This document shows, one piece after another, positions 1 through 64,000 of a stretch of DNA of 64,000 nt. This DNA comes from Acorus gramineus (lineage: Eukaryota > Streptophyta > Magnoliopsida > Acorales > Acoraceae): positions 930,001-994,000 of the forward strand of contig JAUJYN010000027.1 of NCBI GenBank assembly GCA_030737835.1, given 5' to 3'. The notes below the pieces were generated by a model, which searched no databases, was not told the origin of the DNA, and was given only the letters and a program-made list of their open reading frames with translations. The position numbers were made by a program, and so were the translations under genes. The first letter of the stretch is position 1. Each line of letters starts with the position of its first letter.

Positions 1-1311
1 CAATCACCATACAATAGTTCAATACTAAAGTAATTTCCTTTCAAGGAAAACATGGGTGGAAACCCATGGATAACAGGATCACGCGGCGGCGCGACCAACC
101 TCACCCTCACCCTCACTTCTAGAGGAAGACTCTTGGGACTTTTGGGGAGAGACCATACCGTTGGTCGAAGAGACGCGGAATTACTGGTCCACACAATACT
201 ACTGAATCACCAACCTCACCCTCACCCTCACTCCCGGAGGGACTCTTGGGTCTCTTGGGGAGAGACCATACCGTTGGTCGACGAGACCCGGAATTACTGG
301 TCTACACAATGCTACTGAAACATCTACATCGGGATAACTGCCCAACGATGTCTTTGAACATCGATACGCAACCGGACCCAACAACTATGGGAGCGGACGA
401 ACAACGAATGGGTCACGCGGCAACGTGTCTTCACCTCATCCTCACCCTCACCCCTTAGAGGTGACATAGGACTTTTGGAAGAGACTTAGACTGCTCTACA
501 CCCTTGGTCCACCGGTAGCCCTTTCCCCGGGTAGTCACTACCTGGTATACTCCCACGATCAGTACGCTTCTGAACGCCTCAGTGGTACCTACGGATGGGA
601 GCCCTCTGTCAGGACAGCTTTTTCAATGGCGGGAAGTTCCTACATCGGATCCAACGAAGGGGAGAATGATTCCACGCTCGCAATGTCATTCGTTAACCCT
701 CTCCCGGGTAGCCTCTACCTGGTACACTCCCACGATCAGTACGCTTCCGAACGCATCGGTGGTACCTACGGATGGGAGCCCTCTGTCAGGACAGCTACAA
801 CCCGGGCCTCTTCAACTCGGACGACATTGGGAGTAAACATTCCATGTTCGCAAAGCGAACCCAATGGAAAAACAACTACTCTCGATAATCACATATCGAT
901 GATATCGAACACTATTTTACTCCCACACGGTTGCGTCGCTCGGACACAAAGGGGGGGGTTGCCTCTGCTCTCACGCAGAAATAATCCCAAGGCACATAAC
1001 CCAACAGGCGGTTCATATACACGCCTAGCACGGGTAGGCCTAGCTTAATGCCACAACTACCGGCTTAACAAAACCGATAAGATAATGAATTCTCCTGAAT
1101 TCCAAACGAGTGCATCGCTCGGATGCATGGGGGCGATTACATCGCTAGCGCTCTAACTAATAAGGTACAACCCGACAACGGGTCATACCCATGCCTATTT
1201 CAGATAGGCCTGATTAGTTTTAACATGCGCATATATTTTATAGGAGAATTAAATCTTAGCTACGTGCATGAACCATATGCACGATCACATATCAATTAAT
1301 CATAGGGATAC
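1..1311 (-). mobile_element. Minus-strand Gypsy LTR fragment, left part of split LTR H
   Basis: This stretch is the reverse complement of the 3' half of the long LTR seen at about 3290-4390. It shares the (CCCTCA)n arrays, the CTCCCACGATCAGTACG motif and the GGATCCAACGAAGGGGAGAA motif. It stops at 1311 exactly where a plus-strand LTR begins and resumes at 15674, so element A split it. About 110 bp is duplicated in tandem at roughly 98-317. Short open frames here are not conserved and are not called as genes. Confidence 0.8.
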
Positions 1312-2254
1312 TGTTATGCCTGTGTCATTTGGAGCGCTCTGATTGAAAATTTGGCTACATATTTTTTCTCCTCGAAGTTATGTATTTCCGATTTGGTATT
1401 TGGATTTGATTTTGTTAAAATCCAAGATGAAGAGGTTTAAATATGATTTTATTATGAGATGCTCAGTTTTGAGTTAGCTTTCATACAAAAGTGGAATTAG
1501 ATCAACTGGATTCATGTAGTAAAAGTAATGGGTATTTTCCAAGTATACCCCGGGGATGGAAATTTTGGCAGCAGCCCTGTTCAATGTTTAGCTCACGTTT
1601 CGAAATAATAGCTGGAGGGATTATTTGATCTTGGCATAAACATGAAAGTTGTAGATAATCTTCTTGGCTTTCCAACGGATTTTGAATTGTGCAATTCGGA
1701 GCTATATTGAGGAAGTTATGGCTGTTATAGTGAAGCTTGTACAGAATTTCAAGTCAAGGACGACTTAGTCATTTGATCCCTCTTTTAGATATTTATGTGC
1801 CAAAATATCTCTCTCTCTCTCTCTCCCTCCCATTCCCAACGTGGGATTCTTGGCCTCTCTTTCTCTCTTTCAAAGCCCCCCCATGTGTTTGTGATAAGTT
1901 CTCAAAGAGAAGTGAAGGAGAAGGTGAAGAAGGAAGCACAAGAAGGTTTGTGTGGGTGTGTTGTGTTGTTGATCCTCCTCTCTCAAGCTCCTTTTCATGA
2001 CTTCCCCCCCCCCTGATTTTGCAGCCAAGAAGGAGGCTGAGGAGAGGCTGAAGAGGTGGTGGTTGAGGTGGTCGTGAGCACGTCGAGAGCCCCGCATCTC
2101 CCCCTTTCCTTTTCCCTCTTTTGGTAAGTCCTCTTCCCCATCTTTTTTATTTTTAGGGTTGTTGGGATGGTTGGGGAGGTCATGCATGCTAGGTAGATGA
2201 GTTAGAGTGTGTGTGAGGGGTTGGGGAGGGTTAAAATGGGGTTAGGGAAGGCTG

Positions 2255-2545
2255 GGCGCGCGCAGGGGGTTGTCTGCGCGCGTGCGCGCGCAGGCGCGCG
2301 CGCAGAAGGGCGCTGGCAGGCGCAGGCGGGCGTGCAGACTCTGGCAGGCGCGTGCGAGCGTGCGCGCGTGTGGGGCAGTGCGCCTGAGCATGTGCCTGGG
2401 CGCGGGGCTGGGGTCCAGCGCGTGTGCGCGCGTGCGTGCGCGTGCTGGGGCACGCGTGGGGCTGCCCAGGGTCTCAGGTAGGTGCTGGGGCACCCGGGCA
2501 TGCGTGCGTACGCGCGTGCTCGCATGCGTGCGAGCCCGTATGCGT
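2255..2545. repeat. CpG-dense alternating purine-pyrimidine block in LTR
   Basis: Runs such as GCGCGCGTGCGCGCGC dominate. Both strands are open in several frames only because stop codons need A/T. Equivalent blocks occur in the other long LTRs at about 8160-8620, 12830-13350, 19830-20400, 25010-25910, 62440-62990 and 63740-64000. The composition favours Z-DNA or strong secondary structure. Confidence 0.75.
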
Positions 2546-2620
2546 GCATGTCTAAGTCTTTAGCATTTCTAAGTATAATTGTGATGATTACTCACCAAGT
2601 TTGATGCCCTTACCTTGCAG

Positions 2621-2659
2621 ATCTCGTCAGATGGGATGCGCGAGGTCCCGGGTTGTATG
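2621..2659 (+). other. Candidate 39-nt microexon in the 5' LTR of element A
   Basis: It is flanked by TACCTTGCAG on the left and GTGAGTGG on the right, with a branch-like CTCAC about 30 nt upstream of the AG. The same arrangement with the same length occurs at 8022-8060 (minus) and 13430-13468 (plus), and with 36 nt in the other LTR subfamily at 19686-19721, 26031-26066 and 62305-62340. Splicing is inferred, not shown. Confidence 0.45.
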
Positions 2660-4823
2660 GTGAGTGGTTCGATCCAATCCCCCCCCCCCCTCTCGGGATG
2701 CGCTCGACGCGCGTAGACGCGCGTCGCGCATCGATGGGGCCCCTTAAGCTATAATATGTAGATATCTTGCATGCTAGGCTTATATACATGTATTGTATCC
2801 ATGTATGAACGATTGTGTTGCATTCGCCCCTCTAGTATGGGCAGGTATTGCTGTAATGTGTATTGATGTATAGAATATGGCATGTCTTAGGTAGTATTGT
2901 AATACTACTCCCACCATATTAATGGGAATATACAGTATGAATAAGTCTGGGTTAATAACGGGCACCTGCCTAATATTCCCTTGCGATAAGACTCGAGGGC
3001 GTGGTATAGCTGTTGCGCCCATGCTAATGGGGCAAAGCTATGACCAGCTTCATGAGATGATGATCTCGCTCGCCCTCTCCCTCTAAACGAACTGAGTAAG
3101 TAGATGCGATTTTCTACTCGACTCAGGTTTGTTTGGAATATTGGCATGCACCTGTTAGTGCTCGAGATCGCGCTTGACCTTTTCTTTTAAGTTGGCGATA
3201 TCCAACGGATATTAGAGTATATTTTGTATGTTTATGTGATTAATGACCATGTATGCATGTTGTATGATTTATTATGATGTAAATCTATGATTAGGGAGTA
3301 TCCCTATGATTAATTGATATGTGATTGTGCATATGGTTCATGCACATAACTAAGATTAAATTCTCCTCTAAAATATATGCGCATGTTAAAACTGATAGGC
3401 CTAGTTGGAATAGGCGTGGGTATGACCCGCTGTCGGGTTGTACCTTATTAGTTAGAGCGCTAGCGATGAAATCGCCCGTGCATCCGAGCGATGCCCTCGT
3501 TTGAAATTCAGGAGGATTCATTATCTTAACGATTTGTTAAGCTGGTAGTTGGGGCATGTCACCCCCTTTGTGTCTGAGCGACGCAGCGGTGTGGGAGTAC
3601 AGTAGTATTCTATATCTCGATAAGTGATTATCGAGAGTAGTTGTTTTCCATTGGGTTCGCTTGCGAACATGGAATGTTTACTCCCAGTGTCGTCCGTGTT
3701 GAGGGGGCCCGGGTTGTAGCTGTCCTGACAGAGGGCTCCCATCCGTAGGTACCACCGATGCATTCGGGAGCGTACTGATCGTGGGAGTATACCAGGTAGA
3801 GGCTACCCAGGAGAGGGTTAACGAATGATATTGCGAGCGTGGAATCGTTCTCCCCTTCGTTGGATCCGATGTAGGGACTCCCCGGCCATTACAGCTGTCC
3901 TGACAGAGGGCTCCCATCCGTAGGTACCACCGACGCGTTCGGAAGCGTACTGATCGTGGGAGTATACCAGGTAGAGGCTACGCGGGGGAAAGGGCTACCG
4001 GTGGACCAAGGGTGTAGAGCAGTCTAAGTCTCTTCCAAAAGTCCTATGTCACCTCCGGGGGTGAGGGTAAGGATGAGGTGAAGACACATCGCCGCGTGAC
4101 CCATTTGTTGTTTGTCCGTTCCCATAGTTGTTGGGTCCGGTTGTGAATCGATGTTGAAAGACATCGTTGGGCGGTTAACTCGATGTAGATGATCTAGTAG
4201 TGTTGTGTGGACCAGTAATCCCGGGTCTCCTCGACCAACGGTATGGTCTCTCCCTAAAAGTCCCAAGAGTCTCCCTCCGGGAGTGAGGGTGAGGGTGAGG
4301 TTGGTCGCCCTGTTATCCATGGGTTTCCACCCATGTTTTCCTTGAAAGGAAAGTGCTTATGTATTGAACTGTTGTATGGTGATTGGTTTCCAGCCACTCA
4401 CTGAGCTTGTAGCTCACCCCTTGCATACTGTTTCTTTTCAGGGGCAGTGTTGGGCGTGGAGCTGGAGCTTTCCTGTGGCGTGGTCTTATGGGCGTGGAGC
4501 GTTCTTCCGGCGGGTGGCGAGTGTGAGGCTGTCAGCAGTCCTAGAGTCATTGTATGTATTGTAAATCGTGCATGTGGCACAGGTTGTATTTTTCTTTGGT
4601 CTAGACTTGGCTCTCACAAGTCAGTGATTGTGTATTCGGGTCTGTAATAATATTTTTGATTTACAGACATTGTTATATATTATGCTTCCGCTTTTCAGTC
4701 AGTTATCATTATCCTTGCTTTGCCACCTTGTGTGTTGTTGTTGGAGTCTTTATTGACCTCAGGTATTGATAGCTGATATTTACTTTTGCCACGTCTCGAG
4801 GACGGCCGCCCTGGGGCGTGACA

Positions 4824-5915
4824 AAAGTTGGTATCAGAGCCTGGTCCTGTCAGAGCCTAAGTCTAGTCGTATAGATGATGAGTCGTAGGATTGTCATCCG
4901 AGTACTCTTGTTTTAGAAGTTATCTTAGGTTGCTGACATGCCTCCTCGCATCCGTTGACGTGGACATGACCCCCTGGACCCACCCTTAAGTTGTCGACTG
5001 GGTCGACTGAATAGGGTCAGTTGTTGGATCCCTTGTGGTGGGATTAAGGCTTGGGTAGGAGATTCTAGCCTAGTAGTGTGATAGTGATGAATTGGTCGCA
5101 ATTTCTAAGGTATGGATTGCGTCTCGATAATGGAGCTCTTTCCCATGCATCGGTATTGCTGGTAACCATTGAGTTCGCGTGCGGCGCCAGTTTCAAGTGT
5201 TGAGGATGTGGAGTATTGCTCATTAAGGGGTGATGTCTTCTTCTAGCCTTCCTACTCAGGATTAAGGGGCCTTGCAGGGTCAGCGTTGAGACCCGGGCTA
5301 GGGTACTCCGTGTTCCTTGTTTGGTTGTCGGGATATCCTATATCGGGACCTCATGGTGCCCTCCCAAGGTTCTTTTCCCAGTCAAGGAATACCTTTGAAG
5401 CATCTATAAGATGATGGATTTTTCCTCTCACTTGGAAGGTGCTGTAGCGAGTGGTGATGCGTACGATCGGGATTGGGTGCATCCTATTGCAGCTTGGTGG
5501 GCGATCGCTTGTGGACTGGGTTCCATAGTGACATCTGGAGTCGCTTCGATATATCGTTTTGCGTTGTAGCTGCCCGGTTGAGGCAAGAGCCCCGTGAGGT
5601 GCTCCCAGATACTATGCCTGTTGGTGCGCCCATATGGCAGAGGTAGCGGGCTTGGGAGGCTACCAGGTAGAGGCCATACCGGGAGAGTGCTACTGGATGA
5701 TGTCGAGAGCGTGGACTCCCTGTGATGAATCTGCCCATTGAGTGCAGGATGCTGGAGTTCCAATGGTTATAGTTGAGCGGCCTATCTCTGGTGGCATGTG
5801 AAGCACAGTTGTGGATACTATCGCGTTTTGCCCCACATTGATCGTAAATGAGGAGACGCGATGCTAATGTTCGTGATGGGACTCAACCGCCTTATTAGAT
5901 AGATGACGTCGCATA
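4824..5915 (+). pseudogene. 5' internal region of element A (leader and presumed gag remnant)
   Basis: This follows the PBS and should hold the leader and gag. No gag motif can be recognised, and every frame is broken by stops. An antisense open frame at 5428-5763 is matched by a similar one in element C (58412-58666). The match is explained by DNA-level similarity, so it is not called as a gene. Positions about 5268-5390 form a roughly 120-bp module also found inside other LTRs (26383-26490, 19265-19375, 61865-61985). Confidence 0.6.
4829..4840 (+). other. Primer-binding site, element A (initiator tRNA-Met type)
   Basis: TGGTATCAGAGC lies six bases after the LTR end GTGACA. This is the classic plant LTR-retrotransposon primer site complementary to the 3' end of initiator tRNA-Met. 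The same motif is at 21755-21766 in element B and, inverted, at 59335-59346 in element C. Confidence 0.9.
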
Positions 5916-8900
5916 TGTCACGCCCCAGGCGTCCTCGAGACGTGGCAAAATTAATATAATATCAGCTATCAATACCTGAGGTCAATAAGGACACCAACAA
6001 CAATACACAAGGCGGCAAAGCAAGATAATGATAACTGACTGAAAAGCGGAAGCATAATATATAACAATGTCTGTAAATCAAAAACATTATTACAGACCCG
6101 AATACACAATCAATGTCCTATGAGAGCCAAGTCTAGACCAAAGAAAATACAACCTGTGCCACATGCACGATTACAAAGCATAAAATGACTCTAGGAATGC
6201 TGACAGCCTCACACTCGCCATCCGCCGGCAGAACGCTCCACGCCCATAAGACCACGCCACAGGAAAGCTCCAGCTCCACGCCCAACACTGCCCCTGAAAA
6301 GAAACAGTATGCGAGGGGTGAGCTACAAGCTCAGTGAGCGGCTGGAAACCAATCACCATTCTACAGTTCAACACATAATCAGTTCCCTTTTCCAAGGAAA
6401 AACATGGGTAGAAACCCAATGGATAACTGGCTCACGCGGCGGTGCGACCAACCTCACCCCCACCCTCACTCCCGAAGGGAGTCTTTTGGGACTTATGGGG
6501 AGAGACCATACTGTCGGTCAAAGAGACCCGGATTTACTGGTCTACTCAACACTACTGGATCATCTACATCTAGATAATCGCCCATCGATGTCCTTCAACA
6601 TCCATCACGAGACCGGACCCAACATCTATGGGAACGGTCGAACAACAAATGGGTCACGAGGCGACGCGTCTTCGCCTCATCCACACCCTCACTCCTGAAA
6701 GGAGACATTTTGGGACTTTGGGAGAGACTTAGACTGCTCTACACCCCTGGTCCACCGGTAGCCTCTCCCCGCTCCGTAGCTTACCTGGTATACTCCCACA
6801 ATCAGCACTGTCTGAACACATCGGAGGTACCTACAGATGGGAGCCCTCTGTCAGGATAGCCTGTCTAACGTCGGGGATGTCACTACACGGATCCAACGAA
6901 GGGGAGAACGATTCCACGCTCGTGACATCATTCATTAACCCTCTCCCGGGTAGTATCTACAACCCGATCTCCTCAACTCACCGCTCTACACCCTTGGTCC
7001 ACCGGTAGCCTCTCCCACCCTCGTGGCCTCCGCCTAGTCCTCTGACAGGTATAGCCAACGCCGGGGAGTTCCTACATCGGATCCATACGAAGGGGAGAAC
7101 GATCCCATGTTCGCAAAGCGAAACCCAATGGACAACAACCACTCTCGATACTCGCTCATCGAGATATCACACACATGCATAACAACAACCAACACACTCA
7201 TATTAACCTCAAAGTAGTCATAGTCCCTAAACGGGAGTAACTACACAATCCAGTGGGTCGTTACATCGCCGACCCACCACACCCTCACCCTCACCCTCAA
7301 AGGGGTGACATGGTCTTTTGGGACTGACTAGGCTGTTAATCACCCTTGGTCCACCGATAGCCTCTCCTCCACTCCGTAGCTCGCCTGGTCTACTCCCACG
7401 ATCAGCACAGTCCGACGCATCGGAGGTACTTACAGATGGGAGCCCTCTGTCAGGACAGCCTGTCTAACGCTGGGGAGTCTCTACACGGATCCAACGAAGG
7501 GAAGAGAAACAACCTACCCACACGGATACGATCCTCTTGGATCCGCCGACACCGATTGCAACTCTACTAATGCCATGAATTCACAAGAATTCCTCCAGGG
7601 CGCATAACTAAGATGCGGGGAGACATATATTATAACAACAAGGTTATAATATTCTCTAAGGCATGCTTACAACAATATAATCACATAATCCCATCTTGAT
7701 TTAAATAAATTAAACTAAATGGGAACATGCATAGGTTCAGGGCTTTCCTAGCATGAAACATGGTATCAGGATGCATTTCCCTAGCATAAAAGGTCTAATG
7801 TGGCATGGATACATCATATTGATCATGCATAGATCAAGGCTTTTAAGTACAGGACATGGTGTCCAGGCATGTACGGGCCTCTATACACGATACATGGATG
7901 TATATCCCTAGCATGCAAAATATCTACATATTAGTTAGGGGGCCCCATCGATGCGCGACGCGCGTCTACGCGGGTCGAGCGCATCCCTAGAGAGGGGGGG
8001 GATTGGAATCAAACCACTCACCTTACAACCCGGGACCTCGCGCATCCCATCCGACGAGATCTGCAAGGTAGGGGCATCCAACTGGTGAGAAACAACACAA
8101 TTTACACAAAGAAATCATTAGAAATACCCAATACTCGGACAAGCATGCATACGGGCTTGCACGGATGCGAGCACGCATGTACGCAAGCGAGTCTGAGTGC
8201 CCCGACACCTACCCGAACACTTGGGCAGCCACACGCATGGCCCCCCGCACGCGCACGCACGAATGCGCACTCACGCACACACCCCAACACCATCAGCGCA
8301 CTGCCGCGCGCCTGCCCGCGCGCCAAGACGCGCTGCCGCACGCGCGCGCACGCTCGTGTGCACTGTGCGTCCAGCCCGCGCCCTCGCGCAGCACCCCGTG
8401 CACGCCCCAGCACGCGCACGCACGCCCGCGCGTGCACTGGTCCCCTGCCCCGCGCCCAGGCACATGCCCAGACGCACTCCCGCGCGCACCCTCGCTCGCG
8501 CCAGCACCCGCATGCACCCACACGCGTCTGCGCGCCCGACTTCGCCTGCATGCACACCTGCGCGCGCACGCGCGCAGACTACGCCCAGCGCATGCCCAGC
8601 CCATTCCAACCTCATTTTAACCCTTCCCAACCCCTCACACACACCCTAACCCATCTACCTAGCATGCATGACCTCCCTAACATCCCCTTAAGCCAAGAAA
8701 ATCAAGAAAAGAAGGGGAGGAGCTCACCTTGGAGGGGGAACAAATGGGGGAGGTTCGGGGGCCCTCGACGCACCCGCGACCACCTCAACCGCCACCACCA
8801 CCACCACCACCCTTGGCCTCCTCAGCCCTCCCATGGCTGCAAATCAGGGGGGGGGGGGCGGAACAAACAACAACAACACAAGAACCAACCTTCTCTTCTT

Positions 8901-9522
8901 CCTTCACCTCCTCCTTCTCTTCATCTCTTTGAGGAATTCTATCAAACACTTGGTGGGGCTTGAATGAGAGAAAGAGAGGCCAGAAAAATTTAGGCGTGGA
9001 AGTGAGAGGGAGAGAGAGAGAGAGAGATATTTGCACATAAATATCTAAAGAGGGGGATGAAAAGACCTAGTCGCCCTTTGACTAGAAATTCTGTGCATGC
9101 TTCACTGGAACAGCCATAACTTCCTCAATATAGCTCCGAATTGCACAATTCTAAGTCCGTTGGAAAGCCAAGAGGATTATCTACAACTTTCATGTTTATG
9201 CCAAGATCAAATAATCCCTCTAGCTAATCCGAAATTAGAGCTAAACATAGAACAGGGCTGCTGCCAGAATTTCCATCCCCGGGGTATACTTGGAAAAATA
9301 CCCATAACTTTTACTACAAGAATCCAGTTGATTTAATTCCACTTCTGTACGAAAGCTAACTCAAAACTGGACATCTCATAATAAAATCATATTTAAACCT
9401 CTTCATCTTGGATTTTAACAAAATCAAATCCAAATACCAAATCAGGAATACATAACTTCCAGGAAAAAAAATTATATACCCAAATTTTCAAACAGAGTGC
9501 TCCAAATGACACAGGCACAACA
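5916..9522 (-). mobile_element. Solo LTR (subfamily 2) inserted in inverted orientation in element A
   Basis: On the plus strand it begins TGTCACGCCCC and ends GGCACAACA, the reverse complement of a complete LTR (TGTTGTGCC...GGCGTGACA, 3.6 kb). The uninterrupted internal sequence is preserved in element C, where the two flanks sit together around 58260. No clean target duplication is visible, and a few bases (GG/CA) were probably lost at the junction. It contains a 39-nt microexon-like island (8022-8060), a CpG-dense block (about 8160-8620) and a G-run near 8848. Confidence 0.85.
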
Positions 9523-11163
9523 TTGTCGAGGTCCGACGACTCCTTTTTGCGTGTCTTGTGGATTAAGTGCGGTTGAGCGGCTTACCAAGCGTGTAAGTGT
9601 CATCATGAGCGCCAGCCATGCTCGAGGAGCAGAATTTGGACTTAATTGTTCGAGGTGTTGTTTTGATCTCCCCGTGGAGGTTGAAGATCAATTACCTTTG
9701 CCGCGAATCGATGATCTGTTTGACCAGCTCTGGGAGCGAGTGTCTGTTGTTAGATCGATCTTCGCACAAGGGTACCACAAGTCAGAGATCCGGGAGTTAG
9801 ACATCCTGTAGATGGTCTTTCATGACCGTTCAGGCACTACGAGTTTTAAGTATTGCTGTCGGGGTTGACGAATGCACCGGATGCCTTCGTGGATCTCAAA
9901 AGTTTATTGGGCTTCCGTGGACTACTTTGGGGTAGTCTTCATTGAGATTGCTGTGGTGTGATGAAAAGGTGATGTGGGTGACCTTGTTTCCCCAGGTTGG
10001 CATGCCCTCAGGCAAAGTTCGAGAATCATCATCATCGCGTTGGAAAGCGTCAGTCCATGGAGATTCCTCAGCGGACGTGGGAGTGTGTTATCGGGGATTG
10101 TTGCGGACTCGCTAATGTCACGTTCGGGTCACGACGCCGTCTAGGTGATCAATGACCGACTGACTAAGTCCGCGCTTCCCTCCCTATCCGACTGATTGAG
10201 TTTCTGGACGCCTTGACGTCGGTTTTCACCTTCGCGATTGTTAATCTTCATGGCACTCCGGTCGACGCTATTTTCGGTTGAGACGCGAGGGTTACTTTGA
10301 GGTTGTGGCGCAGCCTTAGCATCTTTTGGCGCGAGCCTCCACTTAAGTATAGCGTTTCATTGCCGATGGACAGCCGGGCAAAGAGGACGATTCAGACCTT
10401 GGAGGACATGCTAAGTGCCTACTTGCTCGATGATAAGGGCAGTTGGGTGAGGCAGCACCCATTTGGTGGGGTATGCCTGCAAGTCGACTGCCATTCGAGC
10501 ATCCAGATAGATCTGTGAAAGGCACTCTACAGGCGTAGTTTATACCTCCCTTGTGTTGGGACGGTTGACAAGCGCCAGTTCGAGGGGCCATAAGTCAGTT
10601 GTTTGACCTTGCGGTGGCCAGGTTGGTTCGTGTGTGCATCTGCACCTCCCAGAACCGACAGGAGGGTTACGCAGGTCATCGTCGCCAGGAGCCTACCCTT
10701 GGGTTTGGCGACCATGTTTTCATGAAGGTGTCCCAGTTTAAGGGCATCCTCCGTTTTGACGATCGGGGCAAGCTGAGTTGGCTCTTTAATGAGATTGTTT
10801 CTCGTCATTAAGTGGACTGGGGAGGTGGCTTATCATGTAGCCTTTCCCCCACATCTGGCTCATGCCCACGACGTCGTCCTTGTCTCGTGGCCGAGGCATT
10901 ATGTCCACGATCCTGCTCAGTCATTCTGTTCGACCGCCTCATTCTCGAGCTAGAATTGTCGTTCGTAGAGCAGTGGATCAAGGTCAAGGACCAGCATGAG
11001 AAGTGGCTCCACGCTAAGACCGTTCCTTTGATTACAGTGTGTCGGTAGCGCCAGTTCGGTGCAAAGACCACTTGGGAGCAAAAAGGTCTATGCATGATAC
11101 TTTCGGTCTTCCCTTTTTGGTTTCCTTAAATTTCGAGGACTAAATTTCCTAAGGGGGGAAGAA
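9523..11163 (+). pseudogene. Degenerate reverse transcriptase and integrase remnant, element A
   Basis: Conceptual translation recovers Gypsy pol landmarks in changing frames. RT-like stretches include PRIDDLFDQL, GYHKSEIRELDI, HYEF and SGLTNAPDAFVDL (about 9700-9900). Integrase-like stretches include a WVIVDRLTKSAHF-like segment (about 10130-10170), TLEDMLSA (about 10395) and a chromovirus-type C-terminal GDHVF-K-S-FKGILRF motif (about 10705-10770), followed by an EVA-H-AFPP segment. Large parts of RT, all of RNase H and the N-terminal integrase zinc region are missing. Stops at 9809-9811 and 9847-9849 are shared with elements B and C. A polypurine tract (AAGGGGGGAAGAA) ends the region. No functional protein is possible. 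Confidence 0.8.
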
Positions 11164-14100
11164 TGTTATGCCTGTGTCATTTGGAGCGCTCTGATTGAAA
11201 ATTTGGCTACATAATTTTTCTAAGTTATGTATTCCCGATTTGGTATTTGGATTTGATTTTGTTAAAATCCAAGATGAAGAGGTTTAAATATGATTTTATT
11301 ATGAGATTCTCAGTTTCGAGTTAGCTTTCATACAAAAGTGGAATTAGATCAACTGGATTCATGTAGTAAAAGTTATGGGTATTTTTCCAAGTATACCCCG
11401 GGGATGGAAATTCTGGCAGCAGCCCTGTTCAATGTTTAGCTCACGTTTCGGAATAGCTAAGGGATTATTTGATCTTGGCATAAACATGAAAGTTGTAGAT
11501 AATCGTCTTGGCTTTGCAACGGATTTTGAATTGTGCAATTTGGAGCTATATTGAGGAAGTTATGGCTGTTATAGTGAAGCTTGTACAGAATTTCAAGTCA
11601 AGGACGACTTAGTCATTTGATCCCTCTTTTAGATATTTATGTGCCAAAATATCTCTCTCTCTCTCCCTCCCTCCCATTCCCAACGTGGGATTCTTGGCCT
11701 CTCTTTCTCTCTTTCAAAGCCCCCCCATGTGTTTGTGATAAGTTCTCAAAGAGAAGTGAAGGAGAAGGTCAAGAAGGAAGCACAAGAAGGTTTGTGTTCG
11801 TGTTGTTGTGTTGTTGATCGTCCTCTCTCAAGCTCCTTTTCATGACCTCCCCCCCCCTTGATTTTCAGCCAAGTAGGAGGCTGCGGAGAGGCTGAAGATG
11901 TTGTGCCTGTGTCATTTGGAGTGTTCTGATTGAAAATTTGGGTACATAATTTTTTTCCTAGAAGTTATGTATTCCAGATTTCGTATTTGGATTTGATTTT
12001 GTTAAAATCCAAGATGAAGAGGTTTAGATATGAGTTTACCATGAGATGTCCAGTTTTGAGTTAGCTTTCGTACAAAAGTGGAATTAGATCAACTGGATTC
12101 CTGTAGTAAAAGTTATGGGTATTTTTCCAAGTATACCCCGGGGAGGGAAATTCTGGCAGCAGCCCTGTTCCATGTTTAGCTCTAATTTTGGAATAGCTGG
12201 AGAGATTATTTGATCTTGGCATGAACATGAAAGTTGTAGATAATCCTCTTGGCTTTCCAACGGACTTGGAATTGTGCAATTCGGAGCTATATCGAGGAAG
12301 TTATGGCTGTTCCAGTGAAGCATGCGCAGAATTTCTAGTCAAAGGGCGACTAGGTCTTTTCCCTCCTTAGATATTTGTGTGATAAATATCTCTTCTTCTC
12401 TCTCTCTCCCTCCCTTTTATCCCCACGTCAACCTCTGCTGGCCTCTCTTTCTCTCTTTCACAAGCCCCCCCTAGGTGTTTGATTTAATGTTTCAAAGAGA
12501 AGTGAAGGAGAAGGTGAAGAAGCATGTGTAGGTTTTGTTGTGGTGTTGTTGATCTTCTCTTCTCTCAAGCCATTTCATGATCCTTCCCCCCTGATTTTCG
12601 GCTGAGGAGGGCTGAGGAGGTGGTGGTAGGGGTGGTGGTGGTTGAGGTGGTCGCGGGTGCGTCGAGGGCCCCCGAACCTCCCCCTTTCGTTCCCCCTCCA
12701 AGGTGAGCTCCTCCCCTTCTTTTCTTGGTTTTCATGGCTTAAGGGGATGTTAGGGAGGTCATGCATGCTAGGTAGATGGGTTAGGGTGTGTGTGAGGGGT
12801 TGGGGAGGGTTAAAATGAGGTTGGGATGGGCTGGGCGCGCGCTGGGCGCAGTCTGCGCGCGTGCGCGTGCAGGCGCGCTTGCGCGCGCAGGCGCATGCAG
12901 GCGCGCGCTGGTAGGCGCTGGCGGGTGCGCGCAGAGTGGTTGCGCGGGTGCGCGCTGGCGCTGGTGCGAGCGGGGGTGCGCGCGAGTGCGCGCGGGCAGT
13001 GCGCCTGGGCATGTGCCTGGGCGCGGGGTAGGGGACCAGTGCGCGCGCGCGTGCTGGGGCGTGCGCGGGGTGCTGCGCGAGGGTGCAAGGGCTGGACGTG
13101 CAGTGCGCGCGGGCGCGCACGAGCGTGCGCGTGCGTGCTGCATCGCGGCTGGGCGCACGGGTCAGGAGCGCGACAGTGCACCGATGGTGGTGGGGTGCGT
13201 GTGTGCGTGCGCATTCTGCGTTCGCATTCGTGCGTGCGCGTGTGGGGGGCCATGCGTGTGGCTGCCCGAGGGTTCGGGTAGGTGTCGGGGCACTCGGACT
13301 CGCGTGCGTACGTGCGTGCTCGCATGCGTGCGAGCCCGTATGCATGCTTGTCTGAGTATTGGGTATTTCTAATGTTTTCTATGTGTAAATTGTGTTGTTT
13401 CTCACCAGTTGGATGCCCCTACCTTGCAGATCTCGTCGGATGGGATGCGCGAGGTCCTGGGTCGTAAGGTGAGTGGTTCGATTCCAATCCCCCCCCCCCC
13501 TCTCTAGGGGTGCGCTCAACCCGCGTAGACACGCGTCGCGCATCGATGGGGCCCCCTAACTAATATGTAGATGTTTTGCATGCTAGGGATATACATCCAT
13601 GTATCGTGTATAGAGGCCCGTACATGCCTGGACACCATATCCTGTACTTAAAAGCCTTGATCTATGTATGATCAATATGATGTATCCATGCCACCTTAGA
13701 CTTTGTATGCTAGGGATATACACCCTCATATTGATTAATATGATGCATCCATGCCACATTAGACCCTTTATGCTAGGGAAATGCATCCTGACACCATGTT
13801 TCATGCTAGGAAAGCCTTAACCTATGCATGTTTCCCATTTGGTTTAATTTATTTAAATCAAGATGGGATTATGTGATTATATTGTTGTAAGCATGCCTTA
13901 GAGAATATTATAACCTTGTTGTTATAATATATGTCTCCCCGCATCTTAGTTATGCGCCCTAGAGGAATTCTTGTGAATTCATGACATTAGTAGTGTTAGG
14001 AAGCGTTGTCGACGGATCCAAGAGGATCGTACGCCCGTGGGTAGGCTGTTTCTCTTCCCTTCGTTGCATCCGTGTAGGGACTCCCCAGCGTTAGACAGGC

Positions 14101-15673
14101 TGTCCTTACAGAGGGCTCTCATCTGTAGGTACCTCCGATGCGTCGGACTGTGCTGATCGTGGGAGTAGACCAGGCGAGCTACGGAGTGGAGGAGAGGCTA
14201 TCGGTGGACCAAGGGTGATTAACAGCCTAGTCAGTCCCAAAAGCCCATGTCACCCCTTGAGGGTGAGGGTGAGGGTGTGGTGGGTCGGCGATGTAACGAC
14301 CCACTGGATTGTGTAGTTACTCCCGTTTAGGGACTATGACTACTTTGAGGTTAATATGAGTGTGTTGGTTGTTGTTATGCATGTGTGTGATATCTCGATA
14401 AGTGAGTATCGAGAGTGGTTGTTTTCCTTTGGGTTTCGCTTTGCGAACATGGGATCGTTCTCCCCTTCGTTGGATCCGATGTAGGAACTCCCCGGCGTTG
14501 GCTATACCTGTCAGAGGACTAGGCGGAGGCCACGAGGGTGGGAAAGGGCTACTGGCAGACCAAGGGTGTAGAGCGGTGAGTTGAGGAGATACTACCCGGG
14601 AGAGGGTTAATGAATGATGTCGCGAGCGTGGAAACGTTCTCCCCTTCGTTAGATCCGTGTAGTGACATCCCCGGCGTTAGACAGGCTGTCCTGACAGAGG
14701 GCTCCCATCTGTAGGTACCTCCGATGTGTTCGGACAGTGCTGATCGTGGGAGTATACCAGGTAAGCTACGGAGCGGGGAGAGGCTACCGGTGGACCAGGG
14801 GTGTAGAGCAGTCTAAGTCTCTTCCCAAAGTCCCAAGATGTCTCCTTTCAGGAGTGAGGGTGTGGATGAGGCGAAGACGCGTCGCCTCGTGACCCATTCG
14901 TTGTTCGACCGTTCCCATAGATGTTGGGTCCGGTCTCGTGATGGATGTTGAAGGACATCGATGGGCGATTATCTAGATGTAGATGATCCAGTAGTGTTGA
15001 GTGGACCAGTAAATCCGGGTCTCTTCGACCGACGGCATGGTCTCTAGACCAGTAAATCCGGGTCTCTTCGACTGACAGTATGGTCTCTCCCCATAAGTCC
15101 CAAAAGACTCCCTCCGGGAGTGAGGGTGGGGGTGAGGTTGGTCGCGCCGCCGCGTGACCCAGTTATCTTGGGTTTCTACCCATGTTTTCCTTGAAAGGAA
15201 ATTGATTATGTGTTGAATTGTTATATGGTGATTGGTTTCCAGCCACTCACTGAGCTTGTAACTCACCCCTCGCATACTGTTTCTTTTTAGGGGCAGTGTT
15301 GGGCGTGGAGCTGGAGCTTTCCTGTGGCGTGGTCTTATGGGCGTGGAGCGTTCTTCCGGCGGATGGCGAGTGAGAGGCTGTCAGCAGTCCTAGAGTCATT
15401 GTATGTATTGTAAACCGTGCATGTGGCACAGGTTGTATTTTCTTTGGTCTAGACTTGGCTCTCACAGGACAGTGATTGTGTATTCGAGTCTGTAATAATG
15501 TTTTTGATTTACAGACATTGTCTATATATTATGCTTCCGCTTTTCAGTCAGTTATCATTATCCTTGCTTTGCCACCTTGTGTGTTGCTGTTGGAGTCTTT
15601 ATTGACCTCAGGTATTGATAGTTGATATTTTATTATTGCCACGTCTCGGGGATGTCCGCCTTGGGGCGTGACA
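11164..15673 (+). repeat. 3' LTR of element A, chimeric (4.5 kb)
   Basis: The first 735 bp (11164-about 11898) match the 5' LTR. Then a second LTR start (TGTTGTGCCTGTGTC) appears at about 11899, and the rest follows the subfamily 2 sequence seen in the solo LTR at 5916-9522. A 43-bp tandem duplication lies at 15004-15089. A hairpin with 8-bp arms GTGGGTCG/CGACCCAC sits at 14280-14304. A 39-nt microexon-like island is at 13430-13468. Confidence 0.8.
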
Positions 15674-17967
15674 AATACTCCCTAATCATGGATTTACATC
15701 ATAAACAGCAATCATACAACATGCATACAAGGTATGGCCCACTTAATCCTGCATACGTGGCCATTAATCATAAGCACACAAGGCATAACTTAAGCATGCG
15801 TTGGATATCACCAACTTAAAAGAAAGGGTCAAGCGCGATCTCGCGCACTAACAGGTGCATGCCAATATTCCAAACGAACCTGAGTCGAGTAGGAAATCGC
15901 ATCTACTTACTCAGTTCGTGTAGAGGGAGAGGGCGAGAGAGATCATCATCTCATGAAGCTGGTCATAGCTTTGCCCCATTAGCATGGGCGTAACAACTAC
16001 ACCACGCCCTCGAGTCTTATCGCAAGGGAATATTAGGCAGGTGCCCGTTATTAACCCAGACTTAATCATGCTGGATATTCCACTTAATATGGCGGGAGTA
16101 GTATTACAATACTACCTGAGGCATACTATATTCTATACATCAATACACATTACAGCAATACATGCCCATACTAGAGGGGCGCATGCAACACAATCATCCA
16201 TACATGGATACAATACATGTAATATAAGCCTAGCATGCAAGATATCTAACATATTATAGTCTAAGCATGGTCATACTATTTATCTACACAAGTAGTAGCT
16301 AGGACGCCCTACCGATGCGTGACGCACGACTATGCGCGTCGAGCGCATCTCGAGAGGGGGGGGGATTGGACCAAACCACTCACCGCAACCCGGGTCGTCG
16401 CGCATCGCGAGGCAACACTCGAGTAGGGCAAGCGGGGCAGCACGCATGCAGGGGGAGGTACGCACACGCGGGGCAGCACTCGGGTTGCACAGGCAGGACA
16501 GGCTGGGCACAGCCGCTGGGCGCGCTGGGCACAGACGCAGGGCACGTCGCAGGACACACTAGGCACAATCGCTAGACGCGCTGGGCACAGTCGCAGGGAA
16601 CGTCGCAGGACGCACTGGGCACAGTCACTGGGCGCGCTGGGCACAGTCGCAGGGAACGTCGCAGGACGCACTGGGCATAGTCGCTGGGCGCGCTGGGCAC
16701 AGTCGCAGGGAACGTCGCAGGACGCACTGGGCACAGTCGCTGGGCACGCTGGGCACAGGCGCAGGGCACGCCTGGCACAGACGCAGGTGCTGGCAGGGCA
16801 GCAGGCAGGGCATGCTAGGCACGCTGGGCACAGCTGCTGGGCAGGAGTGCTGGTGCTGGCAGGGCAGCAGACAGATCATGCTGGGCACAGGCAGCACACA
16901 CAGGGCAGCAGACACTCAGGCACGCCGACACTCCTACACCCAAGCAACCAAGCACACACAAACCAAAACACAAACACTTAGCATGCATCACCTCCCAACA
17001 CACCCAAAGAACTGAAAAACCAAAAAAAGAAGAGGGGAAAGCTTACCAAGAGAAGGGGAAAGGGAAGGGGGAGGTGTGGGAGCTCGCAAGCACACCCATG
17101 ACCACCTCGACCACCACCACCACTACCACCACCACTTCAGCCTTCATTCCTCTTCTTCTTGCTGAACCAGAGGGGAGGGGGGATCCATGGATAACATTAG
17201 GGGGGGAGCAATAGGAGGAGGAGAGGGAAGAGACAACAACAATGGCACACACCTTCTCTTCTTTGCTCTTCCAAGCACTTCTTCCTCATCTTCTCCTTCT
17301 AAAACTCTACCAAACACCTCAAGAGGGCTGGACCAAAGAGAGTGAGAGAGGAGACATTTGGGGGGAGAACATTATATAGCCAAAGTGGGGTTCAAAGGAC
17401 AAAATCGTCCATGACCCGAAATTTTGTACATGCTTCACTGGAACAGCTATAACTTCCTCCATATAGCTCTGAATTGCACAATCAAAAGTCCACTGGAAAA
17501 CCAAGAAGATTATCTACAACTTTCATGTTTATGCCAAGATCAAATAAGCCCTCCAGCTATTCCGAAATGAGAGCTAAACATTGACTAGGGCTGCTGCCAG
17601 AATTTTCTCATCCCCGGGGTATACTTGGAAAAATACCCATAACTTTTACTACATGAATCCAGTTGATCTAATTCCACTTTTGTATGAAAGCTAACTCAAA
17701 ACTGAGAACCTCATGATAAAATCATATTTAAACCTCTTCATCTTGGATTTTAACAAAATTAAATCCGAATACCAATTGGAATGCATAACTTCTACAAAGA
17801 TGTCAGAATGCGACGCGAATTTACAGGTAGGCCAATGCCAATACCAGGAGAACAATTATGCAGACAGATTTTCAATCAGAGTACTCAAACTCCTGTAGGT
17901 AGCTAAAAGCTAAAAATTTTAGCGACTCCGATCAAAAAATAAGGCTCCGATTGACACAGGCATAACA
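15674..17967 (-). mobile_element. Minus-strand LTR H, right part
   Basis: It continues the reverse-complement LTR interrupted at 1311. It begins with the junction sequence AATACTCCC and ends GGCATAACA, the reverse complement of an LTR start. It includes a minus-strand TATA-like GCTATATAAT at 17371-17380, a donor-like site (minus GGTAAGC near 17045) and a GC-rich 56-bp tandem array. The acceptor side of the microexon island near 16380 has been lost. Confidence 0.8.
16522..16745. repeat. 56-bp tandem repeat, four copies
   Basis: Copies of a unit beginning GCGCTGGGCACAG start at 16522, 16578, 16634 and 16690, an exact 56-bp period. The first copy is more diverged, and the last three differ at few positions. 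It lies in the part of LTR H that corresponds to the CpG-dense block of the other LTRs. Confidence 0.9.
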
Positions 17968-18232
17968 CCGGGAGTGAGGGTGAGGGTGAGGTTGGTGATC
18001 CAGTAGTGTTGTGTGGACGAGTAATTCCGCGTCTTTTTGACCAACGGTATGGTCTCTCTCCAAAAGTCCCAAGAGTCTTTCTCCGAGAGTGAGGGTGAGG
18101 GTGAGGTTGGTCGCGCCGCCGCTTGACCCTGTTTTCCATTGGGTTTCCACCCATGTTTTCCTTGAAAGGAAATTACTTTAGTATTGAACTGTTGTATTGG
18201 TGATTGGTTTTCAGCGACTCACTGAGCTTGTA

Positions 18233-21200
18233 GCTCACGCCCCAAGGCGGCCGTCCCCGGGACGCGGCAAGCGTATACATGATATCAGCAGTCAATACAG
18301 GAGATCAATAGCATACCATAAACAACAGCTAAAAAGACAACACAGACAACAAAGAGGCTGACATGATGTATACACAAATAGCGGAAGCTAAAAAGACTGA
18401 ATCTGTAATCCAAAAACATACTACAGACTCGATACATAATCATATGTCCTGTGAGAGCCAATATACACACATACATCCAAATATAGTCCAAACTGGGTGC
18501 CCAACCACAGAAATATATACATACAATAAAAGGGAAGAATGCTGATGGCCTCTAAAACTCGAGGGACGTGGCGCTACTCCGCTACTGGTGCAGTCCCTCG
18601 GGAAGCTCCTCCTTCAAGTCCGCCTCGGTAATCACTGGAGAAAAATATTATGCGAGGGGTGAGCCACACACTCAGTGAATAGCACAACCCATGCATCACA
18701 ATTCATATTAACCACAATTAATCAGCAAAAGCCTCAAAGTGGCATAAACAACACAAATCCGGGGGTTCGTTACATCGCCGAACCACCAAACCCTCACCCT
18801 CACCCTCACCCCTCAATAGGTGACAAAGGATATTGGGACTTAATAGGCTGATAATCATCCTTACACAATCCAGTGGGTCGCCACATCGCCGGCCCACCAC
18901 ACCCTCACCCTCACCCCTCAATAGGTGACATAGGCTATTGGGACTGACTAGGCTGTTGGTCACCCTTGGTCCACCGATAGTCTCTCCCCCCTCCGTAGGC
19001 CGCTTGGCCACCCCCACATTCAGCACAATCCGTCCCAAATCAGGAGGTGCCTAATGATGGGAGCCCCTGCACGGGACAGCCTTTCTAACACCGGGGCAGT
19101 CTCTACACGGATCCAACGAAGGGAATAGAACAGCCTATCCATCGCATATGATCCACTCGGATCCGCCGACGACACATCTCAACAACTCTAATGTCTTGAA
19201 TTCTTCATAATTCCACCAGCGCGCATAACCAAGATGCGGGGAAAATATAAGATAATATGAGGAAAAGAAACCTTGGGAGGCAACCTGAGGTCCCGATATA
19301 GGACATCCCGCCAACCAAACAAGGAACACGGAGTACCCTAGCCCGGGTCTCAATGTTTACCTCGCAAGACCCCTTAATATTCCCTAAGGCATGCTACAAT
19401 ATCATAAGTTTGCATTTAATTTAATAAATCAAACTAATAGGACGCATACATAGGTCGAGGCTTTCCTAGCATGATAACGAGGTGACAGGATGCACGGCTC
19501 ATACACATATCCTAAGGGTGCAAGTCCCTAACATACAAGTCTAGGGTGGCATGCATTCTACACATTAATCATGCTTGCATGGATTACAATTAACAAGTTA
19601 ATATCAACTTCGGTGCCCCAGGGGAGGACGGTATACGCCCAAGTGCATATAGCGCCTCCCAACTGGGTTGGGTTGTCCCACTCACCGGTGACCGGGTCGT
19701 CGCGCGACCGTCCATCAAGATCTGCAAGACAGGGTAATTAACTTGGTGAGTAACATACACAAATACCACAAAATACACAAAAATACACTAAAATACCCAA
19801 CACTCGGACAAGCGCACATACGGCCTGTACGCACGCGAGGCCGAGCACCCCGACTCACTCCCGAACCCTCGGCAACCATCCGCACTGCCACCCGCCCTCG
19901 GATGCACCGCCGCGCCCCAGCCCGCGTACCCAAGCGCCCTGCCGAGCCCCTGCCCGCACGCCAGGACACGCCGCCGAGCTCCCCTGGTGCACCGCGCGCT
20001 CACTGCGCCCCAGCGCAGCAGCCCAGCGCCACATCGCCTCGCCCCGCGCCCAGCGCCCCATCGCCTCGCCCCGCGCGCACCCTGCGCGCACCACCGGCTC
20101 GCCTCACCGCGCACACCCGCACGGCGCCCTGCGCACAGCACCCGTACGCGGCCCCCTGCGCGCAGCACGCACCGCGCCTCTGCGCAGCGCCCCACGCGCA
20201 CACCCGCGCATGGCGCCCAGCACCTGCGACCTGCGCCCAGCACCCGCGACCTTCGCCCAGCGCCCAGCACCCGGTGCCCAGCACCCGCGACCATCGCCCA
20301 GCGCCCAGCACCCGCGCCCAGCGCCCAGCACCCGAGCGCACACCCGCGCGCACGCGCGCGCGCCCTGCCACCTGCTCCGCCTTCTGCGCTGCCTGCTACG
20401 CTGCCTGTGCTACCATCCTACCCAAGACAGCCAACCACCCTGCCTGCTTGCCCGAGCCAGCCAACCACCACTCACCGGCCACCAATGGCCTCCAACCGCC
20501 CCCAACCACCACCCACAGCCCCCAACCGCCACCACACACCCAAAGACACCCCCTAACATGCATCTAAACATGGAAAAGAAGGAAAGAAACCTTACCCAAG
20601 GAAAGGAGAGGAAGGGAAGGGGACCGGGAGCTCTTCGTGCACCGAAACACCTCCCCAAAGACCTCCACCACCGAGCTCTTCCTCAGCCCTCGAAATGGCT
20701 GAAATCAGAGGAGAAAAGAGGGGGTCACAGGGGGTCAAACAAGTGGGAACTCGAATCCGAGACCACCCGTAGATAGATCGGGACAAGATCTAACCTTTCT
20801 ATTCTTTGTGTTTTTTATTTCAAGCACTCTAACTAGCTCAAAATCAAGAAAAAGAGAGAGGGGAGAGAGAAAATCAATGGGGAAGATGATGAATAGTGGG
20901 GGGCTAATTTTTAGATTCACTTAAATAAGTCAACACCACTTAAATTAGGGTTAACTAGGATTAAGGCTTGATTAATTAGGTTTAAGTGAGTTTTGACTTA
21001 GGTCAACTCAACCACAAATAAAAACAAAAGGGGTTGACCAAGTCTATGGGCCCACTTTGACCAAGTCACTCTCCCAATGACTTCTCGCTCGGTCAAAACC
21101 TGGATACGCCGCGGAACTGCGAAATTCTGAAACGTTACCGGAATTCAATGAAATTTTCATGAGTGGCTTGGAATGGCACCAGGACACATAATATGCAGTT

Positions 21201-21345
21201 AGATTTTCAATCGGAGTCCTCAAACACAGGACGATAGCTAACAGTCCAAAATTTTAGCGGTTCCGATCAAAAAACGAAAAAAACTCAAAAACTGCCAGAA
21301 TGCTCCAATGGTTACCAGAAGGCTAAAAGTGACACATATATAACA
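18233..21345 (-). mobile_element. Solo-like LTR, subfamily 3, minus strand, inside the 5' LTR of B
   Basis: On the minus strand it starts TGTTATATATGTGTCAC (21345 downward) and ends near 18233, where the expected TGTCACGCC reads CTCACGCC. Plus-strand LTR sequence is broken at CTTGTAGCTCAC and resumes GCGCATACTATTT at 21346. It carries a 36-nt microexon-like island (19686-19721), a CpG-dense block (about 19830-20400) and the candidate terminal exon (18634 down to a stop at 18582-18584). Confidence 0.8.
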
Positions 21346-21749
21346 GCGCATACTATTTATTTTCAGGGGCAGTGTTGGGCGTGGAGCTGGAGCTTCCCTG
21401 TGGCGTGGTCTTATGGGCGTGGAGCGTTCTTCCGATGAGTGGCGAGTGCGAGGCTGTCAGCAGTCCTAGAGTCATTTTATGTATTGTAAATCGTGCATGT
21501 GGCACAGGTTGTATTTTATTTGGACTAGACTTGGCTCTCACAGGACAGTGATTGTGTATTCGAGTCTGTAATAATGTTTTTGGTTTACAGACATTGTTGA
21601 TATCTTATGCTTCCACTTTTCAGTTAGTTATCATTATCTTTGCTTTGCCACCTTGTGTGTTGTTGTTGGAGTCTTTGTTGACCTCAGGTATTGATAGCTG
21701 ATACTTCATTATTGCCACGTCTCAAGGACGGTCGCCCTGGGGCGTGACA

Positions 21750-23799
21750 AAAGTTGGTATCAGAGCCTTGTCCTGTCAAAGCCTAAGTGTAGTCGTATAG
21801 ATGATGAGCCATAGGATTGTCATTCGAGTACTCTTGTTTTTGAAGTTATCTTAGGTTGCTGACATGCCTCCTCTATCAATTGACGTGGACGTGACCCCCC
21901 TCGACTCACCCTTAAGTTGTCGACTAAACAGGGTCAGTTGTTGGATCCCTTGTTGTGGGATTAAGGCTTGGGTAGGAGATTCCAGCCCAGTAGTATGATA
22001 GTGATGAATTGGTTAAAATTTCTAAGGTATGGATTGCGTCTCGATAATGGAGCTTCTTTCCCGTGCATCGGTATTGCTGGTAACCATGGAGTTCGCGTGT
22101 GGCGCCAGTTTCAAGTTTTGAGGATGTGGCATATTGCTCATTAAGGGGTGATGTCTTCTTCCGGTATTCCTTATTGCGTGTCTTGTGGATTAAGTGCGGT
22201 TGAGCGGCTTACCAAGCGTGTAAGTGTCATCATGAGCGCCAGCCATGCTCGAGGAGCAGAATCTGGACTTAATTGTTCGAGGTGTTGTTTTGATCTTCCC
22301 GTAAGGGTTGAAGATCAGGTGCCCCTTGTTGTGAATTGATGATCTATTGGACCAGCTCTGTGAGTGAGTGTCTGCTGTTAGATCGATCTTCGCACAAGGG
22401 TACCACAAGTTGGAGATCAAGGAGTTGGACATTCTGTAGATGGCCTTTCGTGACCGTTTCGAGCACTACGAGTTTTAAGTACTACTGTCGGGGTTGACGA
22501 ATGCACCGGATGCCTTCGTGGATCTCAAAAGTTTTATTGGGCCCTTGTTGACTACTTTGAGGTAGTCTTCATAGAGATTGCTAGTGGTGCGATGAAAAGG
22601 CGATATGGGTGACCTTGTTTCCCCAGGTTGGCATGCCCTCAGGCAAAGTTCAAGAATCATCATCGCGTTGGAAAGCGTCAGTCCATGGAGATTCCTCAAT
22701 GGACGTGGGAGTGGGTTATCAGGGATTGTTGCGGACTCGCTAATGTCACGTTCGGGTCACGACGCCGTCTAGGTGATCATTGACCGACTGACTAAGTCCG
22801 GGCTTCCCTCCCTAATTCGACTGATTGAGTCTCTAGACGCATTGACGTGGGTTTTCACCTTCATGATTGTTCGTCTTCATGGCACTCCGGTTGGCATTAT
22901 TTTCGGTTGAGACGTGAGGGTTACTTTGAGGTTGTGGCGCAGCCTTGGCAGGCTTTGGCACGAGCCTCCATTTAAGTATAGCGTTTCATCGCCGATGGAC
23001 AGCCAGGCAAAGAGGATGATTTAGACCTTGGAGGACATGTTAAATGCCTGCGTGCTCGATGATAAGAGCAGTTGGGTGAGGCACCACCCATTTGTTGGGG
23101 TATGCTTGCAAGACAACTGCCATTCGAGCATCCAGATGGACCTGAAAAAGGCACTCTACAGGCGCAGTTTTATACCTCCCTTGTGTTGGGACGGTTGAGG
23201 AGCGCCAGTTGGAGAGGCCACAAGTTATTTATTTGACCTTGCAGTGGCCAAGTTGGTTCATGTGTGCATCTGCACCTCCCAGAACCGATAGAAGGGCTAC
23301 GCAGGTCATCGTCGCCAGGAGCTTACCTTCTGGTTTGGCGACCATGTTTTCCTGAAGGTGTCCGGGTTTAAGGGCACCCTCCGTTTCGACGTTCGGGGCA
23401 ACCTGAGTCGGCCCTTCATTGGACTGGTTTCTCATCTTTGAGTGGATTGGGGAGGTGGCTCGTCATGTAGCCTTTCCCCCACAGCTGGCTCATTCCCACG
23501 ACGTCGTCCTTGTCTCATGGCTGAGGCATTATGTCCACGATCCTGCTCAGTCATTCCGTTCGACCGTCTCATTCTCGAGCTGGATTTGTCGTTCATGGAG
23601 CAGTGGATCGAGGTCAAGGACCAACATGAGAAGAGGCTCCATGCTAAGACGGTTCCTTTGATTACAGTGTGTCGGTAGCGCCAGTCTGGTGCATAGACCA
23701 CTTGGGAGCAAAAGGTCTATGCGTGATACTTGCTATATTCGGTCTTCCATTTGGGTTTCCTTAAATTTCGAGGACTAAATTTCCTAAGGGGGGGGAGAA
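21750..23799 (+). pseudogene. Internal region of element B: degenerate RT and integrase
   Basis: It is collinear with element A but lacks a further roughly 660 bp: the sequence jumps near 22163 from the leader/gag part straight into RT. RT-like landmarks run about 22190-22560 and integrase-like ones about 22660-23680, including a GDHVFLKVSGFKGTLRF-like segment near 23330-23400. Stops at 22437-22439 and 22476-22478 match those of elements A and C. A polypurine tract ends at about 23799. Non-functional. Confidence 0.8.
21755..21766 (+). other. Primer-binding site, element B
   Basis: TGGTATCAGAGC lies just after the LTR end GGCGTGACA (21749), as in element A. Confidence 0.85.
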
Positions 23800-24223
23800 T
23801 GTTATGCCTGTGTTATTTGAAGCCATTTCGGTTAAGCCTTGGTCACATCTGGGTCATTCAGGGCCTTTTTCTTTTTTTGATCGGAGTCGCTAAAATTTTA
23901 GCTTTTAGCCACCTGCGGGAGTTGGAGTACTCTGATTGGAAATCTAACTGCATATTATGGGTCCTGGTACTGTTTCGTACTACCCATAAAAATTTCATCG
24001 AATTCCGGGAACGTTTTGAAAAATATGCAATTCTGAACTGTATCCGGGTTTTGAGAGTTCCTGGTTGGTTGAATAGTGTGAGATATTTTGAGGATGTGGT
24101 GACCTTTGGTAACCTTACCCCCACCTTGCTTAGTGATGAAGAAACCATTGGTTATTTTGTTTGTTAGAGGGTGAGAATAGGCTATGGTTCACCCCCCCTT
24201 CCCAATCTTGTTCTCACCCCCCC

Positions 24224-27200
24224 TGTTATATATGTGTCACTTTTAGCCTGCTGGTAACCGTTGGAGCGTTCTGGTAGTTTTTCATTTTTTTTCGGTTTTC
24301 AATCGGTACCGCTAATTTTTGGACTGTTAGCTATCGTCCTGAGTTAGAGGACTCCGATTGAAAATCTAACTGCATATTTGGTGTCCTGGTGCCATTTTAG
24401 GCCTCTCACGAAAATTTCGTTGAATTCTGGTAACGTTTCCGAAATTTCACAGTTCCGGGGCGTATCTGGGTTTTTAAGTCGCTTGCTATATAAGTGGAAT
24501 CTAAAAAGTGTTTAGCACTGTTCATCATCTTCCTCCCCAAGCCCTCTCTCTCCTCTCCTCCGTTTTTCTTGCTTTTGAGGCCCTTAGACCCCTCAAAGCT
24601 TAAAAGTTAAAACCTAGTCCCGATCTACACCCCGGTGGTTTCAAATCCCTTTTCCGGTGAGATTTGCCCCTCCGTCCGCCCTCTCTTCTCCTCTGTTTTG
24701 GCCCATCTCGTTGGTGGAGGTAGATCCGGGCGTTGGAAGCCCTTTGGGAGAGGTTTCGGTGCGCGGAGGGCAACCGGATTTCCCTTCCTCCCCTTGGTAA
24801 GCCTCTTTTTCCTCTCTTTCTTGCTTGGATGTATGCTAGGAGGGTGGAAATGGGGTTGGGTGGAGGTTGGCGGCGGTGGGTGGCCGTCGGGGGCTGTGGG
24901 AGGTGGTCGGAGGCTGTGGTGGTGGTCGGAGGTGGGTGGAAGAGGAGCTCGGGCTGGCAGGCTTGCAGCTCGGGCTGGCAGGCTGCTGTCTCGGGCAGGG
25001 CAGCAGCACAGGGTGGTGCAGGCGAAGTAGCTGGCGCGGGCGCGCGGCGGCGTGCACACGTGCGTGCGCTCGGGCGGTGCTGGGGGCCAGCAGGGCTGGG
25101 CGTGCGCGCTGGGCAGGCTGGCAGGGTTAGCTCGGGTAGGCTGGGAGCAGGTGCACCAGTTTGCCGGGCGCGCGAGCGCGTGCGCGCGGGTGCGCGCGCG
25201 GGCGTGCGCTCGAAGGGTGCAGGGAGATGCGTGCGGGTAGGCTAGCTGGGCTGTGCGCGCTGGCAGGCCGGGCGAGCAGGCTGGGCGCACAGGCGAGCAG
25301 GGCAGGGGCGCTCGGGCATCAGGCGGGCAGTGCCTCGGGCGTGCAGGCGAGCGGTGCTCGGGCCACTCGGCGACGCGCGCAGGCAGGCAACGCGGGCAGT
25401 AACGTGGGCAGGCTGGCAGCGCGCTGGGTGCGTGTTGTGCAGGCGTGCGCGTGGGCGCTGGGTGAGGGTCCCGCGTGCTGGGCGCAAAACGCTGGGCGCT
25501 GGGTCGCGGGTACCGGGTGCTGGCCGAGGGTGCTGGGCGCTGGGCGCTGGGGCGCTGGGCGTTGGGCACCGCTGTGGGGCATGCGCGCGGGGCGGAGCTG
25601 GTGGTGCGCGCGGGGTGCGCGCGGGGCGGAGCTGGCAGTGCGCGCGGGGCGAGGCGCTGGGCGCGCGGGGCGTGCGGTGTGCTCGTGTGGTGTGCGCGGG
25701 GAGCGCGGGGGTGCGCGCGGGCTGCTGCGGCGGGGCACAGTGGGCGCGGTGCACCGGGTGGCTCGGCTGCGGGTCTAGGGCGGCGGGCAGGGGCCCGGCG
25801 GCACCTAGGCGGGCAGGCTGAGGCGCGGCGGCGCACCCGAGGGGTCGGGTGGCCGTGCGGGTGGTTGCCGGTGGTGCGGGAGTGAGCCGGAGTGCTCGGG
25901 CTAGCGTGCGTACGTGCCGTATGTACGTTTGCCCGAGTATGGGGTATTTTTAGAGTATGTTTAATGTATTTTTTTGGGTATTTTGGGGTAATTGTGGATT
26001 TTACTCACCGTATAAATGCCTGTCTTGCAGATCTTGACGGACGGTCGCGCGACGACCCGGATTGCAGTGAGTGGGACAATCCAACCTAGTAGAGAGGTGT
26101 TATACGCACTTGGGCGTATACCGACCTCTCCTGGGGCACCATGGATAGATATTGGCATGTGTAATATGTATATCATGCGAGCATGATTTAATTGTAGAAT
26201 GCATGTTACCCTAGACTTTGCATGTTAGGGACTTGCACCCTTAGGATATGTGTATGAGCCATGCAGCATGTCCCCTGGTTCCATGCTAGGAAGCCCGACC
26301 GATGCATGTGCCCTACTAGTTTATTTGTTAAATTAAATGCTAGTATTTGTTAAATTGCATGTTATAGTGAATATTATAGGGGAGGGGCCTTGCGAGGACA
26401 ACGGTGAGACCCGGGTTAGGGTACACCGTGTTCCTTGTTTGGTTGTCGGGGTGTCCTATAACGGGAACTCACGCTGCCCTCCCGAGTTTCTTTCCCCAAC
26501 GATATTCCACCCTGTTATAACCTTATGCATGTTCCCCGCATCGTAGTTATGCGCCCTGGTGGGTTCTGAGGAATTCAGAACATTAGTGTTGTTATGATGT
26601 GTTGTCTGCGGATCCGAGTGGATCATATGCGATGGATAGGCTGTTCTGTTCCCTTCGTTGGATCCGTGTAGAGACTACCTCAGCGTTAGACAGGTTGTCC
26701 CGTGCAGGGGCTCCCAGTAGTAGGCGCCTCCTGATCTGGTAGAAGGACTGTGCTGAACGTGGGAGTGGCCAAACGACCTACGGAGTGAGGAGAGACTATC
26801 GGTGGACCAAGGGTGACCAACAGCCTAGTCAGTCCCAAGAGCCTAGGTCACCTGTTGAGGGTGAGGGTGAGGGTATGGTGGGCCGGCGATGTGGCGACCC
26901 ACTGGATTGTAAGTCCCAATATCCTTGGTCACCCCTTGAGGGGTGAGGGTGAGGGTGTGGCGGGTTGGCGGAAGCGACCCGCTGGTTTTGTGTAGCCAGT
27001 CCCAATATCCTTGGTCACCCATTGAGGGTGAGGGTGAGGGTGTAGTGGGTTAGCGTTAGCAACCCACTAGTTGAGGAATTGTTGTTATTTGTGGCTATGG
27101 TAATGTGGTTGTGGATGTTAAGAATTATCTGGTTGGGGTCAATATTGTCTGTGATGCATGGGTTGTGCCGTTCACTGAGCGTGTGGCTCACCCCTCGCAT

Positions 27201-27608
27201 AATATTTTTCTTCAGTGTCATCTGAGTCGGATCTGGAGGAGGAGCTCCCCGAGGGACTTCATCAGTAGCGGAGTAGCGCCACGTCCCGCGAGTATCAGAG
27301 GCTATCAGCATCCCTTGTGCTTGTATGTATTATTTTCCGTGCTTGGGCACGCGTTTGTGTTGTATTTGGATGTCTTTGTATGTATATTGGCTCTCACAGG
27401 ACATGTGATTATGTATGGAGTCTGTAATGTGTTTTGATTACAGATTCAGTCTTTAGCTTCCGCATTTGGTGTATATATCATGTCAGCCCTGCTTTTGTTG
27501 TCTGTGTGTCGTTCTGGTTGCTTGTGTATGATATATTATTGACCTCCTGTGTAGATTCTGATATTTTATATACACTTGCCGCGTCTCGGGGACGCCCGGG
27601 GCGTGACA
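24224..27608 (+). mobile_element. Solo LTR, subfamily 3, complete (3.4 kb)
   Basis: It starts TGTTATATATG and ends GGGGCGTGACA with C-runs on both sides, consistent with a CCCCC target duplication in a poly-C target (24219-24223 and 27609-27613). Features in order: TATA-like TATATAAG at 24487-24494, donor-like TTG|GTAAGC at 24797, CpG-dense block (about 25010-25910), acceptor CTTGCAG at 26030, 36-nt microexon (26031-26066), a captured roughly 120-bp module (about 26383-26490), (GGGTGA)n repeats (about 26845-27050) and an acceptor TTCTTCAG at 27215. No internal coding region is present. Confidence 0.9.
26031..26066 (+). other. Candidate 36-nt microexon in the subfamily 3 LTR
   Basis: It is bounded by TGTCTTGCAG and GTGAGTGGG, with a TACTCACC branch-like element about 30 nt upstream. 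Joined to the next candidate exon (27216 onward) it stays open to a TAG at 27266-27268, and the junction makes an ATG. Splicing and translation are inferred only. Confidence 0.4.
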
Positions 27609-27870
27609 CCCCCCCCCCCCCCCCAAATGAGAACTTTTCTCTCCCTCTCCCTATGTCTCCCTCTTTTTTTTGGCTCTCTTTCTCTCTTTCACATACTCCC
27701 CAAGTGTTTGATTTTATGCCAAGGAGAAGAAGATGGAGCAAGAAGAGGAGGTGCAAGTGCAAGACTAGGTGAGTGTGTGTGCTTGTGTTATTGATTGTTT
27801 CTCTTCCCACTCCTCCTCCCATGGTGGATCCCTGATTTTTCCCCTCTCCCTCTCCCTCTGTCCTTCACGA

Positions 27871-28180
27871 GGGAGCATTTTGAGGTTCATCCTGGACGCC
27901 CATGGTATCCAATACTTCAAATTAGCTACACGTCAGAGTGGTTGGATGACAGAGAGCCTAGCCAAGACATTGGTTTGATGGTTTAGTTCGCATTGTGATG
28001 CTCCGTGTGAGTTATGAGTGTGCACCTGCAGTTGAGGTGAGGGTAAACTCTGGGTGTCCTTCACGAGGGAGCGTTTTCGAGGTTCATCTTGGACGCCCAC
28101 GGTATCCGATATTTCAAATCGACTACACATCAGAGTGGTTGGATGATGGAGAGCCTTAGCCAAGATTGTGGGTTTGACGA
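27871..28180 (+). repeat. Direct repeat of about 115 bp, two copies 188 bp apart
   Basis: Both copies start TCCTTCACGAGGGAGC (27871 and 28059) and run through a GGACGCCCA-GGTATCC core to GAGAGCCT. They differ at scattered positions, so the duplication is not recent. Confidence 0.85.
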
Positions 28181-28383
28181 CCATGTTCGCAAAGTGATGG
28201 TGTCTAGGGCGGGATCCATTGATGCGGTTGTGTTGCGGTCAGGCTTTGATGGATTTAACGGGTGGAGTGGTACTTCTGTGTTGGCCAAGCTGATGAATTT
28301 GCATAAATGGATCGCCTAAGAGAAGTCAATGAGCGGCAGGAGGAACTGTGAGGCATTTGTGTGTAGTGGCATTTCAGTCACTA

Positions 28384-28385
<2 letters not shown>

Positions 28386-28468
<83 letters not shown>
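28386..28468. repeat. (AT)n microsatellite, about 83 bp
   Basis: This is an uninterrupted AT dinucleotide run. Apparent Tyr/Ile-rich frames across it on both strands are artefacts of the repeat. Confidence 0.98.
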
Positions 28469-28469
<1 letters not shown>

Positions 28470-29429
28470 CTTTGCTAACATGGGATGGATCCCCTCCCCT
28501 GTGGTATGGGACACAAATGGATCTATCTTTGTGTTAGGGACATAATAAGGTAAGTGTGAGTTGGCCTCCTGTGGTATGAGATGCAGGCTGGTCGGCTTAT
28601 ACTTGATAGTCATTTATGTATATTTTATGGATGTATTGGGAATTGTATTGTGAGTTGCCTTGTGGTTAGGTTCATTCACTAGGCCTTCACCGGCTTACAC
28701 CCTATTTTTATGGGTTTCATCCAGGTGATTCGTAGGATCGGTGAGTTAGGTGTTGTTGAAGGTTTTGTGTGCCTCTCGGTGATTTGGTGAGCCTGTCAGC
28801 TTCCTGTTGTTTTTCGTACCAGGTGTTTTGTTATTATTAATATGTATTTGGCTTTATTTGTAATTATGACTTATGTTCACACAGGACGGTGATTGTATAT
28901 TCTTTTGAGGGCTACTATTATCAGTTCCATGGCCTTGCATTGTTCATTTATTTACTCATATACCCTTCCATTGTCGTCTATTTACTTCAATAATTTATTC
29001 TTTATGATTTATTTTGATTATGATATACTCGGTATCGTCCACGTGTCACCCCTTGAGGACGGCCGCTCCTAGGGCGTGACGCTACCGTTGAGGGAGAGCC
29101 AACATCGTTTGATGATTTGGAGATCATCCAACAGGTCCTAGGACATCGGTGAGGATACCGATGTGGATTTGGCTGGGGCTCACGATCTTAACCAATTATG
29201 GTGAGTATAGCGAAAACAACAGTGTCATCAGTTGCGGCTAGCGAGTTGGAGAGATTGTGAGAGCAGTTGAGTCTCTTATTATTATATGTTCTTTTAAAGA
29301 TATTATAACATTTGTAATTTATACAATTAGTTTTTATTAAAAATATCGATTATCTTTATTATTATTGTCATCATTAAAATATTTATTCAATTGTAATACA
29401 AAAGTATTTTTTTAAAAAGGGTTCTTTTT

Positions 29430-29880
29430 TATGAAAATGTGACCTTTTCCTGTGAAATATTTCGCAGGGAAAGGTCTATTTTATTTTTTATTAAGTTTAT
29501 CCACTTTAGCTGTGAAATATTTTGGTCACAAAAGATAACCTTTTGCTACGACAATAAAATTTTGCAGCAAAATGGGACACTTTACAATGAAAATAGTTTC
29601 ACCGCAACGGGTGATATTTTACAACAACATTTATTTCGTCGCAAAAGGTACCCTTTTGTTGCGAATATCGACGCAAAAAGATAGCTTTTTCTATAAAATT
29701 ATTTTCGTTCCAAAAGGTGACTGTTTGCGACGAATGGGGACCTTTTTTGCAATGAAAATAATTTCGGAGCAAAAGATTTTCATAAATGAGGCATCTACAA
29801 CGTTAATAGCAACGAAATTATTTCGTCGAGACAAACCTTTTACTGTGAAATTATGACTGTTCGCTACGAAATATTTCTAT
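29430..29880. repeat. Cluster of degenerate CGTCGCAAAAGGT-type short repeats
   Basis: Imperfect units combining TTTCGTCGCAAAAGGT, TGCGACGAA and GAAATATTTCG recur in both orientations every 40-60 bp. Such arrays resemble subterminal repeats of plant DNA transposons (CACTA type). No CACTA terminus or target duplication was found, so the class is uncertain. The preceding stretch 29082-29430 shows nothing identifiable. Confidence 0.45.
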
Positions 29881-30776
29881 TAAGTCAAACGTGGAATTTA
29901 GTTTCATTTTGTTAATAAATGTTATCCAAGTAAAATAAATTTCATTGGTATTCAAATTACAAAAAATCAAACGGAGCCTAAATTTGGATCTCATCTGTTT
30001 ATATAATAAAAAAATTCAAATGTCTGCATGCTACAATCATGGTTAAAACATAGCATTTTCCTACTTTTCATTTGAAAATTATAAGCAAATGATATTGTGA
30101 AACTACGGATTGGACTTTGAGTAAGCGTTTGTTTGTTCTGGTTACTTGAATTGCCTAATATGAAAATCGATAGATATTTTTTTTATTTTTTATTTTTGAT
30201 TTTTTGGTGGAAAGATTCCAAAAATCGGTAATGGAAGGGATATTTTGAAAGAAAGATATACAACGTGGATATTGTGCGAAGGGCACGCAACATCAAATTT
30301 GGGTTAAATTCTTGCATGTTCTCATAACGTGTCAGCGCTTAGGTAGATCCTTTTGTGAGGCCAAATGGCAGCCTACATGAACTAGTAGTGTTTAACATTT
30401 TTCTTTTAGCCCGTTTAATAAAAGGTTTGAACAATTTTTTAATTTGTAAGGAGATGTTTTTGTCTAACCAATTTTAAAATAAAAAAAATAAAACAAAAAA
30501 AAATATAAATTTATATAAAAAATATTCAAAATCTAATTTTTTTTTCAAAAGCCGTAAAAAAACTTACAGGGAACGCTCACAAAAACGGCGGAGTATTGCA
30601 TTGGCGTGAAAATATCTGTCAGAGCGGGTTCTTTTGCTCCATCCACGTACAGTGAGCGCTCACAAAAACAGCGGGTTTAAACTTTTAAAGGTCCCCTCCC
30701 CCTCCTCTCAATCTGAGGGCATTACAGTAAAGATACGCATCGCCCCATATATCCCCAACCCCCAAAATTATCACCA
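29881..30776. promoter_or_regulatory. AT-rich upstream region of the DREB-type gene
   Basis: No coding sequence was found. Two imperfect copies of a motif of about 26 bp (core CGCTCACAAAAAC-GCGG) lie at 30566-30591 and 30649-30674, about 85-190 bp upstream of the TATA box. The second contains the palindrome GAGCGCTC. Confidence 0.4.
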
Positions 30777-30783
30777 TATAAAT
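30777..30783 (+). promoter_or_regulatory. TATA box of the DREB-type gene
   Basis: TATAAAT lies 73 bp upstream of the ATG, leaving a 5' UTR of roughly 40-45 nt if transcription starts about 30 bp downstream, a normal plant spacing. Confidence 0.65.
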
Positions 30784-30855
30784 TGCTTCAAACTACCAAC
30801 GCCAGTCACAGCTAGCTTTTGTTCATCAAAGCATAAAAAAAAATAAAAACTAAAA

Positions 30856-31419
30856 ATGGACGTCAAGAATCAACTCCTGTGCTCCGCTTCCGGAAACGCG
30901 CCTCTCAAATCCGAGGCCCCGAAGACGAGCGCGGGGGGAGCTCGGCACCCGGTCTTTAGGGGAGTCCGAAAGAGGAGGTGGGGGAAATGGGTGTCCGAGA
31001 TCAGAGAGCCCCGCAAGAAGTCGCGGATCTGGCTAGGCTCCTTCCCGACGCCCGAGATGGCAGCCAAGGCCTATGACGTGGCGGCTCTCTGTTTGAGAGG
31101 ACGACAGAAGGCCGTCCTCAACTTCCCCGACGACGCCGACCTCCTCCCCCGCCCCTCCTCCTCCACTCCAAAAGACATCCAAGCGGCTGCGGCGGCGGCT
31201 GCGGCTGCGGTTTTGGAGACGAAGGAGATCTGTAGCCCTCCCTCTCCTTCTTCTTACTCTTCGTGTTCTTCTACAATGGACGGTTGCGATGACTTCTGGG
31301 GTGATATTATGATGAACGGTGGGATCTCGCCAGTTGTGCATGAGGAGATCGTAGAGGAATGTTCTCTCTGGAACTGGGACTCAACCACGTGGAACGCCTC
31401 CAATTCTTCCATAATATAA
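30856..31419 (+). CDS. AP2/ERF-domain transcription factor, DREB subfamily (A-4/TINY-like), 187 aa
   Basis: This is a single-exon gene encoding a nuclear DNA-binding regulator. One AP2 domain spans residues about 33-91 ([10 protein letters not shown] to LNFPDD), with the WVSEIREP strand and the [20 protein letters not shown] helix. Val46 and Glu51 correspond to domain positions 14 and 19, the DREB signature linked to DRE/CRT (CCGAC) binding. After the domain come [13 protein letters not shown] and an alanine run, typical of A-4 members, then a Ser-rich stretch and an acidic C-terminus ending in an LWNW motif that recalls the LWSY-type tail of DREBs. There is no DREB1-type signature after the domain, so CBF is unlikely. 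The start is chosen at the first ATG (context AAAATGG) after the TATA box. Oddities are KAYDVAAL for the usual RAHDVAAL and one extra residue in [14 protein letters not shown] is high compared with the AT-rich flanks. The frame is intact and it is probably functional. The exact target and stimulus are unknown. Confidence 0.94.
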
Positions 31420-31480
31420 TATAATGGATTGTCTTCCTATATATGTGTGTGTACCGGTTGCTATGAATGGGAAAAATGTG

Positions 31481-31486
31481 AATAAA
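31481..31486 (+). terminator. Polyadenylation signal of the DREB-type gene
   Basis: AATAAA lies 61 bp after the stop codon, followed by T-rich sequence. This is a reasonable plant near-upstream element. Confidence 0.55.
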
Positions 31487-32538
31487 GAGCGCATTCGACT
31501 TGTTTGTTTTAGCATTCATTTCTGTTCCCCTTAATTATATGCTTTAAACTACACTGGAGAGAAAAGATTTTGAAGGGGTGTGGCATAGGATGTGCATTTT
31601 GGGTGAAAGGAGAAGTGTTGATTTCTGGTTAATTATTTTCATAATTTTTCCAGTGAAATTTATTAAATTGAAATTATTTCTTTAATTTGAATAATTTAAC
31701 CCCGGAAAGTAATTATGTTGGTTCAGGACAAAAGAAGTAAATTATCTGTACACTAAAAAGTAATATTAGTTCACAAAATATTTGAATAAGTTTAGTTTAT
31801 ACATGACACTATTCTAGTTAGCCATAGAGTACTGTTAATCTAGTGATCTAGCTAATTACATGTAACTTATTTTTTAACCAAATAAAATTTAAAACCAATG
31901 TGAATCCTATTGTGTTTGAGATGTCTGCTTTTGAAGGAGTACGTACTGTAGTTTTGGGTCAAATTTTAATTAAATTTTGAGTTTTAAATCTTTTCCAATC
32001 TTGTTATCATCTGACCGTGAAAATGCTAGAACTCGACTTTTTATTCTTATCGTTTCTGTAAAGCCATGATATCGATCTGGGCTCTTCATTGAGAAGATTT
32101 AATGTCTATATTGTTCGTATAGTCAGGTTCACAAATTAAATGTTGAAGAGATCAACGGCTAGGGTTATGGGTTGGAACTTGCAACGTGGACATATATAGT
32201 TGGTTTGCTCCCTCGTGTATAATGTGGTACAAGAGACGTCTCGGTCACCTTTAGCTGTCCTGTTATCGTGGCCCATCATTATGGGATCTGACACTGTGGA
32301 CCCGTACTGTGACCCGGACGCCGCACCGACTCCCCACGGAAAAAAAAATCGAGTGGCTCGATTCGAGCTTCTCATATTTGTAAGTAAATCTTTTTTAAAT
32401 AGATTTTATTATAAAAATACATTTAGATTTTTTTTTATAAGTACGAGTCTTTAAATAAATAAATTTATCTAATTTTTTTTTATTTTTTAAATAGCATTCT
32501 TTTAATAAACATACCCTTATCTCGTGTATATATGGGGT
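31487..32538. other. AT-rich intergenic region
   Basis: Only short non-conserved frames occur. I see no gene, RNA or repeat I can support. Confidence 0.6.
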
Positions 32539-32547
32539 TTAAATTTT

Positions 32548-32821
32548 GAGTTTTTTATTTTTAAATTCCCACAAACCATAATATTTAGTGATCGATCACT
32601 CACTTCTTCGTATTTAGGTTTTAGTCTCCAGATTTAAAAGATAATTCCTTTTTAGTCCTCATCAGGGACTAAAAAGAAAACTAAATAATTTATTGATAGG
32701 TCCCTCTCAGGGACTACAAAAGCATTATCCTTTAAATCTGGGGACTAAAACACAAATACGAGGAAGCGAGGGATCAATCACTAAATATGATAGTTTGTAG
32801 GGACTTAAAAATAAAAAACCC
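32548..32821. mobile_element. MITE 1 (274 bp, long TIRs, 9-bp TSD, Mutator-like)
   Basis: Inverted repeats of about 120-130 bp nearly fill the element: GAGTTTTTTATTTTTAA at the left against the reverse complement of TTAAAAATAAAAAACCC at the right, with matching internal AGGTTTTAGTC-C-AGATTTAAA segments. It is flanked by identical 9-bp direct repeats TTAAATTTT (32539-32547 and 32822-32830). A 9-bp duplication points to the Mutator superfamily. There is no coding capacity. Confidence 0.9.
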
Positions 32822-33216
32822 TTAAATTTTTAATTTTTTTTAAGATTTAGGATTTAGAGGATTTATGTGAATATGTGAAAAAACAATGGATTTTCATATT
32901 CTTTTTATATTTGCATTTATTTTTTATTAGAATATGTTAATTAGGGTTTTGTAGGGGGAGACAGATAGGGTGGGGGAGAAGATTTAATGTGAGAGGGGTT
33001 TGCTTATTGTTAACATATGATTTTAATATATGAGAGGCTTGTAAATTAAATGATTAAAATGTGAGGTACTTACTTATAAGAGGGGCTTACTTACAATTTA
33101 GAGGGACTCAAATAAAACCACTAAAAAAATCTGCTGAAAATGTCCTCAACGGAGTGGATTTTCATTGGGTATGCCCTCAACCATTGCCACATAGGCTATT
33201 AGCAAGTTTTAAAAAA

Positions 33217-33485
33217 GGAATTTTTATTTTTTACTCCTTGTAAAGTATATAATTTAGTGATTGATCTCTCACTTCTTCATATTTCAGTTTAAGTACCTAA
33301 ATTTAAATGGTATGTTTCTTATTAGTACATGAGAGGGACCTCTTCCTAAACTATTTGGTTTTCTTTTTAGTCCCTGAGAATTATTAAAATGAATATATCC
33401 TTTAATCTAGGAACTTAAATCGAAATATGAAAATATGAGAGATCAATCCCTAAATCATATAATCTAATATAAAAATAAAAATCCC
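33217..33485. mobile_element. MITE 2 (269 bp), diverged relative of MITE 1
   Basis: It has the same foldback plan and recognisable shared segments (TTTAGTGATTGATC-CTCACTTCTTC, GAGAGGGACC, TTTTTAGTCCCTGAGA). It is flanked by identical 9-bp repeats TTTAAAAAA (33208-33216 and 33486-33494). Its arms are more diverged than in MITE 1, suggesting an older insertion. Confidence 0.88.
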
Positions 33486-33494
33486 TTTAAAAAA

Positions 33495-34430
33495 ACACAC
33501 AATCGGGGTCTTTTCATCTTCTTGCAACACCCAAAAAAAAAAAAACAAACACCATGCACGCACATGGGAAAGGTTAAGTTTCTTTTTTTTTTATGTTATT
33601 TTAATTGATTTTTTTTAATTACTTTTCATATTTCAATTGATTACAAAGTATGACATATTGGTATATAAAGACAGCATTCTCACTTGTTTTAAAATTTTAA
33701 AATAATATACTTCATCTAATTAATCCTATATTTCAAAAGATTGAGGTAAATATAATTTTGTTTAGATTTATTTTAAAAATTAAAATTTTTATTTTATTAG
33801 ACAACGAACGAGTTATATTAGACTGCACGCAGAGTTATAAGTTGTAATAGAGACTGTGTAGCAATGCTCAAAACCTCTTAAATGGATATATTAATTGTAT
33901 ATATTTTGTAAAATTAATGAAATTAAAGAGGTAGTTGTTTAGTATCTTTGGTCATTTTTGTTGGATGTCCCTTGATTTGATTAAAAATTTAAGTAAAAAC
34001 TTGATTTAGTATCGGTATGGGTAAATGATTAGAGATTTTTTTTGTTGACTTTTACTCATATTTAAATTTGGATACACATTTGGTTATAAGATTAGAGATG
34101 CTCTAAGAAATATGAATTTTTCTTTTAGACTAGAGTAATCAAATTTACCCTAAATTTACAAACTTTTTGCAATATACAAGGTTATATTTTTCAATTGTTT
34201 TTGAACATTGTCACACAGTCTTTTTTAAAACTACATTTGTAGTCCTATATAACTTGATAGTTATCCAATGAATTGAAAATTTTAATTTTAAAATAGATTC
34301 ATACAATTTGCTAAAACATATATTTCATCTTTTAATATATGAACATCATTAGATTGAGTTTGCTATTTAAAAAAAAAAATCATTATAAATTGTACACAAA
34401 AATTTATTTTCATTTTCCATTTAGCCCATT
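33495..34430. other. AT-rich intergenic region
   Basis: Poly-A/T tracts dominate. No supported gene or repeat boundary was found. Confidence 0.6.
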
Positions 34431-34439
34431 TAAGGGTCA

Positions 34440-34572
34440 TAAAAAATCCCGGCCCGGGACAGTTGGCAGGCCAGGCCTTCCTGGCCGTTTCAGGGTGGGC
34501 CGCGCTCGGGCCACCCGGCCCAGCCTGTGAACCCGCCCGAAGTGGGCCCATTCGGGCTGGCTAGAGGCCCAT
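34440..34572. repeat. GGCCCGGGCC-rich patch
   Basis: Clustered GGCCC/GGGCC words stand in AT-rich DNA. A similar patch at about 47215-47370 lies on the other side of the Tat-lineage element, so they may be parts of one DNA transposon split by it. This end shows no recognisable terminal inverted repeat. Confidence 0.4.
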
Positions 34573-34733
34573 GGGAGCAATCCAATAAATGAGTAACATG
34601 TAATTTATATTTGAATTGTTGTTGATTATACAAATTATTGACATTTATGTAGGTGACAACCTAGTTAGCTACATGTAATTTATTTTTTCAAATAATTAAT
34701 TCATTGAATATTTTTATTTTTAAAATTCAATAG

Positions 34734-35520
34734 TGTAGAGGTAAAAATCCTCATCACGACACGTGTCATATTAGGGGTAATGTGTCACACCAGGACGGAC
34801 GTGGGCCTACCGTGGGACCCGCAAATCCGAGTTCCAATCCTTGGTCATGATGACTCTCCCAAATGTACTGGCACTACCAGATCCAGTGTCTAGCTGGGCG
34901 GTCGGGCACCTAGAGAGCGAGTAGTCTAAGGCACGACCAGACATGTGGTCTTGTCGGTTGACCTTACTCCTCGAAAGCGCGTAGTCTAAGGCACGACCAG
35001 ACATGTGGTCTTGTCGGTTGACCTTACTCCTCGAAGGCATGATGTGAAGCGTACGGGGGAGCACATCAAGAGACCCCGAGCAAGATGAAAAAACAGTCAG
35101 AAGACCACTAACGCCATTAACTGTCAATGTAGCATTTAAGGCCCATTACCAGTAGAACGTGGGTAGTCAAGGACCAACGTGGAGCATAAATACTGGGGAC
35201 GTTTCCCTGGAAAAAGACCCACTAAACACTTAGTGGCAAGGCGGTTACAAGGGTAATTATAGGAACTACGTTTGACTTGATCCCTAAGGGGTATATAGGC
35301 AGCCTATAAAGAGGTCGCGCGCTCAGCACTCTAAGGGCACAGTCAAGCAAGGTCAAAAAAGTTATCCATTGAGTCAAGCACAATCATTGTGCGTCATTTG
35401 TGTTATTTCCTATACAGTCATTGAGAGAATTGAAGCATAGCTACAAGAATTCATATTGCTTGAGTTCTTTTTCCCAAGAAATTTTTCAAATTTAATTGAA
35501 GGGGGGCAATATCTACCTCA
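34734..35520 (+). repeat. 5' LTR of the Tat element (787 bp)
   Basis: It contains two 60-bp tandem units (34921-34980, 34981-35040) and a TATA box TATAAA at 35305-35310. It is 57 bp shorter than the 3' LTR, mainly because it has one unit fewer. Confidence 0.93.
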
Positions 35521-35521
35521 G

Positions 35522-35540
35522 TTTGGCGCCGTCTGTGGGA
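35522..35540 (+). other. Primer-binding site of the Tat element
   Basis: TTTGGCGCCGTCTGTGGGA begins one base after the LTR end. The TGGCGCC core is common in Tat/Athila elements and differs from the iMet type used by the other Gypsy family here. The primer tRNA is not certain. Confidence 0.75.
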
Positions 35541-35567
35541 TACTAAAACAAAAAGCCAGTGTCCGCA

Positions 35568-37127
35568 ATGTCAGGTCCGAGTGACACCAATGCAGGAGGA
35601 TGACAGGAACAAAACGTTCTCCCATCCGATGCTGTCGACAGCTCACCGGAAACCTTGGCTAATAAGGTCCAGGGCCTCAGGCGTGTAATGGAGTCCACGC
35701 AAGAAACTCTATTTACCCGTCTGCAAGGGTCGATGCAGCAGATGATCGAAGCCTTGATGCAACAGTTCTATACGAACATGGATCGACAACAGCCAGTCCA
35801 GGAAGAAATCCGACCACCACCTCCTGCACGGCCCAACCCCCCGACCGTCAATGCTGAAGGGTCTGAGGGAAGTACCCCTTCCTTCAATCAGAGGCAACGG
35901 TCTCGGCGGCATTCGCGCACCCCTCGAGTGGGTCGACGGCTTCACGAAGAACAGAGGCGCGGGCGCTTACCTCATGGAGAACGCTCCGCAGGGTGCGAGG
36001 CCTCTCGGAGGCAAACGAACCAAGGGCGATCGGCCTTACGCGAAGTTTCAGAAGGACGTCAGTATAATTCTCCACCCCGCCATCGAGCAGGGGGAGCGGT
36101 CGCGCAGCCTCGTTACGCCTTGTGTTCTGAGGTACAGCGCGTTCCGAATCGTGAGATGGTGGAGCACGCAATACGGGGATTCGCCTCCCTATTTTGCGCA
36201 GAGATTCTCAGAGAACGACTTCCCTGGAAGTTCGTTTGGCCCAAATTCAAGCTATACAATGGCACGACGGATCCCTATGATCATATCTTGGCGTTCCGAC
36301 ATTCGATGGCATTGTATGAGCTCTATGATGGGCTTATGTGCCGCCTCTTCCCCTCCAGCCTGGAAGGGGCCGCTTTGACTTGGTTCCATCTCCTTGCCTT
36401 TCAACAATCAGAACTTTCAAGGAGCTCAGCACTATGTTCATCAAGCACTTCATCTATGGTCGGCGGAGGAAGAAGGACCTCGGCGATCTCATGAAGATCC
36501 AAATGCTGTCAGGAGAGACGATTCAGCAGTTTGTCGATCGCTTCCGCATCCTTAAGTTTGAAGTAGAAGACTGCAATGAGGACGCTGCAATAATAGCTTT
36601 CCGGAACGGCCTGCCATCCGGAAACGGCCTCAAGGAGTCGCTTATCAAGCGCACCCCTTCCGACTTGCGTGATTTGATGGGGCGTGCTGAAAAGTACGCC
36701 AAGGTGGAAGAAGAATCAAAGACCCTTAAGCAGGCGGTGGCTGCGTCTCGGTCTTCACCAACGGCTGCCACCCCGTCACCAGCAGTAAAACGCCCGCATG
36801 AGCCGCGTCAGAAGGACCAACGGGGCAAGAAGGGCAAAAAGCCTGGTGCCTCAACAAACGAGGTACGAGAAGGATGGGGGATGTTCTTCAAGATCCCTGT
36901 GTCACAGATCCTATCTAAAATCCAGGGGGAGCCGTGGCTCCAATGGCCCGCACCTATGAGGAGCGGCGAATCAATGCGGGACCAAACTCTCCACTGTGAC
37001 TACCACAAAGAGCGTGGGCCATACTACCAACCAATGCCATATCCTCCGGGGCTTCTTGGAGGCCCAGTTCCAAAAGGGGCGCTTGAAGGAATATGTTAAT
37101 ATCGAAAAGACCCCAGCTTCCGGTTAG
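35568..37127 (+). pseudogene. gag pseudogene of the Tat element
   Basis: The likely start is ATG 35568, in frame with the long open stretch from 35655. An early TGA sits at 35601-35603. A Retrotrans_gag-like capsid segment begins near KLYNGTTDPYDHILAFRH (about 36250-36300). A frameshift at about 36390 moves the frame to FKELSTMFIKHF...IQQFVDRFR...AFRNGLP and the DLRDLMGRAEKY segment. A Lys/Gly-rich basic stretch follows (about 36780-36850). Another frameshift near 37080 and a TAG at 37125-37127 close the region. No intact CCHC knuckle is evident. Confidence 0.88.
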
Positions 37128-40100
37128 CGGCATGTGACGAATATTGACCCTAATACATTGGCGGGGGTCATTGACATCATTTTTGGAGGCGTACTGCATT
37201 ATGTCATGCCAAAAAGTACTCGTCAAGATTCAAGGAAGATACAAGTCTCCTTCGAAATGATGCAGATCGACAAAAAGCTGAAACTGGTCGTAAAAAGACA
37301 AAGAAGTGGTGATGAAGGAGCCATCACTTTCTCTGACGCCGACCTGGAAGGAGTCCAAGCCCTGCACTCTGACGCTCAAGTAATCACCCTGCGTATCTCT
37401 AATTTCGACGTTAAAAGAATTCTCGTTGATACAGGAAGCTCGGACAACATCCTCTTCATGAAACCCTTTCTTCGGATGGGGTTAAAGGCCGCTGATCTCA
37501 CTCCAACGAAAGATCCTCTGGTCGCATTCAACGGAGCATGAGTCGTCCCCACTGGACGAATCACACTGTCGGTTCAAGCAGGGAATCAGACCACTATGAC
37601 GGAATTCACTATCATGGACCTCTTGTTTCCATACAACGCCATCATCGGACGCACCTGGTTGGCGGCGATGAAGGCGATTCTGTCTATGTACCATCAACGG
37701 CTCCGTTTCCCCACAACCGAGGGGATAATGGAAATTTGAGGAGACCAAGTTGCCGCGAAAAGGTGCTACATGGAGACGATGGCAGGGAAGTTGGCCCTAC
37801 CAGACTTCGAGGAGCAGTCTGACGATGGAGAAACTCATCCAAAAAGGTAGCAATTACTGCAGGATCGAGTCAAGGCCGATGAGCGCCAGCCCGGTCCTGA
37901 AGACAGGGTTCTTGAAGACCTCGAGAAGGTCCTGATAGACCCCTTTGACCCCGAGAAATACTTCCTCATTGGGAGTTTACTCTCTGTAGAAGAGAGAAAG
38001 GCTATACTCGACCTCCTTGTCGAGAATAGGGACATCTTCACCTGGAAGCCTCAAGACATGCCGGGATTGATCTCGAGGTGGCAAGCCATCGGCTGTCCAT
38101 CTTGTCGATCATCCGTCCAGTCTGACAGAAGCAGCGACGAATGGCCACCGCACACGCCAAAGTGGTGCGGGATGAGGTGAACAAACTACTGGCCGCCGGG
38201 TTCATCTGTGAAGTGCAACACCCCGAGTGGCTGGCCAACACCGTGGTGGTTCCTAAGAAGAATAAGAAATGGCGGGTCTGCGTGGACTTCACCGACCTGA
38301 ACAATGCATGTCTGAAAGACAACTTCCCACTTCTGAAGATCGACCAACTGGTGGACTCCTCATCGGGTAATGAACTAATGAGTTTCATGGATGCTTATTA
38401 AGGCTACCACCAGATCCCAATGTATGAGCCCGACCAAGAGAGGACAACGTTCATAACCCCTACGAGCATTTATTGCTATAAGGTGATGTCGTTCGGATTA
38501 AAGAACGTGGGGGCCACTTATCAGAGGTTGGTGACTAAAATCTTCCAGCGTCAAATCGGTAAGACTATTGAAGTCTACATCGACAACATGATGGTAAAAA
38601 GCGAGCGCCGAGTTGACCATTTGGCCCACATAGAAGAAGCCTTCGCTGTGTTGCATAAGTACCGCCTCAAACTAAACGTGACGAAATGCTCCTTCGGAGT
38701 CACCTCGGGCAAGTTTTTGGGGTACCTAATGATGCAACGAGGAATCAAAGCCAACCCTGACCAAATCAAGGTGATATTGGAGATGGAGCCTCCGCGAAAC
38801 AAAAAGGAGGTGCAGAAGCTAGCAGAGAGGTTGGCCGCCCTCAATCGATTCATCTCTAGGGCCACTGATTGATGCCAGTCATTCTTCCAGTTGCTACGGA
38901 AGGCTCAGAGATTCGAATGGACGCCGGAGTGCCAGAAGGCATTTGATGAAATCAAAAAGTACCTCAGCACGCCACTACTTCTGGTATGTCCTTCCTTAGG
39001 AGACATTTTGCTCCTCTACATTGCAGCCTCCGAGCACGCTATTAGCTCTGCGCTATTGAAGGATATCGACCAGGGGCAGAGGGCAATCTACTATGCGAGT
39101 AAGGCACTCAGTGGGGTGAAAACCAGGTATAATGTTCCTGCATCGAGAATCTTGCGTTTGCCTTGCTTGTTTTCGCTCAGAAACTGCGCCATTACTTCCA
39201 TGCCCATACGATCCATGTCATCACCGACTCGTCTCTCAAAGATGTATTGCGAAAGGCGGATGTCGCAAGACGATTGCTCAAATGGGCGGTGGTGCTCTCA
39301 GCTTTTGATATCCACTATCAGCCCAAGAGCGCAATCAAAGAGCAGGTCGTCGCAGACATCATCACCGACCTTACACCTGCCCAGCAGCAAGTCTGTTTAA
39401 TCTCTGACTGCAGGCCAATTTCCTGGGCACTCCATGTCAAAGGGGCGTCCAACCTAAAAGGGGCGGGAGCAGGGATGATCCTATGCAATGAAGACGGTTT
39501 CCTGTTTGAACACGCAATCAAACTAGGATTCAACACTTCTAACAATGAACCCGAGTACGAGGCGCTCATTGCAGGCTTGGAATTCACCGTAGATCTCGCC
39601 GTCCATAAATTGGTGATCTATAGTGATTCCCAGCTCGTGGTCTATCAAAGCACTGGAGAATATTAGACGAAGGATGATCGAATGGCGGCTTATCAGGGCT
39701 ACACCTGTACTTTGCTTGAACGAATCGGTGGTGGGAAATCCACACAATCGATCACGAGCAGAATACTCAAGCTGATGCTCTAGCAAATCTGGCGAGTGCG
39801 TTCGAGGGAGAGCCATCCTGGGAGATTCAGGTCGAGTTCTTGAGGAAGCCAAGCATAACCCATCTCGAATAGGTTATGGCAGTGGAGTCGACAACCTGAG
39901 AACCAACCTGGATGGACCCCCCATTATATCTTACCCGAAAAACGACTTCCTCCCAGCAGATAAAGAAGAGGCCAGGAAAATCAAGAGCCGATCCGCTTGG
40001 TTCTTGATATCTGATTAGGGTGTACTATATAAGCAAAGCTTTCAAGGCCCTCTCCTTAGGTGTGTTAATCCCGAAGAAGCTAAAGAAGTATTGGAAGAAA

Positions 40101-41083
40101 TGCATTTGGGGGTGTGCGGAAGCCATGTGGCCTCGAGGTCCTTGGCGAGACGCGCCTTGACAGCGGGATATTTATGGCCAACCCTTGCAAAGGACTCACT
40201 CAACCTGGTGAGGAAATGCGACAAGTGCCAACGATTCAGTTCCCTGATTCACCGACCAGCTGGGGATTTGAATACACTATCAAGTCCCTGGCCATTCACT
40301 CAATGGGGGTTCGATATAGTCGGGCGCATGCCCATGGCGCCATCCCAGAAGCAATTCCTCCTGGTCGCCACTGATTATTTCACAAAGTGGGTGGAGGTTG
40401 TGGCCCTCGCTAGAATCCGCGACATCGAAGTACAAAGTTTCCTTTGGAAGGAGATCGTGTGTCGATTCGGAGTGCCGAACACCATAATCTCCGACAATGG
40501 GACACAATTCGATAATGCCACCATGAGGGGGTTCTGCGATAAGTTGGACATAAAGCACCTTTTCTCCTCTCCGCACTACCCCCAAGGAAATGGTCAGGCA
40601 TAAATCACCAATCGTACCATCCTGGACAGGATCATGAAATGGCTCAACACGACCAAAGGCAACTGGGTGGACGAGCATCCCTTGGTATTATGGGCGTACC
40701 GCACCACGGCGTGAAGGGCCATAGGAGAGACTCCCTTTTCCTTGGCTTTTGGCGTCAAGGCTGTAATTCTGATAGAGCTCGGGATCCTGACATTTCAGAC
40801 CGAGAACTTTGAGCCATGGACCAACGAAGAAGATCTCGCATCTGATCTGGACCTAAGGGACGAGCGAAGGGAAACAGCTTCCATCAGGATGGTGAACTAC
40901 CGGAACCAGATCGCACGAAGCTACAACAAGAGGGTTTCACGACGAAGCTTTCGAGTAGGAGACCTGGTCCTTCAAGAGGTATTCCCCGAATCCCGAAAAA
41001 GATCTGATGGTAAGCTCGGACCTAGTTGGGAAGGCCCGTACAAGGTCATCAGACTGGGCCCCAAAGGAGCTTATTATCTATAA
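37128..41083 (+). pseudogene. pol pseudogene of the Tat element (PR-RT-RH-aRH-IN)
   Basis: The protease active-site motif LVDTGSSDNILF is at about 37422-37457. RT runs about 38050-38870; its catalytic box reads YIDN instead of YxDD (38576-38587). A first RNase H follows (about 38890-39160), then a second archaeal-type one (about 39420-39660) whose usual catalytic Asp reads Lys in VKGAS. Integrase shows an HHCC-type start (HLGVCGSH...CDKC, about 40100-40230), FDIVG and SDNGTQF, and a TAA (40601-40603) exactly 35 codons after the second Asp, at the expected catalytic Glu. Stops also lie at 37539, 37737, 37848, 38123, 38399, 38870, 39664, 40016 and 40712, with frameshifts near 38065, 39137, 39730 and 39930. 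Inactive. Confidence 0.92.
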
Positions 41084-42034
41084 CTAATGAATGGAGAGGC
41101 ACTCATAAGACCTCGCAATGTAATGAATTTGAAAAAGTATTTCTTCTGAAATAAAAGGTTTTTTTTTCGTATGAAATATTTCATGTGAATTAGAGCCCGT
41201 TCGAGGTCGCGAGTATAGCACTTCATGGAGGTCGCGCGTTGATCCAATTCAGGTCGATTAGATGAGCACTCTTTGTAAGAGGTCGCACAGGGGACGCCCC
41301 ATCCATCGATTAGCACTCGAGTAAAAGGTTTACAAAAGTGAGACACATAGGTTACACTCAAACGATGAGGTCGTTCGGAAGTACAAGCTTCCCCCTATGC
41401 TCACACGGTCACATAGATCCCAGGCTCTATGACAAACCCTTGGAGGTCGCTAGGAAAGGACGAGAAGAATTAGTCCCAGGACTCAATTTTGAAAGGGTAC
41501 GTCCCTCTCATCCTAAGCACTCCGTCTACAAAACCCGCATGCGGAAGCTGAAGGAACGCACAAGACGCACTCACACGATTAGGACGAAAAGAGGGATAAA
41601 TGTCCGTCCCCTACCATTCTAGGGGCCCCAGCCCTACGAAGGTCGCGATGACAGGATAAGTTAGAGTTAGATCATCGAGTGGGCGCAAAACTCTATTATC
41701 ACGATAATAAGCACTCCAAACATTCAGATCATGCGAAAGCAAGCAAACATGTAAAAAATAAGTCGTTTATGAAAACATTGTTTATTTTACAAAATGTCTA
41801 GATCTGAGACCCGTCATCAGGGCTAGAATCATGAACAGAAGGAGGAACAACGGCGATACGAGGAGAGACGTTGCTGGATCTATCTTCATAACCTTGACGA
41901 TATCCACATATGTAGTTCTTCTCAGCACAAGTCATTAAAGAATCCAAAAGTTCCTTCATTTGGTCCCTCATAGTCGCGAAGGCTTCTGCTCGACCCCTCG
42001 ATAGACCATCTTCGAAAGCGACAACACAGTCGGT

Positions 42035-42659
42035 TCAAAGTTCGCAGAGCTTGACTTGCTGCTCTTGCGACTCATGCATCAAGGCCTCGACTCGCTTTTC
42101 CGCGTTGTGCACCCGCAAGAAAAAGGAAGTCTGATCGAATGACTGAGAGAGCTTCAGCTCAAGGAGCTCTCTAACACGATCTTCAGCAACAACAGCCCAA
42201 ACTTGAGCAGCAGACAAGTCCCGACGAGCAGAGGATTCAGCAAGTTCCGCAGCAAGACGCGCTCCCTTCGCGATCATAGTTTGTTACTCAGCCGACTTAA
42301 GCTATGCTTCTCTGCGATGAGCGAGCTTCTGGGCCGACTTAGGAGGTCTTCAGACCTCATCGCATCCAAGCTTTGCTCATTGAGCACCTGCCAGATGACA
42401 GAATTCTGAAAAGCAAATGGTTAAAGCCTTGAAGAAGAAAATTTGAAGATAGGAGTCGAATACTTACGTTGTAAAAACTCCAGCCAAGCCGGGTGAAAAG
42501 CGCTTCCGTCGTAGCCCAGCGAGCACAATTCAAGTCGCCCTCAAGGAGACAGCCCCTGAGCTGTGTACTAGCTAACTCCTTGCTGGCATGATCAGCAAGA
42601 GGACCTCCTGAATAGGTACCAGCTGAAGCTATGGAAGCAGAGGCCGAAGGGGTTTCCAA
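42035..42659 (-). pseudogene. C-terminal part of antisense gene 1 (coiled-coil-like), broken
   Basis: Two minus-strand frames (42659-42357 and 42277-42035) continue antisense gene 1 after breaks. The second is Glu/Arg/Leu-rich with heptad-like spacing (RVRELLELKLSQSF, VHNAEKRVEALMHESQEQQVKL) and could be a coiled coil. The relation to the upstream part rests on position, strand and composition. Confidence 0.35.
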
Positions 42660-42820
42660 GGGAACAGAGCGCGGAGCCCCAGCCTCAAGGGCAGCACTAG
42701 GTGAATCCGTGAATGTCGTGACAAAAGGGTGTCACGGGGACGTCCACCACAGCCGAAGTGACTGGGGGCATCCCAGCAAGAGTCAGAGTGATTGGTGGCA
42801 CCCCCGAAGGAGTAGTCATG

Positions 42821-44151
42821 TTAAAAGTACCCTCCGACATCTCGGCTGAGGGCACCTCCGATGAAAGCAACGACCACAGGCATTGATCCTGCCACAGTAA
42901 TTGGAGAAACCCCATGTAGGGGAGCTGATGAAGCCGTGGCTGCTACCACCTCGACAAGGGAGGGTTCAACTTCCGGAGAAGAGGGAACCTCCACCGTCTC
43001 TGGTACTCGAATGACTAGAGAGCTTGGTGGGCATCCCTCTTTGGTGGAAGGCACAGGAAGCTCGGTGGTAGCTGCACCGATAGCGCTCGCAGGTAGATCG
43101 CTCCCCACAAGGGATACCAGGGAAACGTCCGGTAGGGCTTTGGCTCTGCCTTCAGAATCCGCCTCCTCAACCAATGAGGTCGGGTGAGTAGTCTTGGTCC
43201 ACCGTTTTGAAGGAAGTGGCAGCCTAGTCCTCTTCTTCAAAGACGACTTGCCTTTGGAGGCAGAGGACCGTTCGCCCACTTCTTCAACAACGACAGAAGG
43301 AGAAGCCTCAGCAAGGACAGGAGATGCGTCGAACCCCGAAGATAAGCTGGCAACCTTCGAAGAGGAACTAGGGGCCCTTGCTGCGGGGAGGCTGAGGTTC
43401 TTACGGAAATCCTTATCCTCTAGCTCTTGAGCCCTAGCGATCTGGTTGAGCTTGACCAATGATGGGTCTGGGGTCGCACGCTCCGAGTTGTCTGCAATGT
43501 GTCATATGAGATTCGTAGGCCATGAAGGAAGAGGCAAATAGGGTATAGAAGTCCAATGATTTTTAGCTCACCAAATCTTGCCGGACGAAGACAACATGGC
43601 ACCCTAGCCTCTTCACCCGGAAGGGGAGCAGGAAGCACCCAAGGACCACTCAGTTGCACAAGGCATTCATCCCTCCACCCGCTGTCGGATGAAGGGAGCT
43701 CTTCTACGAGAGGGACCACCCCGAGTTGAATGTTGTCCACCCCGAGTTGAAGCTGCAGCTTACGGTTGATCGTGACAACGCACATCAGCACCCGTAACAG
43801 ATTAGGGGAGCATTGCACCGGGTGAAGCTTGAATCGGCGCATAAAGTCCCTGACCAGCTCAGGGAGAGGAAAAGAAAGGGAGCTCCTGAGCATCTGAGAA
43901 GGATACATGAAGAGCTTCTCAGAGCCGCTGCCTTTAAGCTCATCTATGGATTTGAAAGGAGTAGGTGTGATGAGGATGGATTCGGGAATTGCACGGAGCA
44001 CCTTAGTTTCTGAGCAATATCCATCGACATGGCAGCACGAGAAGGAATTCGAGAAGAGGCAAAGTTTGAAAACGAGCAGGGGATTTGATTTTTGAATTCT
44101 CTCTCCTCTTCTCGTGGGATGATCGAAACTTATAAAGCGGTCCTCCCTCAA
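42821..44151 (-). pseudogene. Antisense gene 1 of the Tat element (plant-mobile-domain-like), with a candidate intron
   Basis: The minus-strand frame from 44151 encodes a segment of the kind found in Tat antisense ORFs (LSFPLPELVRDFMRRFKLHP, then LLRVLMCVV and LQLGV). At 43571 there is a donor (minus TTG|GTGAGC) and at 43492 an acceptor (TTGCAG|AC). Removing these 80 nt joins the first frame in phase to a second long open frame (43491 down to 42821) rich in Ser, Pro and Val with a KKRTRLPLPSKR basic patch. A TATA-like TTTATAAG lies near 44128, so the true start may be lower. Function is unknown. The frame is open over most of its length. Confidence 0.55.
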
Positions 44152-44762
44152 AAAATTCCCACAATCACGACTGAAGCGTGAAAATCGAAATCATAGAAGA
44201 TTTGATGCTGAAATCTTCTGTAGATATAGAGGGACAGCTGGCGAGAAAAACGAGGCGCCAGTTTCCATAAATGTGCAGCCTACGTGGTGAATTTAATGTC
44301 ACAAATTTTCCACGTGGTATGAAGAAGAGATGGAACGACGAGAAAGCCCCAACGTACAGGTGGGCACGAGCAGAGAAATCCTGTTCATGAACCTGGTTCG
44401 TGAATCCTGTTCGAGGATCCCGATCGCGGATGATCGTGGATGCGACAAGTTTTTAGGACTCTGCGACTCACCAATAGAATTGTACAGCGAGGAGATGTAA
44501 TAGTTAAAGTGCGCAAGTAGACAGAAGACGATCAAGGTTGAGCAGAGAAAGTAATTTTTTATTCATTGATTGGATAAAGGTTATGAAAAGAAAAGGGGGG
44601 TTTCAACCCTGCTCGATCTTCTACTCGTCCCTTCCTATGAAGTCTCCTCTCCCTCACAGCTTGGTGCAGTCTGGGTAGTTCCTCGTTGCTCATCTCTCGA
44701 AAACCACGTGAGTGGTCAGCATAGCCCAAGCGGTAGTCGCTGATGAAGTCCAGAAGGCGATC

Positions 44763-45968
44763 TTATTCATCACCCTCACAAGTTTCTCGGAGCGACCGCA
44801 ACTGATGAGTTATGGAGAGGGAGGAGGCATGAACGGAGGCTTGCAAATTCCTTGAAGGGCTGCCAGGGGGGAGGAGGACACTCTGAAGACAGTCTTCGGG
44901 AATAGGAGTAGCATCAGCTCCAGCACCCAAGGTCACAGGGGGCACCACCGGCAGGGCGTCAGCATCCGTGTCACGGGTGGGAGGAACAGTTTCCTCAAGG
45001 GGAACAGACGATGAAGAAGAAGAAGAAGAAGAAGAGGAAGATGATCGAACTGCGGGTGGTGGAGATGATGGAACAGAATGCGGAGGTGACAAGGTTAAGT
45101 CCACCGGCAGGGCAATGGAATTTGATCCAAAACCCAACCGGAGGAGCCTCTAGGAGCGCCGCCTCACCCTGTTGTGCAGGGTGGTGGTAGGAGGAACAGG
45201 ACTAGAGCCACCCGCTGACTCAACCACACCGGTAACAAGAATTGCAATGAGTGGAGCATGTCACGGTTCCTCCAATTCAAGGAGCTCCCACCACAATTGG
45301 TCCGGATAGTCCATCACCCGAGAGATGTCGCCCATCTTCACCTCCTTGACCTCTGGCCTAGGGGCATCCACCATCGGCCTCCGGGGGCGACACAAATGGC
45401 GATGGGATGAATCCCAGCCATCTGGCATCCAAGAACCTCGGACTCGAATCTAGTGACTCTCCCAGCCATGGATGTCACCCCGAGCCATGTCAAGGACCAA
45501 CTCTGGCGCTCTGGCCCGGCGAGAGACGTAGAAGGACGGGGACCGCCCAGAGGATGAAGCCTTGACCTGATAGATCCAACGGACCTCGGTTAGGCCCAGC
45601 TCAACTCCTGTCTTCTTCCTCAACGCGACCATGCACATCAAGACGCAATATACGTTGGGAACGATTAGGATGAGATGGAGTCCAAAAAAATCAAGAAACT
45701 CTACCACCAAGCGTGGCAGAGGGAGAGAAAGACCCCCATATGTGAAGTAGCTGGGGTGGAGGAGAACAGAATCAAGATAGAGGGTTGGGACCTCATCTTC
45801 AGACAACTCATGAATCACGAAGTCAGATGAGAGGCTCAACTCCTTGTGGAGGGCATTGGCAGTTTCCTGCATGATAATAAAGGAAGGCGGGAGATGGGAT
45901 GAGGGGCTCCTCCCTCTCACCCCCCTTTTAATATCCGTTGAAGCGGCGCCTCGAGAAGACAGCCGCAC
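44763..45968 (-). pseudogene. Antisense gene 2 of the Tat element, paralogue of antisense gene 1
   Basis: The minus-strand frame 45968-45450 contains LSLPLPRLVVEFLDFFGLHL, YCVLMCMVALRKK and GVELGLTEVRW. These align with LSFPLPELVRDFMRRFKLHP, LRVLMCVVTINRK and LQLGVDNIQ of antisense gene 1. Read on in the same frame it crosses a TAG near 45450 and a TGA near 45262, then a Pro/Ser-rich tail (45137-44763) whose poly-Ser run is a (GAA)n microsatellite on the plus strand (about 45011-45040). Two related antisense genes in tandem within one element is unusual. Confidence 0.5.
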
Positions 45969-46248
45969 TTATTTCACTGCAAGTATCGAGGAGTAATTAT
46001 CAATGCCAATGAAAAGGGGATTCACAAAATCCGAAGGGGTGCTAACGTTCGGATTTCCCAGACACCATTTAGAGGTCACGCACCATCAAGGCTAATAGAG
46101 CAAATCAGCCGTCAAATCCTGGGTGGGTTAGAGAATCCCGAGAAGGCAAACGACCAGATCTTTGACCCCCAAAATGGAATGGAGGCGAGGTGATTTATCA
46201 TGATCTCCTGCTCTCTCGACAAGACAAAAGAGCAGAAGAAGGGGCATC

Positions 46249-47092
46249 TGTAGAGGTAAAAATCATCACCACTACACATGTCATATTAGGGGTAATGTGT
46301 CACACCAGGACGGAATGGGCTTACCGTGGGACCCGCAAATCCGAGTTCCAATCCTTGGTCATGATGACTCTCCCAAATGTACTGGCACGACTAGATCCAG
46401 TGTCTAGTTGGGCGGTCAGGATCCTGAAGAGCGAGTAGTCTAAGGCATGACCAGACATGAGGTCTGGTCGGTTGACCTTACTCCTCGAAGGCGAGTAGTC
46501 TAAGACACGACCAGACATGAGGTCTGGCCAGTCAACCTTACTCCTCGAAGGTGAGTAGTCTAAGGCATGACCAGACATGAGGTCTGGTTGATCGACCTTA
46601 CTCCTCGAAGGCATGATGTGAAATGTACGAGCGAGCACATCAAGAGACCCCGAGCAAAATGAAGAAACGGTCAGAAGACCACTAACGCCAGTAACTGCCA
46701 AGGTAGCATTTAAGGCCCATTACCAGCAGAACGTGGGTAATCAAGGACCAACTGGAGCATAAATACCAGGGACGTTTCCTTGGAAAGAAGCCCACTAAAC
46801 ACTTAGTGGCAAGGCGGTTACAAGGGTAATTAAAGGAACTACGTGTGATTTGATTCCCACGGGGTATGTAGGCAGCCTATAAAGAGGTTGCACGCTCAGC
46901 ACTCTAAGGGCACAGTCAAGCAAGGTTAAAAAAGTTATCCATTGAGTCAAGCACAATCATTGTGCGTTATTTGTGTTATTTCCTATACAGTCATTGAGAG
47001 AATTGAAGCATAGCTACAAGAATTCATATTGCTTGAGTTCTTTTTCCCAAGAAATTTTCAAATTTAACTGAAGGGGAAAAATATCAATCTCA
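46249..47092 (+). repeat. 3' LTR of the Tat element (844 bp)
   Basis: It carries three 60-bp units (46435-46494, 46495-46554, 46555-46614) where the 5' LTR has two, and a TATA box at 46878-46883. Units contain the near-palindrome ACCAGACATGAGGTCTGGT. Numerous differences from the 5' LTR show the insertion is old. Confidence 0.92.
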
Positions 47093-47099
47093 ATTAGAT

Positions 47100-48556
47100 A
47101 TAATTTTTTTTTTAACATTATACTTTAAATTTTGTGTTATTTTAACATTATATACAAATGAACAACTTAAAATTAAAAAATCAAAAGAAATAAGATGTTT
47201 AGAATTTTGACCCGTAAGCCTACCCATGGGCCCGAACCCAGGCCCGGGCCCGGGGGCAGGGCCTGGGCCCTTTTTTTTGGCCGCGGGTTGGCCCGGCCCG
47301 GGCTCTCTGGCCAAGCAGGCTCACGTGCCTGAGCCCTATTTCAACGGGCTGGCCTGGCCCGTTGCCGACCTCTAAGCCCATTCACCCTTCCGTTATCGCC
47401 GATCTTGTTTGACAGCCCTGAGATTTTTTTTTGAGGTGTGTGAGGTAAAAGATAAAAACACCCACATAGTGTGTTTTCTAAAACTACCCTAATAAAGTCA
47501 ACCATGCAGATTTGATATGTTAATATCCGTATCATATCCTAATAATTCGTGGACTTTAATTTTTTAGATCTTTTTGGATACTGATATTTTTTTGAATAAT
47601 TGACATGTTTAAATATTAACACTAATTTGTAATTAAACTATATATTAGAGAATTGAAAATTAAAAATTTAATAGTAATATAATATATCATTATTGTGATT
47701 AATAATACAAAATAACAAATATGAACATTGTATAATACAAGCATATATACCTTTATAATATATGTCGAATTCAGATGCTTTTTATATCAGATACACTGGT
47801 ATCCATATCCACACCTCGAATATTCGAATATTGGATATTTTTGAATTTTTTGGATAAAGATTCAGATCATATATATTTTTTATTGGATAATTGACAAACT
47901 TTAGTTTGAACCCGATACACTTATTTTTGTGTAAATGGACTCAATGGAGTATATTTTTACCCTCCACAATTCATAACTTTTTGGCGTATAGTCGTAGAGC
48001 CTGCTTAGCTAGCGTCTGTGCTTTTAAATGGGTCTTTCTAGGAGCAGATATGTATAGTATACAAGATAATCACTCAGTGAGTTGAGTAACAAGAGTCGGA
48101 TTTGAATTTAATTTGTTTATTGAGAAAAAAAATCAAATTTGAACGAAATATGAAATTCAGAAAACATTGAGAAAATGAAAATACAAGGGATATCTTGCAT
48201 GAAGATGAGATGCTAATCGTAAGAAGGCTAGCTTACATCGATGAATAATGCGATATCAATTCACAAGAATATTAATTATAATACAAAAATGTCAATGTAC
48301 TGGATTAATCTCCAAACTATGCTTATTACCCAAACATTTTTTATAATACAAAGAATAGATAATATTGTATTTTAAGCACAAATTGCTTCAACGGAATTCT
48401 TTTGAATATCATTAAAAAAAGTTCAATTTGTAATGTAATTTCAAATAAATGTTTGTGCAGTGTTTTTTGTTTTTACTGCTCTACTTTATTGTTATTATTT
48501 TTACTTCATATAGACTTATTATCATATGATACCCATGTAATCTATTGCATCGGCCC
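47100..48556. other. AT-rich intergenic region with a GGCCCG-rich patch
   Basis: The patch at about 47215-47370 is full of GGCCCGGGCC words. About 50 bp further right, near 47420, the minus strand reads CAGGGCTGTCAAAC, which resembles a hAT-superfamily terminus. The other terminus was not found. The remainder (47430-48556) is AT-rich with nothing I can name. Confidence 0.4.
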
Positions 48557-48608
48557 AAAAATGTAAAGTCTGATCAGGTGAGTGTGGGGGCAACATATGC
48601 TAAAATAA

Positions 48609-49985
48609 GTGTCTATTGTTCATTCTCTTGAAGCTTTAAGATTCGATGAGAAGATGAGGGGAGGACGGTGGGAAGGGGGCTCGGGGGGTGGTTCTTGGAG
48701 GAGACTAGAGTGGGAAGGAGGGAGCGGGAATGCGGGGAAGTATGAGGGTAACAGTAGCGCGGGGTCGGGAGGATGGCAGACGGTTAGACGGAAAAGAGCC
48801 CGGCCAAATAACGACCGCTGTTTGGGAATAGGACATACAAGTTAGATCTGTAGGGATCCTCTCATCTGCAGGAAATGCTGACGAACTGGTCACCGTGCGG
48901 CTCAGTGTCCGGCAAAGTCCTCCCCACACACCATTCCTGTTACAAGAGAGACTCTGGTGACTCTCCCGGCAACTTTTGATCCGGGCTTCGAGGAAGCGCT
49001 GCTGCTTAGGAGGGGACTCATAGTAGAAGTTGAGAATGGGTCACTATCGCCGGCGCTGGTGAAGAAAACACTAAACAAGGGGTTGAAGGGGTAGGTAGTG
49101 GAGAGAGTTCGGGCGCTAGGAGGGGGCATGTTTGCAGTTTCGGTCTTCTCAGACCGGAATAAGAGAGAAATGCTACAGGCAGGGAGAATTCATGGAGAGG
49201 TAGGGTCACTGACTTTCAGCTGCTGGGAGCCGGAGTTTGGAACCTTCGCCGTTTCCCTTAGATGGAAGGTATCCTTGACAAGCATCCCACTAAACTGGCT
49301 GGCAGCGAAATGCGTGGGGGATATGCTGGCGGGTTTCGGGGAAGTGGTGGAAGTTCTACACTCGGGCAGAGACAAGGAGGGCAAAACCTTTAAGGAGGTG
49401 GTGCTGGTATCTGGTAGGAAGGTACGGCTCCCAGCTTCCGTCCTTGTGGTATACGGGGAGGAGTCGTATAGGGTGGCGATTAGAGCGGAGATGCTACCGG
49501 ATGGAGTAAGAGGAGAGAAGTGGAGCCCTATTATGAAAGAGGCAGACGCAAGGGCGGACTTACAGCCAGAACAGGGAGAAAGGGCGGCAGAGCAGCGGAA
49601 GGGACAGAGGGAAGGCTGGGAGCGGTCTAACAAGCAAGGGGCGTCCTCCTGGTCCAGTTATTCTCCAAACTTGCTTTGGATTGTGGTGCGACCAGACCTC
49701 AACAGGTCGTCCACGGGTCTAGACGTGCCCTGGGAGACGTTGGTGGGACTCTCGAGGACTGCTGAGATGGGACACCAGGTGACCAAAGCAAGGCCCTTGA
49801 GGCCTGCCGAGGAGGTACCCATCCAGCGGGGTCAGGTGGAGAAAGGCAAAAAGGTGTTGACAACGTTGGACACGGAAAGCCAGCTGGAGGGGCCTAGGTT
49901 GATGGCGGGAGTGGTCCCCACTCGAGTTGACGTGCAAGGCTCCCCTCGAGTAGACAGTGGGTCACTTGCAATGGAGACGGATTAG
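48609..49985 (+). pseudogene. LINE ORF1 pseudogene (CCHC knuckle, DUF4283-like)
   Basis: The start is ATG 48609 or 48654. The Gly/Arg-rich N-terminus ends in GGWQTVRRKR, typical of plant LINE ORF1. A TAG sits at 48843-48845. A CCHC knuckle (C-x2-C-x4-H-x4-C, 48867-48908) contains a TGA at 48879-48881. From about 49098 a long intact frame carries a DUF4283-like region (RALGGGMFAVSVF, FGTFAVSLRWKVSL) followed by a charged low-complexity tail. This protein would bind the LINE RNA. Here it is broken by stops. Confidence 0.85.
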
Positions 49986-50550
49986 CAGTCTACGCTGCGT
50001 AACAAGTCTGTCCCTAGGGACCTGGGCCCTAACAACGGACTGGACATGCCTGTGATCGCTGTTGAGGATTCGGAATGCCCTTTTGGGCCAGGTACTCTTG
50101 GGCCGGGCTGGGCCTGGGCGTGGTGGGGCAAAGATCCAGTAACGGGAGCAGACCTTTTTCACCCGATAAAAATAGGCAGCCGCATGAACCACTTCCGAGA
50201 ACCTGAAGATCTCTCGGGCCCTAGTGGTTCATGAGGCTCCACAACAGCCGGAGCAGCATATTCTAGTTTCGGCTCACAACTCAGCTTCTAGGGAGGAGGC
50301 ACGAGGCAGCACCCGGGGTGAGGATGCGTTGGTACTAGTGGGCCAGAAGGCGGGGAATTTTGGTGTGAAACTGAATAGCTCAGGAGATTCTTCCCAATTC
50401 AGCCAATGCCTATGCAAAGCTTTTAACGAAGGTGGCTCTCTGAACGTCGGAGGTAGGCGAGGCAGATCACTGGATAGGAACATGAGGTTGGACAAAGGGA
50501 CGTCTAGTCGGGCCACCCAAGACAAGGTGGAGGGTTCCCTTCCTCCCCAA

Positions 50551-53500
50551 TGTTAGAGTGCCTTTAATGGAACATTCGGGGGATGCACAACCCCGCAAAA
50601 ATTCATGCAGTGGCAGAATTAGTCCAATCCAAAAAGGTGACAATATCTTGTCTGCAAGAGACAAAATTGGAGGTAGTTGATGCAAACTTCTTACGGGGGA
50701 TGGGAGTGGGGAGGCTAGATAGGGCTGTGGTGAAATCGGCGGTGGGGGCATCTAGAGGTATCATTACGTGCTGGGAATCGGCTTCTTGGGATGAGGTAAA
50801 TCAGGCACAGGGGAGGTTCTCCATGTCCGTCTTGCTGCGGGATACATCCACAGGGTGGAAGTCGATAGTATCGAATGTATATGGGCCGCACAAAGGGAGT
50901 GAGCGTGAAGAGATGTGGGCGGAGCTCTTAGAAGTCCGAGCTCGATGGGATGCACCATGGTGCATCTACGGGGACTTTATGTCACCCGTTTCAAGGCGGA
51001 CCGTAATAGGGGGGGTCAGCCTACTGAGGCGATGGAACGCTTCTCGGAATGGATTGACACTGACGGTCTCTTGGATCTTCCGATCCCAAACCTTGCATAT
51101 ACATGGAGCAACTTTCTAGAAACTCCGTCTCTTGCTCGCTTAGACCGTATTTTGGTGTGTTCGGAATGGGAGGCGGCCTTTCCACGATGTGAAGCAGTTG
51201 GACTTTCGAGAATTACCTCAGACCATTTTCCAATTCTCCTATCAAGCAGGGGAGATTGGTAGCATGGTCACAGTTTTTGGTTTCAATCATGGTGGACAAA
51301 ACTGGAGGAAATGGAGAGCTTAGTGTGGGAAATCTGGGAGCGCTCGTGCAGTGGCATGGTGGGAGTGAAGCGGGTCACATTGAAATTAGGAAGACTCAAG
51401 CATAAACTCAACCGATGGGGTGCGGAAGCTCGGAGAAACAGAGAAGCGGATAGGACAATGGTTATGCAGAAGATCGCTGAGCTAGATAGCAAGGAGGAGG
51501 TGGACCCACTGTCCGAGGCTGAACGTGTGGAGTGTGCTAGTGTGAAAGCCTATTTAGCAAGGGTTCTGCAGTAAGAGGAGAGGGAATGGAGACAAAAAGC
51601 AAACGCACTTTGTCTGAAAGCAGGAGACGGAAACACGAAAATCTTTCATTCATTTACGAGTCAAAGGAGGCGCAAAAACAAAATCACAAGACTTAAAGTG
51701 GGAGAAACGGAGTACACAGAGGACCAGGCGATCAAAACTGCAGCACCCGAGTTCTTCAAACAAGCCTTAAGCAAGGATACTACTTGGAAACCACAGTGGG
51801 TAGATGAAGAGTTGCCGTAGATCCCTGCACACTTGCTGGATCAGTTGGACAGACCGATATCAGAGGCAGAAGTGAAATGGGCCATCTTCAGCACGGAGGG
51901 AGACAAATCCCCTGGGCCAGACGGCTTTGGTATGCACTTTTACTAGAAATATTGGCATATAGTGAACCCTAATCTGATGGAGATGCTCGAGGAAGTCTGG
52001 GGGGAAGAAAGGGTATCGGTCGGCTCAATTTGTCAAACTTCGTTCTCATCCCCAAAAAGGAAGGGGCGGTTGACATTGGGGACTTCCGCCCTATATGTCT
52101 TGTCAACAGAAGCTACATGATGCTAGCGAAAGTCCTCGCAAATGGTCTCAAGGAGGTGGCAGAGGTGATCATTGACTCAAACCAATCTGCGTTCATTTTA
52201 GGGAGGTCCCTACAAGAGGGATACGCGATGACCCAGGAGCTTATATCAGCTCTCCACAAAGACAAGAGAAAGGGGATGGCAGTCAAACTAAATTTTTCAA
52301 GGGCATATGACAATGTCGACCATAGGTTTTTACTCCAAGTGATGACCCTCCATGGCTTCTCAGCATAGTGGATCCGACTGATCAAGCAATGTATAGGGAG
52401 CGCGAAAGGGTCAGTGATGTTCAATGGGTCACCGGTAGGTTTCTTCCCTATAAACAGGGGGCTTCACCAGGGCGACCCCCTATCCCCTATCCTGTTTACC
52501 ATAGTGGCAAATTTTTCAGTCGGATGTGTGGGAAAGCGAAAGCGGAGGGTTGGATCCAAGGCCTGGGTTGCACTCCTTCGGGTACCACGATATCTCACTT
52601 GCAATACACGGACGACACGATGATATTCGCTGTGCTAGAGGAGAGAAATGGTAGAGCTGAAGTTCATTATTTTTTGCTTTGCTCTTGTGTCGGGCTTTAA
52701 GATCAACTGGGCGTAATGTTCATACATCAGGATTAATGTGGAAAGTGCAAGAGCCTGGGAATTGGCGGGCATTCTAGGATGCCATGAGCAGCGCAAAGTT
52801 TAGTCTCATGTAAGGTTACCACTTGTGGTAAACCGCCTCCTAAGCAAAGACTGGACTTCGTTGATTGAAAGAATTGGACGTAAACTGGAAGGATGGCAAA
52901 ATCAGATTCTAAGCTCTAGTGGTAGACTGATCTTGCTAAACTCGGTGCTCTCGAGTATGCCGATTTTTTTGCCAATCCTTATTCAGGATCCCGCACGGGG
53001 TACTAAACAAAATTGAAGTCATCCGCAGGCGGTTCTTTTGGGTAGGAACTTCTGTGAATTGCCATACTGTGCACCTGGTAAACTGGGAAAAAAATTGTCA
53101 ACCAAGGAGCAGAGGTGGCCTAGGGGTACTAGACCTAGACACTATGAACAAAGCACTCATTAATAAATGGTTGTGGCAATGGACAGTAAAACCGTCTGCT
53201 CTATGGGTCGAAGTTTTTAAGGAGCGGTATCGGGTGGTGGGAGAACTCCTGCCTGAGGTCTCACCAAAGATGACCTTCCTTGCAAAGGCGTGGTTCGCAT
53301 TGGGGGAGGAATTTACGCAAAGGCGTTTTTGGAGGGACGGATGGTGTGGGTTTGGGCCATTAAGCAGGCAATTCCCCTGGCTATTCCATATTGCTGAAGA
53401 TAGGGACCAGGTGGTTAACAGGGTGTGGGTGCGGGAGGGAGACAATGGTGAATGGCGTCTCAACCTTAGAAGAATTACATCGGAAGCCTAGGTCTCCGAG

Positions 53501-54166
53501 TTGGCAGCCCTTCTGGCAGTGCTACACGATTAAAGTGCCTCGGTGGAAGAGGAGGACTACGTGATGTGGGAGAGGAACCCGACGAAAAGATTCTCGGTGC
53601 GGGAGGCTTATGCCTTGTGGGGTAGGAATACAGTAGAGGTATAGGGGATGGTAATGAAGACACAGAGATTGTGGACTTCGTGAGTCCCGTTGAAGATCAA
53701 GATCTTTGTGTGGCTGGTGCTACAACACCGCCTGCTCTTGAAGGCGCATCGGGCACGGTGAAGGCCTATAGAAGACAGTATGTGTGTGCTGTGCTACTCT
53801 GACACAGAGACGGTGGAGCATCTTCTCCTTCGATGTACAGCGGTTTTACAATTGTGGCATTGGCTGGAAGATGGTACGGCGTTGCGTGTGGTTGGGCGAA
53901 ACTTGGAGGAGTTGTGGGAAGTAATGGATGCATGCTGCCTACTGGGTGTTAAAGCTCCGATTGCAAGAGTGCTCCAGCTAACGATCCCGGCATGCTTGTG
54001 GGCTATCTGGAAGACCCGAAATTGTGTCATATTTAGGGGGCAACGATATTACTTCGAGAACCTTAGGGACCTTGCCATGCACTTTATCTCGGACTGGAGT
54101 AGTCACCTCACGGGGGCTAAGGAGATCCGATGGACTAGCGGGCTGATTCAAATATGCGAGACGTAG
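50551..54166 (+). pseudogene. LINE ORF2 pseudogene (endonuclease, RT, zf-RVT)
   Basis: The start is near 50551, with a TAA just before the WNIRGM motif. Endonuclease motifs LQETKLE, YGPHKG and WCIYGDFM (about 50640-50990), then, after a frameshift at about 50990-51030, LARLDRILV and SDHFPI (about 51130-51240). RT motifs are FVLIPKK, DFRPICLVN, SAFILGR, KLNFSRAYD (usual KLDF), GLHQGDPLSPILF and YTDDTMIF (about 52040-52630). Downstream RFWRDGWCG and the zinc-binding CVLCYSDTETVEHLLLRC (about 53783-53840) form the usual C-terminal region. Stops in the spacer and RT (for example near 51572, 51819, 51945 and 52366) break it repeatedly. Confidence 0.9.
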
Positions 54167-54357
54167 CTGAGAAGTTGGTCGGACCACACATCTTGTGTGG
54201 AAGCCTCCGACTCGCCTTGTAATCTTTCTTTTCTTGTCTTCTTTTCTCTCGCCCCACATTGTTGGGGTTATGTTTGGCACTTTTGGCCAATTCAGACCTC
54301 TTGTAACTGATTTACAGACATAAAAAGTTCGAAGTTCTTTAAAAAAAACGTAAAGTC

Positions 54358-55334
54358 ATGCATGCGTATATTCGCGTCATTCAATCGAGTGGATTAAAGA
54401 CAGCGGCAGGGCCACATTACAATCGGTCTTCACAAAGCAACAAAGTTGATATATTCTAATCACTACTTTTTAAAATTCATAGATGGAATTAAAAAAAAAC
54501 GATAATAATAAACGCTAAAAAAAGATACTCCACTTAATCATGTGCATGTTTTTTTTTTATTGATTCTTTATTTCTTACATTTCTTTTCCCTCTATTTTAC
54601 TTTAATTTGAAAGTACTGGTTTATTTCGTTTCATTTGGAGACCTTCAACATCTGCAAAAAAACCATGATATTGTGATATAAGATACATTATCAATTAGAT
54701 CATATCACAAGGTGGTTTGACAATTCGCTTGTCTTACGGTTGATTCATACTATACACACAGGCATGATAAGCAAAAGCTCTACATGCATGATCAGGTACC
54801 AAAAGCTGGTGGACTCTATATGGTTCCAAGGTTTTCGTGCTTGTCGTCGGTGTATCAGCAGTCCATCTCAAACAGTAGTGCCGCCGTATATATATATATC
54901 TATATATATATATATCTGATACAAAAACTCAACATGTGAACATGACGGCCGTCGGATCGAATTGCTCGATTAGGGTCCCCCTTCGGCCACCAATATATAT
55001 AAAAGCAGCGATGGTGACACACGTGTGGTCCTTGGGTTCTCTCTCTCTCCCACTTGATAAACGTGTAGTGGCAGATGAAAAAAAGAAAGAAAAAAGGAGT
55101 GGTGAGGGGGTGTTGTATATATCACTTGGAGAGGGACGCCTGAACCACAATATTTCTGATTGTAATGTGTTTATCTGGGGTGGCGTAGGCCAGTTTTGTC
55201 TCCCTGAGAAGTCCTTGCCGGGTCGTTATGGTCACATGCACGTATGCGATTTACTCTTTTGGTGTGAGAGAGTGTGTATTTTGTGGGGGAGAGGGGTTAT
55301 TAATTTGGGTGGAACCTAGATTTTGAGAAGGGAA
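54358..55334. other. AT-rich intergenic region
   Basis: It contains a short interrupted (TA)n run at about 54888-54917. A frame of 127 codons at 54936-55319 lacks recognisable motifs and is not called. Confidence 0.5.
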
Positions 55335-55764
55335 TTTGGTTGAAGAGGGAATCTATGGGAAATGAAAACTTTGTATTCACTGGCTCTCAATTTTTTTAGC
55401 TTAATATAAAATGACTCCACAAGACACTATTTATAGGTTTAAAGGAAGTCTCTAGAAGCTTTACATACAACCATTTAAATTGACTCTTCTATACTTGAGA
55501 TATTTCTACACACTTACATGGACTACTCTAGATACAAGATATTACAACATTCTACACATTCTAAATACTTAGAACATACACTCTAGATACTCTAGACCAC
55601 TTAGAACACTACTTTTCATAAAAGAATATTCTAGACCACTTAAATATTTTTAGTCACAGGAACACAATATACCCTTAGACTAGATACAAAAACACCTAAA
55701 CACTTGGATTATTTCATAAAATATCTACAAGGCCTCTTAATCAAGTTTACCTTCAATTCCAACA
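55335..55764 (-). mobile_element. Probable solo Copia-type LTR, minus strand (about 430 bp)
   Basis: On the minus strand it starts TGTTGGAATTGAAGG (55764 downward), a common Copia LTR start, and contains a TATA box (CCTATAAATAG near 55430-55440). GGGAA flanks both sides (55330-55334 and 55765-55769). The left terminus reads TTTGG rather than a strict TGG, so it is uncertain by two bases. No PBS or coding sequence adjoins it. Confidence 0.6.
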
Positions 55765-55773
55765 GGGAAAGGG

Positions 55774-55831
55774 GAGAGAGAGAGCAAGAGAGAGAGAGAG
55801 AGAAAGACTGAGGGAGAGACAGAAACCTTCA
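55774..55831. repeat. (GA)n-rich microsatellite
   Basis: Interrupted GA dinucleotide run. A separate C-run lies at about 55979-55990. The remaining DNA to 56449 shows no feature I can name. Confidence 0.85.
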
Positions 55832-56633
55832 CGTTTGTAATTTATATCTCATTTGAGACTGCTATAGAACTTATCGAATTGAATCAGACTACCATGTGTA
55901 TACATGGTCCATCTGTGACGTACAATTTGTGTGATGGGCAATGAATAGATGCAGCGCGTGATGGATAGAGCTAATAACCCCCCCCCCCCCACCAAATCTA
56001 TCACGGGAGTCACATGATCACAACCACAAAAATGGTGGATAAGTTTTGGTGATCACTAAAGACTACGCCTTACTCGTATATAAAAAAAAAAAACTGAAAC
56101 GAAACGCAAATACTAATAACATACAATAGGTGAGAAAATTAAAATTGGACTCTTGAATGTCAAATGTCTTCAAAGAGATCAGTTGTAATATCCTTTCAGG
56201 ATGTGCAGTTCGTTTCTAGAATCCTTGCAATTCTTCAAATTCTCCAACAGGACAAGGAACTAGACCGAGGACATTGGTAAAGGAGCTACTCCTAGAAACA
56301 TGATAAATCATCCAGAACTTACAAGCAGTAGACTTCATCGATGACATCACTTAGGGAAAATGGATCAATATATGTCAGGAGCATTAATTGTTGTTCCAAG
56401 CCTGCATTTGAAAAACATAAGGATTGGATGAAAGACTCTTGAAAATGGGACTCTACTTTTGTACGAAAGCTAACTCAAAACTGGACATCTCATAGTAAAC
56501 TCATATTTAATCTTCTTCATCTTGGATTTTAACAAAATCAAATTCAAATACCAAATTGGAAATACATAACTTAGGAAAAAAATTATGTACCTAAATTTTC
56601 AAACAGAGCGCTCCAAATGACACAGGCACAACA

Positions 56634-59352
56634 TTCTTCCCCCCTTAGGAAATTTAGTTCTCGAAATTTAAGGAAACCCAAAGGGAAGACCGAAAGTATC
56701 ATGCATAGACCTTTCGCTTCCAAGTTGTCCCTGCATCGGACTGGCGCTACCAACACACTATAATCAAAGGAACGGTTTTAGCGTGGAGCCTCTTCTCATG
56801 CTGGTCTCTGACCTCGATCCACTACCCCACGAACGACAAATCCACCTCCAGGATGAGGCGATCGAATGGACTGACATGAGCAGGATCTTGGACATAACGC
56901 CTCGGTCATGAGACAAGGACGACGTCGTGGGCATGAGCCAGCTGTGGGGGAAGGCTACATGATAAGCCACCTCCCCAATCCACTCAATGACGAGAAATGG
57001 TCCCATTAAAGAGCAAACTCAGCTTGCCCCGAACGTCGAAACAGAGGGTGCCCCTTAACCAGGACACCTTCTTGAAAATATGGTCGCCAAACCCAAAGGT
57101 AAGCCCCTGGCAACAATGACCTGGGTAGCCCTTCTGTCGGTTCTGGGAGGTGCAGATGTACACACGAACCAACCTGGCCACCGCAAGGTCAAACAACTAA
57201 CTTATGGCCCCTCCAACTGGCGCTCTTCAACCGTCCCAACACAAGGGAGGTATAAAACTGCGCTTGTAGAGTGCCTTTCACAGATCCATCTGGGTGCTCG
57301 AATGGCAGTCGTCTTGCAGGCATACCCCAACAAATGGGTGGTGCCTCACCCAACTGCCCTCATCATCGAGCACGCAGGCACTTAGCATGTCCTCCAAGGT
57401 CTTAAGTAGTCTTCTTTGTCTGGCTGTCCATCGACGATGAAACGCTATACTTAAATGGAGGCTCGCGCCAAAGGCTGCGCCACAACCTAAAAGTAACCCT
57501 CGCGTCTCAACCGAAAATAGCGCCGACTGGAGTGCCATGAAGATGAACAATCGCGAAGGTGAAAACCCACGTCAAGGCGTCCAGAGACTCAATCAGTTGT
57601 ATTAGGGAGGGAAGCGCGGACTTAGTCAGTCGGTCAATGATCACCTAGACGGCGTCGTGACCCGAACGTGACATTAGCGAGTCCGCAACAATCCTCGATA
57701 ACCCACTCCCACGTCCACTGAGGAATCTCGATGGACTGACGCTTTCCACTCAATGATGATTCTCGAACTTTGCCTAAATGCATGTCAACCTGGGGAAACA
57801 AGGTCACCCATATCACCTTTTTCATCACCCCCACTAGCAATCTCAACGCAGACTACCTCAAAGTAGTCCACGAAGGCCCAATAAAACTTATGAGATCCCC
57901 GAAGGCATCCAGCACATTCGTCAACCCCGACGGCAGTACTTAAAACTCGTAGTGCCTGAACGGTCACGAAAGGCCATCTACGGGATGTCCAACTCTCGGA
58001 TCTCTAACTTGTGGTACCCTTGTGCGAAGATCAATCTAACAGCAGACACTCACTCCCAGAGCTGGTCAAATAGATCATCGATTCGTGGCAAAGGTAATTG
58101 ATCTTCAACCTCCACGGGGAGATCAAAACAACACCTCGAACAATTAAGTCCAGATTCTGCTCCTCGAGCATGTCCGGCGCTCATGATGACACTTACACGC
58201 TCGGTAAGCCGCTCAACCGCACTTAATTCACAAGACACGCGTCGAACCTCGACAATGCCTATGCGACGTCATCTATCTGATAGGGCGGTTGAGTCCCATC
58301 ACGAATGCTAGCATCGCGTCTCCTTATTTGCGACCAATGTGGGGCAAAACGCGACAGTATCCACAACTGTGCTTCACATGCCGCCAGAGATAGGTTGCTC
58401 ATCTACAACCATTGGAACTCCAGCATCCTGCACTCCATGGGCAGATTCATCACGGGGAGTCCACGCTCTCGACATCATTTAGCAGCACTCTCCCGGTGTG
58501 GCCTCTACCTGGTAGCCTCCCAAGCCTACTATCTCTGCCATATGGGCGCACCACAAGCATAGTATCTGGGAGCACCTCACAGGGCTCTGGCCTCAACCGG
58601 GCAGCTACAACGCACAATGATATATTGAAGCGACTCCAGATGCCACTATGGAACCCTGTTCACTAGCGATCGCCCACTGAGCTGCAATAGGACGCACCCA
58701 ATCCAGATCGTACGCATCACCACTCGCTACAACACCTTCCAAGTGAGAGGGAAAAATCCACCATCAATTTGATGCTTCTAAGGTATTCCTTGACTGGGAA
58801 AAGAAACCTTGGGAGGGCACTATGAGGTCCCGATATAGGATATCCTGACAACCAAACAAGGAACACGGAGTACCCTAGCCCGGGTCTCAACGCTGACCCT
58901 GCAAGGCCCCTTAATCCTGAGTAGGAAGGCTAGAAGAAGACATCATCCCTTAATGAGCAATACGCCACATCCTCAACACTTTACACAGGCGCCGCACGCG
59001 AACTCCATGGTTACCAGCGATACCGATACACGGGAAAGAGCTCCATTATCGAGACGCAATCCATACCTTAGAAATTGCAACCAATTCATCACTATCACAC
59101 TACTGGGCATAAATCTCCTACCCAAACCTTAATCCCGCACAAGAGATCTAACAACTGACCCTAACCAGTCGACCCAGTCGACAACTTAAGGGTGGGTCCA
59201 GGGGGTCACGTCCACGTCAACGGATGCGAGGAGGCATGTCAGCAACCTAAGATAACTTTTAAAACAAGAGTACTCGGATGACAATCCTACGACTCATCAT
59301 CTATACGACTAGACTTAGGCTCTGACAGGACCAGGCTCTGATACCAACTTTT
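56634..59352 (-). pseudogene. Internal region of element C: degenerate RT and integrase
   Basis: At 2719 bp it is within about 20 bp of the internal region of element A and collinear with it, but without the nested LTR. Minus-strand RT landmarks (DLPVEVEDQLPLPRIDDLFDQL, about 58050-58150) and integrase landmarks (C-terminal FKKVSWLRGTLCF-like segment near 57050, IGEVAYHVAFP near 56930-56980) match those of A. Stops at 57978-57980 and 57950-57952 correspond to those of A and B. The roughly 120-bp shared module is at about 58800-58915. Non-functional. Confidence 0.8.
59335..59346 (-). other. Primer-binding site, element C
   Basis: The plus strand reads GCTCTGATACCA, the reverse complement of the iMet-type PBS, next to TGTCACGCC at 59353. 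Confidence 0.88.
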
Positions 59353-60614
59353 TGTCACGCCCCAGGGCGGCCGTCCCCGAGACGTGGCAATAATAAATAT
59401 CAGCTATCAATACTTGAGGTCAATAAGGACACCAACAACAATACACAAGGCGGCAAAGCAAGATAATGATAACTGACTGAAAAGCGGAAGCATAATATAT
59501 AAAAATGTCTGTAAATCAAAAACATTATTACAGACCCGAATACACAATCAATGTCCTGTGAAAGCCAAGTCTAGACCAAAGAAAATACAACCTGTGCCAC
59601 ATGCACGATTTACAAAGCATAAAATGACTCTAGGAATGTTGACAGCCTCGCACACGCCACCCGCCGGCAGAACGCTCCACGCCCATAAGACCACGCCACA
59701 GGAAGCTCTAGCTCCACGCCCAACACTGCCCCTGAAAAGAAACAGTATGCGAGGGGTGAGCTACAAGCTCAGTGAGTGGCTGGAAACCAATCACCATTCT
59801 ACAGTTCAATACATAATCAATTTCCTTTCAAGGAAAACATGGGTGGAAACCCATGGATAACTGGGTCACGCGGCGGCGCGACCAACCTCACCCCCACCCT
59901 CACTCCCGGAGGAAGTCACTTAGGACATATGGGGAGAGACCATACCGTCGGTCGAAGAGACCCGGATTTACTAGTCTACTCAACACTACTGGATCATCTA
60001 CATCTAGATAATCGCCCAACGATGTCCTTCAACATCGATCACGAGACCGGACCCAACAACTATGGGAACGGTCGAACAACGAATGGGTCACGAGGCGACG
60101 TGTCTTCGCCTCATCCACACCCTCACTCCTGAAAGGAGACATCTTGGGACTTTGGGAAGAGACTTAGACTGCTCTACACCCCTGGTCCACCGGTAGCCTC
60201 TCCCACCCTCGTGGCCTCCGCCTAGTCCTCTGACAGGTATAGCCAATGCCGGGGAGTTCCTACATCGGATCCAACGAAGGGGAGAACGATTTCCACGCCT
60301 GTAACATCATTCGTTAACCCTCTCCCGGGTAGTATCTACAACCCGATCTCCTCAACTCACCTCTCTACACCTTGGTTCGCCAGTAGCCCTTTCCTACCCT
60401 CGTGGCCTCCACCTAGTCCACTCCCACCATCCGTACTGTCCGACACATCGGAGGTACCTACGGACGGGAGCCCTCTGTCAGGTACAGCCAACGCCGGGGA
60501 GTTCCTACATCGGATCCGACGAAGGGGAGAATGATCCCATGTTCGCAAAGCGAAACTCAATGGAAAACAACCACTCTCGATACTCGTTTATCGAGATATC
60601 ACACACATGCATAA

Positions 60615-63600
60615 TGTCACGCCCCAGGGCCGGCCGACCCCAGGACGCGGCAAGTGTATATATGATATCAGTAAACAGGAGTTCAATAACATACTCACAC
60701 AACAGCTAAAAATGACAACACAGACAAAAGCAGGGCTGACATGATATATACACAAATAGCGGAAGCTAAAAGACTGAATCTGTAATCCAAAAACATATTA
60801 CAGACTCGATACATAATCAACTGTCCTGTGAGAGCCAATATATACAATGACATCCAAATACAATACAAACGCGTGCCCAAGCACGAATATAATACATACA
60901 AGCAAAAGGGATGCTGATAGCCTCTGATACTCGCGGGACGTGTCGCTACTCCGCTACTGATGAAGTCCCTCGGGGAGCTCTTCCTCCAGATCCGACTCAG
61001 ATGACACTGGAGAAAATATTATGCGAGGGGTGAGCCACACGCTCAGTGAACAGCACAACCCATGCCCCACAATTTATATTAACCACCAGATAATATTAAC
61101 CCACAATCACATTATTAAAAGCCACAAAATGGCAACAGCTATACAGGCCAGTGGGTCGCTATCGCCAACCCACTACACCCTCACCCTCACCCCTCAATAT
61201 GGTGACATAGGATATTCGGACTGACTAGCCTGATAAACATTCATACACATCCATACACCCTCACCCTCACCCCTCAATAGGTGACATAGGATATTGGGAC
61301 TAACAATCCAGTGGGTCGCTACATCGCCAACCCACTACACCCTCACCCTCACCCCTCAATAGGTGACATAGGATATTGGGACTGATATTCATCCATACAC
61401 AATCATACACCCTCACCCTCACCCCTCAATAGGTGACATAGGATATTGGGACTAACAATCCAGTGGGTCGCTACATCGTCAACCCACCCCACCCTCACCC
61501 TCACCCCTCAATAGGTGACATAGGATATTGGGACTGACTAGGCTGATGGTCGCCCTTGGTCCACCGATAGTCTCTCCCCCACTCCGTAGGCTGTTTGGCC
61601 ACTCCCACATTCAGCACAGTCCGAGTCCAAGATCAGGAGGTGCCTACTGATGGGAGCCCCTGCACGGGACAGTCTCTCTACGCCGGGGCAGTCTCTAAAG
61701 GATCCAACGAAGGGAACAGATCGGCCTATCCATCGCATATGATCCACTCGGATCCGCTGACAAACACATCTCAACAACTCTAATGTCATGAATTCTTCAG
61801 AATTCCTCCAGGGCGCATAACCAGGATGCGGGGAACAGACATTATAATAAAGAGGTTGGAATATTACCGGGGGAAAGAACCTTGGGAGGGCAGCGTGAGG
61901 TCCCGATATAGGACATCCCGACAACCAAACAAGGAACACGGAGTACCCTAGCCCGGGTCTCACCGCTGTCCTCGCGAGGCCCCTCCCCTATAATATTCAC
62001 TAAGACATGCTAACAATCACATGCTCGCACTTGATATATGCAAATTAAACTAAATGGGAACATGCATAAGTCAAGGTTTTCCTAGTAGGGAAACATGATA
62101 ATAGGATGCATGGTTCTTATACGGGTCCTAAGGGTACAAGTCCCTAGCATACAAAGTCTAGGGTGGCATGCATACTACACATTATCATGCTTGCATGGAT
62201 TACACATTATAACAGTTAATATAAATCCATGGTGCCCCAGGGGAGGGCAATACACTCCCAAGTGAGTAGTACGCCTCCCAACTGGGTTGGATTGTCCCAC
62301 TCACTGATAACCGGGTCGTCGCGCGACCGTCCGTCAAGATCTGCAAAATAGGGAAATCAACTCGGTGAGTATAACACACAAATAAACCCAAGAATACATT
62401 AAAATATACAACACTTGGACAAGCGTACATACGGCCTGTACGCACGCGAGCCCGAGCATCCCGACTCACTCCCGAACCCTCGGGCAGCCGCACGCACGGC
62501 CACCCGCCCCGGGCGCACAGCCGAGCCCCGGCCCGCGCCCCCAGACCCGTCGCACGCCGCGCGCACGCTCTCGCGTGCCCGCGCGTCCAGTCTTGGGTGC
62601 AACCGCGCGCACTGCGCCCCACCGCAGCGCCTCGCGCACACACCCGCCCTCGCTGCGTCCCAGCGCAACGCCCACACACCTGCCCGCTCACACTCCCCGC
62701 TCGCACCCTACTCGCCCCGCGCGCACTGCGCCCTCCGCGCAGCACCCGCACACCACCCGAGCACCACTCCGCGCGCACAGCATGCCCTGCGCCCCTGCAC
62801 AACGCTCCGCGCGCCCCTCCCCGCACGGCGCCCAGTGCCCAGCACCCGCGACCAGCATCTGCACCCAGCACCCACGCACACACCCGACAACACGCGCCTA
62901 GCGCACCTGGCAGCACGCGCCCAGCGCGCCTGCCAGCCTGCCCGCGCTGCCCACCCGCGCGCACTGCTGAGGAGCCCGAGCACTGCTAGCCTGCTGCGCC
63001 TGTGCTGCCATTCTGCCCGGAACAGCTAACCACCCTGCCCGAGCACCTCCACCACCACCCACCAGCCACCAATGGCCTCCGGCCGCCCCCAACCACCACC
63101 GACAGCCACCAGCCGCCCTCCACACTCAACCCCACCCTCCTAACATGCATCTAAACATGAAAAAGAAGGAAAGAACCCTTACCCAAGGAAAGAGAGGAAA
63201 GGAAGGGAACCGGAGGCTCTTCGTGCACCGAAACGCCTCCCCAAGGATCTCCACCACCAAGACCTCTTCCTACCTCAAAAGGGGCTGAAAACAGGGGAGA
63301 ATAGAGGGGGTTAGAGGGGGCCAAACTTGTCGGAACTCGAATATGAGAACACCGGGGGATGGATCGGGACCGGATCTAACCTTTCTATGCTTTGAGTTTT
63401 GAGTTTCAAGAACCCTAGGTGGCTCAAAACCCAGAAAAGGAGAGAGGGGGAGAGAGAAAATGATTTTCGGAGAAGATGATGAATAGGGGAGGAATTTGTC
63501 TTGGTCGTGGGATTTATCTATCCTCCCCCCACTCATCACACATTCTCACACCCCCAATTAGCCCTAATTAATTAGGTTTAGGCTAGGATTAGGATCACTT

Positions 63601-63730
63601 AAGTGAGGTTTAAGTGTGGTTTGACCCAAGTCAACCCAACCACACAAAAAGCCAAAAACCTTTGACCAAGTCATGGGCCCCACTTTGACCAAGTCAAGTC
63701 TCCCAATGACTTCTCGCTCGGTCAAAACCC
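60615..63730 (-). mobile_element. Subfamily 3 LTR nested in the 5' LTR of element C, truncated
   Basis: It begins TGTCACGCCCC at 60615 after CACACATGCATAA and matches the LTR at 18233-21345. It breaks off at about 63730 before reaching its terminus and is joined to subfamily 2 LTR sequence (ATTACTCGGACAAGC). About 0.95 kb of the host LTR and the last part of this LTR are therefore deleted. It contains the candidate terminal exon (61006 down to a stop at 60954-60956) and a 36-nt microexon (62305-62340). Confidence 0.8.
61140..61545. repeat. Tandem (CCCTCA)n/hairpin repeats in LTR
   Basis: Five copies of a block with CACCCTCACCCTCACCCCTC and AATAGGTGACATAGGATATTGGGACT recur. Three of them are preceded by CAGTGGGTCGCTA...ACCCAC. 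The homologous place in the solo LTR at 26845-27080 has three copies and the older LTRs one or two. Confidence 0.85.
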
Positions 63731-64000
63731 ATTACTCGGACAAGCATGCATACGGACTCGCACGCATGCGAGCACGCATGTACGCACGCGAGTCCGAGTG
63801 CCCCGACACCTACCCGAACCCTCGGGCAGCCACACGCATGGCCCCCCGCACGTGCACACAGAATGCGCAAGCACGCACGCACCCCAGCACCCTCGGTGCA
63901 CTGCGGCGCGCCTGCCCGCTCGCCCAGACGCGCTGCCGCACGCGCGCGCACGCTCGCGCGTGCCCGCGCGCACTGCTCGTCCAGCCCACGCGCCCTCGCG

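Follow-up and report, generated by a model that had tools for sequence, protein, structure and literature searches.

Splice-like signals and a predicted microexon within the long terminal repeats of a Del/Tekay-like Gypsy family in Acorus gramineus

The window analyzed here is a 64-kb stretch of Acorus gramineus DNA (contig JAUJYN010000027.1, positions 930,001 to 994,000), and comparison of the window with itself revealed six nearly complete copies of one long terminal repeat (LTR), designated A to F, together with truncated ones. The six copies lie in both orientations and are partly nested (Table 1). An AP2-domain gene (Pfam) sits between repeat blocks and, like the retroelements, points to a flowering plant. 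A second, unrelated Gypsy element, whose two matching end segments are ~91% alike, carries Retrotrans_gag and rve with Integrase_H2C2 (Pfam) and has 60-nt tandem repeats near both ends. A LINE-like remnant was recognized by eye, with Exo_endo_phos below the Pfam cut-off (22.3 versus 24.5 bits).

Table 1. Coordinates of features in the window; exons, introns and microexons are predictions.
Feature	Coordinates	Strand	Remarks
LTR copy A (5' LTR)	1312..4823	+	3512 nt; TGTTATGCC...GGGGCGTGACA
Copy A, putative leader exon 1 (presumed start)	1850..2123	+	CT-rich
Copy A, predicted intron 1	2124..2620	+	donor 1 2124; includes CpG-dense run, ~2212-2511
Copy A, predicted microexon	2621..2659	+	39 nt
Copy A, predicted intron 2	2660..4441	+	1782 nt
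Copy A, predicted exon 3 (LTR part)	4442..4823	+	contains TGTATGTATTGTA and TCTGTAATAAT stretches
Primer binding site	4829..4840	+	TGGTATCAGAGC; 5 nt past the end of LTR copy A
LTR copy B	5913..9523	-	donor 1 8727; island 8060-8022 (39 nt); exon 3 from 6293
LTR copy C	11898..15673	+	donor 1 12703; island 13430-13468 (39 nt)
LTR copy C, exon 3	from 15291	+	preceded by TAG acceptor
Truncated seventh LTR copy	~17792-15675	-	keeps donor 1 near 17045 and GTGAGTG; TTGCAG lost
Tandem repeat of 56 nt	16503-16770		4.8 copies; GC-rich block of the truncated copy, which lacks acceptor 1
LTR copy D	18235..21345	-	likely 5' end at TGTTATATATGT; similarity limit 21100
LTR copy D, signals		-	donor 1 20595; island 19721-19686 (36 nt); exon 3 from 18634
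LTR copy E	24224..27608	+	likely 5' end at TGTTATATATGT
LTR copy E, signals		+	donor 1 24797; island 26031-26066 (36 nt); exon 3 from 27216
Minisatellite of 82 nt	26830-27055 and 61148-61535		intron 2 of E and F
AP2-domain gene	30847-31416
Second Gypsy element	34734-47095
LINE-like remnant	49095-54163
Internal remnant of the LTR element	56452..59353	-	many stops in every frame; PPT-like run, then LTR start near far end
LTR copy F	60615..63729	-	63729 is the limit of similarity to D; true 5' end may be further out
LTR copy F, signals		-	donor 1 63182; island 62340-62305 (36 nt); exon 3 from 61006

The element to which these LTRs belong resembles the Del/Tekay Gypsy elements in its LTR ends, primer binding site and CpG island. 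Its primer binding site, which we take to be of the initiator Met tRNA type, is of a kind typical of the Del/Tekay clade. PPT-like runs stand ahead of two further LTR starts, near 11160 and 23800. The internal remnants have stops in all frames, six of six relic internal ORFs matched no Pfam family, and a pol-like tail was recognized by eye only; thus, the assignment is drawn from the LTR ends, primer binding site, length and CpG island rather than from a pol tree. The ends of copy A, compared with those described in the available text of Cruz et al. 2014 (PMC4029996), are TG...CA with a U5 att of type A (GGG at -8 to -10), and each LTR has one variable 5' CpG island, which is the cluster B pattern of that paper. 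Of note, the internal 5' regions at 4826-5915 and 59353-58257 have many stops in common (by eye), suggesting that a coding-dead form was itself amplified.

An ordered set of splice-like signals is present in all six copies. Read 5' to 3', donor 1 (GTAAG or GTGAG) follows a CT-rich leader in six of six, and in D and F, for which the initial annotation had given positions near 20590 and 63180, it lies at 20595 and 63182. There follow a CTCAC motif 24-27 nt before acceptor 1 (TTGCAG), a short island for which all six annotated positions and lengths (39 nt in A, B, and C; 36 nt in D, E, and F) proved right, and a GTGAGTG donor directly after the island. The second branch-like motif and acceptor that had been claimed hold for CTCAC, which is 25-26 nt ahead in every copy, and for CAG in five copies, but copy C has TAG. 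These signals had been ascribed to most copies, which is the right wording because the seventh, truncated copy has lost its TTGCAG. Predicted intron 1 is 497-1234 nt long and predicted intron 2 1051-1822 nt, with 381-400 nt from the start of exon 3 to the LTR end. The pattern TTGCAG-N30-45-GTGAGTG occurs 6 times in the window versus 0.04 expected from shuffles. Over both acceptors, the distance from CTCAC to AG is 24-27 nt at 12 of 12 sites, and this constant spacing argues for splicing.

We measured conservation in the six aligned window copies, which are related by descent, and in the island strings of 100 listed genome matches. Because the copies share their descent, comparing motif columns with the other columns is a fair test, and the splice positions were indeed the better conserved: 29 of 31 motif columns are invariant compared with 701 of 2049 other ungapped columns (Fisher p 9e-12, an optimistic value since the motifs were picked beforehand from these same six copies). 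A ranking of invariant runs, which is independent of the choice of motifs, placed first TTGCAGATCT, consisting of acceptor 1 and the first four exon bases; three more of the top eight (CTCACCCCT, TCACTGAG, and GTGAGTGG) are the two branch-region runs and donor 2, and the remaining four are not splice motifs. Both the column comparison and the longest run support splicing. Between the two subfamilies, the LTR end differs least (mean 0.28) and U3 most (0.58); the mean is 0.34 for the island, 0.34-0.43 for intron 2, 0.43 both for intron 1 and for early exon 3, and 0.46 for exon 1. Exon 1 and early exon 3 thus do not surpass the introns in conservation, which counts against splicing; the features that stand out are the splice signals, together with the island and the LTR end.

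The acceptor-island-donor pattern is abundant beyond the window. It has 15,040 exact matches (7452 + 7588) in the 399-Mb genome versus 56 (28 + 28) for the reversed control, which again favors splicing, although a pattern that requires intact sites reports abundance only and not the rate of loss. Among the 100 matches listed, all from one contig, 89 islands begin with ATCT, as the window islands do, and these comprise 74 of 36 nt, 10 of 39 nt, 4 of 37 nt, and 1 of 35 nt, with variation at position 5 and in the last bases. Two of the eight genome loci examined, L001 and L007, are members of the LTR family. The second acceptor region is complete in L001, and ahead of acceptor 1, at the place of CTCAC in the window copies, this locus has a CTAAC ~23 nt from the exon, a change that reads as a branch-type substitution and that we count in favor of splicing. 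A pattern search of the 1.5 kb examined found no donor 1 in either locus; in L007, the pattern for a second acceptor also gave nothing, and the 40 nt that precede acceptor 1 lack CTNAC. These absences weigh on the other side. The other six of these first eight matches (L002-L006 and L008) are unlike the LTR family, and some of them may be real gene microexons.

Conserved motifs need not be splice sites. They could be DNA or RNA elements of a promoter or packaging region; transcription could, for example, start near the island, downstream of the CpG-dense run, with the island in a regulatory site. Few stretches of the LTR are as conserved as the island, which would suit a core promoter or an RNA signal, and copy E has TATAAA 20 nt ahead of its island. 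However, the other five of six copies have no TATA[AT]A in the interval from the CpG-dense run to the island, and the donor, branch, and acceptor motifs are correctly ordered and spaced and recur at a second acceptor 1-1.8 kb away. An island hairpin or kissing loop was considered and rejected because 26 island variants folded individually had no structure in common; Rfam gave no matches at gathering thresholds in the window. We regard an LTR that carries these motifs unspliced as unlikely. Within 400 nt upstream of donor 1, TATA[AT]A is found in copy E only, at -310 (TATATAAG at ~24487). A bacterial-type promoter scan returned one minus-strand match, which is uninformative for plant DNA.

The first intron had been equated with the CpG-dense block, and the main CpG-dense run does fall inside predicted intron 1 in six of six copies. 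We defined a run by 100-nt windows with at least 9 CpG, a measure other than the program used by Cruz et al. 2014. Runs so defined are ~300-900 nt long, start ~90-200 nt past donor 1, and stop ~30-130 nt short of acceptor 1. Windows over the island are CpG-rich too, single 100-nt windows in intron 2 reach 10 CpG, and the first 300 nt of the copy F stretch, beyond its limit of similarity to D, are also CpG-dense. The ends of intron 1 are T-rich (34-41% T in the first 80 nt and 33-46% in the last 100 nt) and its first 80 nt are CpG-poor (observed/expected 0-0.43); with the dense run in the middle, this composition supports splicing. Two features count against it: the last 100 nt are not CpG-poor (0.41-0.99), and intron 1 as a whole has much GC (63-72%) and little T (18-23%), whereas the accessible part of the BARE paper (PMC3735527) describes plant introns as U-rich.

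A further alternative is a host origin: the LTR would have taken up 5' UTR introns from a host gene, leaving signals that are relics with no present role. The LTR does resemble plant gene leaders in its CT-rich leader, its GTAAG donor, and its GC-rich first intron. Relics would not, however, be expected to persist across subfamilies that differ by 28-58%, nor would an acceptor-island-donor unit be kept in thousands of places, and we consider this origin very improbable indeed.

When the island is joined to exon 3 in D, E, F, and L001, a single frame stays open until a stop at nearly the same position, and L001 differs in length by an in-frame 12 nt. This open frame over the predicted exon 2/exon 3 junction is a weak hint in favor of splicing. 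It also allows a coding interpretation, in which the island and exon 3 encode a protein C-terminus (in E and F, DLDGRSRDDP...SESDLEEELPEGLHQ-stop) and the upstream exon is something other than the leader, for example an internal gag or pol exon that is joined to the 3' LTR by splicing to give a subgenomic mRNA. In the DLDGRSRDDP frame, 11 of 20 island variants are synonymous compared with 23 of 87 possible changes (one-sided Fisher p 0.0019, best of three frames). The sample for that test was the listed matches from one contig, selected for intact flanks; they gave 51 distinct 36-nt islands and 35 distinct 30-nt cores, of which those with at most 5 differences from the commonest were used. Several observations count against coding. 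Of 22 island variants, 10 are CpG-type changes. A different frame stays open over more codons in E (147 from stop to stop) and F (144), but it has stops in D and L001. The 39-nt class has a stop inside the island in B and C. Between D and E, codon positions 1/2/3 have 5/1/6 differences, and the frame has diverged more (12 of 48) than the 27 nt that follow the stop (2 of 27). A coding leader was likewise rejected: the DLDGR frame of exon 1, followed upstream to the last stop or for at most 250 nt, contains no M in D, E, and F, and the one in copy B lies in another frame. For these reasons, we think it quite improbable that the island and exon 3 form a protein end, which, if true, would also support the second splice junction.

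Together, the signals lead us to consider it probable that the LTR of this Del/Tekay-like Gypsy family is a transcription unit spliced within the LTR, with unspliced RNA kept for replication. The initial annotation of a spliced LTR transcript with a microexon is thus partly supported, in that the signals favor splicing and, in the 36-nt class, the frame continues across the exon 2/exon 3 junction. Under this model, RNA would start in the CT-rich leader, ~275 nt upstream of donor 1. Removal of intron 1, which has the CpG-dense run in its middle, would join the leader to the 36- or 39-nt microexon, intron 2 (1.05-1.8 kb) would be removed after the microexon, and exon 3 would continue past the LTR end and primer binding site into the internal region. 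In the 3' LTR, exon 3 would end at poly(A) signals; the two stretches noted in copy A resemble those of plants. If poly(A) addition does occur in exon 3, R would extend from the leader to exon 3 over ~2.8 kb, with both introns inside. The spliced RNA, having lost 1.9-2.5 kb of intron, would be either an mRNA or a dead-end transcript. A spliced template would yield intron-less LTRs, but the copies keep their introns, so we infer that replication must use unspliced RNA; no intron-less arrangement was found among the probe matches in the window, of which the truncated copies cannot be judged.

In retroviruses such as HTLV-1, a splice donor lies in R and the acceptors are in the internal region. 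The likeness is a splice site within the LTR repeat; the difference is that donor, microexon, and acceptor are here all predicted inside one LTR. Among plant elements, the BARE1 Copia element of barley has a 104-nt intron at the gag end and uses separate promoters for its RNA pools, according to the accessible part of PMC3735527. By analogy with its separate translation and replication pools, and with the rule argued there that spliced transcripts must not enter replication, the simplest reading would be that the spliced RNA is kept out of replication here too, although both predicted introns are intra-LTR instead of at the gag end. Spliced RNA is also described for Ogre, CRR, Bagy2, EVADE, and the sunflower elements Tyran and Varan (PMC3735527, PMC12786077, PMC6317226, and PMC7730604). 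Like these, the present LTRs carry conserved candidate donor, branch, and acceptor signals. Where the portions of these papers available to us place the introns, they are in or between coding regions (in Ogre, between gag-prot and rt), and the same portions describe no intra-LTR intron for BARE1, Ogre, EVADE, CRR, Bagy2, or the two sunflower elements. The review PMC12786077, in its available part, treats plant LTR elements as generally without introns, with Ogre and EVADE as exceptions. Among the open-licence papers listed, covered mostly by titles and the openings of abstracts, there was no report of introns inside plant Del/Tekay LTRs. In sunflower, the accessible text of PMC7730604 has Tekay elements absent from the expressed set, which counts against splicing, and transcripts may be hard to find.

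For the Del (Tekay) chromoviruses, Cruz et al. 2014 described a plastic 5' CpG island and suggested that it aids escape from host control, and the available text cites monocot LTR elements in which CpG-rich stretches lie immediately ahead of TATA boxes (PMC4029996). Neither 'intron' nor 'splic' occurs in that text, whereas the island here lies within a predicted intron, a position that would explain its freedom to vary. If these LTRs are spliced, the unexplained plastic CpG island is an intron, solo LTRs are ready-made first-exon donors to neighboring genes, and the separation of translation and replication RNA becomes testable. Del/Tekay elements can reach very high numbers in plant genomes.

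A bolder version of the splicing model, which we hold to be rather unlikely, is that the LTR is a complete spliced gene module with a leader exon, a microexon, and a terminal exon that codes for protein and is also polyadenylated. As the 5' LTR it would supply a spliced mRNA leader, and as the 3' LTR it would extend a subgenomic element protein by an acidic tail (DLDGRSRDDP...EGLHQ). If both introns lie in the ~2.8-kb R, splicing itself would mark an RNA as mRNA and as unfit for replication, and the plastic CpG island of Del would be free to vary because it is intronic.

Two further sequence runs were observed in the LTRs. The minisatellite in intron 2 of copies E and F is rich in GTGAGGGTGAGGGTG and contains GTGAG look-alike donors, and a GTGAGGGTG run (position 4283 in copy A) is invariant in the six copies.
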